From Siphonodentalium dalli (Eukaryota; Mollusca; Scaphopoda; Gadilida; Siphonodentaliidae): a stretch of DNA of 64,000 nt. Below are positions 1-64,000 of this stretch, piece after piece. Every line of letters starts with the position of its first letter. The stretch's first letter is position 1. Made by a program: the position numbers and the translations under genes. The stretch spans positions 4,891,512 to 4,955,511 of the forward strand of contig CP136064.1 of NCBI GenBank assembly GCA_032622095.1. Direction: 5' to 3'. The notes beneath the pieces are model-generated. The model saw only the letters and a program-made list of their open reading frames with translations, ran no database searches and was not told where the DNA came from.

Positions 1-2
1 AA

Positions 3-125
3 ACGGGGTGCAAAGTGTCCAAAGGTACAAAGAAAAAGAAGAAGGAAAGTGTCAGCCCAAAAGTGTTGAGCTTAAAGAATTCCCTGTCAGATTTTGAATG
101 GATGGACAATGGACTTAGCGGGTAG
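3..125 (+). CDS. candidate C-terminal coding exon of an unknown host gene (partial, runs off left edge)
   Basis: One frame is open from base 3 to a TAG at 123-125, giving about 40 residues: a basic lysine run (five consecutive K near residue 10), a serine-rich middle and an acidic-aromatic end (SDFEWMDNGLSG). This looks more like a real protein tail than random translation, but it is short and its upstream end lies outside the window. A hAT-like element begins 15 bases after the stop, which would place it in the 3' UTR. No family is recognised. Chance openness over 40 codons is quite possible. Confidence 0.28.
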   Translation, partial: TGCKVSKGTKKKKKESVSPKVLSLKNSLSDFEWMDNGLSG

Positions 126-139
126 CAGAGGCTATGAAT

Positions 140-1281
140 TAGGGGTGCCACGATTAATCGTATAATCTATGAACCGTTGATAAAGCCGAAGATGCCGGGT
201 ATTATTGAATACCGTGTTTATTTTACACAGTTCTATCTACAACCGAGGTGTTAACATCCTTTGATCGCGTACCAAAGATATTCCAATAACATGAGTACTA
301 CTGATATATGTTGCAAACAGTTGGCAGTTCATTTGATGATGCTACTGATATATGTTGCAAACAGTTGGCAGTTCATTTGATGATGCGACATGGTTTCTCG
401 TCGGATCGTTGTATATTCTACAAATTGGCCGCACTGCAGATTTGAACACATTGCGACATCGTTGTATACTTGAAAGGTGGCAATATCTCTTTGAAATGTG
501 CCGACTGTCACCGTGTTCAATGAACTGAATGCACTCGCCCTTGAATCTGATTGGACCAATGGGAAGTTGATTGACATTCTCTCTAAAACCAGGGAGCAAT
601 ATACATGTACATGTATATATGGCATTTTAATCAGTGATGTTCTCCCCAATTGCATTGCAAGTGTACTTTGTTTGGATATTATAAGTAGAAATGTATACTT
701 AGAAGTTACTAGTAAAGGCTATCGCATATCGTGTGGTGAATGCTGAATGAAACAGACTGTTATCAAATACTTAAAATTGTTCTGAGTCATGCAATTTGCA
801 GGTGGGGCACACGTTTGTGATTGTTAACCACGCTCTCGAAGTTTGATGAAACTTATAGTTTCCATAACATTTGATTCCTTTATTTACCGTAGGAACAACC
901 GGCGGTCCATTGTTCATTCCTACTTTTGTATTGTTTGTTTATGTATTTGGCTATTCCTAAAACTTAAATTAATCGCTACGTTCGTTCTAATGAACTCACA
1001 AATATTATAACCATAACATCGCTGAGAACTGTGCTGGTATTCAATACATTGTGCTCATTAGTCATTAACAGTGGTTTATGATGCACTTTATTAACGTAAA
1101 AATTACATCAGCCAATGTCTCAAATGACCAGCGACAGTGCAGTTATTGAGTTAACGAGCACCCAGGCAATAGGCCATATTACGGTATACTTCCACTGATG
1201 TTATTAATATTAGGTACGATTAATCGATTATAGTCGATTATTGACGACCGATTATCAAAATCAATAATCGTGGCACCTCTA
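140..1281. mobile_element. hAT-like non-autonomous DNA transposon with 8-bp TSD
   Basis: The left end reads TAGGGGTGCCACGATTA and the right end is its inverted complement with one mismatch (AATCGTGGCACCTCTA). The flanks are CTATGAAT (132-139) and CTATGAAA (1282-1289), an 8-bp target duplication with one mismatch. An 8-bp TSD and termini of the type GGGGTGCCACGATTAATCG fit the hAT superfamily. The 1142-bp interior has only short unrelated ORFs (for example 498-746 +, 82 codons) and I see no transposase or BED-finger motifs. Near both ends there are ATTAATCG/CGATTAT subterminal repeats. Confidence 0.75.
299..386. repeat. 44-bp perfect tandem duplication
   Basis: Two identical 44-bp copies (299-342 and 343-386), each beginning TACTGATATATGTTGC, lie inside the hAT-like element. 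Perfect identity means the duplication is recent. Confidence 0.95.
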
Positions 1282-1413
1282 CTATGAAATTATGAATAGA
1301 TATTGGTGTCCCTCCAACATGAATTTATGCAACTACCTTTTTCTTACAGCAAATGTATTCTGTTTATTGAGCCTTTCATGGCGGGAGCTGCGCACTTGCA
1401 GCATTAAAAATAT

Positions 1414-1601
1414 GTGCATTCTCTTATATATGTGAGACTCCCATACGGACTAGTTCCAATAAATATAAAAACCCATTCCAATAACTGGAAGCACAATCGG
1501 TTGATTTCCGATTCCAATGTTTATATATATTGGGCGTTCGTTCACATACACACCCATCGCACTTCCTATGGAGCCTCACATAAATAAGATAATGCACTGG
1601 C
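1414..1601. repeat. palindromic hairpin of the TGCATTCTCTTATATATG family, split by about 118 bp
   Basis: The left arm (1414-1446, TGCATTCTCTTATATATGTG then AGACTCCCATA) and the right arm (1565-1601, CCTATGGAGCCTCACATAAA then TAAGATAATGCACTGGC) match the two halves of compact hairpins found near 3.7, 39.9 and 46.1 kb. Here the halves are separated by unrelated sequence. Confidence 0.6.
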
Positions 1602-1900
1602 TTTCAAAGTCAAGGTCAAAATATTTTGGAACCTGACTGTGCAATAATTAAGGTGAGAATCAGTTATCGAGAGACAAATAATACTTTGGCCTGAACTGAA
1701 CCCTTGTTCGCCTAAAATTTGCAGATCTCGGATCCGGACGATGCACATTTTGTATACAAATAATTTCCGACACTTGCACCATTGACTTTTTAACAATAAT
1801 TTACCAGGAATATCTGCTTTGGTCTTATAATTTAATAGCAATACCGATTACCGTACCGATACTGATACCGTGATTGAAATTTCAATACCGCCCATCTCTA

Positions 1901-2162
1901 GGCCATTAAAAATTAATGTCTGGGTTCACGGGCCCCGCCCGCATCACTAAAAGACCGCTGCATCAAAACTATTTATCGTAGCAAAATCTAAAAAAAAAAA
2001 AAAAAAAAAGTTGTATTACTTGGAATCATGAAAACAGATTATTCGATTTTGAGGTATGTTTTGAAGAATTTAAAATAAATAATAAATATAAATAGCCTCC
2101 CTCCCTCATCACAAAATTTAGACATAATTGCTCGTGAACCCAGACATTAATTTTTAATGGCC
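1901..2162. mobile_element. 262-bp MITE, perfect 30-bp TIRs, CTA target duplication (PIF/Harbinger-like)
   Basis: The left TIR (1901-1930, starts GGCCATTAAAAATTAATGTC) and the right TIR (2133-2162) are perfect inverted repeats over 30 bp. Flanks are CTA at 1898-1900 and 2163-2165. The interior starts GGGCCCCGCCCGCAT, which is shared with the TTA-flanked element at 55562-56197, so both probably belong to one family with a YTA target. It contains an A-run near 1990-2008 and no ORF. Confidence 0.78.
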
Positions 2163-2199
2163 CTACCGTTACTTCAAATAAATAAAATTTGATAAATTA

Positions 2200-2219
2200 A
2201 TATATATATATATATATAT
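2200..2219. repeat. (TA)n microsatellite
   Basis: Ten uninterrupted AT dinucleotides. Confidence 0.9.
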
Positions 2220-2220
2220 T

Positions 2221-2635
2221 TACATACTAAGTGTGATCATCACTAAATCCAACATTCCGATTGATCGGCGCCCACGTGGCTAGTTGCCATTATTTCTCGA
2301 TGAATGCGCAACAGCTAATAACTGCAGACTCATAACAACATCGATACGTCATTGGGTTTGGAAAGACGAACTCGTAATGTTTTGGGCGCATTTGGACTCG
2401 CACAGGATTGATTTAATAAATCATCGGGTTTCAATATAAAGATAGATTGTTCCTGTTAACTTTTGCCAAGGGTGCTATGGGATATTTTGGGCTGGTTAAA
2501 TTGCCTGGTTTTGCCACGATATACTTCGATAAATGTATATAAATATAATGATTAACTGTTATGTGGACTATTTTTATGGAGATGTAACCGTGGGGTAAGC
2601 GGTCATAACTTGTATGTAAAACCCTTTGGGTATAT
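2221..2635 (+). repeat. dispersed repeat, shorter relative of the insert in block B
   Basis: Bases 2228-2520 align with 43640-43910 (shared stretches include GGCGCCCACGTGGCTAGTTG and ATGCGCAACAGCTAATAACT). Bases 2560-2630 align with one arm of the palindrome at 44437-44566 (TATGGAGATGTAACCGTG). This copy lacks about 0.5 kb of the middle and the second palindrome arm, so either it is an internally deleted copy or the other has expanded. Confidence 0.7.
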
Positions 2636-2640
2636 AATAT

Positions 2641-2994
2641 TTATGAGAAAAAATGTGTTTGGGGGGGTGGGTATCTCCAATGCAATATCTCGCAATTCGT
2701 GCAACATTCTGTCAGTTTCTTTCTACATATGTTTGTCAGATAACTACCGCTTCATATGTGAATAATACAGTTTGCCATGTGTCTTTATAACAAACATTTC
2801 AGTCCTATAGTACAAAGTTGATATCAATGCATGTAAAATTAGCTGTGTTTTCAATAACATATCTTGTCGTAACTGATGGTCTGGAAGCCTGAACATGTCT
2901 TTAGTTACTTTCAGCACACAAGTCATGTCTGGGTCTCATTAAGATCAATTAAGAAATTTTGTAAAGTCGTTGTCAAAAATAAGTAATGTTTATG
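2641..2994. other. unannotated AT-rich stretch
   Basis: I see a G-run at 2660-2670 and short unsupported ORFs, and nothing else. Confidence 0.5.
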
Positions 2995-3175
2995 CACCCT
3001 TTTGAAAATGGGTTGTCCGTCCGTTCGTCCACTTTTGGTTTCCGGATGATAACTTTAGATTGAATCAAGTGAACTGAACCAAATTTGATGTTAGTCTAAC
3101 ACACCAAAATACAGATCAAGTTCGAATATGGGTTTCGTCCGCATGGTTTTGACTGAGTTATGCGGCTTACAAATG
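2995..3175 (+). repeat. copy of a GTCCGTCC / GGTTTCCGGATGATAACTT dispersed repeat
   Basis: It contains GGTTGTCCGTCCGTTCGTCC followed by GGTTTCCGGATGATAACTTT, the same order as in the fuller copy at 4325-4560. A divergent tandem version occurs near 57.7-58.2 kb. Confidence 0.65.
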
Positions 3176-3720
3176 ATGGGGATAATCAATGGTTTTAAAA
3201 AAATTGGCTCCAATTGCCAGGAATATTTTAATGAACCAGCAGTTTTTCCCTTTCAAATAAATAGGAATTACATTGGTTGTTACCACATTTAAATATAAAA
3301 TCAATCACATTTATGACGACTATGTCTTCTATGCCAATATGATCGCAATATGTTTTACAGTCACCTTAATTCAAATCATGCAGATTGTACATATTTATCA
3401 TCGACTCATCGGCTTTACAGTTTATCTCCCCAAAACAAAGCGATAGTGTAGAAAGATGGAATTTTACACTCATTGTTCAAACGTCAAATTTCCGACACCA
3501 ATTTGCCTGGGGTTAAAATATCTTTGCTTGAAATGTGACCTGTATTTTGTACCTGGCACGTTGTACATATAACTTGTATAAATCCAAATAGGCACATACA
3601 ATATTGTCAGATGAGATTTCCAGTACCGGTGTGACAAATCAAACGCGGAAACCGGTAATGATAGTTATGGAAAAGTCGGTACTTTGAGAAGCATGGCTAG
3701 CACAGCCTTAAAGATCCTGC
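3176..3720. other. no supported feature
   Basis: AT-rich intergenic-type sequence with no coding or repeat signal that I can defend. Confidence 0.45.
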
Positions 3721-3885
3721 GCCAGTGCATTCTCTTATATATGCAAGTCTCCCATACGCAACCTGGCATATATAAGATAATGCACTGACTTACAAGGTGA
3801 AGATAAATATTGTTAGGCCAATGTATTCTCTTATATATGTGAGGCTCTCTATGGGAGACTTGCATATATAAGAGAATGAATTGAC
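3721..3885. repeat. pair of pre-miRNA-sized hairpins (family of 3.7, 39.9 and 46.1 kb)
   Basis: Hairpin 1 (3721-3789) and hairpin 2 (3817-3885) each have ~30-bp arms of the form CATTCTCTTATATATG...CATATATAAGAKAATG around a tiny loop. They are separated by 27 bp. The same two-hairpin arrangement recurs at 39824-39972 and 46062-46267. Confidence 0.8.
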
Positions 3886-4099
3886 ACAATATTGCAAAAC
3901 TCACTGTTTTATCTGCAATTTTAATAAATAAATGCTCATTGTCTCAGGCTAACATAATATTTTTCCACTTTCAGAGACACTTTATGTCGTTTAGGAAAAC
4001 ATAAAAGCGCATTATTATTGTGAAAAATGTTAATTCCATACACAATGGCTGGAGCAAGTAGACCAAACATGTATGTATATAGATACTACTGTTATATTT

Positions 4100-4690
4100 T
4101 TATACGCCTGTTTTGAAAAAGCGGGACGTATTATGTTATTGGTCAGTCTGAACTGACTGGAATGAAATTTGGTATGTGATTATACCAGCCCAAATTACTT
4201 GTCAAGTTCGAATTGTGCAAATCTGCTATAGACATTGGATAGAAATTAAGTAAAAAAAATGGACCTGTGTTTCTGGTACCATGCATGAACAAATTAGGGG
4301 CAGGGTTGACTTTTCACTTGAATTCATTTTTATACGCCCTTTTGAAAAAAGGTCGTATTATGGAAATGGGTTGTCCGTCTGTCCGTCGTCCGTCCGTCCG
4401 TATTTGGTTTCCGGATGATAACTTTAGATTGAATCAAGTGAACTGAACCAAATTTGTCATGTTACTTTAACACACCAAAATACAGATCAAGTTTCAATAT
4501 GGGTTTTGTCTGCATGATTTTGACTGAGTTATGCCCCTTTTTCGACTCAGATTTTAACTGATATGCGGTTTTCCAGATGATAACTTTAGATTGAATCGAG
4601 TGAACAACCAAGTTTCAAACGATTGAATTAAACCTTGCCCCACTTTACTCCAGTAAGGGCATATTGTGCCCACACCCGTCGGCGTGCTCT
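4100..4690 (+). repeat. two adjacent copies of the ATACGCC...GTCCGTCC dispersed repeat
   Basis: A short copy begins at 4100 (TTTTTATACGCCTGTTTTGA) and a fuller one at 4327 (TTTTTATACGCCCTTTTGAA). The latter runs through the GTCCGTCC block and GGTTTCCGGATGATAACTTT to an end near 4690 (GGCGTGCTCTTGTTT). A second GATAACTTTAGATTGAATC near 4580 shows that the body is itself partly duplicated. Confidence 0.65.
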
Positions 4691-4781
4691 TGTTTAAATT
4701 TGATTTCTTTTGGTCTCAAATTAACATGGAAACAAAGCTATTCCTTGTGAGTCATAATGTAATTGACTACTTAAATGACGG

Positions 4782-4904
4782 CAGGGCTTATATTTCGCCA
4801 AGAATCCAAATCTAGATTCTCGTAAATATTCCCGCAAGTTACCCTGGATTCAAGTGAAAAAGTATATATGGATTCTCGCAAATTCAAATGAGATATATGC
4901 CCTG
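4782..4904. mobile_element. 123-bp mini foldback element, 5-bp TSD GACGG
   Basis: It begins CAGGGCTTATATTTC and ends with the inverted GATATATGCCCTG, with internal inverted GATTCTCG-type motifs. Flanks are GACGG at 4777-4781 and 4905-4909. A second copy at 51574-51684 has a different 5-bp duplication, which confirms the ends. Confidence 0.72.
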
Positions 4905-4909
4905 GACGG

Positions 4910-5265
4910 CTATAGAATATTCAAGATGGACTTTATTTAACAATTTTCCAACTTCATACTAGCTGATGAGCAATTACTTGATTAGCCATTTGCTGCAGTT
5001 ATTGGTGAACATGCCAAAAATGAATGAATGGGAATCCAGGGATGAATTTTAGTGGGGTTTTTTTTTGCCTAGTGTCTGCTCATATTATCAAAACATCCCT
5101 GGAAGTGAAGAGCTTACCACTACAATAAAGCATGAAGATTGCCAGAAATACAGGTCCATTTTTGCACATTGCACAATCTGATACATTCATTCATTCCATA
5201 ATTGGAGTTTTAAATTTGGAAACTTGGCAGGTTAGATTTGTAAATACATGTATTTGAGAGTGCAA
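4910..5265. other. no supported feature
   Basis: Single-copy-looking AT-rich DNA between two small inverted-repeat elements. Confidence 0.45.
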
Positions 5266-5269
5266 ACTA

Positions 5270-5482
5270 CAGTAATGCCCTAAGTAAGTGACCTCTTAGC
5301 CAAATCAGAATTATGGGTAACCTTTGAGGATTTAGTCGGAAATATGGCTTGTTGCCATTCATCGGAAAGCTCTTGGAGAGAGCTTTCCGATTAATGGCAA
5401 CAAGCCATATTTCCTACTAAATCCTGAAAAGTTACCCATAATTCTGCTTTGGTTAAGAGGTCGATTACTTAGGGCATTACTG
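5270..5482. mobile_element. 213-bp near-perfect foldback MITE with TA duplication (Tc1/mariner/pogo-like)
   Basis: Almost the whole element is one inverted repeat, with arms of about 100 bp meeting near 5375. The ends are CAGTAATGCCCTAAGTAA and its complement, flanked by TA at 5268-5269 and 5483-5484. A CAGT terminus with TA targeting is typical of the Tc1/mariner group. The minus-strand ORF across it is only the hairpin read through. Confidence 0.75.
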
Positions 5483-5630
5483 TATATCTTATTCTGAATT
5501 TTTACTGTTTTGTCCAACTTTATATGACTAAATAAAAATAGTTGCACTCTTTTAATTATGTTGTTTTTGTTATATTTATCACTGATATCAAGTGGGAAAG
5601 GATGAAAGGAGTATTTTTGTTTTTTGTGAT

Positions 5631-5731
5631 GTCTACGGAGCTATAGATATCGGATAGTGGATCACACATTGCATAATCCTCTTATTTACATAATGTGTTA
5701 ACAGCTATCCGATGCCAACAGTTTCATAGAC
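5631..5731. repeat. imperfect 100-bp hairpin
   Basis: GTCTACGGAGCTAT...ATCGGATAG pairs imperfectly with CTATCCGATG...TTTCATAGAC. The target duplication is unclear. Confidence 0.45.
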
Positions 5732-5904
5732 ATGAGAAGAAACGAAGACTGTACTTTAATAGGATTGTGTCAATATACACACATACCCTGTTGATGGCCA
5801 GCAAAATATTTGTCCTCCGAAAAAAAAATTGGGAATACGGAACACTGTTATTTTTATGATGTAATGGCTAAATATACATTTATACGCATATTCAGAACCA
5901 TAAT

Positions 5905-6365
5905 TTTTGTGTTATAGCTGTTAAATGGATGGTATAAGAAATACGGTGTAATGTTTATTTCACGGTATAACTGGGTATAACTGTTAAATCTACGGTATAA
6001 GAAATTAGGGTGTACTGTTTATTTCACGGTATAACTGTTAAATCTACAGTACAGGAAAATACGGTGTGCTGTTTATTTCACAGTATAACAGCTAAATCTA
6101 CGGTACAGGAAAATACGGTGTGCTGTTTATTTCACGGTGTAACTGTTAAATATACGGTATAGAAAAATACAGTGTTCTGTATATTTCACGGTATAATGTT
6201 AAATCTACGGTATAGGAAAATACGGTGTTCTGTAAATTTCACAGTATGACCGTTAAATTTACGGTATAGAAAATACGGCATACTGTATATTTCACGGTAT
6301 TTTACTGGCAACTGTGCTGCCGGTATTTTACCGTAAAATTTACGGCCTATATTTTACAGTGTGGT
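5905..6365 (+). repeat. ~60-bp tandem array grown from a TACGGTATA/TTTACAGTG MITE-like end
   Basis: About seven units of the type TTTCACGGTATAACTGTTAA + ATCTACGGTATAGGAAAATA + CGGTGTGCTG occupy 5930-6300. The block ends in GCTGCCGGTATTTTACCGTA + AAATTTACGG...ATTTTACAGTG, which resembles the end of an inverted-repeat element. This suggests that a transposon tip was amplified into a minisatellite. Confidence 0.75.
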
Positions 6366-7372
6366 TCTTCTGCTCAATTACAATAGTATAGCCTGTCCTG
6401 CGTTGTGAAGTTTGAAGTAGTCTCACATAAACATTTCTGTCTTGTTTAAATACGAAGCAGTATCGGTTTATGTCATACTTTAGGTACATAGTATTCCATG
6501 TGACGGCTATGAAGTCTCATAACGCACAATGATTCAAAACATGCCAGTATTGAAATAGAACAATGTGGAACTAAGAATATTTGTCCACTTGAGCTATAGA
6601 CAACTGTGGTTCCAGTCCCCGAATTGTATGAAATCAGACAGAACAGCGACTATATTTCAGTTACTATATACGGACAACAGATACTCGCGTTGTACGGCGT
6701 TACCGTTCAAGATATCGCTTAGATGCGACGACCAGTTGATAGATAATTTAATTCCAATGCCAATGGTACCCCAACGGTACTTAGGACAGATTGGAACTCA
6801 GAAGTGTCTATTAATAATCGGTTGTTGTATCAGCATGCAATTGAGTGTGAGATAAAATGCACGATCACCGTCTCTTCGATCTGGTGAGATGGGATGAAGA
6901 GCTATTGCAGATATGAGTGTTTTATTACATTATAATAAGCATTGTGACATGTGTTTGGGTTATTATCACGGAGAGTGTTGAATTATCTGGACATGTAACT
7001 AGTATTTAAAACGCAATGGCATGCACTTCAATTTCAGAGTTACGTTCACGAATTAACCATCATGCCTAATAATCCACCACACACTCTGTGCCGAAACTAT
7101 GTTTGCTTTGGCCTGACTGTTGGATGTATTCTAAGCAGAATACACGAACTTTAAAGACTTAAACCATGGGGCTCGACTTACGTTGCAGTGACCGATAAAT
7201 CATTCAGATGGATCTGGTGTAGTGATCTGTATACCTTTAACGATAGTTAGAAACAGACTGGGATAACACAGTTTGACCTAAGTTGATTTTAGCGAATTTT
7301 GGCTATGCCGTTCTGTGGACATTGTTGCGCATGATGTGACTCCAAAATTGACGTATTACCAATTTTTTATAG
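6366..7372. other. no confident feature; possibly intron upstream of the exon at 7373
   Basis: The longest ORF (6565-6855 +, 96 codons) matches nothing that I recognise. The segment ends with a plausible splice acceptor (TTACCAATTTTTTATAG, ending at 7372). Confidence 0.4.
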
Positions 7373-8368
7373 GTTGACCCCGCACTTTGACTTCGCCGAC
7401 CAGACTACCAGCTCAATGCATCACTATATGTACTCACAGCTACTCCAATACTATTCTCGTCCGGTTCCTCAGCTAGCACAAGCTGGCCAAATACCACACC
7501 AACCAAAGCAGCAACGAAAATATTCATCATCTTGTCGGCACGTTATTCTGCGATCTACAAATAGAGGATCCATGACACGTTAAATAAGAAATTTAAATAC
7601 ATGAAACCTTTCTGGAACCAAGAATTAACAAATTTGTGGACAGAAATGCATAACAATGAAAAACACATGTTAAGCCTACATAAAAGTAGAAAAAAAAAGG
7701 GAAAGAGGGTCAAAATGCACATAAATCTTTTAACATTTCCCGGAAAATTTTCAATAGAAAATTACGATTTTATGAACGCAAATTTCGCAAAACACTTATG
7801 ATAGACACAGAAGCTTTGATACAAGGTGATCCAAAAACATTTTGGGAAAAAATAAAGAAACTTGGCCCAGGCAAGGAAACCCGGATACCAGATCAAGTTT
7901 GTAACCCTGATGGTTCGGTGCATCGTGATAAGGCAACAATTCTGAAAACATGGAAAAATACATTTGATGAATTATATAACCCATGTAACAACATGAAAAC
8001 AAATGACAAAGAACTAACTGATATAATAACAAACAACAGATTCATTGAAGACAAATTCCTAGATCCACTATATGAATCTAATTCATTGTTAAACGCTCCT
8101 ATAAGCATTGACGAAGTTGAGAAGGTAGCAAATAAAGCAGCAACGAAATGATTCAGCATCTTGTCGGCACGTTATTCTGCGATCTACAAATAGAGGATCC
8201 ATGACACGTACAGACACCAGATCTACATTATCCGATATAGAATTAGAGGATTCTCAACGAACCGGTATTGTCTGTCTTAATTTTCCAATGCCTGTTATTC
8301 AAGGCATGCGAACACCATATCGGATTGATAAAGGGACATTAAACACTCGTGCATCTCAAACGCCCTAA
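7373..8368 (+). CDS. candidate terminal coding exon of an unidentified host gene, split by an insertion (7581-8209)
   Basis: After a pyrimidine-rich acceptor (AATTTTTTATAG, ending at 7372) a frame is open from 7374 to 7580 (69 codons, Gln-, Ser- and Tyr-rich). It stops at once at TAA (7581) where foreign sequence begins. Past the second copy of a 76-bp direct repeat, the same frame resumes at 8210 and stays open for 52 codons to TAA at 8366-8368 (residues such as SDIELEDSQRTGIVCLNFPM). Removing 7581-8209 restores about 121 uninterrupted codons, which argues that this was coding before the insertion. The product family is not recognised. With the insertion present, the protein would end after the residues GSMTR unless splicing avoids it. 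Upstream exons were not identified. Confidence 0.42.
7505..8209 (+). repeat. 76-bp direct repeats flanking a LINE fragment
   Basis: Bases 7505-7580 and 8134-8209 are identical except for three mismatches, both starting AAAGCAGCAACGAAA and ending GGATCCATGACACGT. They bracket 7581-8133. Confidence 0.92.
7581..8133 (+). pseudogene. non-LTR retrotransposon fragment (region between endonuclease and RT)
   Basis: Two ORF pieces (about 7601-7735 and 7760-8130, one frameshift apart) encode motifs typical of the linker between the endonuclease and reverse-transcriptase domains of many invertebrate LINEs: KPFWNQELTNLW near the start, DPKTFWEKIKKLGP, then WKNTFDELYN and a terminal ISIDEVEKVANKA. The RT domain itself is absent, and there is no 3' end or poly-A, so this is an internal piece and not a normal target-primed insertion. 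The LINE clade cannot be set from this region. Confidence 0.72.
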
Positions 8369-8958
8369 AAGAGCTTAACATTCTGCACATTTTATTTTTA
8401 TTTTGGATGACCATGAAATGACGAGAAACAAATCAAGTATAAAATCGACGGACTCAAATCCACTTTTCGAAATGAATTAAAATTCGTGAAAAACAGCAAC
8501 AGACATCAGACAGGATTTATTCATTTCGGCATCCATGAAATAATTTATGACTGGCCTGAAATGTATTAATAGCAGTTAGTTTGATAATGGCTTATAACTT
8601 CTCACTTGTCTCGCCTGTTGAAATTGTCCGATCGCGCGCAGGCACCAAAATAATGCTATCAATGATTGGTGTGACCATGTAAAATACATGGATTTTACAT
8701 ACATAAATTACATGCATGTGTGTATCCACCAAATAGTAGTAGTTTTGCATAAAATTGCAATATTTGCTCAAGTAAATACTCTCGTTAAACATACTGCTAT
8801 TAGCTGCTATTAGTCCCTTTATCCCTCAGCCAATCTATCTGAAAAATGGAATTATTTTATATGCTCTCTACCATGGCTGTGCTTGGGTATACACTTTTCA
8901 CTCCTCTTTCGAGTTGATATATGGGACACCTGAGCGCATCATATAATAATGAGATCTA
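8369..8958. other. possible 3' UTR and downstream DNA; nothing else seen
   Basis: AT-rich sequence following the stop codon at 8366-8368. I could not fix a polyadenylation signal. Confidence 0.35.
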
Positions 8959-9024
8959 CACTTTTTTGTTCGATATGGCAATTATCTCATTCCTGAGATA
9001 ATTCCCATATCCAACCAAAACGTG
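8959..9024. repeat. imperfect hairpin
   Basis: CACTTTTTTGTTCGATATGG + CAATTATCTCA folds on TGAGATAATT + CCCATATCCAACCAAAACGTG. Confidence 0.7.
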
Positions 9025-9042
9025 TATATATTCACTATTTAC

Positions 9043-9115
9043 GAAACGAGTTAGACTAATTTGATTCACATCTCGTCTACGACTCGTTGTGAATCAAATT
9101 TATCAAACTCGTTTC
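9043..9115. repeat. imperfect hairpin
   Basis: GAAACGAGTTAGACTAATTT + GATTCAC pairs with GTGAATCAAATTTATC + AAACTCGTTTC. It lies 18 bp from the preceding hairpin but is unrelated in sequence. Confidence 0.7.
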
Positions 9116-9575
9116 ATAAAATCTTATATCCCAATAAAACGAGTTTAAGATATTATATATCACATGAAAAAACTAGAGCTTTAAGCCTTTTTAACAAATC
9201 AAAATCCATAATAGAAACTGCAAAATGCATACATTTACAGCCATGGCTGAGACGCTTCACAACTGTAGACGACAATATTTATCGCTATGGATGGGGACGG
9301 AATTGATAGTCCCTAATTTGCCTATTTGTTTGTGTGTCTATTACCGTTAGTGCATTGAATTTATACATGGCCATTTATGAACAAAGCCATCATTCTGCAT
9401 TGTCTGATGTTGGTTTCATGCGCTCCTTTTTGAAATGGCATTAATCCGCGCGGTCATTATGTTGACACGATTCCAAGTGATCCAGATAAGCACGCGCCTA
9501 TTCATAGCTAGTGAGAGATAAGGAAATATGTAATGTTTTCAATGATATAATATATATATGCATATATAAATATAG
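9116..9575. other. no supported feature
   Basis: AT-rich with short unsupported ORFs. Confidence 0.45.
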
Positions 9576-9722
9576 AATATGTAGCTAGTGTCGTCGCTTA
9601 AAATGTTTATGTCCGTGAGGGAGATTTGAGCATCTATTGGGCGAGGCTCTGCCGAGTCCAATAGAGGCCAAATCCCCCCAGCGGACATAAACAGTTTAAG
9701 CGACAACATTAGCTGCATATTT
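9576..9722. repeat. ~147-bp foldback with ~70-bp arms
   Basis: GAATATGTAGCTAGTGTCGT + CGCTTAAAATGTTTATGTCC and on to CTATTGGGCGAG pair with the inverted AATAGAGGCC...GGACATAAACAGTTTAAGCG + ACAACATTAGCTGCATATT. The arms are about 85% identical by eye. TATA-rich DNA borders the left side. Confidence 0.75.
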
Positions 9723-10190
9723 TATTTATCCATCGCACAAAACATGCATTTTGTGAGGTAAATCTGTCATTTTCCTCAGTTTTACATTCGTTACTTCGAT
9801 GACACCCTTACACTTATGAGGTCAAGAAACCTAATAAGCATTCATGACGTGCCAAAACCGGAGTGCAGCTTAGAGCAAAAGAGTTCGTTGGGTTTTTTAA
9901 TAGTTATTCTAAGCTGACCTTTAGTTAATGTTTTAGAGCGAAAACGTATATCCGATTACGAATTTTGTATATATCAATTGCGGTGAATTATGGACGATAA
10001 ATTGCATAATTATGCAATTACGTCATGAAAGTAGTACTAACCTAATAAAGATACGTTGACCTAATAAAGCTACTTTGACGTAATAAACGTAACGTTTATT
10101 AGGCAGGCTTTATGTAGGCAATAGAAGTAGTGAGCGGTGGATAAATACAAATCTGTTTAATATATATACGACATCATCGATGCTCTAATT
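9723..10190. other. AT-rich stretch with short CTAATAAAG repeats
   Basis: CCTAATAAAG-type motifs recur near 10040-10110 and the block ends in TTATTAGG. TTTATCCATCGCAC (about 9725) and GTGAGCGGTGGATAAAT (about 10130) could be termini of one element, but the match is weak. Confidence 0.4.
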
Positions 10191-10192
10191 AC

Positions 10193-10390
10193 TACATGGG
10201 TCTTTCCATAAACAACATTCCTTGCTCGGCACCGACTACGGCGGATGACATTACTCTCATTTCTCTTTCTAAAGGTGGTATCGACAGTTTAATGAACATA
10301 AATGTGATACAAAAATATAGTATTTTTCCTTCTCCTACACCAAGAACAATGAAGTTGAATTTAATGAGTCGAAGACTTATCATTCTATAG
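10193..10390 (+). pseudogene. short LINE reverse-transcriptase fragment (motif C region)
   Basis: A 64-codon ORF has the order SINNIPCSAPTTADDITLIS followed by a serine-lysine stretch and a leucine helix. This is how RT palm motif C (normally [FY]xDD) and its surroundings look in many invertebrate LINEs. The position before the two aspartates reads TA, not a tyrosine or phenylalanine. It is isolated and preserves only about 5% of an RT, so the call rests on motif shape. Confidence 0.5.
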
Positions 10391-10484
10391 CACGTAGGCT
10401 GTGGTAACTATGTCCAAATGTAATTCCATAAAAACCAGAGAGCACATATATTTATCAATGGTGCACGATAAATCCACCCAATCC

Positions 10485-11345
10485 ACCATGGTAAATCCAC
10501 CCATGTTCTTTTGGGCTAAAACTCGGGTGTCCATCTATCTACTAAGACATCCACCAACTATCAAGACTCACAGAAACCCGATTTTACCAGGATTAAAAAG
10601 ACAAAAACAAGACAAAAACCCTGGTGTGGATAAACATGGGTGTAATTACCCATATATCTACACCAAGTTGTACCCGGCTGTTTCCTACCTGGGTGTTTCC
10701 AACCAAGTTGTACCTTGGTGTGATTCACCCAAGTGTTTTCTACCCAGGTGTTCACTACCGAGGCGTATCTTGGTGTTTCCCACCCAGGTGTACCTTTGTG
10801 TTTTCTTACGTCGGTGTACCTGGGTTTTTCCTTGCCTGGTGATCCTTGGTGTTGTCTTACCCATGTGCATCTCCAAAGTGTTTCCACCCATATATACCTT
10901 GGTGTTTTTGACGGAGTTTCGCCGGATATTTCTACCAGTATATTTATACCCCGGGTGTTAAAGCAGGTACCGATCGATTAGTTTACCCTGGTGTATCCCA
11001 GTATTTTTACCCAGATGTATCCCCGATGCGCCACACCGATATACCCAGGTTTTAGAACACCAATGGTTTGCCACAGGATGCTGCACTGGGAGTACCACAG
11101 GGTATATTAATATAGTTGAGCCTGCTTAAGAACACCCGTGGTATACAATACGGTAGAAACATCCGGGACACACTTGGGTCGAAGACACCAAGGTACACCT
11201 CGGGTGGATACACCGAGATACACATCAATAAGAAAACCCCAAGTTTCACATAGGTAAGGAACACTAAAGTACAACCGGGTAGGAAACACAAAAATACATA
11301 TGGGTAGGAAACACAAACGAACACCTGGCTGAATAACACCACCGT
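10485..11345. repeat. ~25-bp minisatellite that switches orientation
   Basis: From about 10630 to 11050 imperfect units of the type GTGTTTCCCACCCAGGTGTA + CCTTG repeat at ~25 bp. From about 11110 to 11345 the complementary form (GGTACACCTCGGGTGGATAC, AACACAAAAATACATATGGG) repeats. The turn-around lies near 11050-11110. ORFs read through it on both strands are periodic artefacts. Confidence 0.85.
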
Positions 11346-12021
11346 ACTGGTGGTGACTATAAATTTCATAGTTGTCGATCCGTGCAATGGAGATTTTTGG
11401 ACAAAAAGACAAGTTGACTTTACATTTTTTTTTTTTAAATCATCCCGGGGCGGACACTATAGCGCGATTTGGACCAAAAAAACACTCTGACTGGCAATAT
11501 TCGATTTTGTTTACAAAATCCCCAGTAGTGGCTGGCACTTTATCGAGAATCGATCCCGCCGTAGTGCCAGCCATTAATAATTATATCTACATGTGCGCAT
11601 GGATGTGTTTGGATGTGGTCGGCTTTTCGACGGACAATAAACTGAGTCAAAATATTCATAGACGGTGTGTATATAACCCCAAGCGGTGCAGTATACATCA
11701 TAATTACCTTATTATGCTGCAGTAAAAGCCATGGAAGCAGGTAGAACTGCTACTGGTCGAATGTAGTTAATATTCATGTAGATCTTTAAAAAATTATAAA
11801 GCAATGCCGTAGAAGATACCAATTCCAATGGCTGGTGGTGAAATAAATCATAATTATATAACATGCACATTCCGAATGAGCATAAAACACTGCCTCTATA
11901 CGAAGTTGATACATGACAGTGATTATTAAAACATATTAAATTGGCTTATATATGCATGTTCGATATGGTGGATATCATATATGATTATTTGAATACACAT
12001 GTATTCGGTATTGAAAACAAA

Positions 12022-12058
12022 CTCGGGTGGATACACCGAGATACACATCAATAAGAAA
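12022..12058 (+). repeat. 37-bp perfect copy of minisatellite sequence inside the left arm
   Basis: It is identical to 11199-11235 (CTCGGGTGGATACACCGAGA...) and absent from the matching place in the right arm, so it is a templated insertion of neighbouring DNA. Confidence 0.85.
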
Positions 12059-12157
12059 TTATGTTATATAATTATATATAGTGTCAAACCGAATGGGGAA
12101 TCTTTAAAAATAGATTATCTCATGACATAGCAAGATTGATATACATGTAGTTTCATA

Positions 12158-12715
12158 TATCAGTACAGCGGCTGTAGTTCAGCAGATTATCGCGAACGCA
12201 GTTTAACTCAATTGTAACGAAGTTAGCAGAGTTTAGGTGGTGCAAATGACATGTAATCGATGGGCCATAACCAGGTACATGGATAGAACAAAATTTGGCC
12301 GACCTGCACCCCAGTTCAGCAGTTCAAAATCCCGTCCAGTAGTTCATATCGAGCAGTTCAGCAGATTCCCGAACGCAGTTTAACCAATTTTTAACGAGGA
12401 TAGTCGGGTATATGTTGTGCAAATGACTTTGGCCGACATACACCCCTGTTCAGCAGTTCAAAATCCCGTTCAGCACTTTATCGGGAAAAGTTCAGCAGAT
12501 TCTCCAAATCTAAGTTTAACTGATTTGTAACGAAGATATGCGGGTGAAGGTGGTTCAAATGACCTGAAATCGATGGGCCATAACCATATACGTTGATAGA
12601 AAACCATTTGGCCGACCTCCACCCCAGTTCGAGAAATCTGCTGATCAGAATTCTAGGTGATAATCTGCTGATCAGCTGCTGATTCAGCGTTTTAGGTACA
12701 TCCCCGTTTTTATAC
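12158..12715 (+). repeat. loop of the inverted repeat: three degenerate ~155-bp tandem units
   Basis: Units starting near 12176, 12355 and 12489 share GTTCAGCAGATT, ACGCAGTTTAAC, GTGCAAATGAC, ATCGATGGGCCATAACCA and TTTGGCCGACCT...ACCCC. The last unit ends in AATCTGCTGATCAG palindromes. Confidence 0.75.
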
Positions 12716-14005
12716 CCATGAAACTACATGTATATCAATCTTGTCAAGAGATAATTCATTTTTAAAGATTCCCAATTCGGTTTTGACACTATATATATAA
12801 CATAATAGTTTGTTTTCAATACCGAATACATGTGTATTCAAATAATCATATATGATATCCACCATATCGAACATACATATATAAGCCAATTTATAGGTTT
12901 AATCATCACTGTCAGGTATCACTTCGTATAGAGGCAGTTTTACCAATTATAAATTGTGTTAGCCGTCCAAACAAAAAATCAAAGATTATTACACAATACA
13001 TGTAGCTGTAATTAATAAAAGTTTTCTCAATAAAGAATGTTTTATGCTCATTCGGAATGTGCATGTTATATAATTATGATTTATTTCACCACCAGCCATT
13101 GGAATTGGTATCTTCTACGGCATTGCTTTATAATATTTTAAAGATCTACATGAATATTAACTACATTCGACCAGTAGCAGTTCTACCTGCTTCCATCGCT
13201 TTTACTGCAGCATAATAAGGTAATTATGATATATACTGCACCGCTGGGAGTAATATACACAACCGTCTATGAATACTTTGACTCAGTTTATGTCAGTTAT
13301 GGTCCGTCGAAAAGCCGACCACATCCAAACACAAATGACAAATAAGTGGGAATACAACAAATGCAGTCCATGCGCACATGTAGATATAATTAGTAACGGC
13401 TGGCACTACAGCGGGATCGATTATCGCTATAGTGCCAGCCACTACGGGGGATTTGTCAAAAAAACCCGGGATGATTTTTTTTCTAAAATGTAAAGTCAAC
13501 TTGTTTTTTTGTCAAAAAATCTCCATTGCACGGATCGACAACTATGAAATTTATAGTCACCACCAGTACAGTGGATTATTTTGGTCAAAAATCCCGCCAT
13601 AGTGTCCGTCCCTGGAGTTTTGGTCGATTCTTGTTATTGTGCCCACCAGTATGGGGGATTTCATGGTCCAAAAGCCCTATATTGCCAGGTAGAGGGATTT
13701 TTTGGGGGCCAAATCGCGCTATAGTGTCCGTCCCGGGGTGATTTTACTAAAAATGAAAAGTCGACTTTACATTTTGTCACAAAATCTCTATTGCACGGAT
13801 CGACAACTATGAAATTTACAGTTGTCGATCCGTGCAATGGAAATTTTGTGGTCCAAAAACCTAATATTGCCAGTCAGCGGGTTTTCTGGTAAAAAAATCG
13901 CGCCATAGTGTTCGTCCCGATGGATTTTTGGTCAAAAATCCCGTTATAGTGGCCGACCCGGGGATTTTTTCTAAAAATATTAAAGTCAACTTGTCTTTTG
14001 TCAAT

Positions 14006-14310
14006 GCAAGATAATGAGAAGATAGTTATGAAGAAGCGAAAAGTTCAGCGTTTATTTATTCTGAAGACGAAGAAATAACAGAAGAGCGGAGACGAAAACG
14101 CAAAAAGAGAACACAGGGGTGAAAATAAAAAGAGAAAGGTCAGTGGCAATAGATTTCGATTCATCGGAATATTTTGAGGTGGTGAGTAGTGTAGAGAAAT
14201 TTTCGAGAGAATTTAGAACAGCTGCGAGAAATTTGAAGTGAAATTTCAAAAACTTCCCAAACCCATTTAAAAAATGTGTCCAAGATTTTTTATAGTTAGC
14301 TGAAAATTTA
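14006..14310 (+). pseudogene. array gene-fragment copy 1
   Basis: A degenerate copy of the fragment described at 15684. It breaks off at the poly-C tract and carries a stop within the acidic segment (GAAATAACAGAAGAG). Confidence 0.6.
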
Positions 14311-14324
14311 AGTGAAGGTGTGTC

Positions 14325-14325
<1 letters not shown>

Positions 14326-14364
<39 letters not shown>
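14326..14364. repeat. 39-bp homopolymer C tract at an inversion junction
   Basis: Thirty-nine consecutive C lie exactly between a forward fragment copy (ending about 14320) and an inverted one (from 14365). The minus strand is G39 and could form quadruplexes. The minus ORF across it reads as polyglycine and is not a gene. Confidence 0.9.
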
Positions 14365-14366
<2 letters not shown>

Positions 14367-14485
14367 GTGTTAACTTTTTGCGTTTTCGTTCTCGTTCTTC
14401 TGGTATTCCTTCATCTTCAGAATAAATAATCGGCTGAATTTTTCGCTTCTTCTTTTCATTATCTTGCATTGACAAATGACAAGTT
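14365..14485 (-). pseudogene. array gene-fragment copy 2 (inverted, 5' part only)
   Basis: The complement reads CAATGCAAGATAATGAAAAG and continues through the SEDEG-type acidic and arginine-lysine-rich segment, ending at the C tract. Confidence 0.6.
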
Positions 14486-14835
14486 GACTTTACATTTTTT
14501 TCAAAAAAAATCCCCTGGACGGCCACAAAAGCGGGATTTTTGACCCAAAATCCATCGGGACGGACACCATAGCTTGATCTTTGACCAAAAACGTCTCTGA
14601 CTGGCAATATTGTGCTTTTTGACCACAAAGCTATGAAATTTATAGTTGTCGATCCGTGAAATGGAGATTTTGTGGTCCAAAAGCCCAATATTGCCAGTCA
14701 GAGGGGTTTTTGGTAAACAAAATCGCGCTATAGTGTCCGTCACGATAGATTTTTTGTCAAAAATCTCGCTATAGTGGCCGCCCCGGGGATATTTTCGAAA
14801 ACAAAATGTAATGTCAACTTGACTTTTGTCAATGC

Positions 14836-15130
14836 AAGATAATGAGAAGATAGTTATGAAGAAGCGAAAAGATCAGCCGATTATTTATTCTGAAGATTAA
14901 GAAATACCAGAAGAGCGGGGACGAAAACGCAAAATGAGAATGCGGGGTGAAGAAAAAAAAGAGAAAGGTCAGTGCCAATAGATTTCGATGCATCGGAATA
15001 TTTGATAGTTTGGCTGAAAATTTAAAAAACAAAAATGTGAAGTTGGGTCTTCAACACGAGTTCGGATTACAATAAATCATCCTGGTTTAGATATGGGAAT
15101 TTTCCTCCCATTCAAGAAAGATTAAGAAAT
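14836..15130 (+). pseudogene. array gene-fragment copy 3 (internally deleted)
   Basis: It holds the 5' part and the 3' part (GAAGTTGGGTCTTCAACACG). About 120 bp between GCATCGGAATATTT and GATAGTTTGGCTGAAAAT, present in other copies, are missing. Confidence 0.6.
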
Positions 15131-15683
15131 CGATCGCGCTATAGTGACAAAAAAAATCACCCCGGAACAAACACTATAGCGCGATTTTTGACCAAAAACC
15201 ACTCCAAATGGCAATATTGGAATATTTGACCAAAAATCCTCCGTTCTGGCTGGCACTATAGCGCGATCGATTCGCGTTATATTACCCACCAGTACGGGGG
15301 ATTTTTTGGTCCAAAAGCCACAATACTACCAGAGGGCTTTTTGATCCAAATAACGCTATAGTGTCCGTCCCGGGGTGATTTTTCCTATAAAATGTTAAGT
15401 CGACTTTACATTTTGTCAAAAAATCTACTCTGTACGGATCGACAGCTATGAAATTTATAGTTGTCGATCCGTGCAATGGAGATTTTGTGGTCCAAAAGCC
15501 CAATATTGCCAGTCAGAGGGGTTTTTGGTCAATCGCGCTATAGTGTCCGTCCCGATGGATTTTTTTGTCAAAAATCCCGCTATAGTGTCCGTCCCGATGG
15601 ATTTTTTGTCAAAAATCCCGCTATAGTGGCCGTCCCGGGGATTTTTTCTAAAACAATATGTAAAGTCAACTTGTCTTTTGACA

Positions 15684-16104
15684 ATGCAAGATAGTGAGAA
15701 GATAGTTATGAAGGAGCGAAAAGTTCAGCCGATTATTTATTCTGAAGATGAAGAAACACCAGAAGAGCGGGAACGAAAACGCAAAAAAGAGAACACGGGG
15801 GAAAAGAAAAAGGTCAGTGCCAATAGATTTCGATGAATCGGAATATTTTGAGGTGGTGAGTAGCGTAGAGAAAGTTTCTAGAAAATTTAGATCAGCTGCT
15901 AGGAAATTTGAAGTGAAATTTGAAAATTCCACACCCATTTAACAAATGTGTCCAAGATTTTTGATAGTTTGGCTGAAAATAAAAAAAAACATTATTGTGA
16001 AGTTGGGTCTACAATACGAGTTCGGATTAGAATAAATCATGCTTGTTTAGATATGGGGATTTTTCTCCCATTCAAGAAAGATTATGAAATCGATCGCGCT
16101 ACAG
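15684..16104 (+). pseudogene. array gene-fragment copy 4 (best preserved): anonymous N-terminal-type protein fragment
   Basis: The fragment encodes, in order, an acidic patch (YSEDEE-like), a basic nuclear-localisation-like run (about 15748-15815), the segment SVPIDFDESEYFEVVSSVEK, a basic-aromatic helix (RKFRSAARKFEVKF) and a C-terminal segment with LDMGIFLPFKKDYEID. One frame covers 15748-15942. After a stop the same protein continues at 15948-16110. Copies elsewhere in the array share the protein order, so the ancestor was coding. I do not recognise the family. The LD-x-x-I-x-LPF motif recalls an uncharacterised domain seen in large mobile elements of aquatic invertebrates, but that is memory only. 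The fragment is cut at both ends by hairpin modules. Confidence 0.6.
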
Positions 16105-16595
16105 TGACAAAAAAAATCATCCCCGGGAAGAACACTATACAGAGATTTTTTACCAGAAACCACTCTTACTGGAAATATTAGGATTTTTGACCGAAAAATG
16201 CCCCGTACTGGCTGGCATTATATTCACGCTATAGTGCCCACCAATACGGGGGGTTTTGAGGTCCAAAAGCCCCAATATTTCCAGACAGAGGGATTTTTGG
16301 TCCAAATCGCGTTATAGTGTCCGTCCATGTGTGATTTTTACTGAAAATATAAAGTGGACTCTACATTTTGTCAAAAATCTCCATTGCACGGATCGACAGC
16401 TATGAAATTTATAGTTGTCGATCCATGCAACGGATATTTTGTGGTCCAAAAGACTAATATTGCCAGTCAGAGGGGTTTTTGGTCAAAAAAGGCGCCATAG
16501 TGTCCGTCCCGATGGATTTTTGGTAAAACATAACGCTATAGTGGCCGCCCCGGGGATTTTTTCTACAAAATGTAAAGCCAGCTTGTCTTTCGTCA

Positions 16596-17012
16596 ATGCA
16601 AGATAATGAGAAGATAGTTATGAAGGAGCGAAAAGTCAGCCGACTATTTATTCTGAAGATGAAGAAATACCAGTAGAGCTGGGACGAAAACACAAAAAGA
16701 GAACACGGGGTGAAAAGAACAAGAAAAAGGTCAGTACCAATAGATTTCGATGCATTGGAATATTTTGAGGTGGTGAGTAGAGTGGAGAAATTTTCTAACA
16801 AATTTAGAACAGCTGCGAGGAAATTTGAAGTGAAATTTGAAAAAAATTCCACACCCATTTAAAAAATGTGTCCAAGATTTTTGGCCGTTTGGCTGAAAAT
16901 TTCAAAACAAATGTGAAGTTGGGTCTTCAACACGAGTTCGGATTACAATAAATCATCCTGGTTTAGATATGGGGATTTTTATCCCATTCAAGAAAGATTA
17001 TGAAATCCATCG
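16596..17012 (+). pseudogene. array gene-fragment copy 5
   Basis: Nearly full length with the same order of acidic, basic and LPF segments. Small indels break the frame around the basic run. Confidence 0.58.
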
Positions 17013-17517
17013 CGCTACAGTGACAAAAAAAGCACCCCGGGACGGACACGACAGCGCGATTTTTTACCAAAAACCACTCTGAATGGCAATATAGGGGATT
17101 TTTGACAAAAAATCCCCCGTACTGGCTGGCACTATAACGCGATCAATTCGCGTTATAGTAAACACCAGTACGGGGGCATTTAGTGGTCCGAAAGCCCCAA
17201 TATTACCAGAGGGCTTTTTGGTCCTAATAACGATATAGTGTCCTTCCCGGAGTGATTTTTAATAAAAATGTAAAGTCGACTTTACATTTGTCAAATAATC
17301 TCCACTGCTCGGATCGACAACTATGAAATTTATAGTTGTTGATCCGTGCAATGGAGATTTTGTGGTCTAAAAGCCCAATATTGCCAGTCAGAGGTGTTTT
17401 TGGTTCAAAAAATCGCACAATAGTGTCCGTACCGATGGATATTTGGTCAAAAATCCCGCTATGGAGGCCGTCCCGGGATTTTTTTAAAAACAATGTAAAG
17501 TCAACTTGTCTTTGGTC

Positions 17518-17640
17518 ATTGCATGATAATGAGAAGATAGTTATGAAGAAGCGAACAGATCAGCCGATTATTTATTCTGAAGATGAAGAACTACCAGAAG
17601 AGCGGGGTCGAAAACGCAAAAAGAGAATACGGGGTGAAGG
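17518..17640 (+). pseudogene. array gene-fragment copy 6 (5' part)
   Basis: The acidic and arginine-lysine-rich parts only. It is followed directly by an inverted piece of the 3' part. Confidence 0.55.
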
Positions 17641-17654
17641 CCCAAAATTAACAT

Positions 17655-17805
17655 TTTTGTTTTTATTTTTCAGCTAAACTATCAAAAATCCTGGTCACAT
17701 TTTTTAAATGGGTGTGGAAATTATTGAAATTTTCCTCGCAGCTGATCTAAATTTTCTAGAATATTTCTGTACACTACTCACCACCTCAAAATATTTCGAT
17801 GCATC
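17655..17805 (-). pseudogene. array gene-fragment copy 7 (inverted middle part)
   Basis: The complement reads from GCATCGAAATATTTTGAGGT through AATTTAGATCAGCTGCGAGG to the segment after it. It abuts the forward copy at 17795 head to head. Confidence 0.55.
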
Positions 17806-18062
17806 GGAATATTTTAAGGTGGTGAGTAGTGTAAAGAAATTTTCTAGAAAATTTAGATCAGCTGCTAGGAAATTTGAAGTAAAATTTGAAAAACATTCCA
17901 CACCCATTTAAAATATGTGTCCAAGATTTTTGGCCGTTTGGCTGAAAATTTCAAACAAAAATGTGAAGTTGGGTCTTCAACACGAGTTCGGATTACAATA
18001 AATCATCCTGGTTTAGATATGGGGATTTTTATCCCATTCAAGAAACATTATGAAATCCATCG
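17795..18062 (+). pseudogene. array gene-fragment copy 8
   Basis: It starts at GATGCATCGG, the centre of the local palindrome, and continues through the SAARKFEVKF and LPF segments. Confidence 0.58.
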
Positions 18063-18668
18063 CGCTACAGTGACAAAAAAGGCACCCCGGGACGGACACA
18101 ACAGCGCGATTTTTTACCAAAAACCACTCTGAATGTCAATATTGGGGATTTTTTACCAAAAATCCCCCGTACTGGCTGGCACTATAGCGCGATCAATTCG
18201 CGTTATAGTAAACACCAGTACGGGGGCATTTAGTGGTCCAAAAGCCCCAATATTACCAGAGGGCTTTTTGGTCCTAATAACGATATAGTGTCCTTCCCGG
18301 AGTGATTTTTACTAAAAATGTAAAAGTCGACTTTACATTTGTCAAATAATCTCCACTGCTCGGATCGACAACTATGAAATTTATAGTTGTCGATCCGTGC
18401 AATGGAGATTTTGTGGTCTAAGAGCCCAATATTGCCAGTCGGAGGTGTTTTTGGTTCAAAAAATCGCACAATAGTGTCCGTACCGATGGATATTTGGTCA
18501 AAAATCCCGCTATGGAGGCCGTCCTGGGATTTTTTTTTTAAAACAATGTAAAGTCAACTTGTCTTTGGTCATTGCATGATAATGAGAAGATAGTTATGAA
18601 GAAGCGAAAAGATCAGCCGATTATTTATTCTGAAGATGAAGAACTACCAGAAGAGCGGGGTCAGCTGA

Positions 18669-19729
18669 CTTTTTGAAGCTCTCCAGTCGAAAGGGAAAAT
18701 CGCTAAAACATAAAATGCAGAGAAATATTGGCGCAAATTACGGTCCCAAATGATTTAAAGCCTTTCTACAAATTACGTGAAAGCTGCTACCGATGAAAAT
18801 CGTCTAAGATTTAGTGAAAATGTTACTCTGAAAAATTCTAGTGCCACGTAGAGGTTGCCGCCATTTTGAAAATCTTCGAGAGAGAACCTGGTGAGATCAA
18901 ACCATATTTCCCTTGTTATACTTCATATCAATAGATACGAACTCAGAAGTGCTTATCAAGCCAATAATATAACTAGCAACTTATTGTTTATTTTGGTCAC
19001 TGACTGTTCATTTTCCTGTGTTGACCAACTCTTCGAGTGTATTGCTCACAATGGAAACTGGTTCAGGCACCCTGTATACCCTCAGGTTTCAATTGTCACT
19101 CACAACATACAAACTAGCGCTCAAAAGAATGACGAATCAAATGTATTGCATCTTCATGATGCATAGATAATAGGACACATGCTCCGAAACACGATGAAAA
19201 TGCCAGGAATATCTTAAAGAGTGATAGGGATTATTCAACATCCTCTTTGCTAGATGGCAATAAGCGTCCACCGATATAGCAATCACCCATGGGCATCTCT
19301 AGCTACCAATATCATGATTCCTCTCATATATATCAGTGTGCATTTTCTGGAATCCAATGCTAGCCCAGCCGGCTTAAACTCGTTGGAACGGGGCATAATT
19401 AGTTCATTTACAAATCATGTTCTTTAAGCTTTAATAATCATGATTTGCATGAAATTCCTAAAAGCTATACCAGATGATCTCTCTACCCAAACCCCAGGCA
19501 GATTTATCTCCCATCGCTCCGCTGAGATAACACTGCCATAAGGACATTTGGTAAGGATTTCTTACGTGTTCTCAGTTCTTATGTTTTAGGATTAAAATTG
19601 TCTATGTCTGGCTCAGTTCATAATGTTCTTATTAATACCGAAAGAATGACCACTATTGCAAACTTTTGTTACTGTCATCGTATAATTTCTTATTCCTGTG
19701 TTTTATATAACGTTCTTCAAGTTTGTTCG
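18669..19729. other. no confident feature
   Basis: An ORF at 18891-19166 (91 codons) matches nothing recognised. A CCGCCATTTTGAAAATC motif (18859-18876) is the complement of a YY1-like AAAATGGCGGC, but its ATG frame closes after 8 codons. Very decayed LINE sequence on the minus strand may extend left from 19730. Confidence 0.4.
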
Positions 19730-20090
19730 CTATTGTAGCACAATACTTGGTGATGTCAAAGTTGACTGATTTATCCACACATGTTCTAATCCAATTTTTC
19801 TTAAAAACAATTCAACACTCTGACTAAAGCCACCGTCTATTTGCATGCTTTCAAAATAGGCGTTTTTAACTAATGAGGACTCTGGTGCAGAAATGATGTG
19901 GTGACAAAATCCAATGCTATTCTTTAGTCCTGCTATATATACGGGAAAAAGACACAATTCCACTGGACAAGCCATATTACCAGATGACTTGTTCACACCT
20001 AAAACAGATTTAGTACATTTTAACTGTATTTTATCCATAGGGAATGTAAACATTCTGATCTCAATCTCAATTTGAGTCACTAATATAATA
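19730..20090 (-). pseudogene. LINE ORF2 C-terminal fragment
   Basis: A 116-codon minus-strand ORF contains DKIQLKCTKSVLGVNKSSGN, then PVELCLFPVYIAGLKNSI and near the end GLEHVWINQ. The order K-x-x-K-x-x-LGV-x-KSS...E-L-x-x-FP-x-Y-I is the region after the RT thumb in a large group of invertebrate non-LTR elements. The RT motifs lie upstream (higher coordinates) and are missing. It is 5'-truncated, and no poly-A was found. Confidence 0.65.
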
Positions 20091-20149
20091 TGGTCTAAAG
20101 TGGTGAGTTCAAGACTTAGTGTTAAAATTATTTCAAGAGCGGCTTAATA

Positions 20150-20470
20150 TTCAACTTGGTAGGGGTCCGTGAAGTTAGCACAACATGGGCCCATATTTGC
20201 AAGGATGTGGTTACTCTCAGATGGTACTTTCGCTGTTAGTTTTCACTGACGAATGTTGAACAGGGGCACATTCAATTCAACATTCGTTCAACATTCGGAC
20301 TTGGCCATTTTTCGAGGATTTTGACTCGGGTAAAGAGGGCACATGATCGGTTCGGACCCATATGTGAAGGGATGTGTACACTCCTTAAACAGAGCACATT
20401 CAATATTCGTTCAACATTCGGACTTGATTTGTTGTGTCTCCTGAACAATTTGATTTTCCGGAGGTACGAC
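20150..20470 (+). repeat. dispersed repeat with TTCAACATTCG motifs; inverted copy at 31010-31535
   Basis: GGGGTCCGTGAAGTTAGCAC at 20161 is the complement of the end of the 31-kb copy. Both contain multiple CAACATTCGTTCAACATTCG motifs and an AAATATGGGCCC/GGGCCCATATTTG segment. Confidence 0.65.
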
Positions 20471-20480
20471 CTTTTAGCAG

Positions 20481-20763
20481 TCTATGGACGCTAGCTATGT
20501 TCATGAAGTATATGGACGCTAGCTATGTTCATGAAGTCTATGGACGCTAGCTATGTTCATGAAGTCTATGGACGCTAGCTATGTTCATGACGTCTATGGA
20601 CGCTAGCTATGTTCATGAAAGCCTATGGACGCTAGCTATGTTTATGAAGTCTATGGACGCTAGCTATGTTCATGAAGTCTATGGACGCTAGCTATGTTCA
20701 TGAAGTCTATGGACGCTAGCTATGTTCATGAAGTATATGGACGCTAGCTATGGTCATGAAGAC
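20481..20763 (+). repeat. 28-bp tandem repeat, ten copies
   Basis: The unit CTATGGACGCTAGCTATGTT + CATGAAGT is repeated ten times with few changes (for example GTATATGG variants, one GAAAGCC junction, one TTTATG). There are no unique spacers, so it is not CRISPR-like. Confidence 0.95.
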
Positions 20764-20805
20764 ATGGCAGTAGCATTGTCAGTTTCGAGGAGACTTGATA
20801 TTTAA

Positions 20806-21191
20806 AGGTACTCAATCCGATAAAACTCCTCTAAATTACTATTTCAATGGCTTCGGGGGTCAAAAATATTTGATTCGAATCGAGGAAGTCACCCATTAAA
20901 GCTCAGATTTATTAGATATCGATTTTAGAAATCTATTATATTTCATTATCGGGAATACTTTCTGTCCCATAAGTTTGCCGAAAAAGCCGACCGACATACT
21001 CTCGATACTAAATTCCATTGAACAAAATGTTGCTATACAACACATTTTGGGCAATTATATACGATAGTTCACAGTCGTTAGCATTATTTTTGGATAATTA
21101 ATCGATTCTGATAACTAAAGTGACCTTTGATAACATTTTGTTGTTGTTGGAATCTGTTGAGATGGGGACCCTCTGATCGGATTTAGTACCT
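20806..21191. mobile_element. 386-bp MITE with TTAA target duplication (piggyBac/Kolobok-type)
   Basis: TIRs AGGTACTCAATCCGAT and ATCGGATTTAGTACCT pair with one mismatch. They are bordered by TTAA at 20802-20805 and 21192-21195. No ORF. Confidence 0.72.
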
Positions 21192-21195
21192 TTAA

Positions 21196-21534
21196 ATGCA
21201 GAAAATTTAGTTGAAGTATCATGTATTAGATATATCTACCCAGATGGGCCTGTGCCCATCAATCTCCACATCATAATTTGTCATATATTTATATATATAT
21301 ATCGTACCATACATTCTTTGTCGTCATTCCATAAATAATTTTAATTCGTGTGCAAAATCTAGCCTAAGCAAATTTGAGTCACCCGATACGTTTTTTGACG
21401 TGACTCATATATTGAAGTGTGACACAGAGACCCAACAAAGGGCAGTCTGAAATAACTCGACGTGTGTGCGCGTGAATAATTAGGTATGAATCAGCATTAA
21501 TTGAAATGATCATGGGTTGTATTCCAATCCGTTT
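21196..21534. other. no supported feature
   Basis: AT-rich, with a TATATATATAT run at about 21290-21300. Confidence 0.45.
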
Positions 21535-21760
21535 TCTTCTATGTTCGTGAACATCAGGCTACCGTGACACCAGCTAAGATAATTGGATAGCGAAATTCTG
21601 TTTGTCATCCGAGACCGCCCCATTGTCAATTTTATGACATGAGTTACGCTCAGAGTTGACATGAGTTACACCCAGAGTTGGTGGCGGGAATTCTAGTTTA
21701 ATTTACTCGATTTTACCAACAAATCAATACCCGATGCTATATATATCGATTTTACACAAT
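21535..21760 (+). repeat. dispersed repeat, second copy at 55340-55520
   Basis: ACCAGCTAAGAT...TTGGATAGCGA, GGTGGCGGGA, TTTACC(C)AACAAAT and ATGCTATATATAT occur in the same order in both copies. An internal GACATGAGTTACGCTCAGAG is tandemly doubled here. Confidence 0.6.
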
Positions 21761-22287
21761 GTTTCGAATATGTTATGGATTCATATTTCAGATGACATTC
21801 GCAGTCCAATTGATCAGTCTCAGATACACATAAAAACACTCGAAAACTCATTAGAACTCCTTAAGTAATACGCATATTTACTGCACAGAAACTCGGCGTT
21901 TGGCGCATCTTCATCTGTGCCGTTCGCATCTTTCTGGACCGACAGTGGTCCCTTCATATCGCGCGGATATTGAGAACGACAAGGATTTATTAAATTCTGT
22001 CAAATCCTATGCTTCATTGACAGATTCAACTATATACCGGCATTTGTTTTGGAAGCGTGGAAGTCCAGGAACTATACTAGTGAATGGTTGTTCTCGAAAA
22101 TTTGAGTGAGCAAAAGCAAAAACACCATTGAACAAATTCGCCAAAAAACAATTAATGGTCTGATCTGGGAAAACTAAATGACAACTAGTGGATAAATACT
22201 CCTGCTTCGTGTGGACATACACATACGATGCTCGATGTCTGTATTACGATGAGAAACAAACATATCCCCATATCATATACGTGAAAA
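21761..22287. other. no supported feature
   Basis: A 69-codon ORF (21900-22109 +) is unrecognised and has a non-ATG start. Confidence 0.4.
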
Positions 22288-22356
22288 TAACTTTCCCATA
22301 TTCTCGGTTTTGGCGATACCCTCTGTATTGGCGATACCACGTACACGGGGGTGATG
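22288..22356 (-). repeat. short repeat with GGTATCGCCAA doublet; plus-strand copy at 49137-49205
   Basis: The complement reads ACGTGGTATCGCCAATACAG + AGGGTATCGCCAAAACCG, matching 49137-49180 closely. Confidence 0.6.
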
Positions 22357-22664
22357 ACAGTAGCAGCCTTTTTTGGACCGCCAAGACAAATGACGCCATG
22401 ACGTCGTAACTGGTTTTCTGCTAACAAACGTAGGAAATTGATCTAATATGAACAAATTTATTGATAATAACTGTCTATAAATAAATACTTCAATTGTTCA
22501 TAATTACGAAAGTAATTCCCTTTATTTTGGAAAACCAGTAATCGATAGACACAGTAACACAATTTTCCGATTACGACATTAATGCTTTACGCCCACCAAT
22601 CTACTGTGAGACAAAAGTGGTCGCATCAATTCAAAACAACAGCGTCGTATTAAATAATAATTGG

Positions 22665-22672
22665 TGACGTCA
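22665..22672. promoter_or_regulatory. TGACGTCA (full CRE-type palindrome)
   Basis: A perfect cyclic-AMP response element, followed 15-20 bp later by ATAGTATATATACGACC, which could serve as a TATA box, about 250 bp upstream of the candidate first exon at 22917. An 8-mer alone can occur by chance. Confidence 0.25.
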
Positions 22673-22916
22673 CACAATCAGATATAGTATATATACGACC
22701 CAAGGCTTCCGGCTTTGGTTCGTTATTATGGTCATAATGGTGTATACAAATCTAAAGTTCATGTTAAATTGCACATAGAATATTCCGTTGTTTTAGTACT
22801 AACATAGGTTTGTTTACATTTTAACTGAAAGCCGAAGTGTTCCGCAATGAACTCGGCTAAGTTCGGCTTTTATGCCAAAAATCAAGTGCACAAAAAATCA
22901 CTCATAAAAAATCGAG

Positions 22917-22978
22917 ATGGCCGACAACGTGCGCTGTTATAGCATTCCAACATCACACTATTATGCGTTATTGTATCT
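22917..22978 (+). CDS. candidate first coding exon of a host gene
   Basis: ATG in a good context (GAGATGG) opens 20 codons (MADNVRCYSIPTSHYYALLY) and ends at a perfect splice donor, CT|GTAAGT. The stretch up to 22665 holds a CRE-type site and a TATA-like motif. No downstream partner exon was identified, because the next kilobases are the block A repeat. The product is unknown. Evidence is a start, an open frame and a donor only. Confidence 0.25.
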
Positions 22979-23329
22979 GTAAGTGGTCCTATATTACTTA
23001 TTAGTTAATTATTTCTTACACGGAAAGTCTCGCGATATATATGTATAAGCAATTTGTAACTTACAAATTACTGGGTGTAAGTGATAGAATTAATCACGTG
23101 GTTTTGTTTGTGTTCAACTTACAATTACTAAAACAATTTCGCCTGAATTTGCCGATGTCACTTCATGAGGTCAATTGAGTCCGCATACTTTTTTATAATA
23201 TGTAAACACTGCGGAAATGTCTTTTTTCACATTTAATTACCGCTTTCAATTTACAAGTGATGTTGTTTGCAGAACAAATTGCATGTCATCTACGGAATAA
23301 GCCTGTTTATTGTCGCAATTGTGATATTT
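22979..23329. other. no supported feature
   Basis: Either intron of the candidate gene at 22917 or intergenic DNA. It lies just left of block A. Confidence 0.35.
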
Positions 23330-23639
23330 GATAACATTTATTTGTGGTTTTATGTGAGCTGGTCACAAACCCATGAAATCTTAGAAATGGCAATGGGGCG
23401 GTCTCGATCGACAAACAGCATTTCACAACCAAATATCATAGCTCGTTTTCGTACGAGAAGACTTGGACTAGCCATGACCATACCAATATTAATCCCATTG
23501 TTATATCGTCCCCTGACTGTCGGTAAAGTACACCAATTCCCAAGGCTGGCAAGGTAATACTTCAGCTCCCGGATCGTACGGCATTTCCAGCACACGGTCA
23601 ATGTCGATTTCCAGTTAATCTCAATGTGAAGCGTGTATT

Positions 23640-24236
23640 GTGCATTCATATATTTTGAGAAAGCGTTTGACAAACTATGGATACAAGGATTATGGCACAA
23701 ACTATTTCTAAACAATATAAATGGCAAAATGTATTGTTATTCGCAGCAGTATTATATATAAATATTAAGTACAGAGTGCAATTAGGAATAAAACAATCAA
23801 ACTAATTCCCGTACTTATCAGGTGTCGCTCAAGTTGGAATCACTCACCCATCCTTTTGAGTTATACCAAAATGACCTGGAAGACTACATGGAGTCTTCGG
23901 GAGCTATTGGTCAACGGAAACTACCTAATGACTTTAAAAATCACCTGCATATGTACATGAAACTGTTCATAATTCTATATGCAGATGACTTCATTCTCAT
24001 GACAGAAACCCCACACACAACTACAAAAGGCATTGAATATTTTTAGCAACTACTGCAACACGTGGAAACTGATATTTAATGTCACAAAGACTACAATTAT
24101 GCTTATATCAAAGCGAAGTCTCTCAAAAAAACTGAATTTGTTTACAATGGCAATCAAATTGATGTTGTAAAACAGTTTAGTTATCTTGGAATTACACACA
24201 CCAAGTGTGGTTAAAATCAAGAAGCAAAGAAAGTCC
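23640..24236 (+). pseudogene. decayed LINE reverse transcriptase in block A (5' piece)
   Basis: Reading across several frameshifts, one can see RT motif A remnants (FEKAFDKLW), a GVxQ motif before PSFELYQNDLEDYMESS, and motif C ILYADDFILMTE (TATGCAGATGAC at 23978-23989) with both catalytic aspartates kept. These are followed by CNTWKL and SKRSL, typical of the thumb boundary. It starts abruptly inside the RT domain. The element is broken at 24237-24250 by the L1/Tx1-like insertion and resumes at 28128. Confidence 0.7.
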
Positions 24237-24250
24237 TTGCTAACAAAGCT

Positions 24251-27200
24251 TTTTTTTTTTCTTTTTTTTTTATTGATAAAGAAGAATAATAACAAAAGAA
24301 AGAGACAAAATACATTCACTCATTCATGCTCTCTGTCCAAAACATGGAAGAGTTTCACTCTTCCATGCCCTGGCCTACTTTCTTACCTGTGACATGCAAT
24401 TAGAAAATATTTAAAGCCACACTATGTGTTAGGACAATTTTAACAGTCATCGTTCAACTTAAAAGCAAGACCAATAATCGATACTAGGTACTACCTTGAT
24501 ATATTTTTTGCCTGAAAAGGACTTTCTTTAGCAACAACAATGATAATAAAAAACAATAGATTATTTGTTTGTCTTCAGATTAACTTTAAATTTCCCTTAT
24601 TAACCGGCTAAAGTGGTCGATGGTTTGCAATATTTAAGGTTTGCAAATTCAATGTTCCAACACTATGTGCAGCTTTAATTGATTTAAGTTATGAATTTAA
24701 CATAAACAGTTTAATTAGTAAATTTAACCATATTGAGACCGTATTGTAAATATTGTGAATATTGCCTGGTTCGATAGCAAAGGGGAAAAATACACAACGC
24801 TCGCTTGAATTGCGTTTGAGACTGTGATTGTAAAATGTTGTGATGTGGTTAAGCATACCATGTATATATTGACGTTCTTGTGGACTGTATTACTGGACCA
24901 ATAAGAATGAGAATGATCGCTCGGGTACCGGGTAATTGATTTAAGCTGTGTGTTGTTCAGGGTCACTGTTAAGGTAGGGTATACTTTGAGTCTGTAAAAA
25001 ACAGGGTTTTTAATATAATATTATATTATTTTATTTTTAAGGCATTTCGCAGTGCCAGCCACTGATTATCGAAGTCGTGATTCATGTTACATTTTGCGTT
25101 GTATCTCTCGCATTCATACCTAAATTGAAGATCGCAAAGGAACGGGCGAAGCGACAGCTGTGTCGGTGTGAATTTGGTCCTATATATATATTGTTTCAAC
25201 ACTAGTAGGAAAAGGTTAATTTTTGAATATCTGTATTCATGATCGATACCTATAATGATATTCTTTTTTGTTAGATCAATTGGAAATTGGTTGTTTCTTG
25301 TCCATGTTTTAATTTCTAGTATAAAGGTTTGGACGTGGGGACAATCCCAGAAAATATGAGATATGGTTTCCTGTACATTTTGACAGCGATTGCAAAAATC
25401 GTCGAGTCTAAGGTTAGCCATCTTCAGAAATTTATTGGTACTAATAATTCGTGTGTTTATTCTGAATTGGAGCCACTGTAATTTCGTATCCGTTGTCGTT
25501 TTAAAGGGCATGCTCAAATGTTCTTCCCAAATTTCTATCTTCTCGCCTATTTCGTATTCCCATTTTTGGCATGCATTCGGCATATTTTTCCCATTTGTTA
25601 GAGTTTTGTAAAATAATTGCCCGCCTTTTACGTCACGGAGTATCGGAGCGAGATTGTTGGGTAGGAATGGACATGGCATATGGATTAAGCGTTGATTAAG
25701 AGAACTTGCCAATGAGAAAATCTGACGCTTTATGTTGTTGATTGTTATGAAATCGACGCGGATGTTGAAAGTTGCATATAATGTGAATGGGGTATGGAAT
25801 TTATTATCTGATTGGAATAGATCATTTATATAATATATTCCCGCATCTTTCGACGACTTCAAGTTGATCGACGAACCTCCGATTTTTATGTTCGGATTAT
25901 TCCAGATAGTTGAGGTCATAATATTATCATTTGCATTATTTAGTCACATAAATTTACACCATGCGCGGAAGACGTCTCTCCAGAATGGATTTGCGAACTT
26001 GTCTGTTTGCTTTACAATATAATTTGCGTGGTATGTGAGAAGGAGTGGGTCGTTTAAGAGAGGGTTGGTATTGCATAGTGAAGCCCACTTCGATTGTTTG
26101 CAAATCAAACGTCGTATCCAGGTAATTTTCATGGCGGCATCAAAGTTTTCAACATTAATCATCTTCAAACCTCCGTACATATGGTCAGCACATAATTGTT
26201 TTCTTTTTATTCTATCGCGTTTGGAATTCCAAATGAAATTATATAGACAGGTATTTAGGGCTTTCAAAAAGGCTGTATCCGGACTTGGGAGAGCTATAAA
26301 TAGGTGTGTCAATTTAGGTAAGATTAGTGATTTGATAACTGTTATTCTACCTAAAGGGGTCAGGAGTCTGTGTTTCCAAATTTTTGTGGTCCTATCAATA
26401 TCTTCGAGTTTATAACTGTAGTTTATATTCATGTTTGTTAAATTAGTGTCGAAATGAATGCCTAGAAAATTAAAGGTGTTTACGGTAGACAGGTTTAATT
26501 CCGAAAGCACTTGTCGTATTTTATTTTGTGACTCAATCCCTATCTACGCTGCTTGACATTTTTCAGGATTTATGCGCAGACCCGATACCCGAGCAAATTC
26601 GTCCAGTGTTAAGTACGATTCGCGTAGACTATTTTCAGAACCATCAAGTATGAGCATCGTGTCGTCCGCATATTGTGTTATTTTGTACTCTGAACCGCCG
26701 AGGAAAATCCCTTTAATTGTATTGTTTTGTCGTATCATTAGCCCTAAAACTTCGGCACAGAGGAGGAAGATATACGGGGATATTGGGTCACCCTGGCGGC
26801 AGCCTCTCCCTAACATGAAGCTCTGAGAAATATGACCATTAATCAGAATAGATGAACTGGCATTCTCGTACAAAATTGATATCCATTTTTTTACTGCATC
26901 TCCAAAATTAAAAAGGTCAAGACATTTTCTTATAAATGACCAGGAAACAGTGTCAAATGCTTTTTCAAAATCGATAAGGAGTAGTAGGCCAGATTTATTT
27001 TCTTGCTTTGTCCTGTGAATTATGTCATATATAAGTCGGGTGTTGTCACCTATATACCTACCAGCTAGAAACCCAGTTTGATCGGAGTTGATTATAGATG
27101 GGAGCACACGTTTTATTCTGTCAGCTATGCATGACGAGGCTAGTTTGTAGGATGTATTCAAGAGGGTTATGGGACGCCAGTTTTTTATCATCTGCCTATT

Positions 27201-28127
27201 TTTATCCTTTTTTGGTATCAACGTTATAATGCCTTGTTTTTGTGTGATTGATAGCTCCCCCATTGAAAACGATTCATTGAGCGACTCTGTTAAGAAGGGG
27301 CCAAGGTCAGACCAAAAAAATTTATAAAATTCATAAGTGTATCCGGATGGCCTGGGCTTTTATTATTTTTGGTGGTCTTAAGCGCATCTGTTAATTCTTG
27401 CAAGGTTAAAGGTCCTTCAATACGCGAGGCCTGCATGTTGCTTAGTTTAGAAACGGTTCCATCGTTAAGAAGGGATTTTAAATCGCGATCGTCCATTGAC
27501 CTATATGAGTATAAATTAAGATAAAAATTTCGGACTTCTTTCATGATATCGGTTTGTTTTGTGATTGTACTATCATTCGCCACTGTCAGGCTGGTCAGGG
27601 CTTTGGAAATGTAATTACGTTTTTCTAAATTTAGAAAATATTTTGTTGGTTTTTCGCCTTCCTCTATCCATTTTGCACGAGATCTAACCATGGTTCCGCG
27701 GATTGTTTCTCTTCGCATTGCTTCCATTTCGACTTCTACTTTTTCTAAGTCTTCCATTATTTTTTGCTTTTCTTCAGAGCTATATGATGGATGCTCAAGA
27801 TCAGAAATAATTTTTGCCTTTTTTAATGTTAGATTTTTCTCAATTTTTATTCGCTCACGTTTTCGATTTGCAGAAAATCGTATAGTAGCGCCTCTGATAT
27901 CAAGCAACACTGCGTCGAGAAATAGTCGTTTTCCAATGGAGCAATTTTTAATGCTTTTTTCCTCATTTGAGGAGTAAGAATATCTTATTTTGTTTTCAGC
28001 TATGATTCCTTTTACTAAGTCGACATATTCTCTACAGTATAACAGAGAATTATTAAATTTCCAAAAACCTGGACCAGTCTTGATGTCACTGACGTTTAAT
28101 GGGAGTGAAATAATAGAATGATCTGTT
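24251..28127 (-). mobile_element. L1/Tx1-like LINE, 5'-truncated, 14-bp TSD
   Basis: A 3.9-kb insertion lies between two copies of TTGCTAACAAAGCT (24237-24250 and 28128-28141). On the minus strand it runs from the last part of the endonuclease domain through RT and C-terminus (25026-28127), a ~750-bp 3' UTR (24276-25025), then AATAAA and a poly-A tract (24251-24273 read as T on the plus strand). Poly-A, a TSD of this size and 5' truncation are the signature of target-primed reverse transcription. Block B has the uninterrupted site. Confidence 0.92.
25026..28127 (-). pseudogene. L1/Tx1-like ORF2 remnant: endonuclease end, RT, C-terminal zinc knuckle
   Basis: From the 5' side: the catalytic SDH-like TDHSIISL of the APE endonuclease and GPGFWKFNNSLL; EEGEKPTKYFLNLEKRN before the RT; YKLASSCIADRIKRVLP; RT motif A LIDFEKAFDTVSW; motif B GCRQGDPISPYIF; intact motif C QYADDTMLIL; thumb WKHRLLTPLGRITVIKSLIL; a C-terminal CNRCQNVQETISHIFWDC knuckle; stop at 25026. 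It is disabled by one frameshift near 27350 and in-frame stops at 26541-26543 and 25941-25943. About 1000 residues remain. The endonuclease N-terminal part and ORF1 are absent through 5' truncation. The RT catalytic residues are intact, so decay is moderate. Confidence 0.9.
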
Positions 28128-28182
28128 TTGCTAACAAAGCTACTCGGTAATCTCTGAAGCACACTGCCTTCGGTAATAAATC

Positions 28183-29940
28183 AATTTGGTTCACAAGTTG
28201 TTCCAATAATTTCGTATGGATGCGAGATTTGGGGTACAGTCAAATTGACATATTTGAGAACATACATAGAACTGTGTATAACCATGGTCTAGAGTTAAAA
28301 CCATCTACACGCACTTGTATGATATATGGAGAGAGTGGTAGGGTACCAATTTGCGATTTATAAAGTAATGTACTTTTTATGGTCAATATGAACTATAATA
28401 GGTACTGTACAATCCTATAGTTATTAGCATTGAAGGTCAATTAATCCTATAATTTCTTATGGATGCGAGATTTTGGGTACAGGCAAAATTGACATATTTG
28501 GAAACATGCATAGAAATGTGCGTAATCATGTTCTCCAGTTAAAACCATCTACATGCACTTGCATGATATACAAATTTACGACTGATAAAGTACTGAATCA
28601 AAGGGAGCAATAAGAACTCTAAGGGTCAATCCACACCGGACGCGAGTGCGCGATTATAACCGCCGTTTACTGTCGTCCGCAGCAGATCAAAGCGCCCGAT
28701 TTTTATATTCACACTGCAAGCGACAGAATCGCTGACCACGACGCGATCACAGCAGTAATTTTATGCTTCGTCGATTTCTCGCTTTGTGGAAAACTAGCGG
28801 GATAATTAGTGGGTCGCTGCCAAATATGAAATTTTACGTGCGAAATTCCTTCAATTTGAAGGCGACACATGCATTCGTCGTCGCGATAACAAAGGTGGTG
28901 GGCGACTTTAGCGACATGCTGATAACTGAAGTGCAAGGATATACAAGAAGAGAAACTGCATGGCAAGAGCTCAACGCAATAACAGGATCGTCTGGTTAAT
29001 TTTTGGTCCCAATCTATTCCAAGCTTGTGAAGTTACTTCGCGCACAATTTGCCCTCACAGACCGGAATTATAGCATTAAATTCAATTAAACGCAATTGCA
29101 CCATTCCACTTGACATATGTTTCGCAAATTCTGATTAAAATGTCCATACACATGTACACAGTATGTGTGAACTGCCAGTAAATAATACACTCAAACGATT
29201 ATCTATCCAACCCATCGCGCGCGACGAAGCGATCCAGTCGCTTTCGGTGTGAATATAAAAATCGCGCATTTTGAACCGCTACCGACGACAGAAAACGGCC
29301 GTAAAAATCGCGCGCTCGCGCCCGGTGTGGATTGACCCTTAGATATACCTTTAGATCATATAGTTATTAGCATTGAAGCTCAATGGGCCTCAACGTTTCA
29401 TTTGATAAACACAATCCGTCAAATCTTAACAGATTGCAGTCAGTCCCATCCAATGAAGTTGGATATAAATCACATGTACTGACCAACTATTTTGTTATAT
29501 CAAGTGTAGTCTTATCAGCAGATTCCGTAATACAGGAAAGCTGACATAACACATCTGGTTGCAGGGGATAATTTATAGAAAGTTTAAAAATGATATACAC
29601 TTTGATGACTATATTAATATCATTGGCACTAGAATCGGGTAACTGTAGGCACATTCCGCACATGTAACCACCAACTACCAATAGAGAAAGGCCGCTGGAG
29701 TTATATCGACCTACCGGATAGATTGTGCCTGCTATGTTATACTCGAAGTCTAGGTGGTGAAATACATTATATATTAGAATGTCAATATGTTAAAGACTCA
29801 ATAAAAAGTTGTTTAAATCATAGATATATTATGAAAGCAGATGTTATGGAATCGATAGATGGAATTTTCAATATGAAAGATCCCCCATCCCTTCGTTGAC
29901 TCTGCTCGTTTATTAGACTCATCACAAAGACACACTCAAT
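28183..29940 (+). pseudogene. decayed LINE in block A (3' piece) with internal duplication
   Basis: The continuation after the L1 insertion has VVPIISYGCEIWG-like coding (about 28200-28240). A ~155-bp stretch is duplicated (28190-28345 and 28445-28590, both with ATGGATGCGAGATTTGGGG-like sequence). Later come a CLLC-like cysteine pair and the C-terminal end near 29900. A MITE (28622-29339) splits it again. No long frame survives. Confidence 0.65.
28622..29339. mobile_element. 718-bp MITE, TIR AGGGTCAATCCACACCGG, TA duplication
   Basis: The ends pair as AGGGTCAATCCACACCGG + ACGCGAG and the complement of CTCGCGCCCGGTGTGGATTG + ACCCT. Flanks are TA at 28620-28621 and 29340-29341. Subterminal GCGATTTTTATATTCACAC motifs recur on both sides. 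The interior is GC-richer than the surroundings. The ORFs at 28763-28999 (+) and 28709-28966 (-) are unrecognised. Confidence 0.75.
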
Positions 29941-30060
29941 GCACGAATTATAATCATGATTGAGACATTCATCTGATGACATATATTCCGATCATTCACA
30001 TCCAGGGATACACAAATCGTGAATTCAACCACATTGGCTAGCACCAAGCTGATTATGAAT

Positions 30061-31009
30061 TTACTCCATGGGCATGCCTGTCAGCGAACGAGTTTGGAAC
30101 TGCGAATCAATTATTAGTATGATCATCATATACAGCTATATTGTATATATTCGTTTACCCATAAATATGTTATAATATTGAAAATGTGATTTCGTGTGCC
30201 ATCGGACTATATATATCCGAACAACCATCGTATACCTTAACGGATAAGATGAATATGGCGAATATAACAGGAAACAAAATCTAATAGACATGACCAAACT
30301 TAGACAGTCTTAAGTTTAGCAATGGTAAAAATACTAAAATGAATTACAATTTCCAACGTTTTCACCCTTCCTGGTAGTAGCCATTACCAGACTCGATGGA
30401 TATATAGTAATAGGGAATTACTTACCTTTTTAACATATGTTACGAGCATCTTTTTTGACGTTAAATGACAATTACTTCGACACATTTATCTGATATTAAA
30501 AAATACACAACACGTGTATGACGAAAATATTATACTCCCCGGTTCCTTTCTATTTCCGAACATAACGAGTGCGATTTTTGCAGATTCGGAAAATGCGCGG
30601 TGCAGGGTTTTCTCGTCCCAGCTGATACACTGGTAGCGGTTTTGACAACAAGAACGAGGGTTATTAAATCCAGCCTGCTATATGTCCGGGGTTTCATGTA
30701 TATATCATCTTTTGTAGTATAATCATATATGACTATTGTATACATGAAAACTCTCTGTTTCTCAATATCCGTTGCATGTAATTGTCATGTGTTTATTTGG
30801 ATGAAAGAATGAAGCACACTACAATGCAGTCAATTGTGCTATAAGACGCTCAGAGCATGCGAATAGTTATGCGGGCACACCGCCACATCATGTACGCCGG
30901 TCTAGATGCGTACTCCCCACAATTCGGGGATTAGGAATCTGGATCAGCGAGCATGACGTGCACACATTTTTATTTAAAAAAAATATTTATTTAGGTGGGG
31001 GCTCTAATG
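30061..31009. other. no supported feature
   Basis: AT-rich DNA to the right of block A. The minus ORF at 30530-30745 is unrecognised. Confidence 0.45.
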
Positions 31010-31535
31010 TCACTTAAAATAGCACATGGAGTGTATCCATCCCTTCAAATATGGGCCCGGTCTGATCATATGTATATATGCTGGGTCCTATCTATATATC
31101 GGTACCTGAATTAAAAATCCTCAGTAATGAATATTGAATATCTGATTTTGATAGGGGTGCTATATATACCACCCACTTATCCACTAAGATTCACGTTAAA
31201 AAAGCCTATGTATAAGTTGAATGTTGAACGAATGTTGAATGTGCTAACTCCACACGAATGTTGGACGGATGTTGAATGTGCGCTCTGTTCAACATTAGCC
31301 AGCAAAAACCACACATGTTGGGCGAGCGCTCGATATCTATTGTGAATTAATTTAACATCCGGAATTGTACAAGTGCCTCAAAATTTTGGCTCGATCAGAT
31401 CACGGGTTTATGCTGTGCCCTCTCTACCTGAGTAAAAAACCCACTTATTCCATTCACGTTAAAAACCTCATGTACAAGACAAATTGAATGTTGAACGAAT
31501 GTTGAATGTTGTGCTAACTTCACGGACCCCCATTT
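31010..31535 (-). repeat. inverted copy of the 20150-20470 dispersed repeat
   Basis: It carries GAATGTTGAACGAATGTTGA motifs at about 31220 and 31490 and ends GTGCTAACTTCACGGACCCC. The copy is longer here, as if its central part is duplicated. Confidence 0.6.
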
Positions 31536-31545
31536 TCGCGTATAA

Positions 31546-32068
31546 TTTTCAATTTATTTTTATACAGAAATTGCTTTAGTAGCTTTTTTGCATAAATGTT
31601 CCACTGCCGACGAAAAAATACCTGATGGTTTGAAAGAAAGCCGAGGTATTTATACTCTTTGATGATATTTCAATGGTTTACCAGATTTGTTAAAAATCAT
31701 TACGTTGGTTTTATTAAGATTTACTTTCAAATTCCAAAGTTTGCAGTATGGTTCAATCTTGTTGAGTGCTTTCTGTGGACCTTCTTTTGATTTAAATATT
31801 AAAACAATATCATCAGCATAAAGCAGGCAAGATAACTTGCCTTTAGAGAAATCCGTGCAGGGGACTGAGAACATATAATTTTGTAACCCCAACTGACGAA
31901 TTAATATTTGATGTCACACCTTCTGGTAATTTCGACGTGTATTGAACTTCATCATAAATACTTCTTAAACTATTTAAAATGGTCCACTTACACCGTTATG
32001 TAACAGCTTCAAAAGTAACGCTTTTCGATTAATCAGATCAAAAGCTTTTAAAAATCTATAAAGCATGT
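31546..32068 (-). pseudogene. LINE reverse-transcriptase fragment (different family)
   Basis: The minus strand shows, with two or more frameshifts, FLKAFDLINRKALLLKLL (motif A), KLPEGVTSNINSSVGV (before motif B), then an 80-codon ORF with LSCLLYADDIVLIFKS (motif C intact), KVNLNKTNVMIFNKSG and finally YKYLGF-like coding. No 5' or 3' end is preserved. By motif style it belongs with the RT of many invertebrate non-L1 LINEs and not with the L1/Tx1 copies here. Confidence 0.72.
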
Positions 32069-32125
32069 ACACAAATACTGATTTTTCTTCAAAGATCGAT
32101 TAGTCATTAATGCTTACCTTTCAAA

Positions 32126-32240
32126 AACCAAACGATTAGAGTCTTTAATGTTACGATATGTTGTGTCGTTTGGTGTCCCTTCCTAATCGATTAGAGTCAT
32201 TAATATTAAGATATGATGTGTCGTTCGGCACCCCTTTCTA
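32126..32240 (+). repeat. ~55-bp tandem duplication
   Basis: CGATTAGAGTCTTTAATGTT + ACGATATGTTGTGTCGTTTGG and CGATTAGAGTCATTAATATT + AAGATATGATGTGTCGTTCGG are adjacent diverged copies. Confidence 0.8.
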
Positions 32241-33011
32241 AACCCAATATGTTCTCTACACATGATGTCATTAAAGAGATACTGCACTCAAATGTTGTTG
32301 TTGGTCTCTATATTATCTGAGTCGTAGAATAATTATTTGAAAGTATGTTGAGTACTGTTAGTGATGACAGATTAACCGGAATGCGAAAATACCAATTGTC
32401 CTTGTCGAGTAATTTTTTGACAGTTTTCAAGCAAAATGTTTAATGTTTCTATAAATGTTATATTATATGCATACTGGTCCCATATACTCATATAATGAGT
32501 ATATTAACTCCCGTCATGAAAGGGTTAAGGGTGAATTCCGGATTTAAACGAAGAGTTGGTGTCCATAACACCTCAGTGTTTCAGCCACTGCAGGTGGCAT
32601 ATTACTACAATTAATAAAAAATTCAAGACATTTAACCATTTTTGGAATTGACTTCGAAGAATTGTGTTTTAACATTTAAGAAATAGTGTCGCTGTCTGAA
32701 TATTATTTTTTCTAACATTTCGCACAGTTCACTATAGCATCAAAGACCCCAACTATAGTACAGTTGCATTTTTTGAAGCTATAAATGACATGGGATTAAG
32801 AGTTTGGCTATTTGGAGCTACATAAAGAAAACAATTTCATGTACACACTATAGACATATTATATATCATAGAGAAGATTGAACGCTCAAAGAATTTGGCT
32901 TCAACTATAATTTTATATTACTGTAAAATACAAGATTGTTCACTCTGCATGTATGGCAATGCATATAGCCACGACGTGATGCATGGTATAAAATATAGAT
33001 GTATCATGTGC
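32241..33011. other. no supported feature
   Basis: AT-rich DNA up to the second L1/Tx1 insertion. Confidence 0.45.
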
Positions 33012-33190
33012 TGGAGTACAATTTTTTTAATTTTTTTTAATTTTTATTGAATAAGATTTGAACATACGTATACATAGCTAATAAAAGTTACATCTAAAGA
33101 ATGCATTAATATGCATACACACGCCTATCGCTCTGTCTTGCGCTCTCTACAGGCATACCAGCTTTCATACGTAACTTACATACAATCCCG

Positions 33191-33591
33191 ACTGAGGCCA
33201 CGTTCACGAACCGGGATACCTTGTCAGGGGAATACGTAGCATTTGACTTACATGTCAAAGATTTGCTAAATATGGAGTATAAACTACGAGTATTATTTTC
33301 AGTCATTGCCGTCTATTATATATTGGACAGTTTCGAAGCCTGGAAATATATATGCGCTCATGGAATTTTAGAGATTTCAGACATACAATATAAAACTATT
33401 TTTAAGGGTCAACTGTGTAATCGGTATTTGGTATTTGTGTTTAGTATCTAAAATCATATGTTCTAATGCTAAAATAATATACATTAAGAATTCAAGATAT
33501 ATCATTCATATGTGCAGGAATTGGCTTTAATTTGACGAATCGTGTGGAAGTTTGGCGTGCAATTTGTCGAGGTGTGTGAACGTAGCCTTAG
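33191..33591. mobile_element. 401-bp MITE in the 3' UTR of the L1/Tx1 copy
   Basis: The ends CTGAGGCCACGTTCACGAAC and the complement of GTGTGTGAACGTAGCCTTAG pair with few mismatches. TCCCG flanks both sides (33186-33190 and 33592-33596). Superfamily is uncertain because the TSD length is not diagnostic. Confidence 0.6.
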
Positions 33592-33818
33592 TCCCGTGGA
33601 TGAAGGTCGGCTGTTATCGGTGGTGAACAAGTAGATATAGTTTCTTTATCAGAGTATAAGAACATGTGATGTGGGTATATATATACACAATGGAAGTAAT
33701 AATTAGTTATGTGCTCTGGTCGACATTTCTGTATTCATTCATGGCCAACTAAGGACGGCTATGAATAGTGGGAGTAATATAATAGTAGCAATAATAACAT
33801 TTCTGGTGATAGGAGTAA

Positions 33819-35209
33819 TTATTGTGCATTTTCTTTCACGGCAAATTTGAACAAGAACCAGTCTTTTTCGAACTCTTCCAATTTAAATTCACGGCGTGCA
33901 TTATATTTTTCACATTTATATCGAAAGCGTAAATCTCCTTGGAATGACGAAATTGTTAATTTTTCTGGTGTGAATTTTGTTCTATAGATATATTGTTTTA
34001 CTAAGAGCCAGAATAAATTAGTGGTATAATTGTCATTTACACAGCGGGACCCAATTATCATTATTCGTTTAGTCGCTTGCAATTTGACGTTATTTAGGTT
34101 ACCCCATGAATGTATGTCTGTCAGAAAAGTTTGAACGTGTTCACATTCCCAAAATATATGTGATATGCTTTCCTTCTTGTCTTTGCAACGCACGCATGTA
34201 TCATCTTGTCGAATTTTGGCTATTTTCAGGAAGCTATTAGTTGATATAATTCAAGAGTTAATTCGATACTGAAGCCATTGAAGCTTTGTGTCAGGCGTCG
34301 TGGAAAATGGTAGTTTATTGTATATATTCCAGTCAATTTCTTCTTAGCCTATTTCTATTTGCCATTTTGCATGGGAAGTGGGTACATGGCAATCGTGGTT
34401 TAATATGTCATAGAAATCGCGTCCTCCGCGAGGATTTCTGAGTAGGGTCACAAAATTATCTGGGAGGGTGGGCATCGGGCTTCGGACAGTGGGTTTTGAG
34501 ATTTTGTTTGAGTAAAAGATAAGCTGTCGTCGGTTACTATTTAAGATAAGGAAGTTTGTACGTATTTTGTAAGTTGAGTATATCGTTTCAGTCGTATGGA
34601 AATTGCCGCTTTCTTGTAACAGATCGTGTACAAAATATATTCCCTCCTTGCGCCATGCAGCAAAATTGATAGGGCTTCCATTCATTTTTATATTGGCGTT
34701 GTTCCAGAGAGTGCATGTAGATATGTCTACATTTCTAATATTTTTTTCTAGGAAATTTGCCCATGCTATAAGTACGTCGCGCCAAAAGTGATTTTGAACC
34801 TTTTTCGCTTTACTGTAAAAATATGAATAATGATAGGTGAGGAAAAAGGGTCTTTAAGAATAGGGAGTTCTGTTAACGGGGTCCATTTAGAGCTTTTGTT
34901 CACTAAACGCCTGATCCATGTTATTTTCATGGAAGAGATGAAGTTTTTAATATCTACCATCTTGAGGCCACCTTGTTTATAGTCTTGGCATAACAGTTTT
35001 CTCTTGACTCGGTCACGCTTGCTGCCCCACACAAAGTTAAAAAACAATGATTCTAGTCTATGTACAAATTGTGGTTCTGGGTTGGGGAGCGATATGAATA
35101 GGTGAGTAAGTTTGGGGAGTATGAGAGATTTAATCACCGTTATTCTACCTAGCGGGGTAAGTAATCTGTGCTTCCAAATTTCAATGGATCTTGTTATGTC
35201 GTCGAATTT
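33819..35209 (-). pseudogene. L1/Tx1-like ORF2 C-terminal remnant, copy 2
   Basis: It begins at IEIWKHRLLTPLGRITVIKS, which is the same thumb motif as the copy at 25026-28127, continues through WIRRLVNKSSKW, PMPTLPDNFVTLLRNPRGG, and the zinc knuckle CMRCKDKKESISHIFWEC, to a stop at 33819. Stops interrupt it near 34340 and 34252, and a frame change lies between 34690 and 34770. RT motifs A to C are absent through truncation. Protein identity to the first copy looks about 50-60%, so these are different subfamilies and not one recent burst. Confidence 0.85.
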
Positions 35210-35219
35210 TGGAGTACAA

Positions 35220-35999
35220 ATTATTGGTAAAACCACGCAGTACAGCCGGTACAAAAGTTGGTTCAGAGAAAATGTTACAAAATCATTTCAGCAGTGTCAC
35301 AGTTCTGTCCCCTGTACCGTTATGTTCAATGTTTCAGCGCTGTGCGCATGCATTCTTTGTATGGAGTAGAAGTAACACATCGGTACATCATCATCTGTTC
35401 CCAGAGTACTGTATATGTATATGTGATGAATATAAAACCTTCATATAGCAACACAATTAACATATATCATGATATTCTAATTTCTATAGTTGAATACATT
35501 AAAATACACAAGTATGGTTCCCCTCCATTCACAATAATCCACATAGAATATGATATTCCTTCCACAAGTGTCACATTTTTCATGCACGTACCAGGACAGA
35601 GATATGGTTTGTCATCCACCTTGAAATTAAAGTAATATCGGCATTTTGTAGCTTTGTCGGCTATCATTTAAGTTGATAATAAATGCTCTGTATTGCTAAC
35701 TAGTAGTGCCTCTTTAAGTCATCTGAACCTATTGGTTAAACCCATGATTCCCCACCCGCCCGGTGTCAAATTACATCAATGTTGAAATGTGCCGACATGT
35801 CTTTTGAGCTGATAATAAAAGCTCTTCATTGATCATCTAATCTATGTAAAAATCAACCACAAGCGCGCTAGCGCCTTGGTGCTTATAACTTAGGCTCAGG
35901 TAAATGATGACGTCATATAGCTCTTTCTATATTTTCTATAGCAATGGGGGTCAATTTCTGGTTGCGTGTAGGTTTTTTTGGGGGCAAATTAACACGTGA
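35220..35999. other. no supported feature
   Basis: Overlapping short plus-strand ORFs at 35112-35635 are unrecognised and mostly cross the L1 boundary. Confidence 0.45.
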
Positions 36000-36069
36000 C
36001 TTCGGGTCGGTTTGCCAAGGGAGATAACTGTACATACTATGTACAGTTATCTCCCTTCGCAAACCGAAG
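36000..36069. repeat. 70-bp hairpin containing GGGAGATAACTGTACAT
   Basis: CTTCGGGTCGGTTTGCCAAG + GGAGATAACTGTACAT is followed by its near-perfect complement, with a loop of about 4 bases. Confidence 0.85.
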
Positions 36070-37016
36070 ATTTCCGATCTCTGTTTAATTGATATCTTTC
36101 TCAGACTCAGAGACTCAATCAAATCATAGATTCTAATATATTCTAATCGATGATTAATTACAGCCTTTCTCATCTGATAACATGGCATTGGATGAAATAT
36201 TACCCTGGCACATAATGGGATTAGCCCCCTCGATTGTAAACAAACCTGCTACGCGAAATTTGTAAATTTAAAAACAAACGAAATGTCAATGTATTCAATC
36301 ATCCATGTCCCAACTCGGACACACACCACATTGCATTCATATACATTGAGAAACAACGAAGAAAAACGCGACATAGCACCCCGTTTACACCTTACGCGAC
36401 ATAACACCCCGTTTACACCTTTTATTTAGAGCCGGCCTCGGTATCGACAAACACTTTATAGTGTGTCCCACGTTTTCTCCACTTCAGCTTTTTCAAGTTC
36501 AAGGCCACCAGTCCTGACATGGCATGAAAAATCAAAGAGTGACCGATCTTTGTTTCATGAAATTTGCATCATTGAATGTAATTGGAATGTTATTTTTATG
36601 GATTTTAAGGATTTTTATGGATTCTTATGTTCGTACATGCAGACCAATGTATCCATTCAATGTTATGTGTATTCAATTTAATGGCATCATGTGTGTTTGC
36701 AACATGGTTCTTGGACTCTGGACTGGATGCATTGTTGAATTTGTTCTCTAGGGTTTCACAGGTATTTGCTTATCATTAATTTAATAATTATTTAATTTAT
36801 GCCTGAAAAAGATGTGTTTCTGTTTTCAAATTACAAAACATCAATCATATTTTTCTTCTTCCAGTTAGAAAAACTCAGCTCAAATTCCTGCAGAAATCTT
36901 TCAGTTGGTTCCAACGTTGTCGATCTTACTTATTAACAAATCAGAATATAGTACATTGCCTGTAAGGTGTAATCTATACAGGGTGCATACACACATTCTC
37001 AAAATAAAAGTTCCCT
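36070..37016. other. mostly featureless; a 28-bp tandem pair at 36367-36422
   Basis: ACGCGACATAGCACCCCGTT + TACACCTT is present twice with one change. Otherwise AT-rich with unsupported ORFs. Confidence 0.5.
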
Positions 37017-37114
37017 TCAACGCAGTCCTTAGCCATTTACAACGTGGTCGTAATGTCAACGAAACGCGGTTGTTTTAGGGTGCGTTGCGAAACGGCTAAA
37101 GACCGCATTCAAAT
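37017..37114. repeat. ~98-bp imperfect hairpin
   Basis: TTCAACGCAGTCCTTAGCCA + TTTACAACG pairs with CGTTGCGAAACGGCTAAAGA + CCGCATTCAA. Confidence 0.65.
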
Positions 37115-38666
37115 TAAATGCACTGACTTGGGAATCAAGGCGAGATTGATAGACACAACCATAGACTACGAAGGTTAGAAAGATATGGCCCAAAACCCCC
37201 ACCCCTGGACCTATTTCAACCAATTTTGGTATGGTGACTCACGATACCACGGCGAATATTATTTGTCTTCTTCAAAATTTCGATTTAAACTTTAAATTAT
37301 GCCTATGTAATTTGGAGGGAGTTATCATATAGGTTGACAAATACATGTACACGACGTATGTATATACCGGTTTCGTGGTCACAGCCATTTTCCAGCTGTT
37401 TTAAATTTTTCGCACATAAGTGAAACAAACGCTCTTTATGTCTACCATATCAGGAATAGACTAACACGGGACGTTTTTTCTGTTCTATTCCGTGCACATG
37501 GCTGTTGTTTGTTTGGGACCAAAAACAGTGTGTTCAATTTTGTTTTGTTAATTTTTATTCTGTTTTAATATATTCTGTTTTTGTTAAATTGAGTAAGTTT
37601 ATAGTTCAAAGTAAAACAACACAAAATCAAAAATAAATTTTGTTAAATCAAAATAAATAAAACAAAATAACGCATTTATAACATTCGCCATGATACCCAG
37701 AGTCACCACACCAAATTTGGTTGAAATCGTTCAGAGGTGTGTGAGAACAATCAGATAGACATAATGAAACCATAGTTGTGTTGCCCATAGTGTTTCTGCG
37801 TTTCGCGGCGAAGATTTCCGGCGAATCGCCGCGATATTTAACTCTGAATGCTTCAATTCGCGATGGAAAAACGTATGTCGGCGATTCGCCGCGATTTCTC
37901 GCTTAAACAAGGCCGGCCGTGATGAACGGAATGAGGCTACTTAGTCTTGGGGGTACTCCACCTGTAAGCGACTTGACCGACTACACAAGGACCTCAATCA
38001 ATGAGGACGTTCAAACTCAAAATTAAATCTTCACGCGAGGAACAAATTGATGGCCAGTTTCTTAAATAATTTATTTTATAAGCCAACAAGACAGATAGAA
38101 TATCGCCAATACATTACAATATGTCTGGTCGTCATATCGGTCGACAGGCACGTCGTCGGCCAAAACAGGCATGCCAGGTCAGCACAAAGACATTCCGATG
38201 TATCACCGGTGGAACCTAAAAATCGTTTCGTTTCGTTAATGGTCACCTCTCCACCGCGTTATGTTGTGTTGATGGCCATTTTCACCACGTTGTGTGACAA
38301 ACGCGGCCTCGTGACATTTTTAACACAGTCGAGGGAGAAACCTTATTTTAGAATACATGTATGTGTATAGGGTATATCAACATTGTCAGTTGCCGAGTAA
38401 CATATTGGAGGCCTCGAAATTAGGAAAAATTGTCCACAGCAAATGTAATGCATTACAAATTCCACATGTTGCCATAGCATTGCATGCTTACCGCTGTGGC
38501 CAATTTCGTGGATAGTATAAGAGCTGTATAATTTGCTGTATCCGCTTAAAAACGGTGATGCGTCCAGGATTTGTGAATACGACATGATTGGTCTTCATTG
38601 TACCCAACGATGTAGCATGCCGTGAACTTTACGTGACCCATCGTCAGGTCACATTAATGTGCATTA
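37115..38666. other. no confident gene; GGCGATTCGCCG palindromes near 37830-37900
   Basis: CGGCGAATCGCCGCGAT and CGGCGATTCGCCGCGAT occur 60 bp apart. An ORF at 38047-38370 (107 codons, non-ATG start) is unrecognised. The part around 37680-37770 resembles generic invertebrate repeat tails. Confidence 0.4.
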
Positions 38667-39477
38667 AGCCGCTTACACATGGGCGCGGCGCGACAGACGC
38701 GGCCGACGCGGCGCGGCCGACGCGGCCGGACGATCGAGTTCGTACAGTCATGAAGCACGGGACCTTTCACATTGGCACGGCGCGGCCAATTTACGCGCGG
38801 CGACATTTTTAATGAGCGGCGCGATTATTTTCAATGGAACCGTGAGCCATTTTGCAGAGCGATCGCGCGACGAATCACTGTCAGATCAAAGCTTTCCACA
38901 CATATTCATCGGGTCATGTAGTACAACCTCAATTTTAAGGGAAATCCCTAAAAATTATATATATATATAAATACGTTCTGCGAATTTAGCCCTTACACAA
39001 CAGTTCTCTCAGCTGCACAATGTCATAATATAATTTAACCTTTTTTGTGGGCTGATTGGCTTCCGCGCCCTGTATTCTTTCTTTATATCATCTTCGACGA
39101 AGAACAGTATCCGTGCGAACAGTTCCCTTGACGTTCTAAAGTATATATTGTATAAATTTGTCCTCATCTGAATAGAGTTCACGGTATAAATGATTAAATG
39201 CACCAAGTAAGTATCTCTTCTTATTAATTGGGTGTACCCAAAACCTTCTATTTCTCTTCTTTTTCCGTTGTCGATACAAATATGCCAGCGCTATTATAAC
39301 AAGTGTGTCATCAGACACTGCCTCCATTCTAGAAATCATGTTATGAAACACAATACTTTGGGCGTTTATAAGTATTCTGCCGCTGCCATGTGAAAGCGAC
39401 ACACTCACGCGGCGAAGACAAAACGTTTATTCGCTAGATAACCGCGTCGGTCGCGCCGCGCCAATGTGTAACCAGCT
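38667..39477. mobile_element. PIF/Harbinger-type element, deleted, GC-rich TIRs
   Basis: The left end AGCCGCTTACACATGGGCGC + GGCGCGAC and the complement of the right end (AGCTGGTTACACATTGGCGC + GGCGCGAC) match over about 28 bp with three mismatches. Flanks are TTA and CTA, compatible with a decayed 3-bp TSD. The interior holds the N-terminal part of a Harbinger-type transposase on the minus strand, which independently supports the class. Confidence 0.78.
39003..39408 (-). pseudogene. Harbinger (HARBI1-like) transposase N-terminal fragment
   Basis: A 90-codon ORF (39136-39408) contains RRFWVHPINKKRYLLGAFNH followed by an LYRELYSDEDKFIQY segment. After a frameshift near 39150 it continues as FRTSRELFARILFFVEDDIK then RKPISPQKRLNYIMTL. 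The order RRFWVHP...F..Y..L..D..KF..YFRMS...(F/L)......R..ISP.ERL is the conserved N-terminal region of Harbinger nucleases. The DDE catalytic domain is entirely absent, so the product could not be an active nuclease. Derived from an internally deleted transposon. Confidence 0.75.
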
Positions 39478-39734
39478 CTACGCACGAAGGCATGTACATC
39501 GGATGCAGTGAATCCCTTCTATGTGTGCAATTTAAGATCTGTATTTGTGGTGTGACGACCCGCTAATAGACTGCAGTATCATAACCGTACGTTACCGTAA
39601 ATCCACCGCAGTTACCGTCTCGTTACCGATGTGTATACCGTATACTACCAGTAATACCGCGATTATTACCGGGTTATCACCCAGTTTTCAAGTCAATTAC
39701 TTTGTGGATGTTGCCACATCGTTTCGTCTCAACT

Positions 39735-40680
39735 ATTAAAGTGATATTCCATTTCCATCGACTCAACATTTTATTAACACTTCCGTATGACTGGAGCTTC
39801 CTGAAATTTAGTGAAAACCCTATGCTAATGCATTATCTTATATATATGTAAGTCTCGTGTAGGGCACCTCGCATATATACCTGTAAGAGTATGCATAATG
39901 TAAGCCAGTGCATTCTCTTATATGTGTGAGGCTCCCTATAGGAGACACGCAAATATAAGATAATGCACTGGCACATGATCGTTTATGCTACACCAGCGCA
40001 GCTCCCGTCACGAAAGTCTTAAAGCGACACTTCACATTCACACACATCATTTCATTCAGGTGACATTTTCCAGTTCTAAGTCGCTCATTGCATTGAGTAT
40101 CTTCAGCACAGATAATCGATATCAACCTAAACTATTTAAGAGACATTCAATTCTCCCCAACCCATATTTCGCTAAAGAGACACTAAGTATTCACAATCAC
40201 AACACTTAATTCATTCCATTCAGGTGATAATTTATGTTTCTAAATTGCTCATTGCATTGATTGTCTTCACTGAAGATAATCTATATTTGTCTCAACTATT
40301 ACAATGACATTCCATTTCCATCCACTCAACATTTCATTAAGATGATACTTCACGTTCACACACGTCATTATATTCAGGCAACATTTTCTCTTTCTGCAAT
40401 GTACGCTGCTAATTACATTGATTATCTTCAGCGAAGATAATCTATTTCAACATTTCGTTTCCACCCCAAACCATATTTAATTAAAGCGACACATCACACT
40501 CACAACACTGCATGCCATTCAGGCGACGACTTCTATTTCTACATGGCTCATGCATTGATTGTCTTCAGTGAAGTCGCCTCAACAATTAAAGTGACATTAC
40601 ATTGCCATTCACTCAACATTTTATTAAAGTAACACTTCGCGTTCACACACGTCATTTCATCCAGGCAACTTTTTATTATG
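39735..40680 (+). repeat. ~150-bp satellite, about five to six monomers
   Basis: Monomers begin near 40020, 40174, 40338, 40486 and 40629 with the form GCGACACTTCACATTCACAC + ACATCATTTCATTCAGG, followed by GCTCATTGCATTGATTATCT + TCAG(C/T)GAAGATAATC. A partial monomer at 39735-39790 lies on the far side of the hairpin pair. Confidence 0.82.
39824..39972. repeat. hairpin pair (same family as 3.7 and 46.1 kb)
   Basis: Hairpin 1 (about 39824-39900, imperfect) and hairpin 2 (39904-39972, CCAGTGCATTCTCTTATATG...AAATATAAGATAATGCACTGG) sit side by side within the 150-bp satellite. Confidence 0.78.
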
Positions 40681-41039
40681 TATATACACGTTTTCTGTCT
40701 GATCCTTTCACACTCATGGATTAGCTGGATTTTGACTTGACAGCGGGTAGAATGTGCTGATTAAAATAAAATTTGGTGTGATTTGAATGCGATTGTTGAT
40801 GGCGCCAATAATTGTATCTTAACGGCACAACGGAAGATTTTCATTGGACGATCCGGTAGTTCCAAGTGTTTTTCTATAAACAAATGGTTCTGTAACATTT
40901 CTGATGTTTGTTTACACAACACAGCATATGATTATAGTAATCCTGGGCATAAATTAACTGCATATATGCATGAATTGTTTCCCGCGATATCATGGAGTCC
41001 GACGTAACTGGATAGAAATCCGGCGTCTCTGTTGAGCCC
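40681..41039. other. no supported feature
   Basis: A 74-codon ORF (40783-41007) is unrecognised. Confidence 0.4.
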
Positions 41040-41077
41040 TGTCCTGATCCCATATTAAACTCAGCTCCGCCTTTCTT

Positions 41078-41272
41078 CTACCCCGGATATCCAGCAATCC
41101 CCCTTAATATGCGAACTTTTAGATCGTTCAACGAATGGTTGGGCAGGTTGAAATGTGCGTCGACTGGGTGTCATCGCAATCGCATACGTTGCTTTAACGA
41201 TTGTCCCGTTTCTCCCACATAGTATGCACATGGACATATATCACATTGTATGACATATACAACACCATTGCA
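41078..41272 (-). pseudogene. Penelope-like element GIY-YIG endonuclease fragment
   Basis: The minus strand from 41272 reads VVYVIQCDICPCAYYVGETG, then QSLKQRM, an in-frame TGA, PVDAHFNLPNHSLNDLKVRI and a TAG at 41078-41080. VVY and YVG stand in for the GIY and YIG motifs, followed by the conserved arginine helix and the HFN-x-x-NHS segment. This arrangement is typical of the C-terminal endonuclease of Penelope-like retroelements. The RT domain would lie upstream at higher coordinates but I could not find it. Two stops make it a pseudogene. Other GIY-YIG carriers remain possible. Confidence 0.68.
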
Positions 41273-41275
41273 TTA

Positions 41276-42677
41276 TGATTTTTGTCATATTTTTTACTGC
41301 AATGAAGTTAAAAGTTATTTGCAGCCTAGACACATGTGTAGCATAATATATATTATTGGCAGCTGCGACATGTATGTCCCTGTCAACTAAGTCATACCGA
41401 GACGCTGCCATAATGCATATACATCTGAACTGAACTGAACATTTTACACCAAAAATATAACAAAAACTGCGCTTATTATTCCGACTAAATTTTGTCAGCC
41501 GGGGTACCCCGTCTGAATGACACACACGACCCTTCCAGGAAATCACCAACAACACCATGCCCCTCCCAAAAAACATTAACTCGAAACAAATTCACTGGAT
41601 GTTGCTAACCACTTTGATTCTGCACATCCCACCAATATTATCACACAAACACAAACCCGGATCGATATATCACTTTAATGTGACATCGATATCGATAAAT
41701 GACGAATAGAGTTAGTCACCCTCACTTACTTGTTTTGGTATGTCCAATCGAAGTCATATTATAAATAAATTACCAAACTCGTGGATAGAGTTATCCTTCT
41801 GTATTCACTTGTACAACTTTTACGAACGAGGTCTCATCACATTGAGTTTTCGCTACTCCCATTTCGCACAAACGCATTTATCTCCCATGCAATCCATCAA
41901 TCTGGTCACAAATAACCTCTCCGAATAATAGTTACATATATTGCGGAAACTGGTTCACAAAGTATAATTATGTTAACTTGTGTTGTGATTTTCATTTAGC
42001 ACTCGGATATGAACCACTGTCCGCATATATACACCATGAATAGGGCCAGGCCTCACATCGCCTTTTCGTGTATGACCACTGGATATAATTGGTAGATCTG
42101 TATTTTATCATGACAACAGTGGCATTACATTGCAATACATTACATTGCAATATGTAAAGATAATTCGCTTCAAAATATATATACCCGCGATTCTGCGAAA
42201 CCTAGCCTCGTCCCATAACGAAGTGACCAATGAACATCTCCATATAAGTTGTACTTCATTCTTTAAGTACTGTTTTGCTATATTATGTCATGAATATGTC
42301 ATTTTGATCAGCTTTTGCACCTAGCCAGGACTTCGTAAAACCACACACATCATAGTTTTGTATTTCTATAGAGAGAACGTCAAGTTTTGAGACTTCGCTC
42401 TGCACATTTGAGTGGAAAACATATAACTCCGGATCAAGCCGATGCCCAGGATTAGGTAAAATGTTGACAGATATTATTAACAGCTGTCTGAGCCATGCTG
42501 GTATTCCAATTACGTTCGTATATCTGGTGTGTTTATTGGATTTCCAGTTTTATTAAACTTAGTATGGTGCATTGATATTTTGGTGTAGTTAATTACCAGT
42601 TTTAAGAAATGAAGAGGTAATTTCGATGAAAGCGAATCAAAGCACTCTTTACGTTTCGCATACCGTGCGCGGGAATA
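41276..42677. other. no supported feature
   Basis: AT-rich. ORFs at 41241-41576 (-), 41740-41928 (+) and 42130-42324 (+) are unrecognised and probably spurious. Confidence 0.45.
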
Positions 42678-42763
42678 GAACGGTACTAGTGATTCAGGAT
42701 CATGTTGAACGGTACTAGTTATTCAGGATCGAACGGTACTAGTTATTCAGGATCATGTTGTTG
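42678..42763 (+). repeat. ~29-bp tandem repeat, three copies
   Basis: GAACGGTACTAGTTATTCAG + GATCATGTT occurs three times, the middle copy lacking the final CATGTT. Confidence 0.9.
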
Positions 42764-43355
42764 GGACTTATTGAAGTTGCAAAGGCAAAGGGTAGGCTTT
42801 ATCATGTGTTTGTTAATCCGTTTGGGTTGTGCTGGCTCGGTTACAATATTATTAGGTCATTACTGAACAGCTACAGGTACAGTGAGCCATAATAAAATAA
42901 AAAAGTAAATTGAATAAATTAATGTGTATATGGTAGAACACATGAGAGAGATGGTGAAAAAAGAAATCATGCGCAGCAAGATACAGTCTTCAGTTTCTGT
43001 TAAGATGATATGTAGCCTGTGCATCGATATTACATGCATTTATCGAAGTATCTTATCCGTCCTTCTAGAATTATGAATCCATAATTTTGCATTCAACTGA
43101 TGCTCGTCCCTTTAATCTCCCCTGATCAGCTCACATGTGTATGACCTCATAATCGAACATGGTATATATCATTCATTAAGCAGTCTCTGTTTTTTCTTAA
43201 CTATATACAATGTTCGTTATCATTATCGTTTGATCGCTGATTTTGTGTCCATCTCGTCCAATGGAGATTACTGCTGTCACAAATGACCCAGTTTCTCTCC
43301 GTAACTTCGTCACTGCCATCTAACCAGACGCCTTTTGTGATTTCGTTCTGACTTG
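42764..43355. other. no supported feature
   Basis: AT-rich DNA left of block B. Confidence 0.45.
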
Positions 43356-43621
43356 GATAACATTTATTTGTGGTTTTATGTGAGCTGGTCACCGACGGGT
43401 AACCCATGTCTCAGAAATGGCAACCGGACACTCTCGGTCAACAAACAGCATTTCGCTATCCAAATATCTTAGCTCGTTTTCGTACGAGCAGACTTGGACT
43501 AGCCATGTAATAACCATATCAATATTAATTCCATTGTTATATAGTTCCCTGATTGTCGGTAAAGCACACCAATTCCCAAGGCTGGTAAAGTAGTAGTTCA
43601 GCTCCCGGATTGTATGGCATT

Positions 43622-44580
43622 ATATTTAAATACTAAGAGTTGTCATCACTAAATCCAGATATTCTGATTGGTCGGCGCCCACGTGGCTAGTTGCAATTAT
43701 TTCTCGGTGAATGCGCAACAGCTAATAACTGCAAGCTCATAAATACATCGATACGTCATTTGGGTTTGGAAAGACGAACGCGTAATGTTTTGGGCGCATT
43801 TTGATTCGCGCAGGATTGACTTAATAAATCATCGGGTTTCAATTGTTCCTGTTAACTTTTGCCAAGGGTGCTATGGGGTATTTTGGGCTGGTTTTGTCAC
43901 GATACACTTTTCGATTTCGTATGCTCTTCTCCAGCCGCACTCATTATTAGAAACTCTTTTTGGGAAGGGATTATCTCTCGTTTCGGCATACCCGAATATT
44001 TTCACCTTGCGTCGTTAGCCAGAGATGACCTGGTAGCAACCCTCCTCGGAAGTTCTCTGGAAACCCTAACAGAACACATATCTCACTGCCTCAAGGAACT
44101 AGTACTATATTCTGCGAAGTTCCTATACGTTCTCAGGACAATGAAAAGGAATGGCGTACAGCAACCCGTGCCTCGTCCATTGTAATTATCTTCTCAACAC
44201 CCACGCATGTTGTAACGACTAACTGTCATATCTGTTGGACAAATCAGATTTTCCTGCAACAAAAGCTGTTGTGAACATTCAAATGCATATATGCTTCACT
44301 CTCGTGGTTTCCAACACCTCTCCATACTTGTACATAACGGCCCACCACAATGGTCAGGGGAGCCCACTTTAATCCAACTGTATTTATATGTCATGTGTAT
44401 CGATCTCTCCTATACTTGGAGGTAATAAAGATATCTCATGTGGACTGTTTTTTATGGAGATGTAACCGTGAGGTAAGTGGTCATAACTTGTGTAAAACCC
44501 GAAAGGTTTTACACAACTTATGACCATTTACCTCACGGTTACATCTCCATAAAAACAGTCCACATGACAGTTAATCCTTA
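43622..44580 (+). mobile_element. ~0.95-kb insertion in block B, ending in a palindrome
   Basis: Block A is continuous from GTACGGCATTTCCAGC to ACACGGTCAATGTC. Block B has this insert between GGCATT and ACACGGTC. Its first ~290 bp match 2228-2520. The middle (43913-44430) includes an ORF (43859-44185) with DDLVATLLGSSLETL and a lysine-arginine tail that could be a LINE C-terminus. The last part is a 130-bp palindrome. No clear target duplication was found. Confidence 0.65.
44437..44566. repeat. 130-bp near-perfect palindrome
   Basis: 63-bp arms (CATGTGGACTGTTTTTTATG...TGTGTAAAACC) separated by five bases. One arm has a related single copy at 2560-2630. Confidence 0.92.
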
Positions 44581-45911
44581 TATGAACACGGTCAATGTCG
44601 AGTTCCAGTTAATCTCAATGTGAGGAGTATATTGTGCATTCATATATTTTGAGAAATCGTTTGACAAAGTATAGAGACAAAGATTATGGCACAAGCTATT
44701 TCTAAACAATATAAATGGCAAAATGTATTGTTATTCGCAGCAGTATTATATATAAATATTAAGTGCAGAGTGCAATTAGGAATAAAACAATCAAACTAAT
44801 TCCCGTACTTATCAGGTGTCGGTCAAGTTGGAACCACTCACCCATCCTTTTCAATTATACCTGAATGACCTAGAAGACTACACGGAATCTTCGGGAGCTA
44901 TTGGTCTAAGGAAACTATCCAATGACTTTAAAAAAAAATCATCTGCATATTTACATGAAACTGTTCATAATTATATATGCACATGACTTCATTCTCGTGA
45001 CAGAAACCCCCACACAACTACAAAAGGCATTGCATATTTGCCATAACTACTGCAAAACGTGGAAACTGACAGTTAATGCCACAGAGACTAAAATCATGCT
45101 TATATCCAAGCGAAGTCTAAAACAAACTGAATTTGTTTACATTGGCAATCACATTGATATTGTAAAAGAATTTAGTTATATTGGAATTACACACATACTC
45201 TTAAGCAAACAAATTCCTTGCTGACAAAGTTACTAAGGCCATCGACTCGATAATCAATAAAGCAAGATCACAGTAATAAATCAATTTGCACAAGTTGTTC
45301 CCATAATTTCTTATGGATGCGATATTTGTGGTACCGGCAAAATTGACATATTTGAGAACATACAAAAAAATGTATATAACCATGTTCTCCAGTTAAAACC
45401 ATCTAGATGCACTTATATGGTATACGGAGAGAGTGGTATGGTACTAATTTGTTATTGATAAAGTACAGGTTCAAAGTGGTCATTGGATAAACAAAATCCG
45501 TCACATCTTAACATATTGCAGTCAGTCCCATCTAATGCAGTTGGATAAAAATCACCTGTACTGACCAACTATTTGTTTTTTATGAAGTATGGTCTTATCA
45601 GCAGATTCCGTGATACAGGAAAGCTGACATAACACGTCTGGTAGCAGGGAATAATTTATAGAATGTTTAAAAATGATATGCAATTTGAAGACTATATTAA
45701 TATCTTTGACACTAGAAATCGGGAAACTCTAGGCAGATTTCCCAAATGTATTAATGTAACACCCAGCTATACCCATAGAAAAAGGCTGCTGTAGTTATAT
45801 CGACCTAGCGGATAAATTATGCCCGCTATGTCATACTCGAAGTCTATGTGATGAAACCCATTATCTATTACAACCCGAATATGTTAAAACCTCAATAAAA
45901 CGTTGTTTTAA

Positions 45912-46293
45912 CCCTTTGCCCAACAAAACGGCCAAAAACGCCAAAAATAAAGCTTCAACAGCCTAAAATATCTTCGGTCTGTCTCAATAACACCATACAA
46001 ATATGGATATCATTGGAACCGGTTCATTGACCACATTGTGATGGTTACAGTTATGCCCTGTGCCAATGCATTCTCTTATATATGCGAGTCGACCATAGGT
46101 CGCCTGGCATATATAAGAGAATGCATTACATTTTTTAACAATTTTTATAATATTTTTCTACATTCTTTGACAATTTTATCATTTTTAATATGTGTTAAGC
46201 CAATGCATTCTCTTATATATGCGAGGCGACATATGGTCGACTCGCATATATAAGAGAATGCATTGGCACAGGGCCATTATGTTGGGTAAAGGG
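45912..46293. mobile_element. 382-bp piggyBac-type MITE carrying the hairpin pair
   Basis: TIRs CCCTTTGCCCAACAAAACGG + CC and the complement of GGCCATTATGTTGGGTAAAG + GG match at 19 of 22 positions. TTAA lies at 45908-45911 and 46294-46297. Block A shows the empty site with a single TTAA at 29813-29816. CCC ends and a TTAA target are hallmarks of piggyBac. Inside are two hairpins whose outer halves are themselves inverted copies. Confidence 0.88.
46062..46267. repeat. hairpin pair inside the piggyBac-type MITE
   Basis: Hairpin 1 (46062-46128) and hairpin 2 (46199-46267) each have ~28-bp arms, AATGCATTCTCTTATATATG and CATATATAAGAGAATGCATT. In addition CCCTGTGCCAATGCATTCTC on the left and its complement on the right make the pair a larger palindrome. 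Confidence 0.88.
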
Positions 46294-46534
46294 TTAAATC
46301 ATAGATATATTACGAAAGCAGATGTTATGGACTCGATACATGAAATTTTCAATATGAAAGATCCACCATCCCTTCGTAGACTCTGCTCGTTTATTAGACT
46401 CATCACAAAGACACGCTCAATGCACGAATTATAATCATGAATGAGACATTCATCTGATGACATATTTCAATCATTCATATCCAGGGATGCACATATCGTG
46501 AAGTTAACCACTTTGGCTAGCACCAAGCTGATTA

Positions 46535-47370
46535 CTGAAATATCTACTGCCTTATTTTTCGACATTACTGGAAAAAGCCATGTGTAGTAGGCTCAAGGCT
46601 TGTTCAATGTCTTAATAAACATAATATTCTGCATGAACAACAATACGATTTAAGGAATCATCATTCAACGGTTCATCCTGTACATGTATTACAGCTTTAA
46701 CATATATGTATTCAAAATAACAAAAAGTTAAAAGATTTCACTTTGATTCTGCTATTGGATGTATCAAAGGCCTTCGATCCTGGGCATATTTCTGATTGAA
46801 AACGTTAGTTTTAATGCTCACATTTCCATTTTTTTTCTCCAAAATCGCCTATGCCAATGTTGCACTGAATACGGTAAAGAATATGATTCGCTGTGAAGCC
46901 CTTAAAGCTCTATATTACGCTCTTTTTTCAAAATCGTTTATTATATGGCATTGAACTATGGGGACACAGTAAACATGCCATAAACTGTTTCTCTTTCAGC
47001 AGTAATCAATCAGAATAATTAATAATAAGTGTTTTAATTCATATAAAGATCCCTTATTTAACAAACACTAAATCTTGAAAGTTAGTGATCTATATGAACT
47101 TAATGTTGCACTTTTTATGCTAGAATTGAGAAATTGTGGACTCCCAGATTCTTTTAATGCATATTTTGACACGAACAAGGGAAATACCGGTCAAAAGAGT
47201 ATCTTTAAATTCTCAAATTAACGGATAATATTCATAGACTCATTCCATACATTAAAATTCCACGCCATTTGAAACAACATACCAAAGGAACTCCAATCGG
47301 AACCGTTAAACAAACACTAATCAATAGATTCCCCAGTTCATATACCCCACATCGGTGATTTGTAACAATC
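46535..47370 (+). pseudogene. decayed LINE of CR1/Jockey-like style
   Basis: Across several frameshifts the plus strand encodes LPYFSTLLEKAM, then LNKHNILHEQQY and HHSTVHPV (RT fingers), LLLDVSKAFDPGHI (motif A, near 46750-46790), and after a deletion the C-terminal half with ILKVSDLYELNVALFMLELR (about 47070-47130) and NNIPKELQSEPLN near 47280. Motifs B and C are missing. It begins where blocks A and B stop being alike. The C-terminal wording is characteristic of CR1/Jockey-group ORF2 proteins. Confidence 0.68.
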
Positions 47371-48326
47371 CATATTTTCCAGAATGCGTACAATGATTGA
47401 ACTCTAAATTACAGACTGTATATATTACGTATTATTCATATTAAATTTACCGACGACGTTTCATTGTTTAGAGCATATAGGGCACTCAGTCAATCTAACC
47501 ATTCAATATTGTTTCTCAAATGGATACTCCTAACTGGGTCTCATCGTAATTGACTCGTGGGTTATCAAGAACATTAGGACTGCATTATTACATATATCTA
47601 CATGTATATGCAAATAATCTGCGAGGCCAAACAAATTAATGCCATACCCCCGAGATCCTTCTAAACATGTAATCAACCATATTTTACCAATGGACACCTC
47701 GTCTCTGCTATAGCCGGATTTGATCCAAATTGCATGATGGGGTGGACAGGAAGACAGCCCTGTTCATGGTTATGTACACTCGAGACAAAATTGCAACTAT
47801 TTGGGAGTAGGTGTGATGTAGATTTCCAGATCATATTGACCCAAAATGGACATGAAACTGGTTTACAGAACACAAATTTAATTCCATTTTTATTAATTTC
47901 GTGCTTTGTATTAAATATATAATGCATTCTCTTTTGCCAATAAATTATCTCTCATCCCTCAAACATAATATGGGGTCTTGATGGGGGTGGGGTCATCCGA
48001 TTTGCCAAAAAACAAAAACGTAATCACTTTTGCCACCCATATATATGCGTGTACTATATTTATAGGGTAATAACTTGGTATCCATCATTACGTAAAAACT
48101 ACGGACCCAGTAAATAGGACCGGCTCCGAGTGAATTATGTCACGTAATCATCGAAACTAATTGAATAATCTGCTTATTACACACTTTCCACCACTAAAAG
48201 GCGATAATTATAATGATAATATGTGACAACATAGTCCCAGATCAAATGATGGCGTGCGCTCACCGGGACGTAATTCACAGGCACGTTTAATTCACCGAGA
48301 AATATTTATAAATCACGACTAACCTA
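47371..48326. other. no supported feature
   Basis: AT-rich. ORFs on both strands at 47673-47927 overlap each other and are unrecognised. Confidence 0.45.
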
Positions 48327-48717
48327 TCAAGCCCGCAAGTAGTATGTCTGTCATTTGCAGCTTGTGGTGAAGTTAGTGACGTCTTCCCGTACAGCCGGCT
48401 AGCATCACCAATTTCACCCCATGGAAACCTCATTCTGCTTTGGCCTCAACTAACGATCAGATGCAATTTCCCCAGACTGAATTTGAAGTTGGCGATATTC
48501 ACCCACTAGTCACCTCGATTATGTATTTTATCGTCTGGAAATTGGGAATATAGAAACTTCCCAGAATGGAAAAAGTAAAGTTTAATTTGAGACTTCCCAG
48601 AAGATAAGATCTAAGCAGAATGAGGTCCCCAGAGGGTGAATTTGGTGATGGTGATCACTAAATTCACCCTCCGGAGACCTCCTTATGCAAATGACATACA
48701 CACTATTTGCAGGCTTA
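48327..48717. mobile_element. 391-bp MITE with nested inverted repeats, CTA flanks
   Basis: The ends TCAAGCCCGCAAGTAGTATG + TCTGTCATTTGCA and the complement of TGCAAATGACATACACACTA + TTTGCAGGCTTA pair with few differences. CTA lies at 48324-48326 and 48718-48720. A second inner pair (CATCACCAATTTCACCCC...CCTCATTCTGCTT and its complement at about 48612-48649) sits inside. Confidence 0.6.
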
Positions 48718-48759
48718 CTAAGTCACTGCCGGATACCGTTCAGGTTTGTACGTTTCAAG

Positions 48760-48788
48760 ATGGCGGCGCCCAGTGGTCAAGCTAAACG
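48760..48788 (+). CDS. candidate first coding exon overlapping a YY1-type site
   Basis: CAAGATGGCGGC (48757-48768) is a consensus YY1 site that often covers the start codon of animal genes. ATG opens MAAPSGQAK and, after nine codons and two bases, reaches a good donor ACG|GTAGGT. The MITE ending at 48717 would be just upstream of the promoter. No further exon was found within 10 kb with matching phase, and the product is unknown. Confidence 0.3.
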
Positions 48789-50403
48789 GTAGGTTTGTTT
48801 ATTGTCTTCAAGCATCAATCAACGACATCTTTCGGAGATACACCTAGAACAGTTATGTATAAATTGGTATACCCAAAGTGTACATAACGTGCCTTTTGCA
48901 TGACAGGCATTTGATATGTTGCATTTGGTGTTTCAAGTCGTCATACAAATTCGACATTTTCTCGAGGCTGCGAAATATTCGCTTTTCGTGACTTTTTGGC
49001 CCTGGGCTCATGGATCCGCAAATGCCGTTCAGGTTCGGACACACCAAAATGCCAACGAGAAGCGAAATGTCTGGATACAGTCGCATTGTTATACATATAC
49101 ACGTGAGCATGCCATTAGAGGGGTCGTCGCGGCCAGTGTACGTGGTATCGCCAAACCGGAAGGTATCGCCAAACCAGACTGAATGGGAGAGTCATTTTCA
49201 TTTCACCCAAACCTTGGGTGTTTATTTCACACCACTTTCTGGGATAACCTGTGTGTCGACTGAGAACCTGCGTGCCAATTGAGGAGAACACGCGGGGGAT
49301 TTGTGTAAATGTTAGCCCAAACGACATTTCGAAGTAACGACTGCTTTGTTGTTTATTTCGAGGAATAATACCGCATCATATGAATTCAGCCCAAATATAT
49401 TGACAGGTGTCAAGGGTCTAACTCTATACTGAGCAATAAAAAACTAATATAATAAATACCGAGTATATTTAATTTAACGCCAATGGGTCGTTTATGTGCG
49501 TTTAAGAGTGTATTTATGCCTAAAGCAAAGTGAAATAACGATCTTAAAATGAATTGGCCGGTATATTTTATTAGTTATCAGGGTTACCAGGGTCGTAGTT
49601 GCATAAATTACAATATATCTTATTTTTATGCTAAGATAATTGCGTGGTTATATGTTGTAGCTTGATCGGTATCGATCGGTATTGAGGTTAACACAAATCC
49701 CATATATGGAAATTCCAAATATGGAAAGTGACTTGCGCATGCGCAAAACAGATACAATGGTCTTCCTAAAAACGAAGCAATGAACGATGGTTAACAACAA
49801 ACACCGACCCAGTTAAATAACGACATTAGATGGCGGTGTATTGCGTCTTTAAGAGTGTGTTGATGTCTAAATCATGTGATTAACTAATTAAAAATTAATT
49901 CGACTAAATATTTCGATAATTATCAGGTCCGCAGTTCGATCATGAAAATCTTTCTGATTTTTATGTTAAGATTATTGCTCGGTATTTCACACATTTTCTC
50001 CGAGTCGAGCCGGGGCTGGAGTACACTTTTTAGTGACCATAAATCTATAGCTTCCGTTTTAGCGAAGAAATATTGTCAACTGTTTGCACGTTTATTCTCA
50101 CGTAAACCGTGTTTATATCAGTTTTATCCTATTTGTTGTTGTGTATTGCATTACTTTGATCAAGTCTGTGCTTGTGTTATTCTCACAAAAGGTAATGGGT
50201 GTTTACATTTCACAATTCCGATTGTGGTGTACAGTACCTGAGCCGACTCTCATTTCGCATTACTTTCGTTTTTATCGAAATATAACCGTTTTCTATGGAG
50301 ATTCCCATGTAAATTTGTTCAACCAAAAAAATTCATAGTTTTGTCAATTTCAAGCTAGTTTAATACTTTATAGCATGGTCAGGGCATAATCTGGCCTATC
50401 GAG
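48789..50403. other. possible intron; diverged ~350-bp duplication at about 49440-49985
   Basis: Bases 49495-49650 and 49845-49985 share GTTTAAGAGTGTATTTATGCCTAAA-like and TTTTTATGCTAAGATAATTG-like stretches in order. A GGTATCGCCAAACC doublet (49137-49205) matches 22288-22356 inverted. No coding evidence. Confidence 0.5.
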
Positions 50404-50890
50404 TAGACGTTCCTTCAGTGTGCACAACAAATATTTGGTCCCAACGAAGCAGGCTAAAAAAAATCCTGAAATTTGTCAATTTTACTTTGAGTGTGAATAA
50501 AATATTCATTTAAACTTCCAAAATTGGTTGAAATATGCTCAACAACATTCAGTTGAATGGTGACATTATTTATAGTCACCGACTAACTTCCACGATGAAT
50601 CAAATTTGTTTTTATTGGTGACAATTATGTCGCGAGTCATAAAATATGGTAGACGTTCCTTCAGTGGGCACAACAAATATTTGGTCCCAACAAAGCAGGC
50701 TAAAATCCTGAAATTTGTCAATTTTACTTTGAGTGTGAATAAAATATTCATTTAAACTTCAAAAATTGGTTGAAATATACTCAACAACATTCAGTTGAAT
50801 GGTGACATTATTTATAGTCACCGACTAACTTCCACGATGAATCAAATTTGTTTTTATTGGTCTCAATTATGTCGCGAGTCATAAAAATGT
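50404..50890 (+). repeat. 246-bp tandem duplication, with a partial third copy at 51350-51530
   Basis: TAGACGTTCCTTCAGTG begins the units at 50404 and 50650, and both end GTCGCGAGTCATAAAA. The third, partial copy (CAACAACATTCAGTTGAATG onward) lies beyond another insertion. Confidence 0.88.
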
Positions 50891-51035
50891 AAATTTTCTG
50901 ACGAAAAAAAATTCATTGTTTCGCCAATTTCAAGCTAGTGTTAAGCATGGTCAGGGCATTACATAATTATAATGATTAAGATTGCTAAAGAACTGGAATA
51001 ATGAAATGGGAAACTTCTACTGACATCTGGTAAGG

Positions 51036-51330
51036 ATTGAGGAGCGGATGCTAGAGGCCCCCACCCCACCCCACCCCCATGGAATACGGAATACCACTTA
51101 ACACAGAAGTTGGAATACGGAATACCAGTTAACAGCCATATGGAATACATAAAAATATATGAAAACTTCATTTTTTGGAAGGTCGGCGTACGAATACCGG
51201 TATTTTTGGAATACCGAATACCTCCTAACAGAGGGGCCGGAATACGGCGTACCTCATAACAGGGCATGGAATACGGCGTACGAAAAAGGGGGGTGGGGGC
51301 CTCATGCTATGGAGCCTCCCAATATTTTGT
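51036..51330. mobile_element. inverted-repeat element with internal GGAATACGGAATACC repeats
   Basis: GATGCTAGAGGCCCCCACCC at the left pairs with GGGTGGGGGCCTCATGCTAT at the right. The interior holds about six GGAATACGG(A/C)(A/G)TACC motifs followed by AACAG. It sits between copies 2 and 3 of the 246-bp repeat. Confidence 0.6.
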
Positions 51331-51573
51331 CTGCTCCACATCTCAATAGAATTCAACAACATTCAGTTGAATGGTGACATTATTTATAGTCACCGACTAA
51401 CTTCCACGATGAATCAAATTTGTTTTTATTGGTGACAATTATGTCGCGAGTCATAAAAATGTAAATTTTCTGAAGAAAAAAAATTCATTGGTTTGCCAAT
51501 TTCAAGCTAGTTTATAGCGAACATGGGAACCACGGTACAATTTATGCCATTTAGGCACACTTCAGAGTGAAAT

Positions 51574-51684
51574 CTGGGCTTATATTTCGGCGAGAATCCA
51601 AATCTAGATTCTCGCAAATTACCCTGGATTCTCGTGAAAAAGTATATATGGATTCTCGCAAAATCAGATGAAATATATGCCCTG
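51574..51684. mobile_element. second copy of the 4782-4904 mini foldback element, TSD GAAAT
   Basis: It begins CTGGGCTTATATTTCGGCGA and ends ATGAAATATATGCCCTG. GAAAT lies at 51569-51573 and 51685-51689. It is 111 bp and differs mainly by a short internal deletion. Confidence 0.75.
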
Positions 51685-51689
51685 GAAAT

Positions 51690-52239
51690 ATAGCAAATCG
51701 TTTAATGCTTTAGAATTTTGTTTTCGGAGATTTATATATATGTTTAAAGACATGTTATGGACTTTTTTCGAGAGCGAGAAATTGATAAGTTAGTGCTCAG
51801 GCACTTTTCCAACGTGGGGAATGTTATCATTCTACTAACATCACTGAAAATTTCCAAAAAGATCTACCACACCACTTCATATAGAACATCGTCTGAACTA
51901 CTCCAAATTGTAAATATTTACATCTTGATTCGGGGCGCAACTATCGGCTGTAATTAAACAAAAATCATTTTGCCATCGAGAGTCATTGCATTTAACTAAT
52001 ATATAAGAATGACGTTGTGTAACATCAATTTGGATTAATATTCGTAACAAATAACTACTTTGAGAAAGATTATTCTTAATTTCTATTTATTTGATCACTC
52101 TGCCCGGTGTCTGCCGGAGTGTTTCACATCACTTTAATCAAGGAAGACTGTTAAGAAAAACTGCATTTCAAGACCACCAAACAACTTTCCTTTTTAGGGC
52201 CCCACATCTTCCAAATATGTACTTCTTCCATTTTGCTAT
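51690..52239. other. no supported feature
   Basis: AT-rich. A 66-codon ORF at 51757-51957 is unrecognised. Confidence 0.45.
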
Positions 52240-52740
52240 CAAAGACCGAAAAATGTCGTTAAACTAGAGATCCAAATACCCCCTAAGGGCCCCTCTATCT
52301 TGAGATATTAAAGACCGAAAAATGTCGTTAAACTATAAAGACCGAAAAATGTCGTTAAACTAGAGATCCAAATACCCCCTATATCTTGAGATATTATAAA
52401 GACCGAAAAATGTCATTAAACTATTAATTGTTATTGCTGTTGTTTATTAGGGTTTATCGTTATTCTAGCCGCTAGGACACACACGACGTTGTCAATTTTA
52501 CAGGTGGAGGAAAGACCACGCAGAGGCTCAATTTCACCGGGAAGTGTAGAAACCACCGACCCCCGGAAAGCAATTGACAAACTTGCCCAGATACACGATT
52601 CCGGTCACCCTCCCTATGGTACACCTGGCACTCTACCGACTGGACCACCGGGGGCCCCCATGCATTAAACTGTTAAAGACCGAAAATGTCGTTAAATTGC
52701 AAAGACCGAAAAATGTCGTTAAACTAGAGATCAAAACATC
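52240..52740 (+). repeat. degenerate tandem array of AAAGACCGAAAAATGTCGTT units, split by a SINE
   Basis: Six occurrences of AAGACCGAAAAATGTC(G/A)TTAAACT lie at about 52242, 52309, 52338, 52398, 52676 and 52700, some followed by AGAGATCCAAATACCCCCT. Confidence 0.85.
52423..52662 (-). mobile_element. tRNA-derived SINE, 9-bp TSD
   Basis: On the minus strand the 5' end reads GGTGGTCCAGTCGGTAGAGT (about 52627-52652), a good tRNA A-box promoter. The 3' region reads TTTCCTCCACCTGTAAAATT and ends AACGATAAACCCTAATAAAC, a tail style seen in molluscan SINEs (from memory). Flanks are CATTAAACT at 52414-52422 and 52663-52671. The B box is degenerate. The plus-strand ORF that covers it (52574-52876) is therefore not a gene. 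Confidence 0.75.
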
Positions 52741-53870
52741 CCCACCCCTATTTTTAGCTCAACTTTACTTTGTAAAGTTTGAGCTATTGCCATGGCTTTG
52801 TCGTCCGTGTGTATGTGTGTACGTAAGGCGTCAACAATGCAGGCTACAGGTCGTACCTTTGGTCGGATCATTATGAAATTTGTCATAGCTGTTGACATCT
52901 ATGGGAGGCCAAATTCACATTTAATAATCAATTGCGCTTAAGCGCAATTAATTACGCTTAAGCGCAAATAATTACGCTTAAGCGCAATCAATTGCGCTTA
53001 AGCGCAATTCATGGTTATATGTAACAAAACACCCCTGGTGAATAAATAGGTTTCTCCATAACTTAGCATTAATTCCTATTGACATGTCACTTCTTGGTTT
53101 CATTGGTTTGGATGGGTACACAGTAAAAAGTCACCGTTGATTAAACGGTATGGTACCGTATAAAGTTACGGTCTGATACCGTATACCATATATACGGTCT
53201 AATACCGTAATCCGTAAGCGATTCCTTTACTATATACGTGTAAGTTGTTTTAACGACACATGTCTACACGCGTGTGTCATTTTCATTTGAGACGTATACC
53301 CGACAGACCATACCTCTTATCCAATTGTCACCGAAAGGCCGTTTTCACATAAATAATTAAATTAATTCTATTTCGCTTAAGCGCAACAATTGCGCTTAAA
53401 CAATTGCGCTTAAGCGCAATTCAATTGACACTTATGTGGATGGCAATTGCGCTTAAGCGCAATTGAAAGTCAATTGTAAGTCAATTGAAAGTCAATTGCG
53501 CTTTTTAAGTGCAATTCAATTGCGCTTAAGCGCAATTATTGTTCACAAAATACAATACCCCCTTCAATTCCAATATAATGGACTGACCTATCAGGTGACA
53601 ATTTGATGGCAGCTGATATAATTACAAACAATAAGCTGATGCTAAACAAAAGCTCATTTGCTATCTAGGGGTGTAAGCTTGTCATTTCATTTGCGCTTAA
53701 GCGCAATTAAAGGATTTGAATTGCGCTTAAGCACAATTCAATTGCGCTTAAGCGCAATTGATAACATTTGGTCATAAATGCGCATAAGTGTAATTGAATT
53801 GCGCTTAAGCCCAATTGAATTGCGCTCAGGTCTAATTGTATAATACATGTGAAAACGGCCTGCCATATCC
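52741..53870. repeat. palindrome-rich repeat cluster: AATTGCGCTTAAGCGCAATT, about 15 copies
   Basis: Four palindromes lie at exact 20-bp spacing at 52931-53009. Eleven or so further perfect or degenerate copies lie between 53370 and 53830. The second group is enclosed by GGCCGTTTTCACAT (53337-53350) and its inverted copy ATGTGAAAACGGCC (53847-53860). Near 53130-53215 GGTATGGTACCGTATA and CGGTCTAATACCGTA make a separate set of inverted motifs. The left part (52750-52900) has the widely dispersed form TTTAGCTCAACTTTACTTTG. Confidence 0.85.
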
Positions 53871-55339
53871 AGCGCCCATCTTGGATTTTAGAACAGTTGT
53901 TCTTTTTTGGCACAGCACATTGGCCACACCCCTTATTCGATCGTCACCAAACTTCATATGGACCTTCTAGAAGATATCTAGGTGGGAGATTCCGAATTTC
54001 GTGAAAACATATGGCCGTCGGCAGCCATTTTGAATTTTGATTATATCCTTTGAACTCTTACTCAAGTTACTGGCCTCATTGGGATTACATCTAGATGCGA
54101 GCTAATGTACATGTATTAAACATCCGACTATCCAGGTATGTATGTGTATTCGAGCTTTGCACTTTTCTCAGTCGCAATCATTTCAAAATACAAATTACAA
54201 TATCAGCATCACACTAACACAAATCATTGCATCATGTGAAGCTACATTGTCATTGACACTTTCAATATTCCACCTCCGGAAATACTCGCGCCAGAAATCA
54301 CCCAGATCACGTGCTAGTAAAATTTTGCTGCCGCCATTTTATGATTTCAGATTCTGTTTTCATTCGAATCATTGTTTCAACAATTTGTTGAGTTACTTGG
54401 TAAGACGCTCGTAGGATATCATATACGTAATGCCATTGATAAATACGTTTAATGGGTGACTGATAGACATGATTTGTTTGTGTGAAAGTCAGAATAAGTG
54501 CCCTTGAAACATGAAATTTTAAATCATCCTCGCGACCCTCGAAATTAGGAACAATGTGAATGTCCCACGGCATTGTCACTTGTGTCAATTTGTGACTGTC
54601 GACAAACTCATATAGTTATTATGTTGGCTGGTTGTGGCATGTTAGATCACAGTTACTGGACATAAAGTATAAAATAATAAATATGAATGTAATTGCTAAA
54701 TTGGTATGAAGAAAGCAGTGCGTTGGGGAGGATTCAAATTTCCATTCATTACGCTCTGATATTATTGTGATAAAAGTTAAAACGAGTAAATTACTCTGGG
54801 CAAAAATGAATGGAATGGTTTAGGTGATCAGAGTAATCTAAAAATAGCATAGTTACAACTGCAAATAAAACACAACTTTTCATTGAGGAAAGTTGACAAA
54901 CCCACATTCACATTCGGCGACACAATGAAATTTATGAATATGATATCAGCAAAGTTCAGACACAGAGTAAGAGTTAGTCAGTTACAGACTTGGGCAAATG
55001 AGCAAAAATTCCTTGGAAGCTGCAAACAGAGTTCAATCCCCTCGCCACTCTATGTCTGCATGACCGCTGCCAGAACCTGATTTAATAAATTAATATGCGA
55101 TAAATCATTGCATATTTTTTTTTAAGACTTTTGTCCGCTACAATTGGTTCATTCTGTACTGTTGTACTAGTAATTGGCCAGATCAGATCAAATTAATCAG
55201 AATTTGTCCCATATAGTATCACAAAATAGTCCGGTGGAAAACAATCGCTATGCTGAGCCTTCCCGGGACACTAATACAAGCATATGTTTCAAGGCACGAT
55301 TTTCAATTAATATAATGGATTTAAAACATGTTGAATTCT
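53871..55339. other. no supported gene
   Basis: ORFs at 54142-54414 (+), 54307-54588 (-) and 54883-55080 (+) are unrecognised. Bases 53920-54050 have the phrasing of a generic dispersed repeat (CACCAAACTTCATATGGACC). Confidence 0.45.
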
Positions 55340-55520
55340 AGTCCAAGTCTTCTTGTACGCAAACCAGCTAAGATATTTGGATAGCGAGATGCTGGTTTTC
55401 GTCCAAGACCATTCCTATAAATATCCTATGACGAAGGTTACGCCCAGACCTGGTGGCGGGATTTGCTTTCTACTCAATTTTACCCAACAAATAAATACAT
55501 AATGCTATATATATTGGAAA
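55340..55520 (+). repeat. dispersed repeat, partner of 21535-21760
   Basis: Same order of short shared blocks (ACCAGCTAAGATAT...TTGGATAGCGAGAT, GGTGGCGGGAT, ATGCTATATATAT). Confidence 0.6.
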
Positions 55521-55561
55521 GAGTGGCACCTTTGGCCACTCTTTTTTAATTTAATGGTTTA

Positions 55562-56197
55562 GGCCAAAAAAAAAAGTGTTTTGGTTCTCAGGCAATTTTT
55601 TTTTCAAATCGAAGAGGGAGGGAGGGTTTTATTTTTTATTTTTTTCTGCGCATAGTAAGCATGGACAAATATACCTTCCTCTGTCTAGTAATAACCAGAA
55701 AGGTAGAGGGAACTGTTATGCATATAAAGTTATAAACTCATTTAGTCTTACATAAAAATGACATTGTACTACCAGTGTATGACTGGGATTACCTAACATA
55801 TATAATGCCCCTGACATTAACTACTGTTATTGTTGTCTAAAAACTGACACCTCCCCATTCTAATATGTGATCCTGAATTTAGTCCTGTACCTTTCAATTG
55901 TATAAAGTTACAATTAGTTAAAGTTGTTCACAATGACTAATTGTAAGAAGAGCATGAGGATCAGCTAATCATTTTCTTAATTGTAGTCATCTACTTCATG
56001 TTGTAAGCCGGCAAGTCACTTTTTAACACATTACATGTTAGAGCTCAATGCACACTAATATTCAACACATATCTGCTATGGACACGTTTCAAAAAAATTT
56101 TGGTCATAACATTAGGCATTGCAATAAAAAGACCTAATGCGGCCCTTTTTATTCAATGCGGCGGGGCCTGAGAACCAAAACTTTTATTTTTTTGGCC
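55562..56197. mobile_element. 636-bp MITE, GGCC ends, TTA duplication (PIF/Harbinger-like)
   Basis: TIRs GGCCAAAAAAAAAAGTGTTT + TGGTTCTCAGGC and the complement of GCCTGAGAACCAAAACTTTT + ATTTTTTTGGCC pair over about 32 bp. TTA lies at 55559-55561 and 56198-56200. On its minus strand the TIR is followed by GGCCCCGCCGCAT, as in the 1901-2162 element. Confidence 0.78.
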
Positions 56198-56200
56198 TTA

Positions 56201-57689
56201 CATATTATACATAATTTTTGGACCTTGAAGTCACCTTGTTTGGGTAGGGTCGGGAGGAAAAAAAATAAAAATAAAATTGGTTGAGTCAAATTTTTTTTTC
56301 CGGACGTTCGTTAAGGCGTCACCCGTAGAACAGTTTTCTCATATGTTATTGGATACTATTACTGCAAAGATTGGGCTAAATATGTGTTTATATTTATTAC
56401 TAGTAAACACTTGAGTCATATTCTAATTCATCCATGTGTTGGGTAGTTGGTGGACCCAACTAATCAAACAGAGCTATACGCTCTCGATTAGTTGGGAAGT
56501 TGGAGCTTCAAGCACTACCTCCATGGGATTTTCCATTATTATGAATTTTTTTCCCACTTATACTAGTAACATGCAAATACAAACATTGCATATCAATTAT
56601 GTTGAAGACTAATCTGTTCTGAGTCAGTATCAACAAGCTACCCGACGAAAAAATCAAAATGTGAAATTTGTAGCTGTTTTAAAAATACGTGGTAGACGGC
56701 TTGCCGAAGCGCTACTTCTGGAAAAATTAGACACTACACCGCCTCATTTCAATCATCAAATTCACATGTAACTAGATGGTTTTATCTGCTACCATTAAGT
56801 AATAAACGTCAAGCGATAATGACAGATTACGAAGTCATTGTGCACAATACCTGACTCTCGAAATATAATCCAAACTTTGAGAGAAATCCTAGACCGTTAA
56901 TTTGTCAACATTTAAAACTTGAACTGTAGTAAATTGACGGAACGGAATAGCGGAACGAACTTACAACTGCATATATATTGTTGTCTCCAAACTAACTCAT
57001 TGTGGTATCCATTCTTGTTATATGTGCTTTTAAATCTATTTGAATCGAGAGAAAAAAAACTCGTAACAAACAAGAACGCGAGAACATGTTATAGTAGGAA
57101 TCCAATTATGTTCGTTCCGATTCCTGTTTCACTGTTTTGACGGATTTTTGCAAATACAAAATGGCTGGAAGTTCGAGGCGGTAGAAATATGCTCTCGATT
57201 TATGCGAAGAATGACACGACTAACATCTGAAACATGCATTGATACCACACTAGAAATGTACTAGAAGCTCTTATCTACAAGTATGTGGCAGTTTTGGCTG
57301 TTAAATAATATTTTTTAGTGTGTGTTATCGCTTGTGAAAAGTCGAGTAAATGTCCATACCATGATTGGAGACGGAGTACTGATTTCAGTGATATACCGTC
57401 CTGACTTTTATAGAGCTATGCTCTGATAATAAAAGTCAATGTGTTGGGATGTTCCGTGTTATTAAAATATATTAAAATTCAATGAACAGCTTGTTTATAT
57501 TGAACTTTAAATATATACATGTAAATAGGAATACATAGATGGACATAGAGGGATATATTTTGTGTTTTGTACACATGCCCATGTTGTGTGTTTTATTATA
57601 TTTTGAAACTAACGATAATTTTGACTTTTATCGAACAAGTGAAACTAAGCTGGTAGAAAAATGGTTACCGGTTATTAGATCAAAAGCAA
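56201..57689. other. no supported gene; two small hairpins
   Basis: Hairpins lie near 56442-56498 (CCCAACTAATC...GATTAGTTGGG with an AGAGC...GCTCT core) and 57390-57434 (TGACTTTTATAGAGC...GCTCTGATAATAAAAGTCA). ORFs at 56919-57140 and 57539-57817 are unrecognised; the latter runs into the next repeat. Confidence 0.45.
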
Positions 57690-58190
57690 ATTTCATAGGT
57701 GAGTTTATCAGACCAAAATACAGGTCAAGTTCGAATATGGGTTTGCTCCGCCCATTTTTGCGAGAGTTATGGCCCTTTTTCGACTTAGAATCTTGTAATT
57801 TTCTGGTTTCCAGATGATAACTTCAGTTTGTGTGATCATATCGTAAAAAAATTTGGTATGTGAGTTTATCAGACCAAAATACAGGTCAAGTTCGAATATG
57901 GGTTTGCTCCGCCTATTTTTGCAAGAGTTATGGCCGTTTTTCGATTTAGAATCTTGTTATTTTCTGGTTTCCGGATGATAACTTCAGTTTGTGTTATCGT
58001 ATCTGAACTAAATTTGGTATGTCAGTTTATTGGCCCTATATACAGGTCAAGTTCGAATATGGGTTTGCTCCGCCCATTTTTGCGAGAGTTATGGCCATTT
58101 TCGACTTAGAATCCTGTCAATTTCTGGTTTCCGAATGACAACTTTAGTTTGTGTGATCATATCTTAATCAAATTTAGTATGGTAGTTTAT
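57690..58190 (+). repeat. ~165-bp tandem repeat, three units
   Basis: Units start near 57697, 57857 and 58020 and contain CAGGTCAAGTTCGAATATGG + GTTTGCTCCGCC, AGAGTTATGGCC and CTGGTTTCC(G/A)GATGATAACTTCAG. This is the tandem form of the GTCCGTCC/GGTTTCCGGATGATAACTT family seen at 3-4.7 kb. Confidence 0.82.
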
Positions 58191-58934
58191 CCACCATTTC
58201 AGGGGACACTGGTTGGATTGTTCTGAAATTTAGTATCAGATTTAGGGTCCTTGTTATTTTTTTCAGAAAAGCTGATGCCCCCAATGAAGCCACTTTTTCG
58301 GGGGACACTGTGGCCGGACGGCCTTTTATTTAAAGATATAATTATTCCCCTTGCATTGAAAATACATTTTTAGTTTGAATTCTGCTGCATTCTGGGAGCC
58401 ATAACGGGGGAATTTTTTTATGATTTCAGCTGTTTTCTATTTCTCTATGGGCATCTTATGAGACACAGACGTTTCAAATAGTGATGAATTATAGTATTTT
58501 AATCATATTTTATGGCATAGATTGTTATTCTAATTAATACATGGATTTATTGACAAAAATTGTTTCTGTCCATCTCCTATAAGTTCAATACACAGAAACT
58601 ATTTTCCGTTTCCATCATTTCTGAAATATTCTGGCATGCCCAGAGTCTCTTTAATTTTTTGTCACAGAGATTTGACAGTGGTGTTATGAGTTATATTGAA
58701 GCCATTTGGAGGTTTTCTGAGAGGTACCGGTATAAAATATAATATTTTTTTTTACTTTTTCACGAAATACCAATGATTATATGAGTGTATAGAGCGATTC
58801 TGCCAGATGTGTCACTTAATCAGCACTAGTTAGAATATCTTTTAAAAATAAACTTTCCAAGGGCGGAAGCCGAAGGTTAAAATTTCCTTGATGTTCCTTA
58901 TTAAACATATCAGAACTTGCTAAAAGCGCTCAGG
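58191..58934. other. no supported gene
   Basis: GGGGGACACTG(T/G)-type phrases near 58200 and 58290 suggest another short repeat. A 60-codon ORF at 58560-58742 is unrecognised. Confidence 0.45.
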
Positions 58935-59560
58935 ATTTTAAAGTCACACTGAGCATGGACATCAGTCAAAAACTGAAGACACATTATAACATGGACACAT
59001 CTGCATTTTTTCTAATACCGTACCATTTCTTGATTCTGAGAATTCTCGAATGATAAGTCACACAGAATACAGTTATCGGTAAGAATTTACTAAGAAATCG
59101 AGGACGCACAATAAAATGGACACTTGCTTTTTGTTATAAAAAAAAAAATTATAATGAGAAAATTTGAACTAAAAGTCACACTGAGCATGGACACCAGTCA
59201 GAAATCAATGACACATAACAACATGGACACAAAATTATTTTGCTATTATCATTTCTCGATTCCAAGAGATTCTCAAATAAATAAAAAGTCACATAGAGGA
59301 CAGGTATCAGTCAGAAATTGGAGACACACAACAACATAGACACATTAGTATTCTGCTGAGATCATATGTAATTGTCAAAATCTGAATTAAAGTCACACGG
59401 AGCATGGACATCAGTCAGAAATCAAAGACACACGATAACATGGACACATTTGCATTTTGCTGATATCATTTCTTGATTTTGAGAACACCTCAAATAAAGT
59501 CACATACATGTACATGTAGAGTATCAATATCAGACACAACAAAACGGACACGTTTCTAAT
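58935..59560 (+). repeat. ~110-130-bp tandem repeat, five to six units
   Basis: AAAGTCACACTGAGCATGGA + CA(T/C)CAGTCAGAAAT recurs at about 58938, 59170, 59289 and 59392, with degenerate units near 59050 and 59495. Each unit continues with GACACA..ACAACATGGACAC and a TTTTGCT..TATCATTTCT block. Confidence 0.82.
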
Positions 59561-59985
59561 TAGGTAGAATTATTGATTTGCTCATATGTGGTTCATCTTG
59601 GATTTCATCAGTTGCTGTGTAAGGTGTATTTGTGCATGTATTTTGATAAACTAGGTAAGAATAAGTAGTACATGAGAAAGTGCCTTTTGTAGTACTGGCT
59701 AACCACAACAAATGGTCACTGTGGCAGCTTTTGTAGACTTGTAGATATCGACAGCAAAATTATTAGACTAGAATCAGTGGAATGTCCGATTCAGTTCCAG
59801 ACTGTTGTCATCAGTATTTTAAAAAGGGCTTGCATAGTATAAAAACTGTTGAAACTATATAGGATAACCTTCCATCTTCATACTTGAGTCTTGAATGATG
59901 ATATTGCACCAAAATCATACTTGTGCCTAAATATCAAGATAAGCTTACAGTGTCATTGACACTTTCATTTCTTTTCTTTTTTCAG
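59561..59985. other. no supported feature; possible intron
   Basis: It ends in a strong polypyrimidine tract and AG (59961-59985). Confidence 0.4.
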
Positions 59986-60266
59986 ACTGGAAAATATAAA
60001 ATCAGAAACTTTTGCAAATACATCATGGCTAACAATATATCGCAAGCTATTCCGTTTGGATTCATTTGTTTGATTGATCAGTTCCAATTTTCAAATTTGT
60101 TTCAGTTTTGTTCAGTTCGTTCTTTTGATGTTTCTACAGTTTTATTGGGAGAATTCAATTTCATTGTATACTCCCATGCGTATGAATTCTATCTATCTGT
60201 GTATCACTGTTCTTTGAACGCATATCATTTTGCTGTATATTCAAGAGGACTTAATCATTATGGAGC
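59986..60266 (+). CDS. candidate internal coding exon (281 bp) of an unknown host gene
   Basis: The exon is bounded by a very good acceptor (CATTTCTTTTCTTTTTTCAG, ending at 59985) and a consensus donor (GGAGC|GTAAGT, donor GT at 60267). One frame, in phase at the first base, is open for all 93 codons and is rich in Phe, Tyr, Ser and Ile (for example FGFICLIDQFQFSNLFQFCS). Both splice sites plus an open frame in AT-rich DNA make chance less likely. The protein matches no family I know, and the aromatic richness could equally reflect T-rich non-coding DNA. No partner exon was identified. Confidence 0.35.
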
Positions 60267-60269
60267 GTA

Positions 60270-60589
60270 AGTACGAAATTACATGCATGTGATATGAATA
60301 TTGCGAGGTGAGTTCAGTTAGAAAAGCTTCAAATTTGCCGAAATGGTAATAAAAAAAGATAATGTCTATAATATATTTTGGGACTGTATGTATGTATTTA
60401 TGTATGTATGTGTTCGATATCGCCCTACACTTTGTCTGATTGTAGGTTTAACTAGCTGATGTGCTTGACCTCGTCTGGGCTATTAGGGATTTTTGATGGT
60501 CAATATCACCTTGTATAGGCATGCCGTCACTCCGTCAGCATGATAACATACACATCATGAGTTGACCATACATAACAAATTTCACGTCG
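60270..60589. other. no supported feature
   Basis: A short TATG microsatellite near 60385-60410 (TATGTATGTATTTATGTATG). Confidence 0.45.
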
Positions 60590-60847
60590 ATACCACCGCT
60601 GATAACCGAAATATCGCCCAAGGTCATTTGCGGGCACCCGTTGGAAGGTCAAGGTCACATCACACGACGAAAATATTTCCCGTCCCAAGATGCCCCTAAA
60701 TACTAAATTTTGCATCGATACCACCAACGATGCCCGATATATCGACCAAGGTCATTTGCATGTCCCTGTTTCAAGGTCAAGGTCACATCGGGTGGACAAA
60801 CCGACACAACAAAAATAATGCCGCCCACGAGATACCCCTAAATACGA
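60590..60847 (+). repeat. ~125-bp tandem pair with AAGGTCAAGGTCACAT
   Basis: Two diverged units share CGATACCACC..GATG/AACC-CGA-ATATCG, CAAGGTCATTTGC and AAGGTCAAGGTCACATC, then CCCCTAAATAC. Confidence 0.75.
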
Positions 60848-63540
60848 GTAGAAAGTGCTTGTACGCAGATCTTCTCTTAGACGAAGCGCAACAGCTGGAT
60901 TTGCTCTATGTGAGCGTCTTAAACATAGACAGAAGACCAAACCGGGAAATTTTGACAAAGGTCCGCCCAATTTTTTTCTGGGCTAGGGGAGGGGCAAAAT
61001 TTGTGAATTTTTTTTTGTCGCCGATTTGAACCAAAATGGTTGTGAAGTATCTATAAGATATACTAAGTGTCATCGTGAGTGAATTTTGTGAATCGGTTGA
61101 CAAATGTAGAAATTGTGGCTCCTTCCTTTTTTCAAGTTTACAGGGAATGCACTATGAATTTATATTCCTTCAACCAATCGTGACGTGTTTGGTATCATTC
61201 GATGGGGAATTTTTAGTTCTTTTAAACGATTACCTACTTGATGCATTATGTCGAAGGAGTCCGGAGATATTAGAAAAAGTATGAACTGAAAACATACATA
61301 TTGGCCTACATAGTAAAATATCGCCACAATACCTTACCAAAACCCTGCTAAATATTAAAGAGGCATCAAATACGAACACAATGAAGAAAAAATTAGCACG
61401 ATATCTCGAAAATTGGCCGATATATGGCGACTTTTCTACACGCGTCATCAAATTTCGAGGCATGGGTGGGGGTCACACCAGAACGTTCCAACTGAACACA
61501 GAAATGTCAATAAACCATAATATCGACATTCCAATCAATTCCGCGCAATTCCCTTATTATACTTCCATATTTTAATATGGAAGTATATTGTTATTCATTT
61601 TTTTATTTTTCACTATTATTATTTATTATTCTTAATATATTTTGAAACCCTTATATCTCAGAAAATTTAAAAGATAAAGCATTGGAATTTGGTAGGTATA
61701 TGCACCATGCCAAGTTGCGTGGTATCGAAGCATTTAGGTTTGTGTCTTAACTTGCTTACCAGAGTGTCATCGTGAGTGAATTTTGTGAATCGGTTGACAA
61801 ATGTAGAAATTGTGGCTCCTGTCTTTTTTCAAGTTTACAGGGAATGCACTATGAATTTATATTCCTTCAACCAATCGTGACGTGTTTGGTATCATTCGAT
61901 GGGGAATTTTTAGTTCTTTTAAACGATTACCTACTTGATGCATTATGTCGAAGGAGTCCGGAGATATTAGAAAAAGTATGAACTGAAAACATACATATTG
62001 GCCTACATAGTAAAATATCGCCACAATACCTTACCAAAACCCAGCTAAATATTAAAGAGGCATCAAATACGAACACAATGAAGAAAAAATTAGCACGATA
62101 TCTCGAAAATTGGCCGATATATGGCGACTTTTCTACACGCGTCATCAAATTTCGAGGCATGGGTGGGGGTCACACCAGAACGTTCCAACTGAACACAGAA
62201 ATGTCAATAAACCATAATATCGACATTCCAATCAATTCCGCGCAATTCCCTTATTATACTTCCATATTTTAATATGGAAGTATATTGTTATTCATTTTTT
62301 TATTTTTCACTATTATTATTTATTATTCTTAATATATTTTGAAACCCTTATATCTCAGAAAATTTAAAAGATAAAGCATTGGAATTTGGTAGGTATATGC
62401 ACCATGCCAAGTTGCGTGGTATCGAAGCATTTAGGTTTGTGTCTTAACTTGCTTACCAGAGTTATGGCCCTTAAACAAAAAATTTGGAAAAAGTTTGTGC
62501 GCAGATCTTCTCCTATAAGAAGTCAAGCAGCTGAATTCGGTTCTCGTAATCGTGTTAACAAACGAAAGGGCACGAATCGGGGAAATTTTCACCAAGGTCC
62601 GAAAACATTTGGTTGACCTGGGGAGGGGTGCAAAATTTGTCCAATTTTTCTTGTCACCGATTCCAACCATTTTTACTGTCGCGTATCTATACGACGTACT
62701 GATGCTACGCGTGAAAGAATTTTGTAAATCGGTTGAGAAATGACCAAGTTATAACACATCGAAAAATGTACTAATAAAGTCCATGTGTAGAAAGTGCTTG
62801 TACGCAGATCTTCTCTTAGACGAAGCGCAACAGCTGGATTTGCTCTATGTGAGCGTCTTAAACATAGACAGAAGACCAAACCGGGAAATTTTGACAAAGG
62901 TCCGCTCAATTTTTTTCTGGGCTAGGGGAGGGGCAAAATTTGTCAAATTTTTTTTGTCGCCGATTTGAACCAAAATGGTTGTGAAGTATCTATAAGATGT
63001 ACTAAGTATCATCGTGAGTGAATTTTGTGAATCGGTTGACAAATGTAGAAATTGTGGCTCCTTCCTTTTTTCAAGTTTACAGGGAATGCACTATGAATTT
63101 ATTTTCCTTCAACCAATCGTGACGTGTTTGGTATCATTCGATGGGGAATTTTTAGTTCTTTTAAACGATTACCTACTTGATGCATTATGTCGAAGGAGTC
63201 CGGAGATATTAGAAAAAGTATGAACTGAAAACATACATATTGGCCTACATAGTAAAATATCGCCACAATACCTTACCAAAACCCAGCTAAATATTAAAGA
63301 GGCATCAAATACGAACACAATGAAGAAAAAATTAGCACGATATCTCGAAAATTGGCCGATATATGGCGACTTTTCTACACGCGTCATCAAATTTCGAGGC
63401 ATGGGTGGGGGGGGGGTCACACCAGAACGTTCCAACTGAACACAGAAATGTCAATAAACCATAATATCGACATTCCAATCAATTCCGCGCAATTCCCTTA
63501 TTATACTTCCATATTTTAATATGGAAGTATATTGTTATTC
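60848..63540 (+). repeat. higher-order tandem array: 697-bp unit plus 220-bp leader
   Basis: Leader copies lie at 60848-61067 and 62780-63006 (TGTACGCAGATCTTCTCTTA), with a strongly diverged one at 62462-62779. The 697-bp unit occurs at 61068-61764, 61765-62461 and, cut short, 63007-63540. Units are about 99% identical by eye. Each carries a 69-codon GTG-initiated frame (61075, 61772, 63014) and a 64-codon ATG frame (61381, 62078; the third copy is shifted by extra G in GGTGGGGGGGGG). Neither ORF is recognised. Their sameness follows from recent duplication and does not demonstrate selection. Confidence 0.9.
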
Positions 63541-63670
63541 ATTTTTTTATTTTTCACTATTATTATACTTCCATATTTTAATATGGAAGTATATTGTTAT
63601 TCAATTTTTTATTTTTCACTATTATTATACTTCCATGTTTTACATGGAAGTATATTGTTTTTGTGATTTT
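63501..63670. repeat. tandem of a small palindrome, three copies
   Basis: ACTTCCATATTTTAATATGG + AAGT, a near-perfect palindrome, recurs at about 63507, 63567 and 63630 with ~60-bp spacing and T-rich spacers. Single copies end the earlier 697-bp units (61560, 62257). Confidence 0.88.
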
Positions 63671-64000
63671 TATTTTTCTCTATTATTATTATTATTTGCC
63701 TTCTTCTTAGCAATTTTATAATGAGCATAGCTCAGTCAATACAAGAGTTAGAAAGCTGAAACTTTGTATGTATATATATGTATACAAACTCTAGTGCTTA
63801 GGCCTATTGAGAATCATGTCCTCACTTGATTTGCAGAGTAATCTCCCTTTATGTGAACAATTGGTGTTTTCAGAACTCCGAAAATATAAGGAGTACAGCA
63901 CTGAAATTTGGTCGATACATACATCTTGATATCCACTGAATCATGAGCACATAAAAAACTGTGTCCGTCTTACCTCTCCAGAGTTATCTCCCATAGATAT
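63671..64000. other. dispersed-repeat-like sequence to the window edge
   Basis: TGAGCATAGCTCAGTCAATA and the final AGAGTTATCTCCC resemble invertebrate dispersed repeats. No gene seen. Confidence 0.4.

What the first reader, a model, noticed from the sequence alone, without database searches (positions are those of the whole stretch)
13568..18668. Satellite array that repeatedly carries one protein-coding fragment between hairpins
At least six copies, three of them substantial, encode the same ordered protein segments (acidic patch, nuclear-localisation-like basic run, SVPIDFD..EYFEVVSSVEK, SAARKFEVKF, LDMGIFLPFKKDYEID). Copies differ by indels and inversions but keep the protein wording, so the source was coding. 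They are interleaved with hairpins of CGCGCTATAGTG type. This could be a gene-capturing foldback element that became tandem, or the debris of a large DNA element.
Basis: partly seen in the sequence, partly recalled or inferred. Interest (0 to 1): 0.75.

Follow-up and report, generated by a model that had tools for sequence, protein, structure and literature searches.

The report
Hairpin-rich satellite from a foldback element
A short run of repeated, hairpin-filled DNA lies next to a foldback mobile element in what looks like an animal genome; its repeated protein-like stretch shows no sign of having been kept as a protein since the copies arose, so it looks like ordinary mobile-element debris.

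Summary
The repeats are real. From about 13.6 to 18.66 kb lie six forward units (A-F), spaced 915-1050 bp where this can be measured, plus two partial inverted copies. A foldback (arms 11339-12156, 12718-13574) abuts the array and shares its arm ends with the units. Best reading: satellite-like amplification of a non-autonomous inverted-repeat DNA element. The coding claim is not supported: of 58 distinct substitutions in three claimed segments 12 are silent, 12.4 expected; 10 of 15 indels are not multiples of three; two joints between segments are in frame in 0 of 4 and 0 of 5 copies. A LINE control shows constraint by the same test. Stop-free length is ordinary in four of five copies, but copy C is more open than chance on two of three measures. 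A dead, already frame-shifted parent gene is not excluded: no animal proteome or transposon library could be searched. Interest is low.

The parts
11339..13574 (.). Foldback structure; arms 11339-12156 and 12718-13574, middle with tandem repeats of about 140 bp at 12176-12630; the outer part of the arms (left arm 11356-11576) matches the array unit's left half
   Evidence: self-BLAST; sequence
13624..14321 (+). Unit A, 3' end cut off before a run of 39 C
14326..14364 (.). Run of 39 C at the joint of unit A and the inverted copy
14363..14629 (-). Partial inverted unit copy
14629..15152 (+). Unit B, with a 117-bp internal deletion in the purine-rich stretch
15152..15383 (.). Long imperfect palindrome P1 at the B/C junction
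   Evidence: self-complementary 75% over 240 columns
15267..16112 (+). Unit C; purine-rich stretch 15683-16105; 41-bp subrepeats 15531-15647
16112..16339 (.). Palindrome P1 at the C/D junction
   Evidence: 72% over 231 columns
16222..17027 (+). Unit D; purine-rich stretch 16595-17021; 41-bp subrepeats 16472-16561
17027..17260 (.). Palindrome P1 at the D/E junction
   Evidence: 71% over 241 columns
17143..18077 (+). Unit E, split between 17640 and 17787 by an inverted segment
17642..17786 (-). Inverted partial copy inside unit E; local palindrome axis 17801.5
18077..18310 (.). Palindrome P1 at the E/F junction
   Evidence: 72% over 241 columns
18193..18657 (+). Unit F, truncated inside the purine-rich stretch; end of array
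15417..15489 (.). Hairpin P2 of unit C (also 13778-13850, 16374-16443, 17297-17364, 18348-18415)
   Evidence: DNA fold -21.9 kcal/mol, z -9.7

Best explanation
A short, old, satellite-like array made by tandem amplification of one hairpin-rich unit of a non-autonomous DNA element with long inverted repeats; a foldback form of the same family sits at its left edge. The palindromic junction P1 is where the right inverted repeat of one unit meets the left inverted repeat of the next. Later events were one more recent copying of a block of about 870 bp (D2-E1 to E2-F), small indels, and inverted insertions. The protein-like stretch is the unit's purine-rich interior and has evolved without visible protein constraint since amplification. 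Shown: the array, the sequence shared with the foldback arms, the hairpins, the flat substitution pattern. Inferred: that the family transposed, and that unequal crossing-over or a similar process amplified it.
For: Six forward units; P1 recurs at the four junctions B/C, C/D, D/E and E/F, while between A and B an inverted copy lies instead. The foldback's left arm matches, inverted, the left parts of units A, C, D, E and F at 74-78%. 41-bp subrepeats called in units A, C, D and in the inverted copy. 6 of 6 folded hairpin stretches, two of them in the foldback, beat all 200 shuffles. 12 silent of 58 distinct changes vs 12.4 expected, while the LINE control gave 238 silent vs 142.3 expected, largest of 300 shuffles 171. 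Frame joints: ATG to RKR in frame 3 of 5 copies; RKR to SVPIDFD 0 of 4; SVPIDFD to VSKI 0 of 5; VSKI to DMG 2 of 3. 10 of 15 indel runs are not multiples of three, the share expected by chance.
Against: No target-site duplication seen by eye and no transposase found, so that it is a transposon family is inferred from anatomy. The genome is not held, so dispersed copies could not be sought. The purine-rich half diverges somewhat less between units than the palindromic parts, which plain neutral decay does not explain. Copy C is more open than shuffles on two of three measures (P 0.015 and 0.017).
Confidence: 0.72

Rival explanations
1. The stretch is a dead fragment of a real gene (a host gene captured between inverted repeats, or the start of the element's own gene left by internal deletion), already frame-shifted when the unit was amplified.
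For: Copy C is more open than most shuffles (sum of two longest runs P 0.015; frame switches needed P 0.017; longest run P 0.058) and E2 is borderline on switches (0.063). In a codon score trained on the window's LINE ORFs the claimed frame ranks first of six in 2 of 4 segments and second in 2 of 4, though the frames were picked for openness. The consensus stretch begins with an ATG.
Against: Flat codon positions (this speaks only to the time after amplification); 0 of 4 and 0 of 5 in-frame joints; no Pfam match near its cut-off, no PDB match, no relative in viral or prokaryote contigs. In the control 23 of 23 held-out LINE pieces rank first.
Confidence: 0.22
2. An array of small working protein genes.
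For: Stop-free stretches of 75 codons or more exist in some copies.
Against: The basic run and SVPIDFD are in frame in 0 of 4 copies; 3 of 58 distinct changes make stops, as expected by chance (2.9); copies are truncated, deleted or split by inversions.
Confidence: 0.02
3. Assembly artefact joining unrelated repeats.
For: A run of 39 C at 14326-14364 sits at a joint and could be a sequencing or assembly scar.
Against: Outside the recently copied block the parts of the units differ by about 9-19% on average, so they are not one copy assembled several times, and the P1 junction recurs four times.
Confidence: 0.04

Closest known systems
Tetris foldback transposon and its TIR-220 satellite, Drosophila virilis (PMC4079207; abstract, section 10 and part 1 of section 16 read)
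   Same: Non-autonomous foldback with long inverted repeats and tandem subrepeats, and satellite-like arrays made from pieces of the element
   Different: There the amplified unit is a 220-bp repeat inside the arm; here it is a unit of 915-1050 bp with inverted-repeat halves and an interior. Tetris has 8-10 bp target duplications; none was seen here. No sequence comparison was made
DAIBAM, a MITE related to Tetris (same paper, same sections)
   Same: A shorter relative sharing terminal sequence with a foldback
   Different: DAIBAM was found at chromosome inversion breakpoints; here the shorter form lies in tandem
Satellite-like repeats carried by Helentron elements in the Pacific oyster (PMC7492417; search listing and start of abstract only)
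   Same: Short satellite-like arrays linked to non-autonomous mobile elements
   Different: Helitron ends were not tested here; this unit has long inverted repeats

Membership tests
Foldback element | Long terminal inverted repeats around a middle | tested here: met
   Arms 11339-12156 / 12718-13574
Foldback element | Tandem subrepeats in or near the inverted repeats | tested here: inconclusive
   41-bp repeats called in units A, C, D and in the inverted copy, not in the foldback's own arms
Foldback element | Target-site duplication | tested here: inconclusive
   None seen by eye at 11338/13575 or at 18657; no formal test; the right arm runs into the array
Foldback element | Transposase partner of a named superfamily | not testable with these tools
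   No genome held; no Pfam match at cut-off in the 11 scanned (10, 1) of the 30 stop-to-stop ORFs of 75 aa or more in 10000-20000
Satellite DNA | Head-to-tail units | tested here: met
   Units B-F with P1 at each junction; unit A in the same direction but parted from B by an inverted copy
Satellite DNA | High copy number in the genome | not testable with these tools
Gene-capturing (Pack-type) element | Internal stretch derived from a host gene found elsewhere | not testable with these tools
   No eukaryotic proteome; the searches found no relative
Gene-capturing (Pack-type) element | Sign of coding origin in the stretch | tested here: inconclusive
   Codon positions flat after amplification; copy C open beyond most shuffles on two of three measures
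Helitron/Helentron | Characteristic ends and insertion site | not tested
   Element ends not defined well enough

The most novel reading that the evidence does not exclude
The purine-rich stretch is the remnant of the first gene of a large, undescribed DNA element whose internally deleted derivatives kept both ends and became a tandem array. The last segment (..GIFLPFKKDYEID..) recalls, from memory only, a motif in proteins of large self-replicating elements of the Polinton kind; no call tested this.
Probability: 0.1. Interest if true: 0.5.

Novelty: new member of a known kind. Interest (0 to 1): 0.22.

Why it matters
It is a probable further case of a foldback-type element feeding a satellite-like array, here with a whole inverted-repeat unit rather than an arm subrepeat as the amplified piece. 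It also shows how a purine-rich repeat can look like conserved protein (acidic and basic runs) without evidence of coding. If a parent gene were found it would show a gene fragment carried by a foldback family of this genome.

Tried and rejected
Own-genome search: no genome held. Protein searches of the segments apart: Pfam (three listings, all far under cut-off: E 1.4, E 0.04 and 0.16), PHROGs (one listing, E 0.48), PDB sequences (none), phage records (one listing, E 6), viral contigs and prokaryote contigs: no relative. Exact DNA words of the hairpin and of the 41-bp repeat in viral contigs: none. Structure prediction of the uninterrupted 65-residue piece of copy C, single sequence: mean pLDDT 52, not used further. 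Rfam on 10200-19000: 28 matches up to E 1 (best 6.8e-14, at the inverted pair in unit E), all of them microRNA-precursor families and all below their gathering scores; rejected as the general response to hairpins. Snap-back at short palindromes as the origin of the inverted copies: axis 17801.5 lies on CGATGCATCG with 93% pairing over 61 positions, but over 358 columns the pairing is 81% and no clean axis was found near 14655 (best 0.57 of 30 positions), so it is not claimed. Paper searches: 113 papers, 20 listed; 15, all listed; 8, all listed; 25, 10 listed; no listed title or abstract start describes this repeat.

Full report
What is there. Self-comparison of the window shows repeated units from 13624 to 18662 in the forward direction: A 13624-14321, B 14629-15152, C 15267-16112, D 16222-17027, E 17143-18077, F 18193-18657. 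Two inverted partial copies lie at 14363-14629 and 17642-17786. Measured from palindrome to palindrome the spacing is 960, 915 and 1050 bp for C, D and E. Long unit pairs are 82-89% alike in BLAST; the block D2-E1 (16738-17609) and the block E2-F (17787-18662) are 96% alike, a more recent copying. Unit E is split by the second inverted piece, and unit F stops inside the purine-rich stretch at about 18657.

Anatomy of a unit. Left to right: half of a long imperfect palindrome P1 (whole palindromes 15152-15383, 16112-16339, 17027-17260, 18077-18310, self-complementary at 71-75%), a second hairpin P2 of about 70 bp, 41-bp subrepeats (called by Tandem Repeats Finder at 13893-13969 in A, 15531-15647 in C, 16472-16561 in D and 14506-14591 in the inverted copy), a purine-rich stretch of about 430 bp, then the other half of P1. 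In single-stranded DNA folding the six hairpin stretches tested (two P1 centres, two P2, two in the foldback) are each more stable than all 200 shuffles (z -4.6 to -10.4). The motif CGCTATAGTG with up to one mismatch occurs 27 times within 11330-18660 and once in the rest of the window.

Neighbourhood. A foldback structure at 11339-13574 has arms 11339-12156 and 12718-13574. The outer part of its left arm (11356-11576) matches, in inverted orientation, the left parts of units A, C, D, E and F at 74-78%. The right arm runs directly into the array. So foldback and array share terminal sequence and belong to one family. No target duplication was seen by eye at the outer borders, which leaves the superfamily unassigned.

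Is the stretch coding? In the consensus MQDNEK..RTRG and CEVGSSTRV..YEID lie in one frame, SVPIDFD..KFEKLSTPI in a second, and the linking FHTHLKN.. in the third. In the individual copies ATG to RKR is in frame in 3 of 5, RKR to SVPIDFD in 0 of 4, SVPIDFD to VSKI in 0 of 5 (one of these an inverted copy), VSKI to DMG in 2 of 3. Because every copy that spans them is out of frame at two joints, the shared ancestor probably was too (inference).

Substitutions. In three segments (N, S, C; the linking segment F was not included), from nine aligned pieces including the inverted copies, 58 distinct substitutions against the majority consensus were 43 replacement, 12 silent and 3 stop, with 42.7, 12.4 and 2.9 expected if changes fall at random on the same bases; positions 1, 2, 3 carry 26, 17, 15 (expected 20.7, 19.2, 18.1). 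Of 15 indel runs in the whole alignment 10 are not multiples of three, the chance share. The same test on 485 aligned LINE codon pairs from the window gives 238 silent against 142.3 expected (largest of 300 shuffles 171) and 313 of 642 changes at position 3, so the test can see constraint. That control is larger and more diverged, one of its three aligned blocks is weak (31% identity) and overlaps another in the query. The test speaks only to the time after amplification.

Openness. Against 2000 dinucleotide shuffles per copy the longest stop-free run is not unusual in A, B, D and E2 (P 0.17, 0.52, 0.30, 0.18) and borderline in C (0.058). C is unusual in the sum of its two longest runs (0.015) and in needing few frame switches (0.017); E2 is borderline on the latter (0.063). 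With five copies and three measures this is weak evidence for coding, but it is evidence. The reverse strand has a longer longest run in four of the five copies (89, 73, 85, 88 against 58, 45, 76, 61 in A-D; 45 against 60 in E2). In a codon score trained on the LINE ORFs the claimed frame ranks first of six for N and C and second for S and F, against 23 of 23 first ranks for held-out LINE pieces; since the claimed frames were chosen for being open, this leans towards coding by construction.

A result that does not fit neatly. Summed over unit pairs, the three parts of the purine-rich stretch differ by 0.092, 0.102 and 0.098, the left hairpin half by 0.143 and the P1 arms by 0.189; leaving out CpG sites changes little. 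Those sums leave out the recent E-F pair for the left half and P1 but kept the equally recent D-E pair in the second and third parts; without it they become 0.106 (89 of 837) and 0.114 (68 of 595), from the counts. So the gap is smaller than the raw sums suggest but remains; the pairs are not independent. It may mean faster change or conversion within palindromes.

Searches for relatives. None was found in Pfam, PHROGs, PDB, phage records, viral contigs or prokaryote contigs. Beyond what Pfam and the PDB contain, these collections hold no animal proteomes or transposon libraries, and the window's genome is not held, so a missing parent proves little. That the window is from an animal is inferred from its LINE (reverse transcriptase and zf-RVT matches in 2 of 5 ORFs scanned) and repeat style, not tested.

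Verdict. A satellite-like array formed from a hairpin-rich, non-autonomous inverted-repeat element with a foldback relative at its edge; the general route from foldback to satellite has a precedent in Tetris (PMC4079207; abstract, section 10 and part 1 of section 16 read). The coding reading is not supported by the tests that could be run, though a dead gene fragment remains possible.

Noticed in passing
10710-11347: A separate weak palindrome (64% over 646 columns) holding 25-bp tandem repeats, directly left of the foldback; a 37-bp piece of it (11199-11235) recurs exactly at 12022-12058 inside the foldback.
   Followed up: partly
14326-14364: Run of 39 C at a rearrangement joint; may be a sequencing or assembly scar.
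   Followed up: no
13624-18310: The purine-rich stretch diverges less between units than the palindromic parts, not explained by CpG sites.
   Followed up: partly
25026-28162 and 33819-35254: Two related LINE remnants; ORFs of the first match RVT_1 (E 6.9e-39) and zf-RVT (E 1.4e-06) in Pfam.
   Followed up: partly
60848-63566: Near-identical direct duplications (98.4-99.6% over 562-780 bp).
   Followed up: no
20479-20761: 28-bp tandem repeat, 10.1 copies, 95% matches.
   Followed up: no
57688-58191: 161-bp tandem repeat, 3.1 copies, with related pieces at 3033-3162 and 4405-4593.
   Followed up: no
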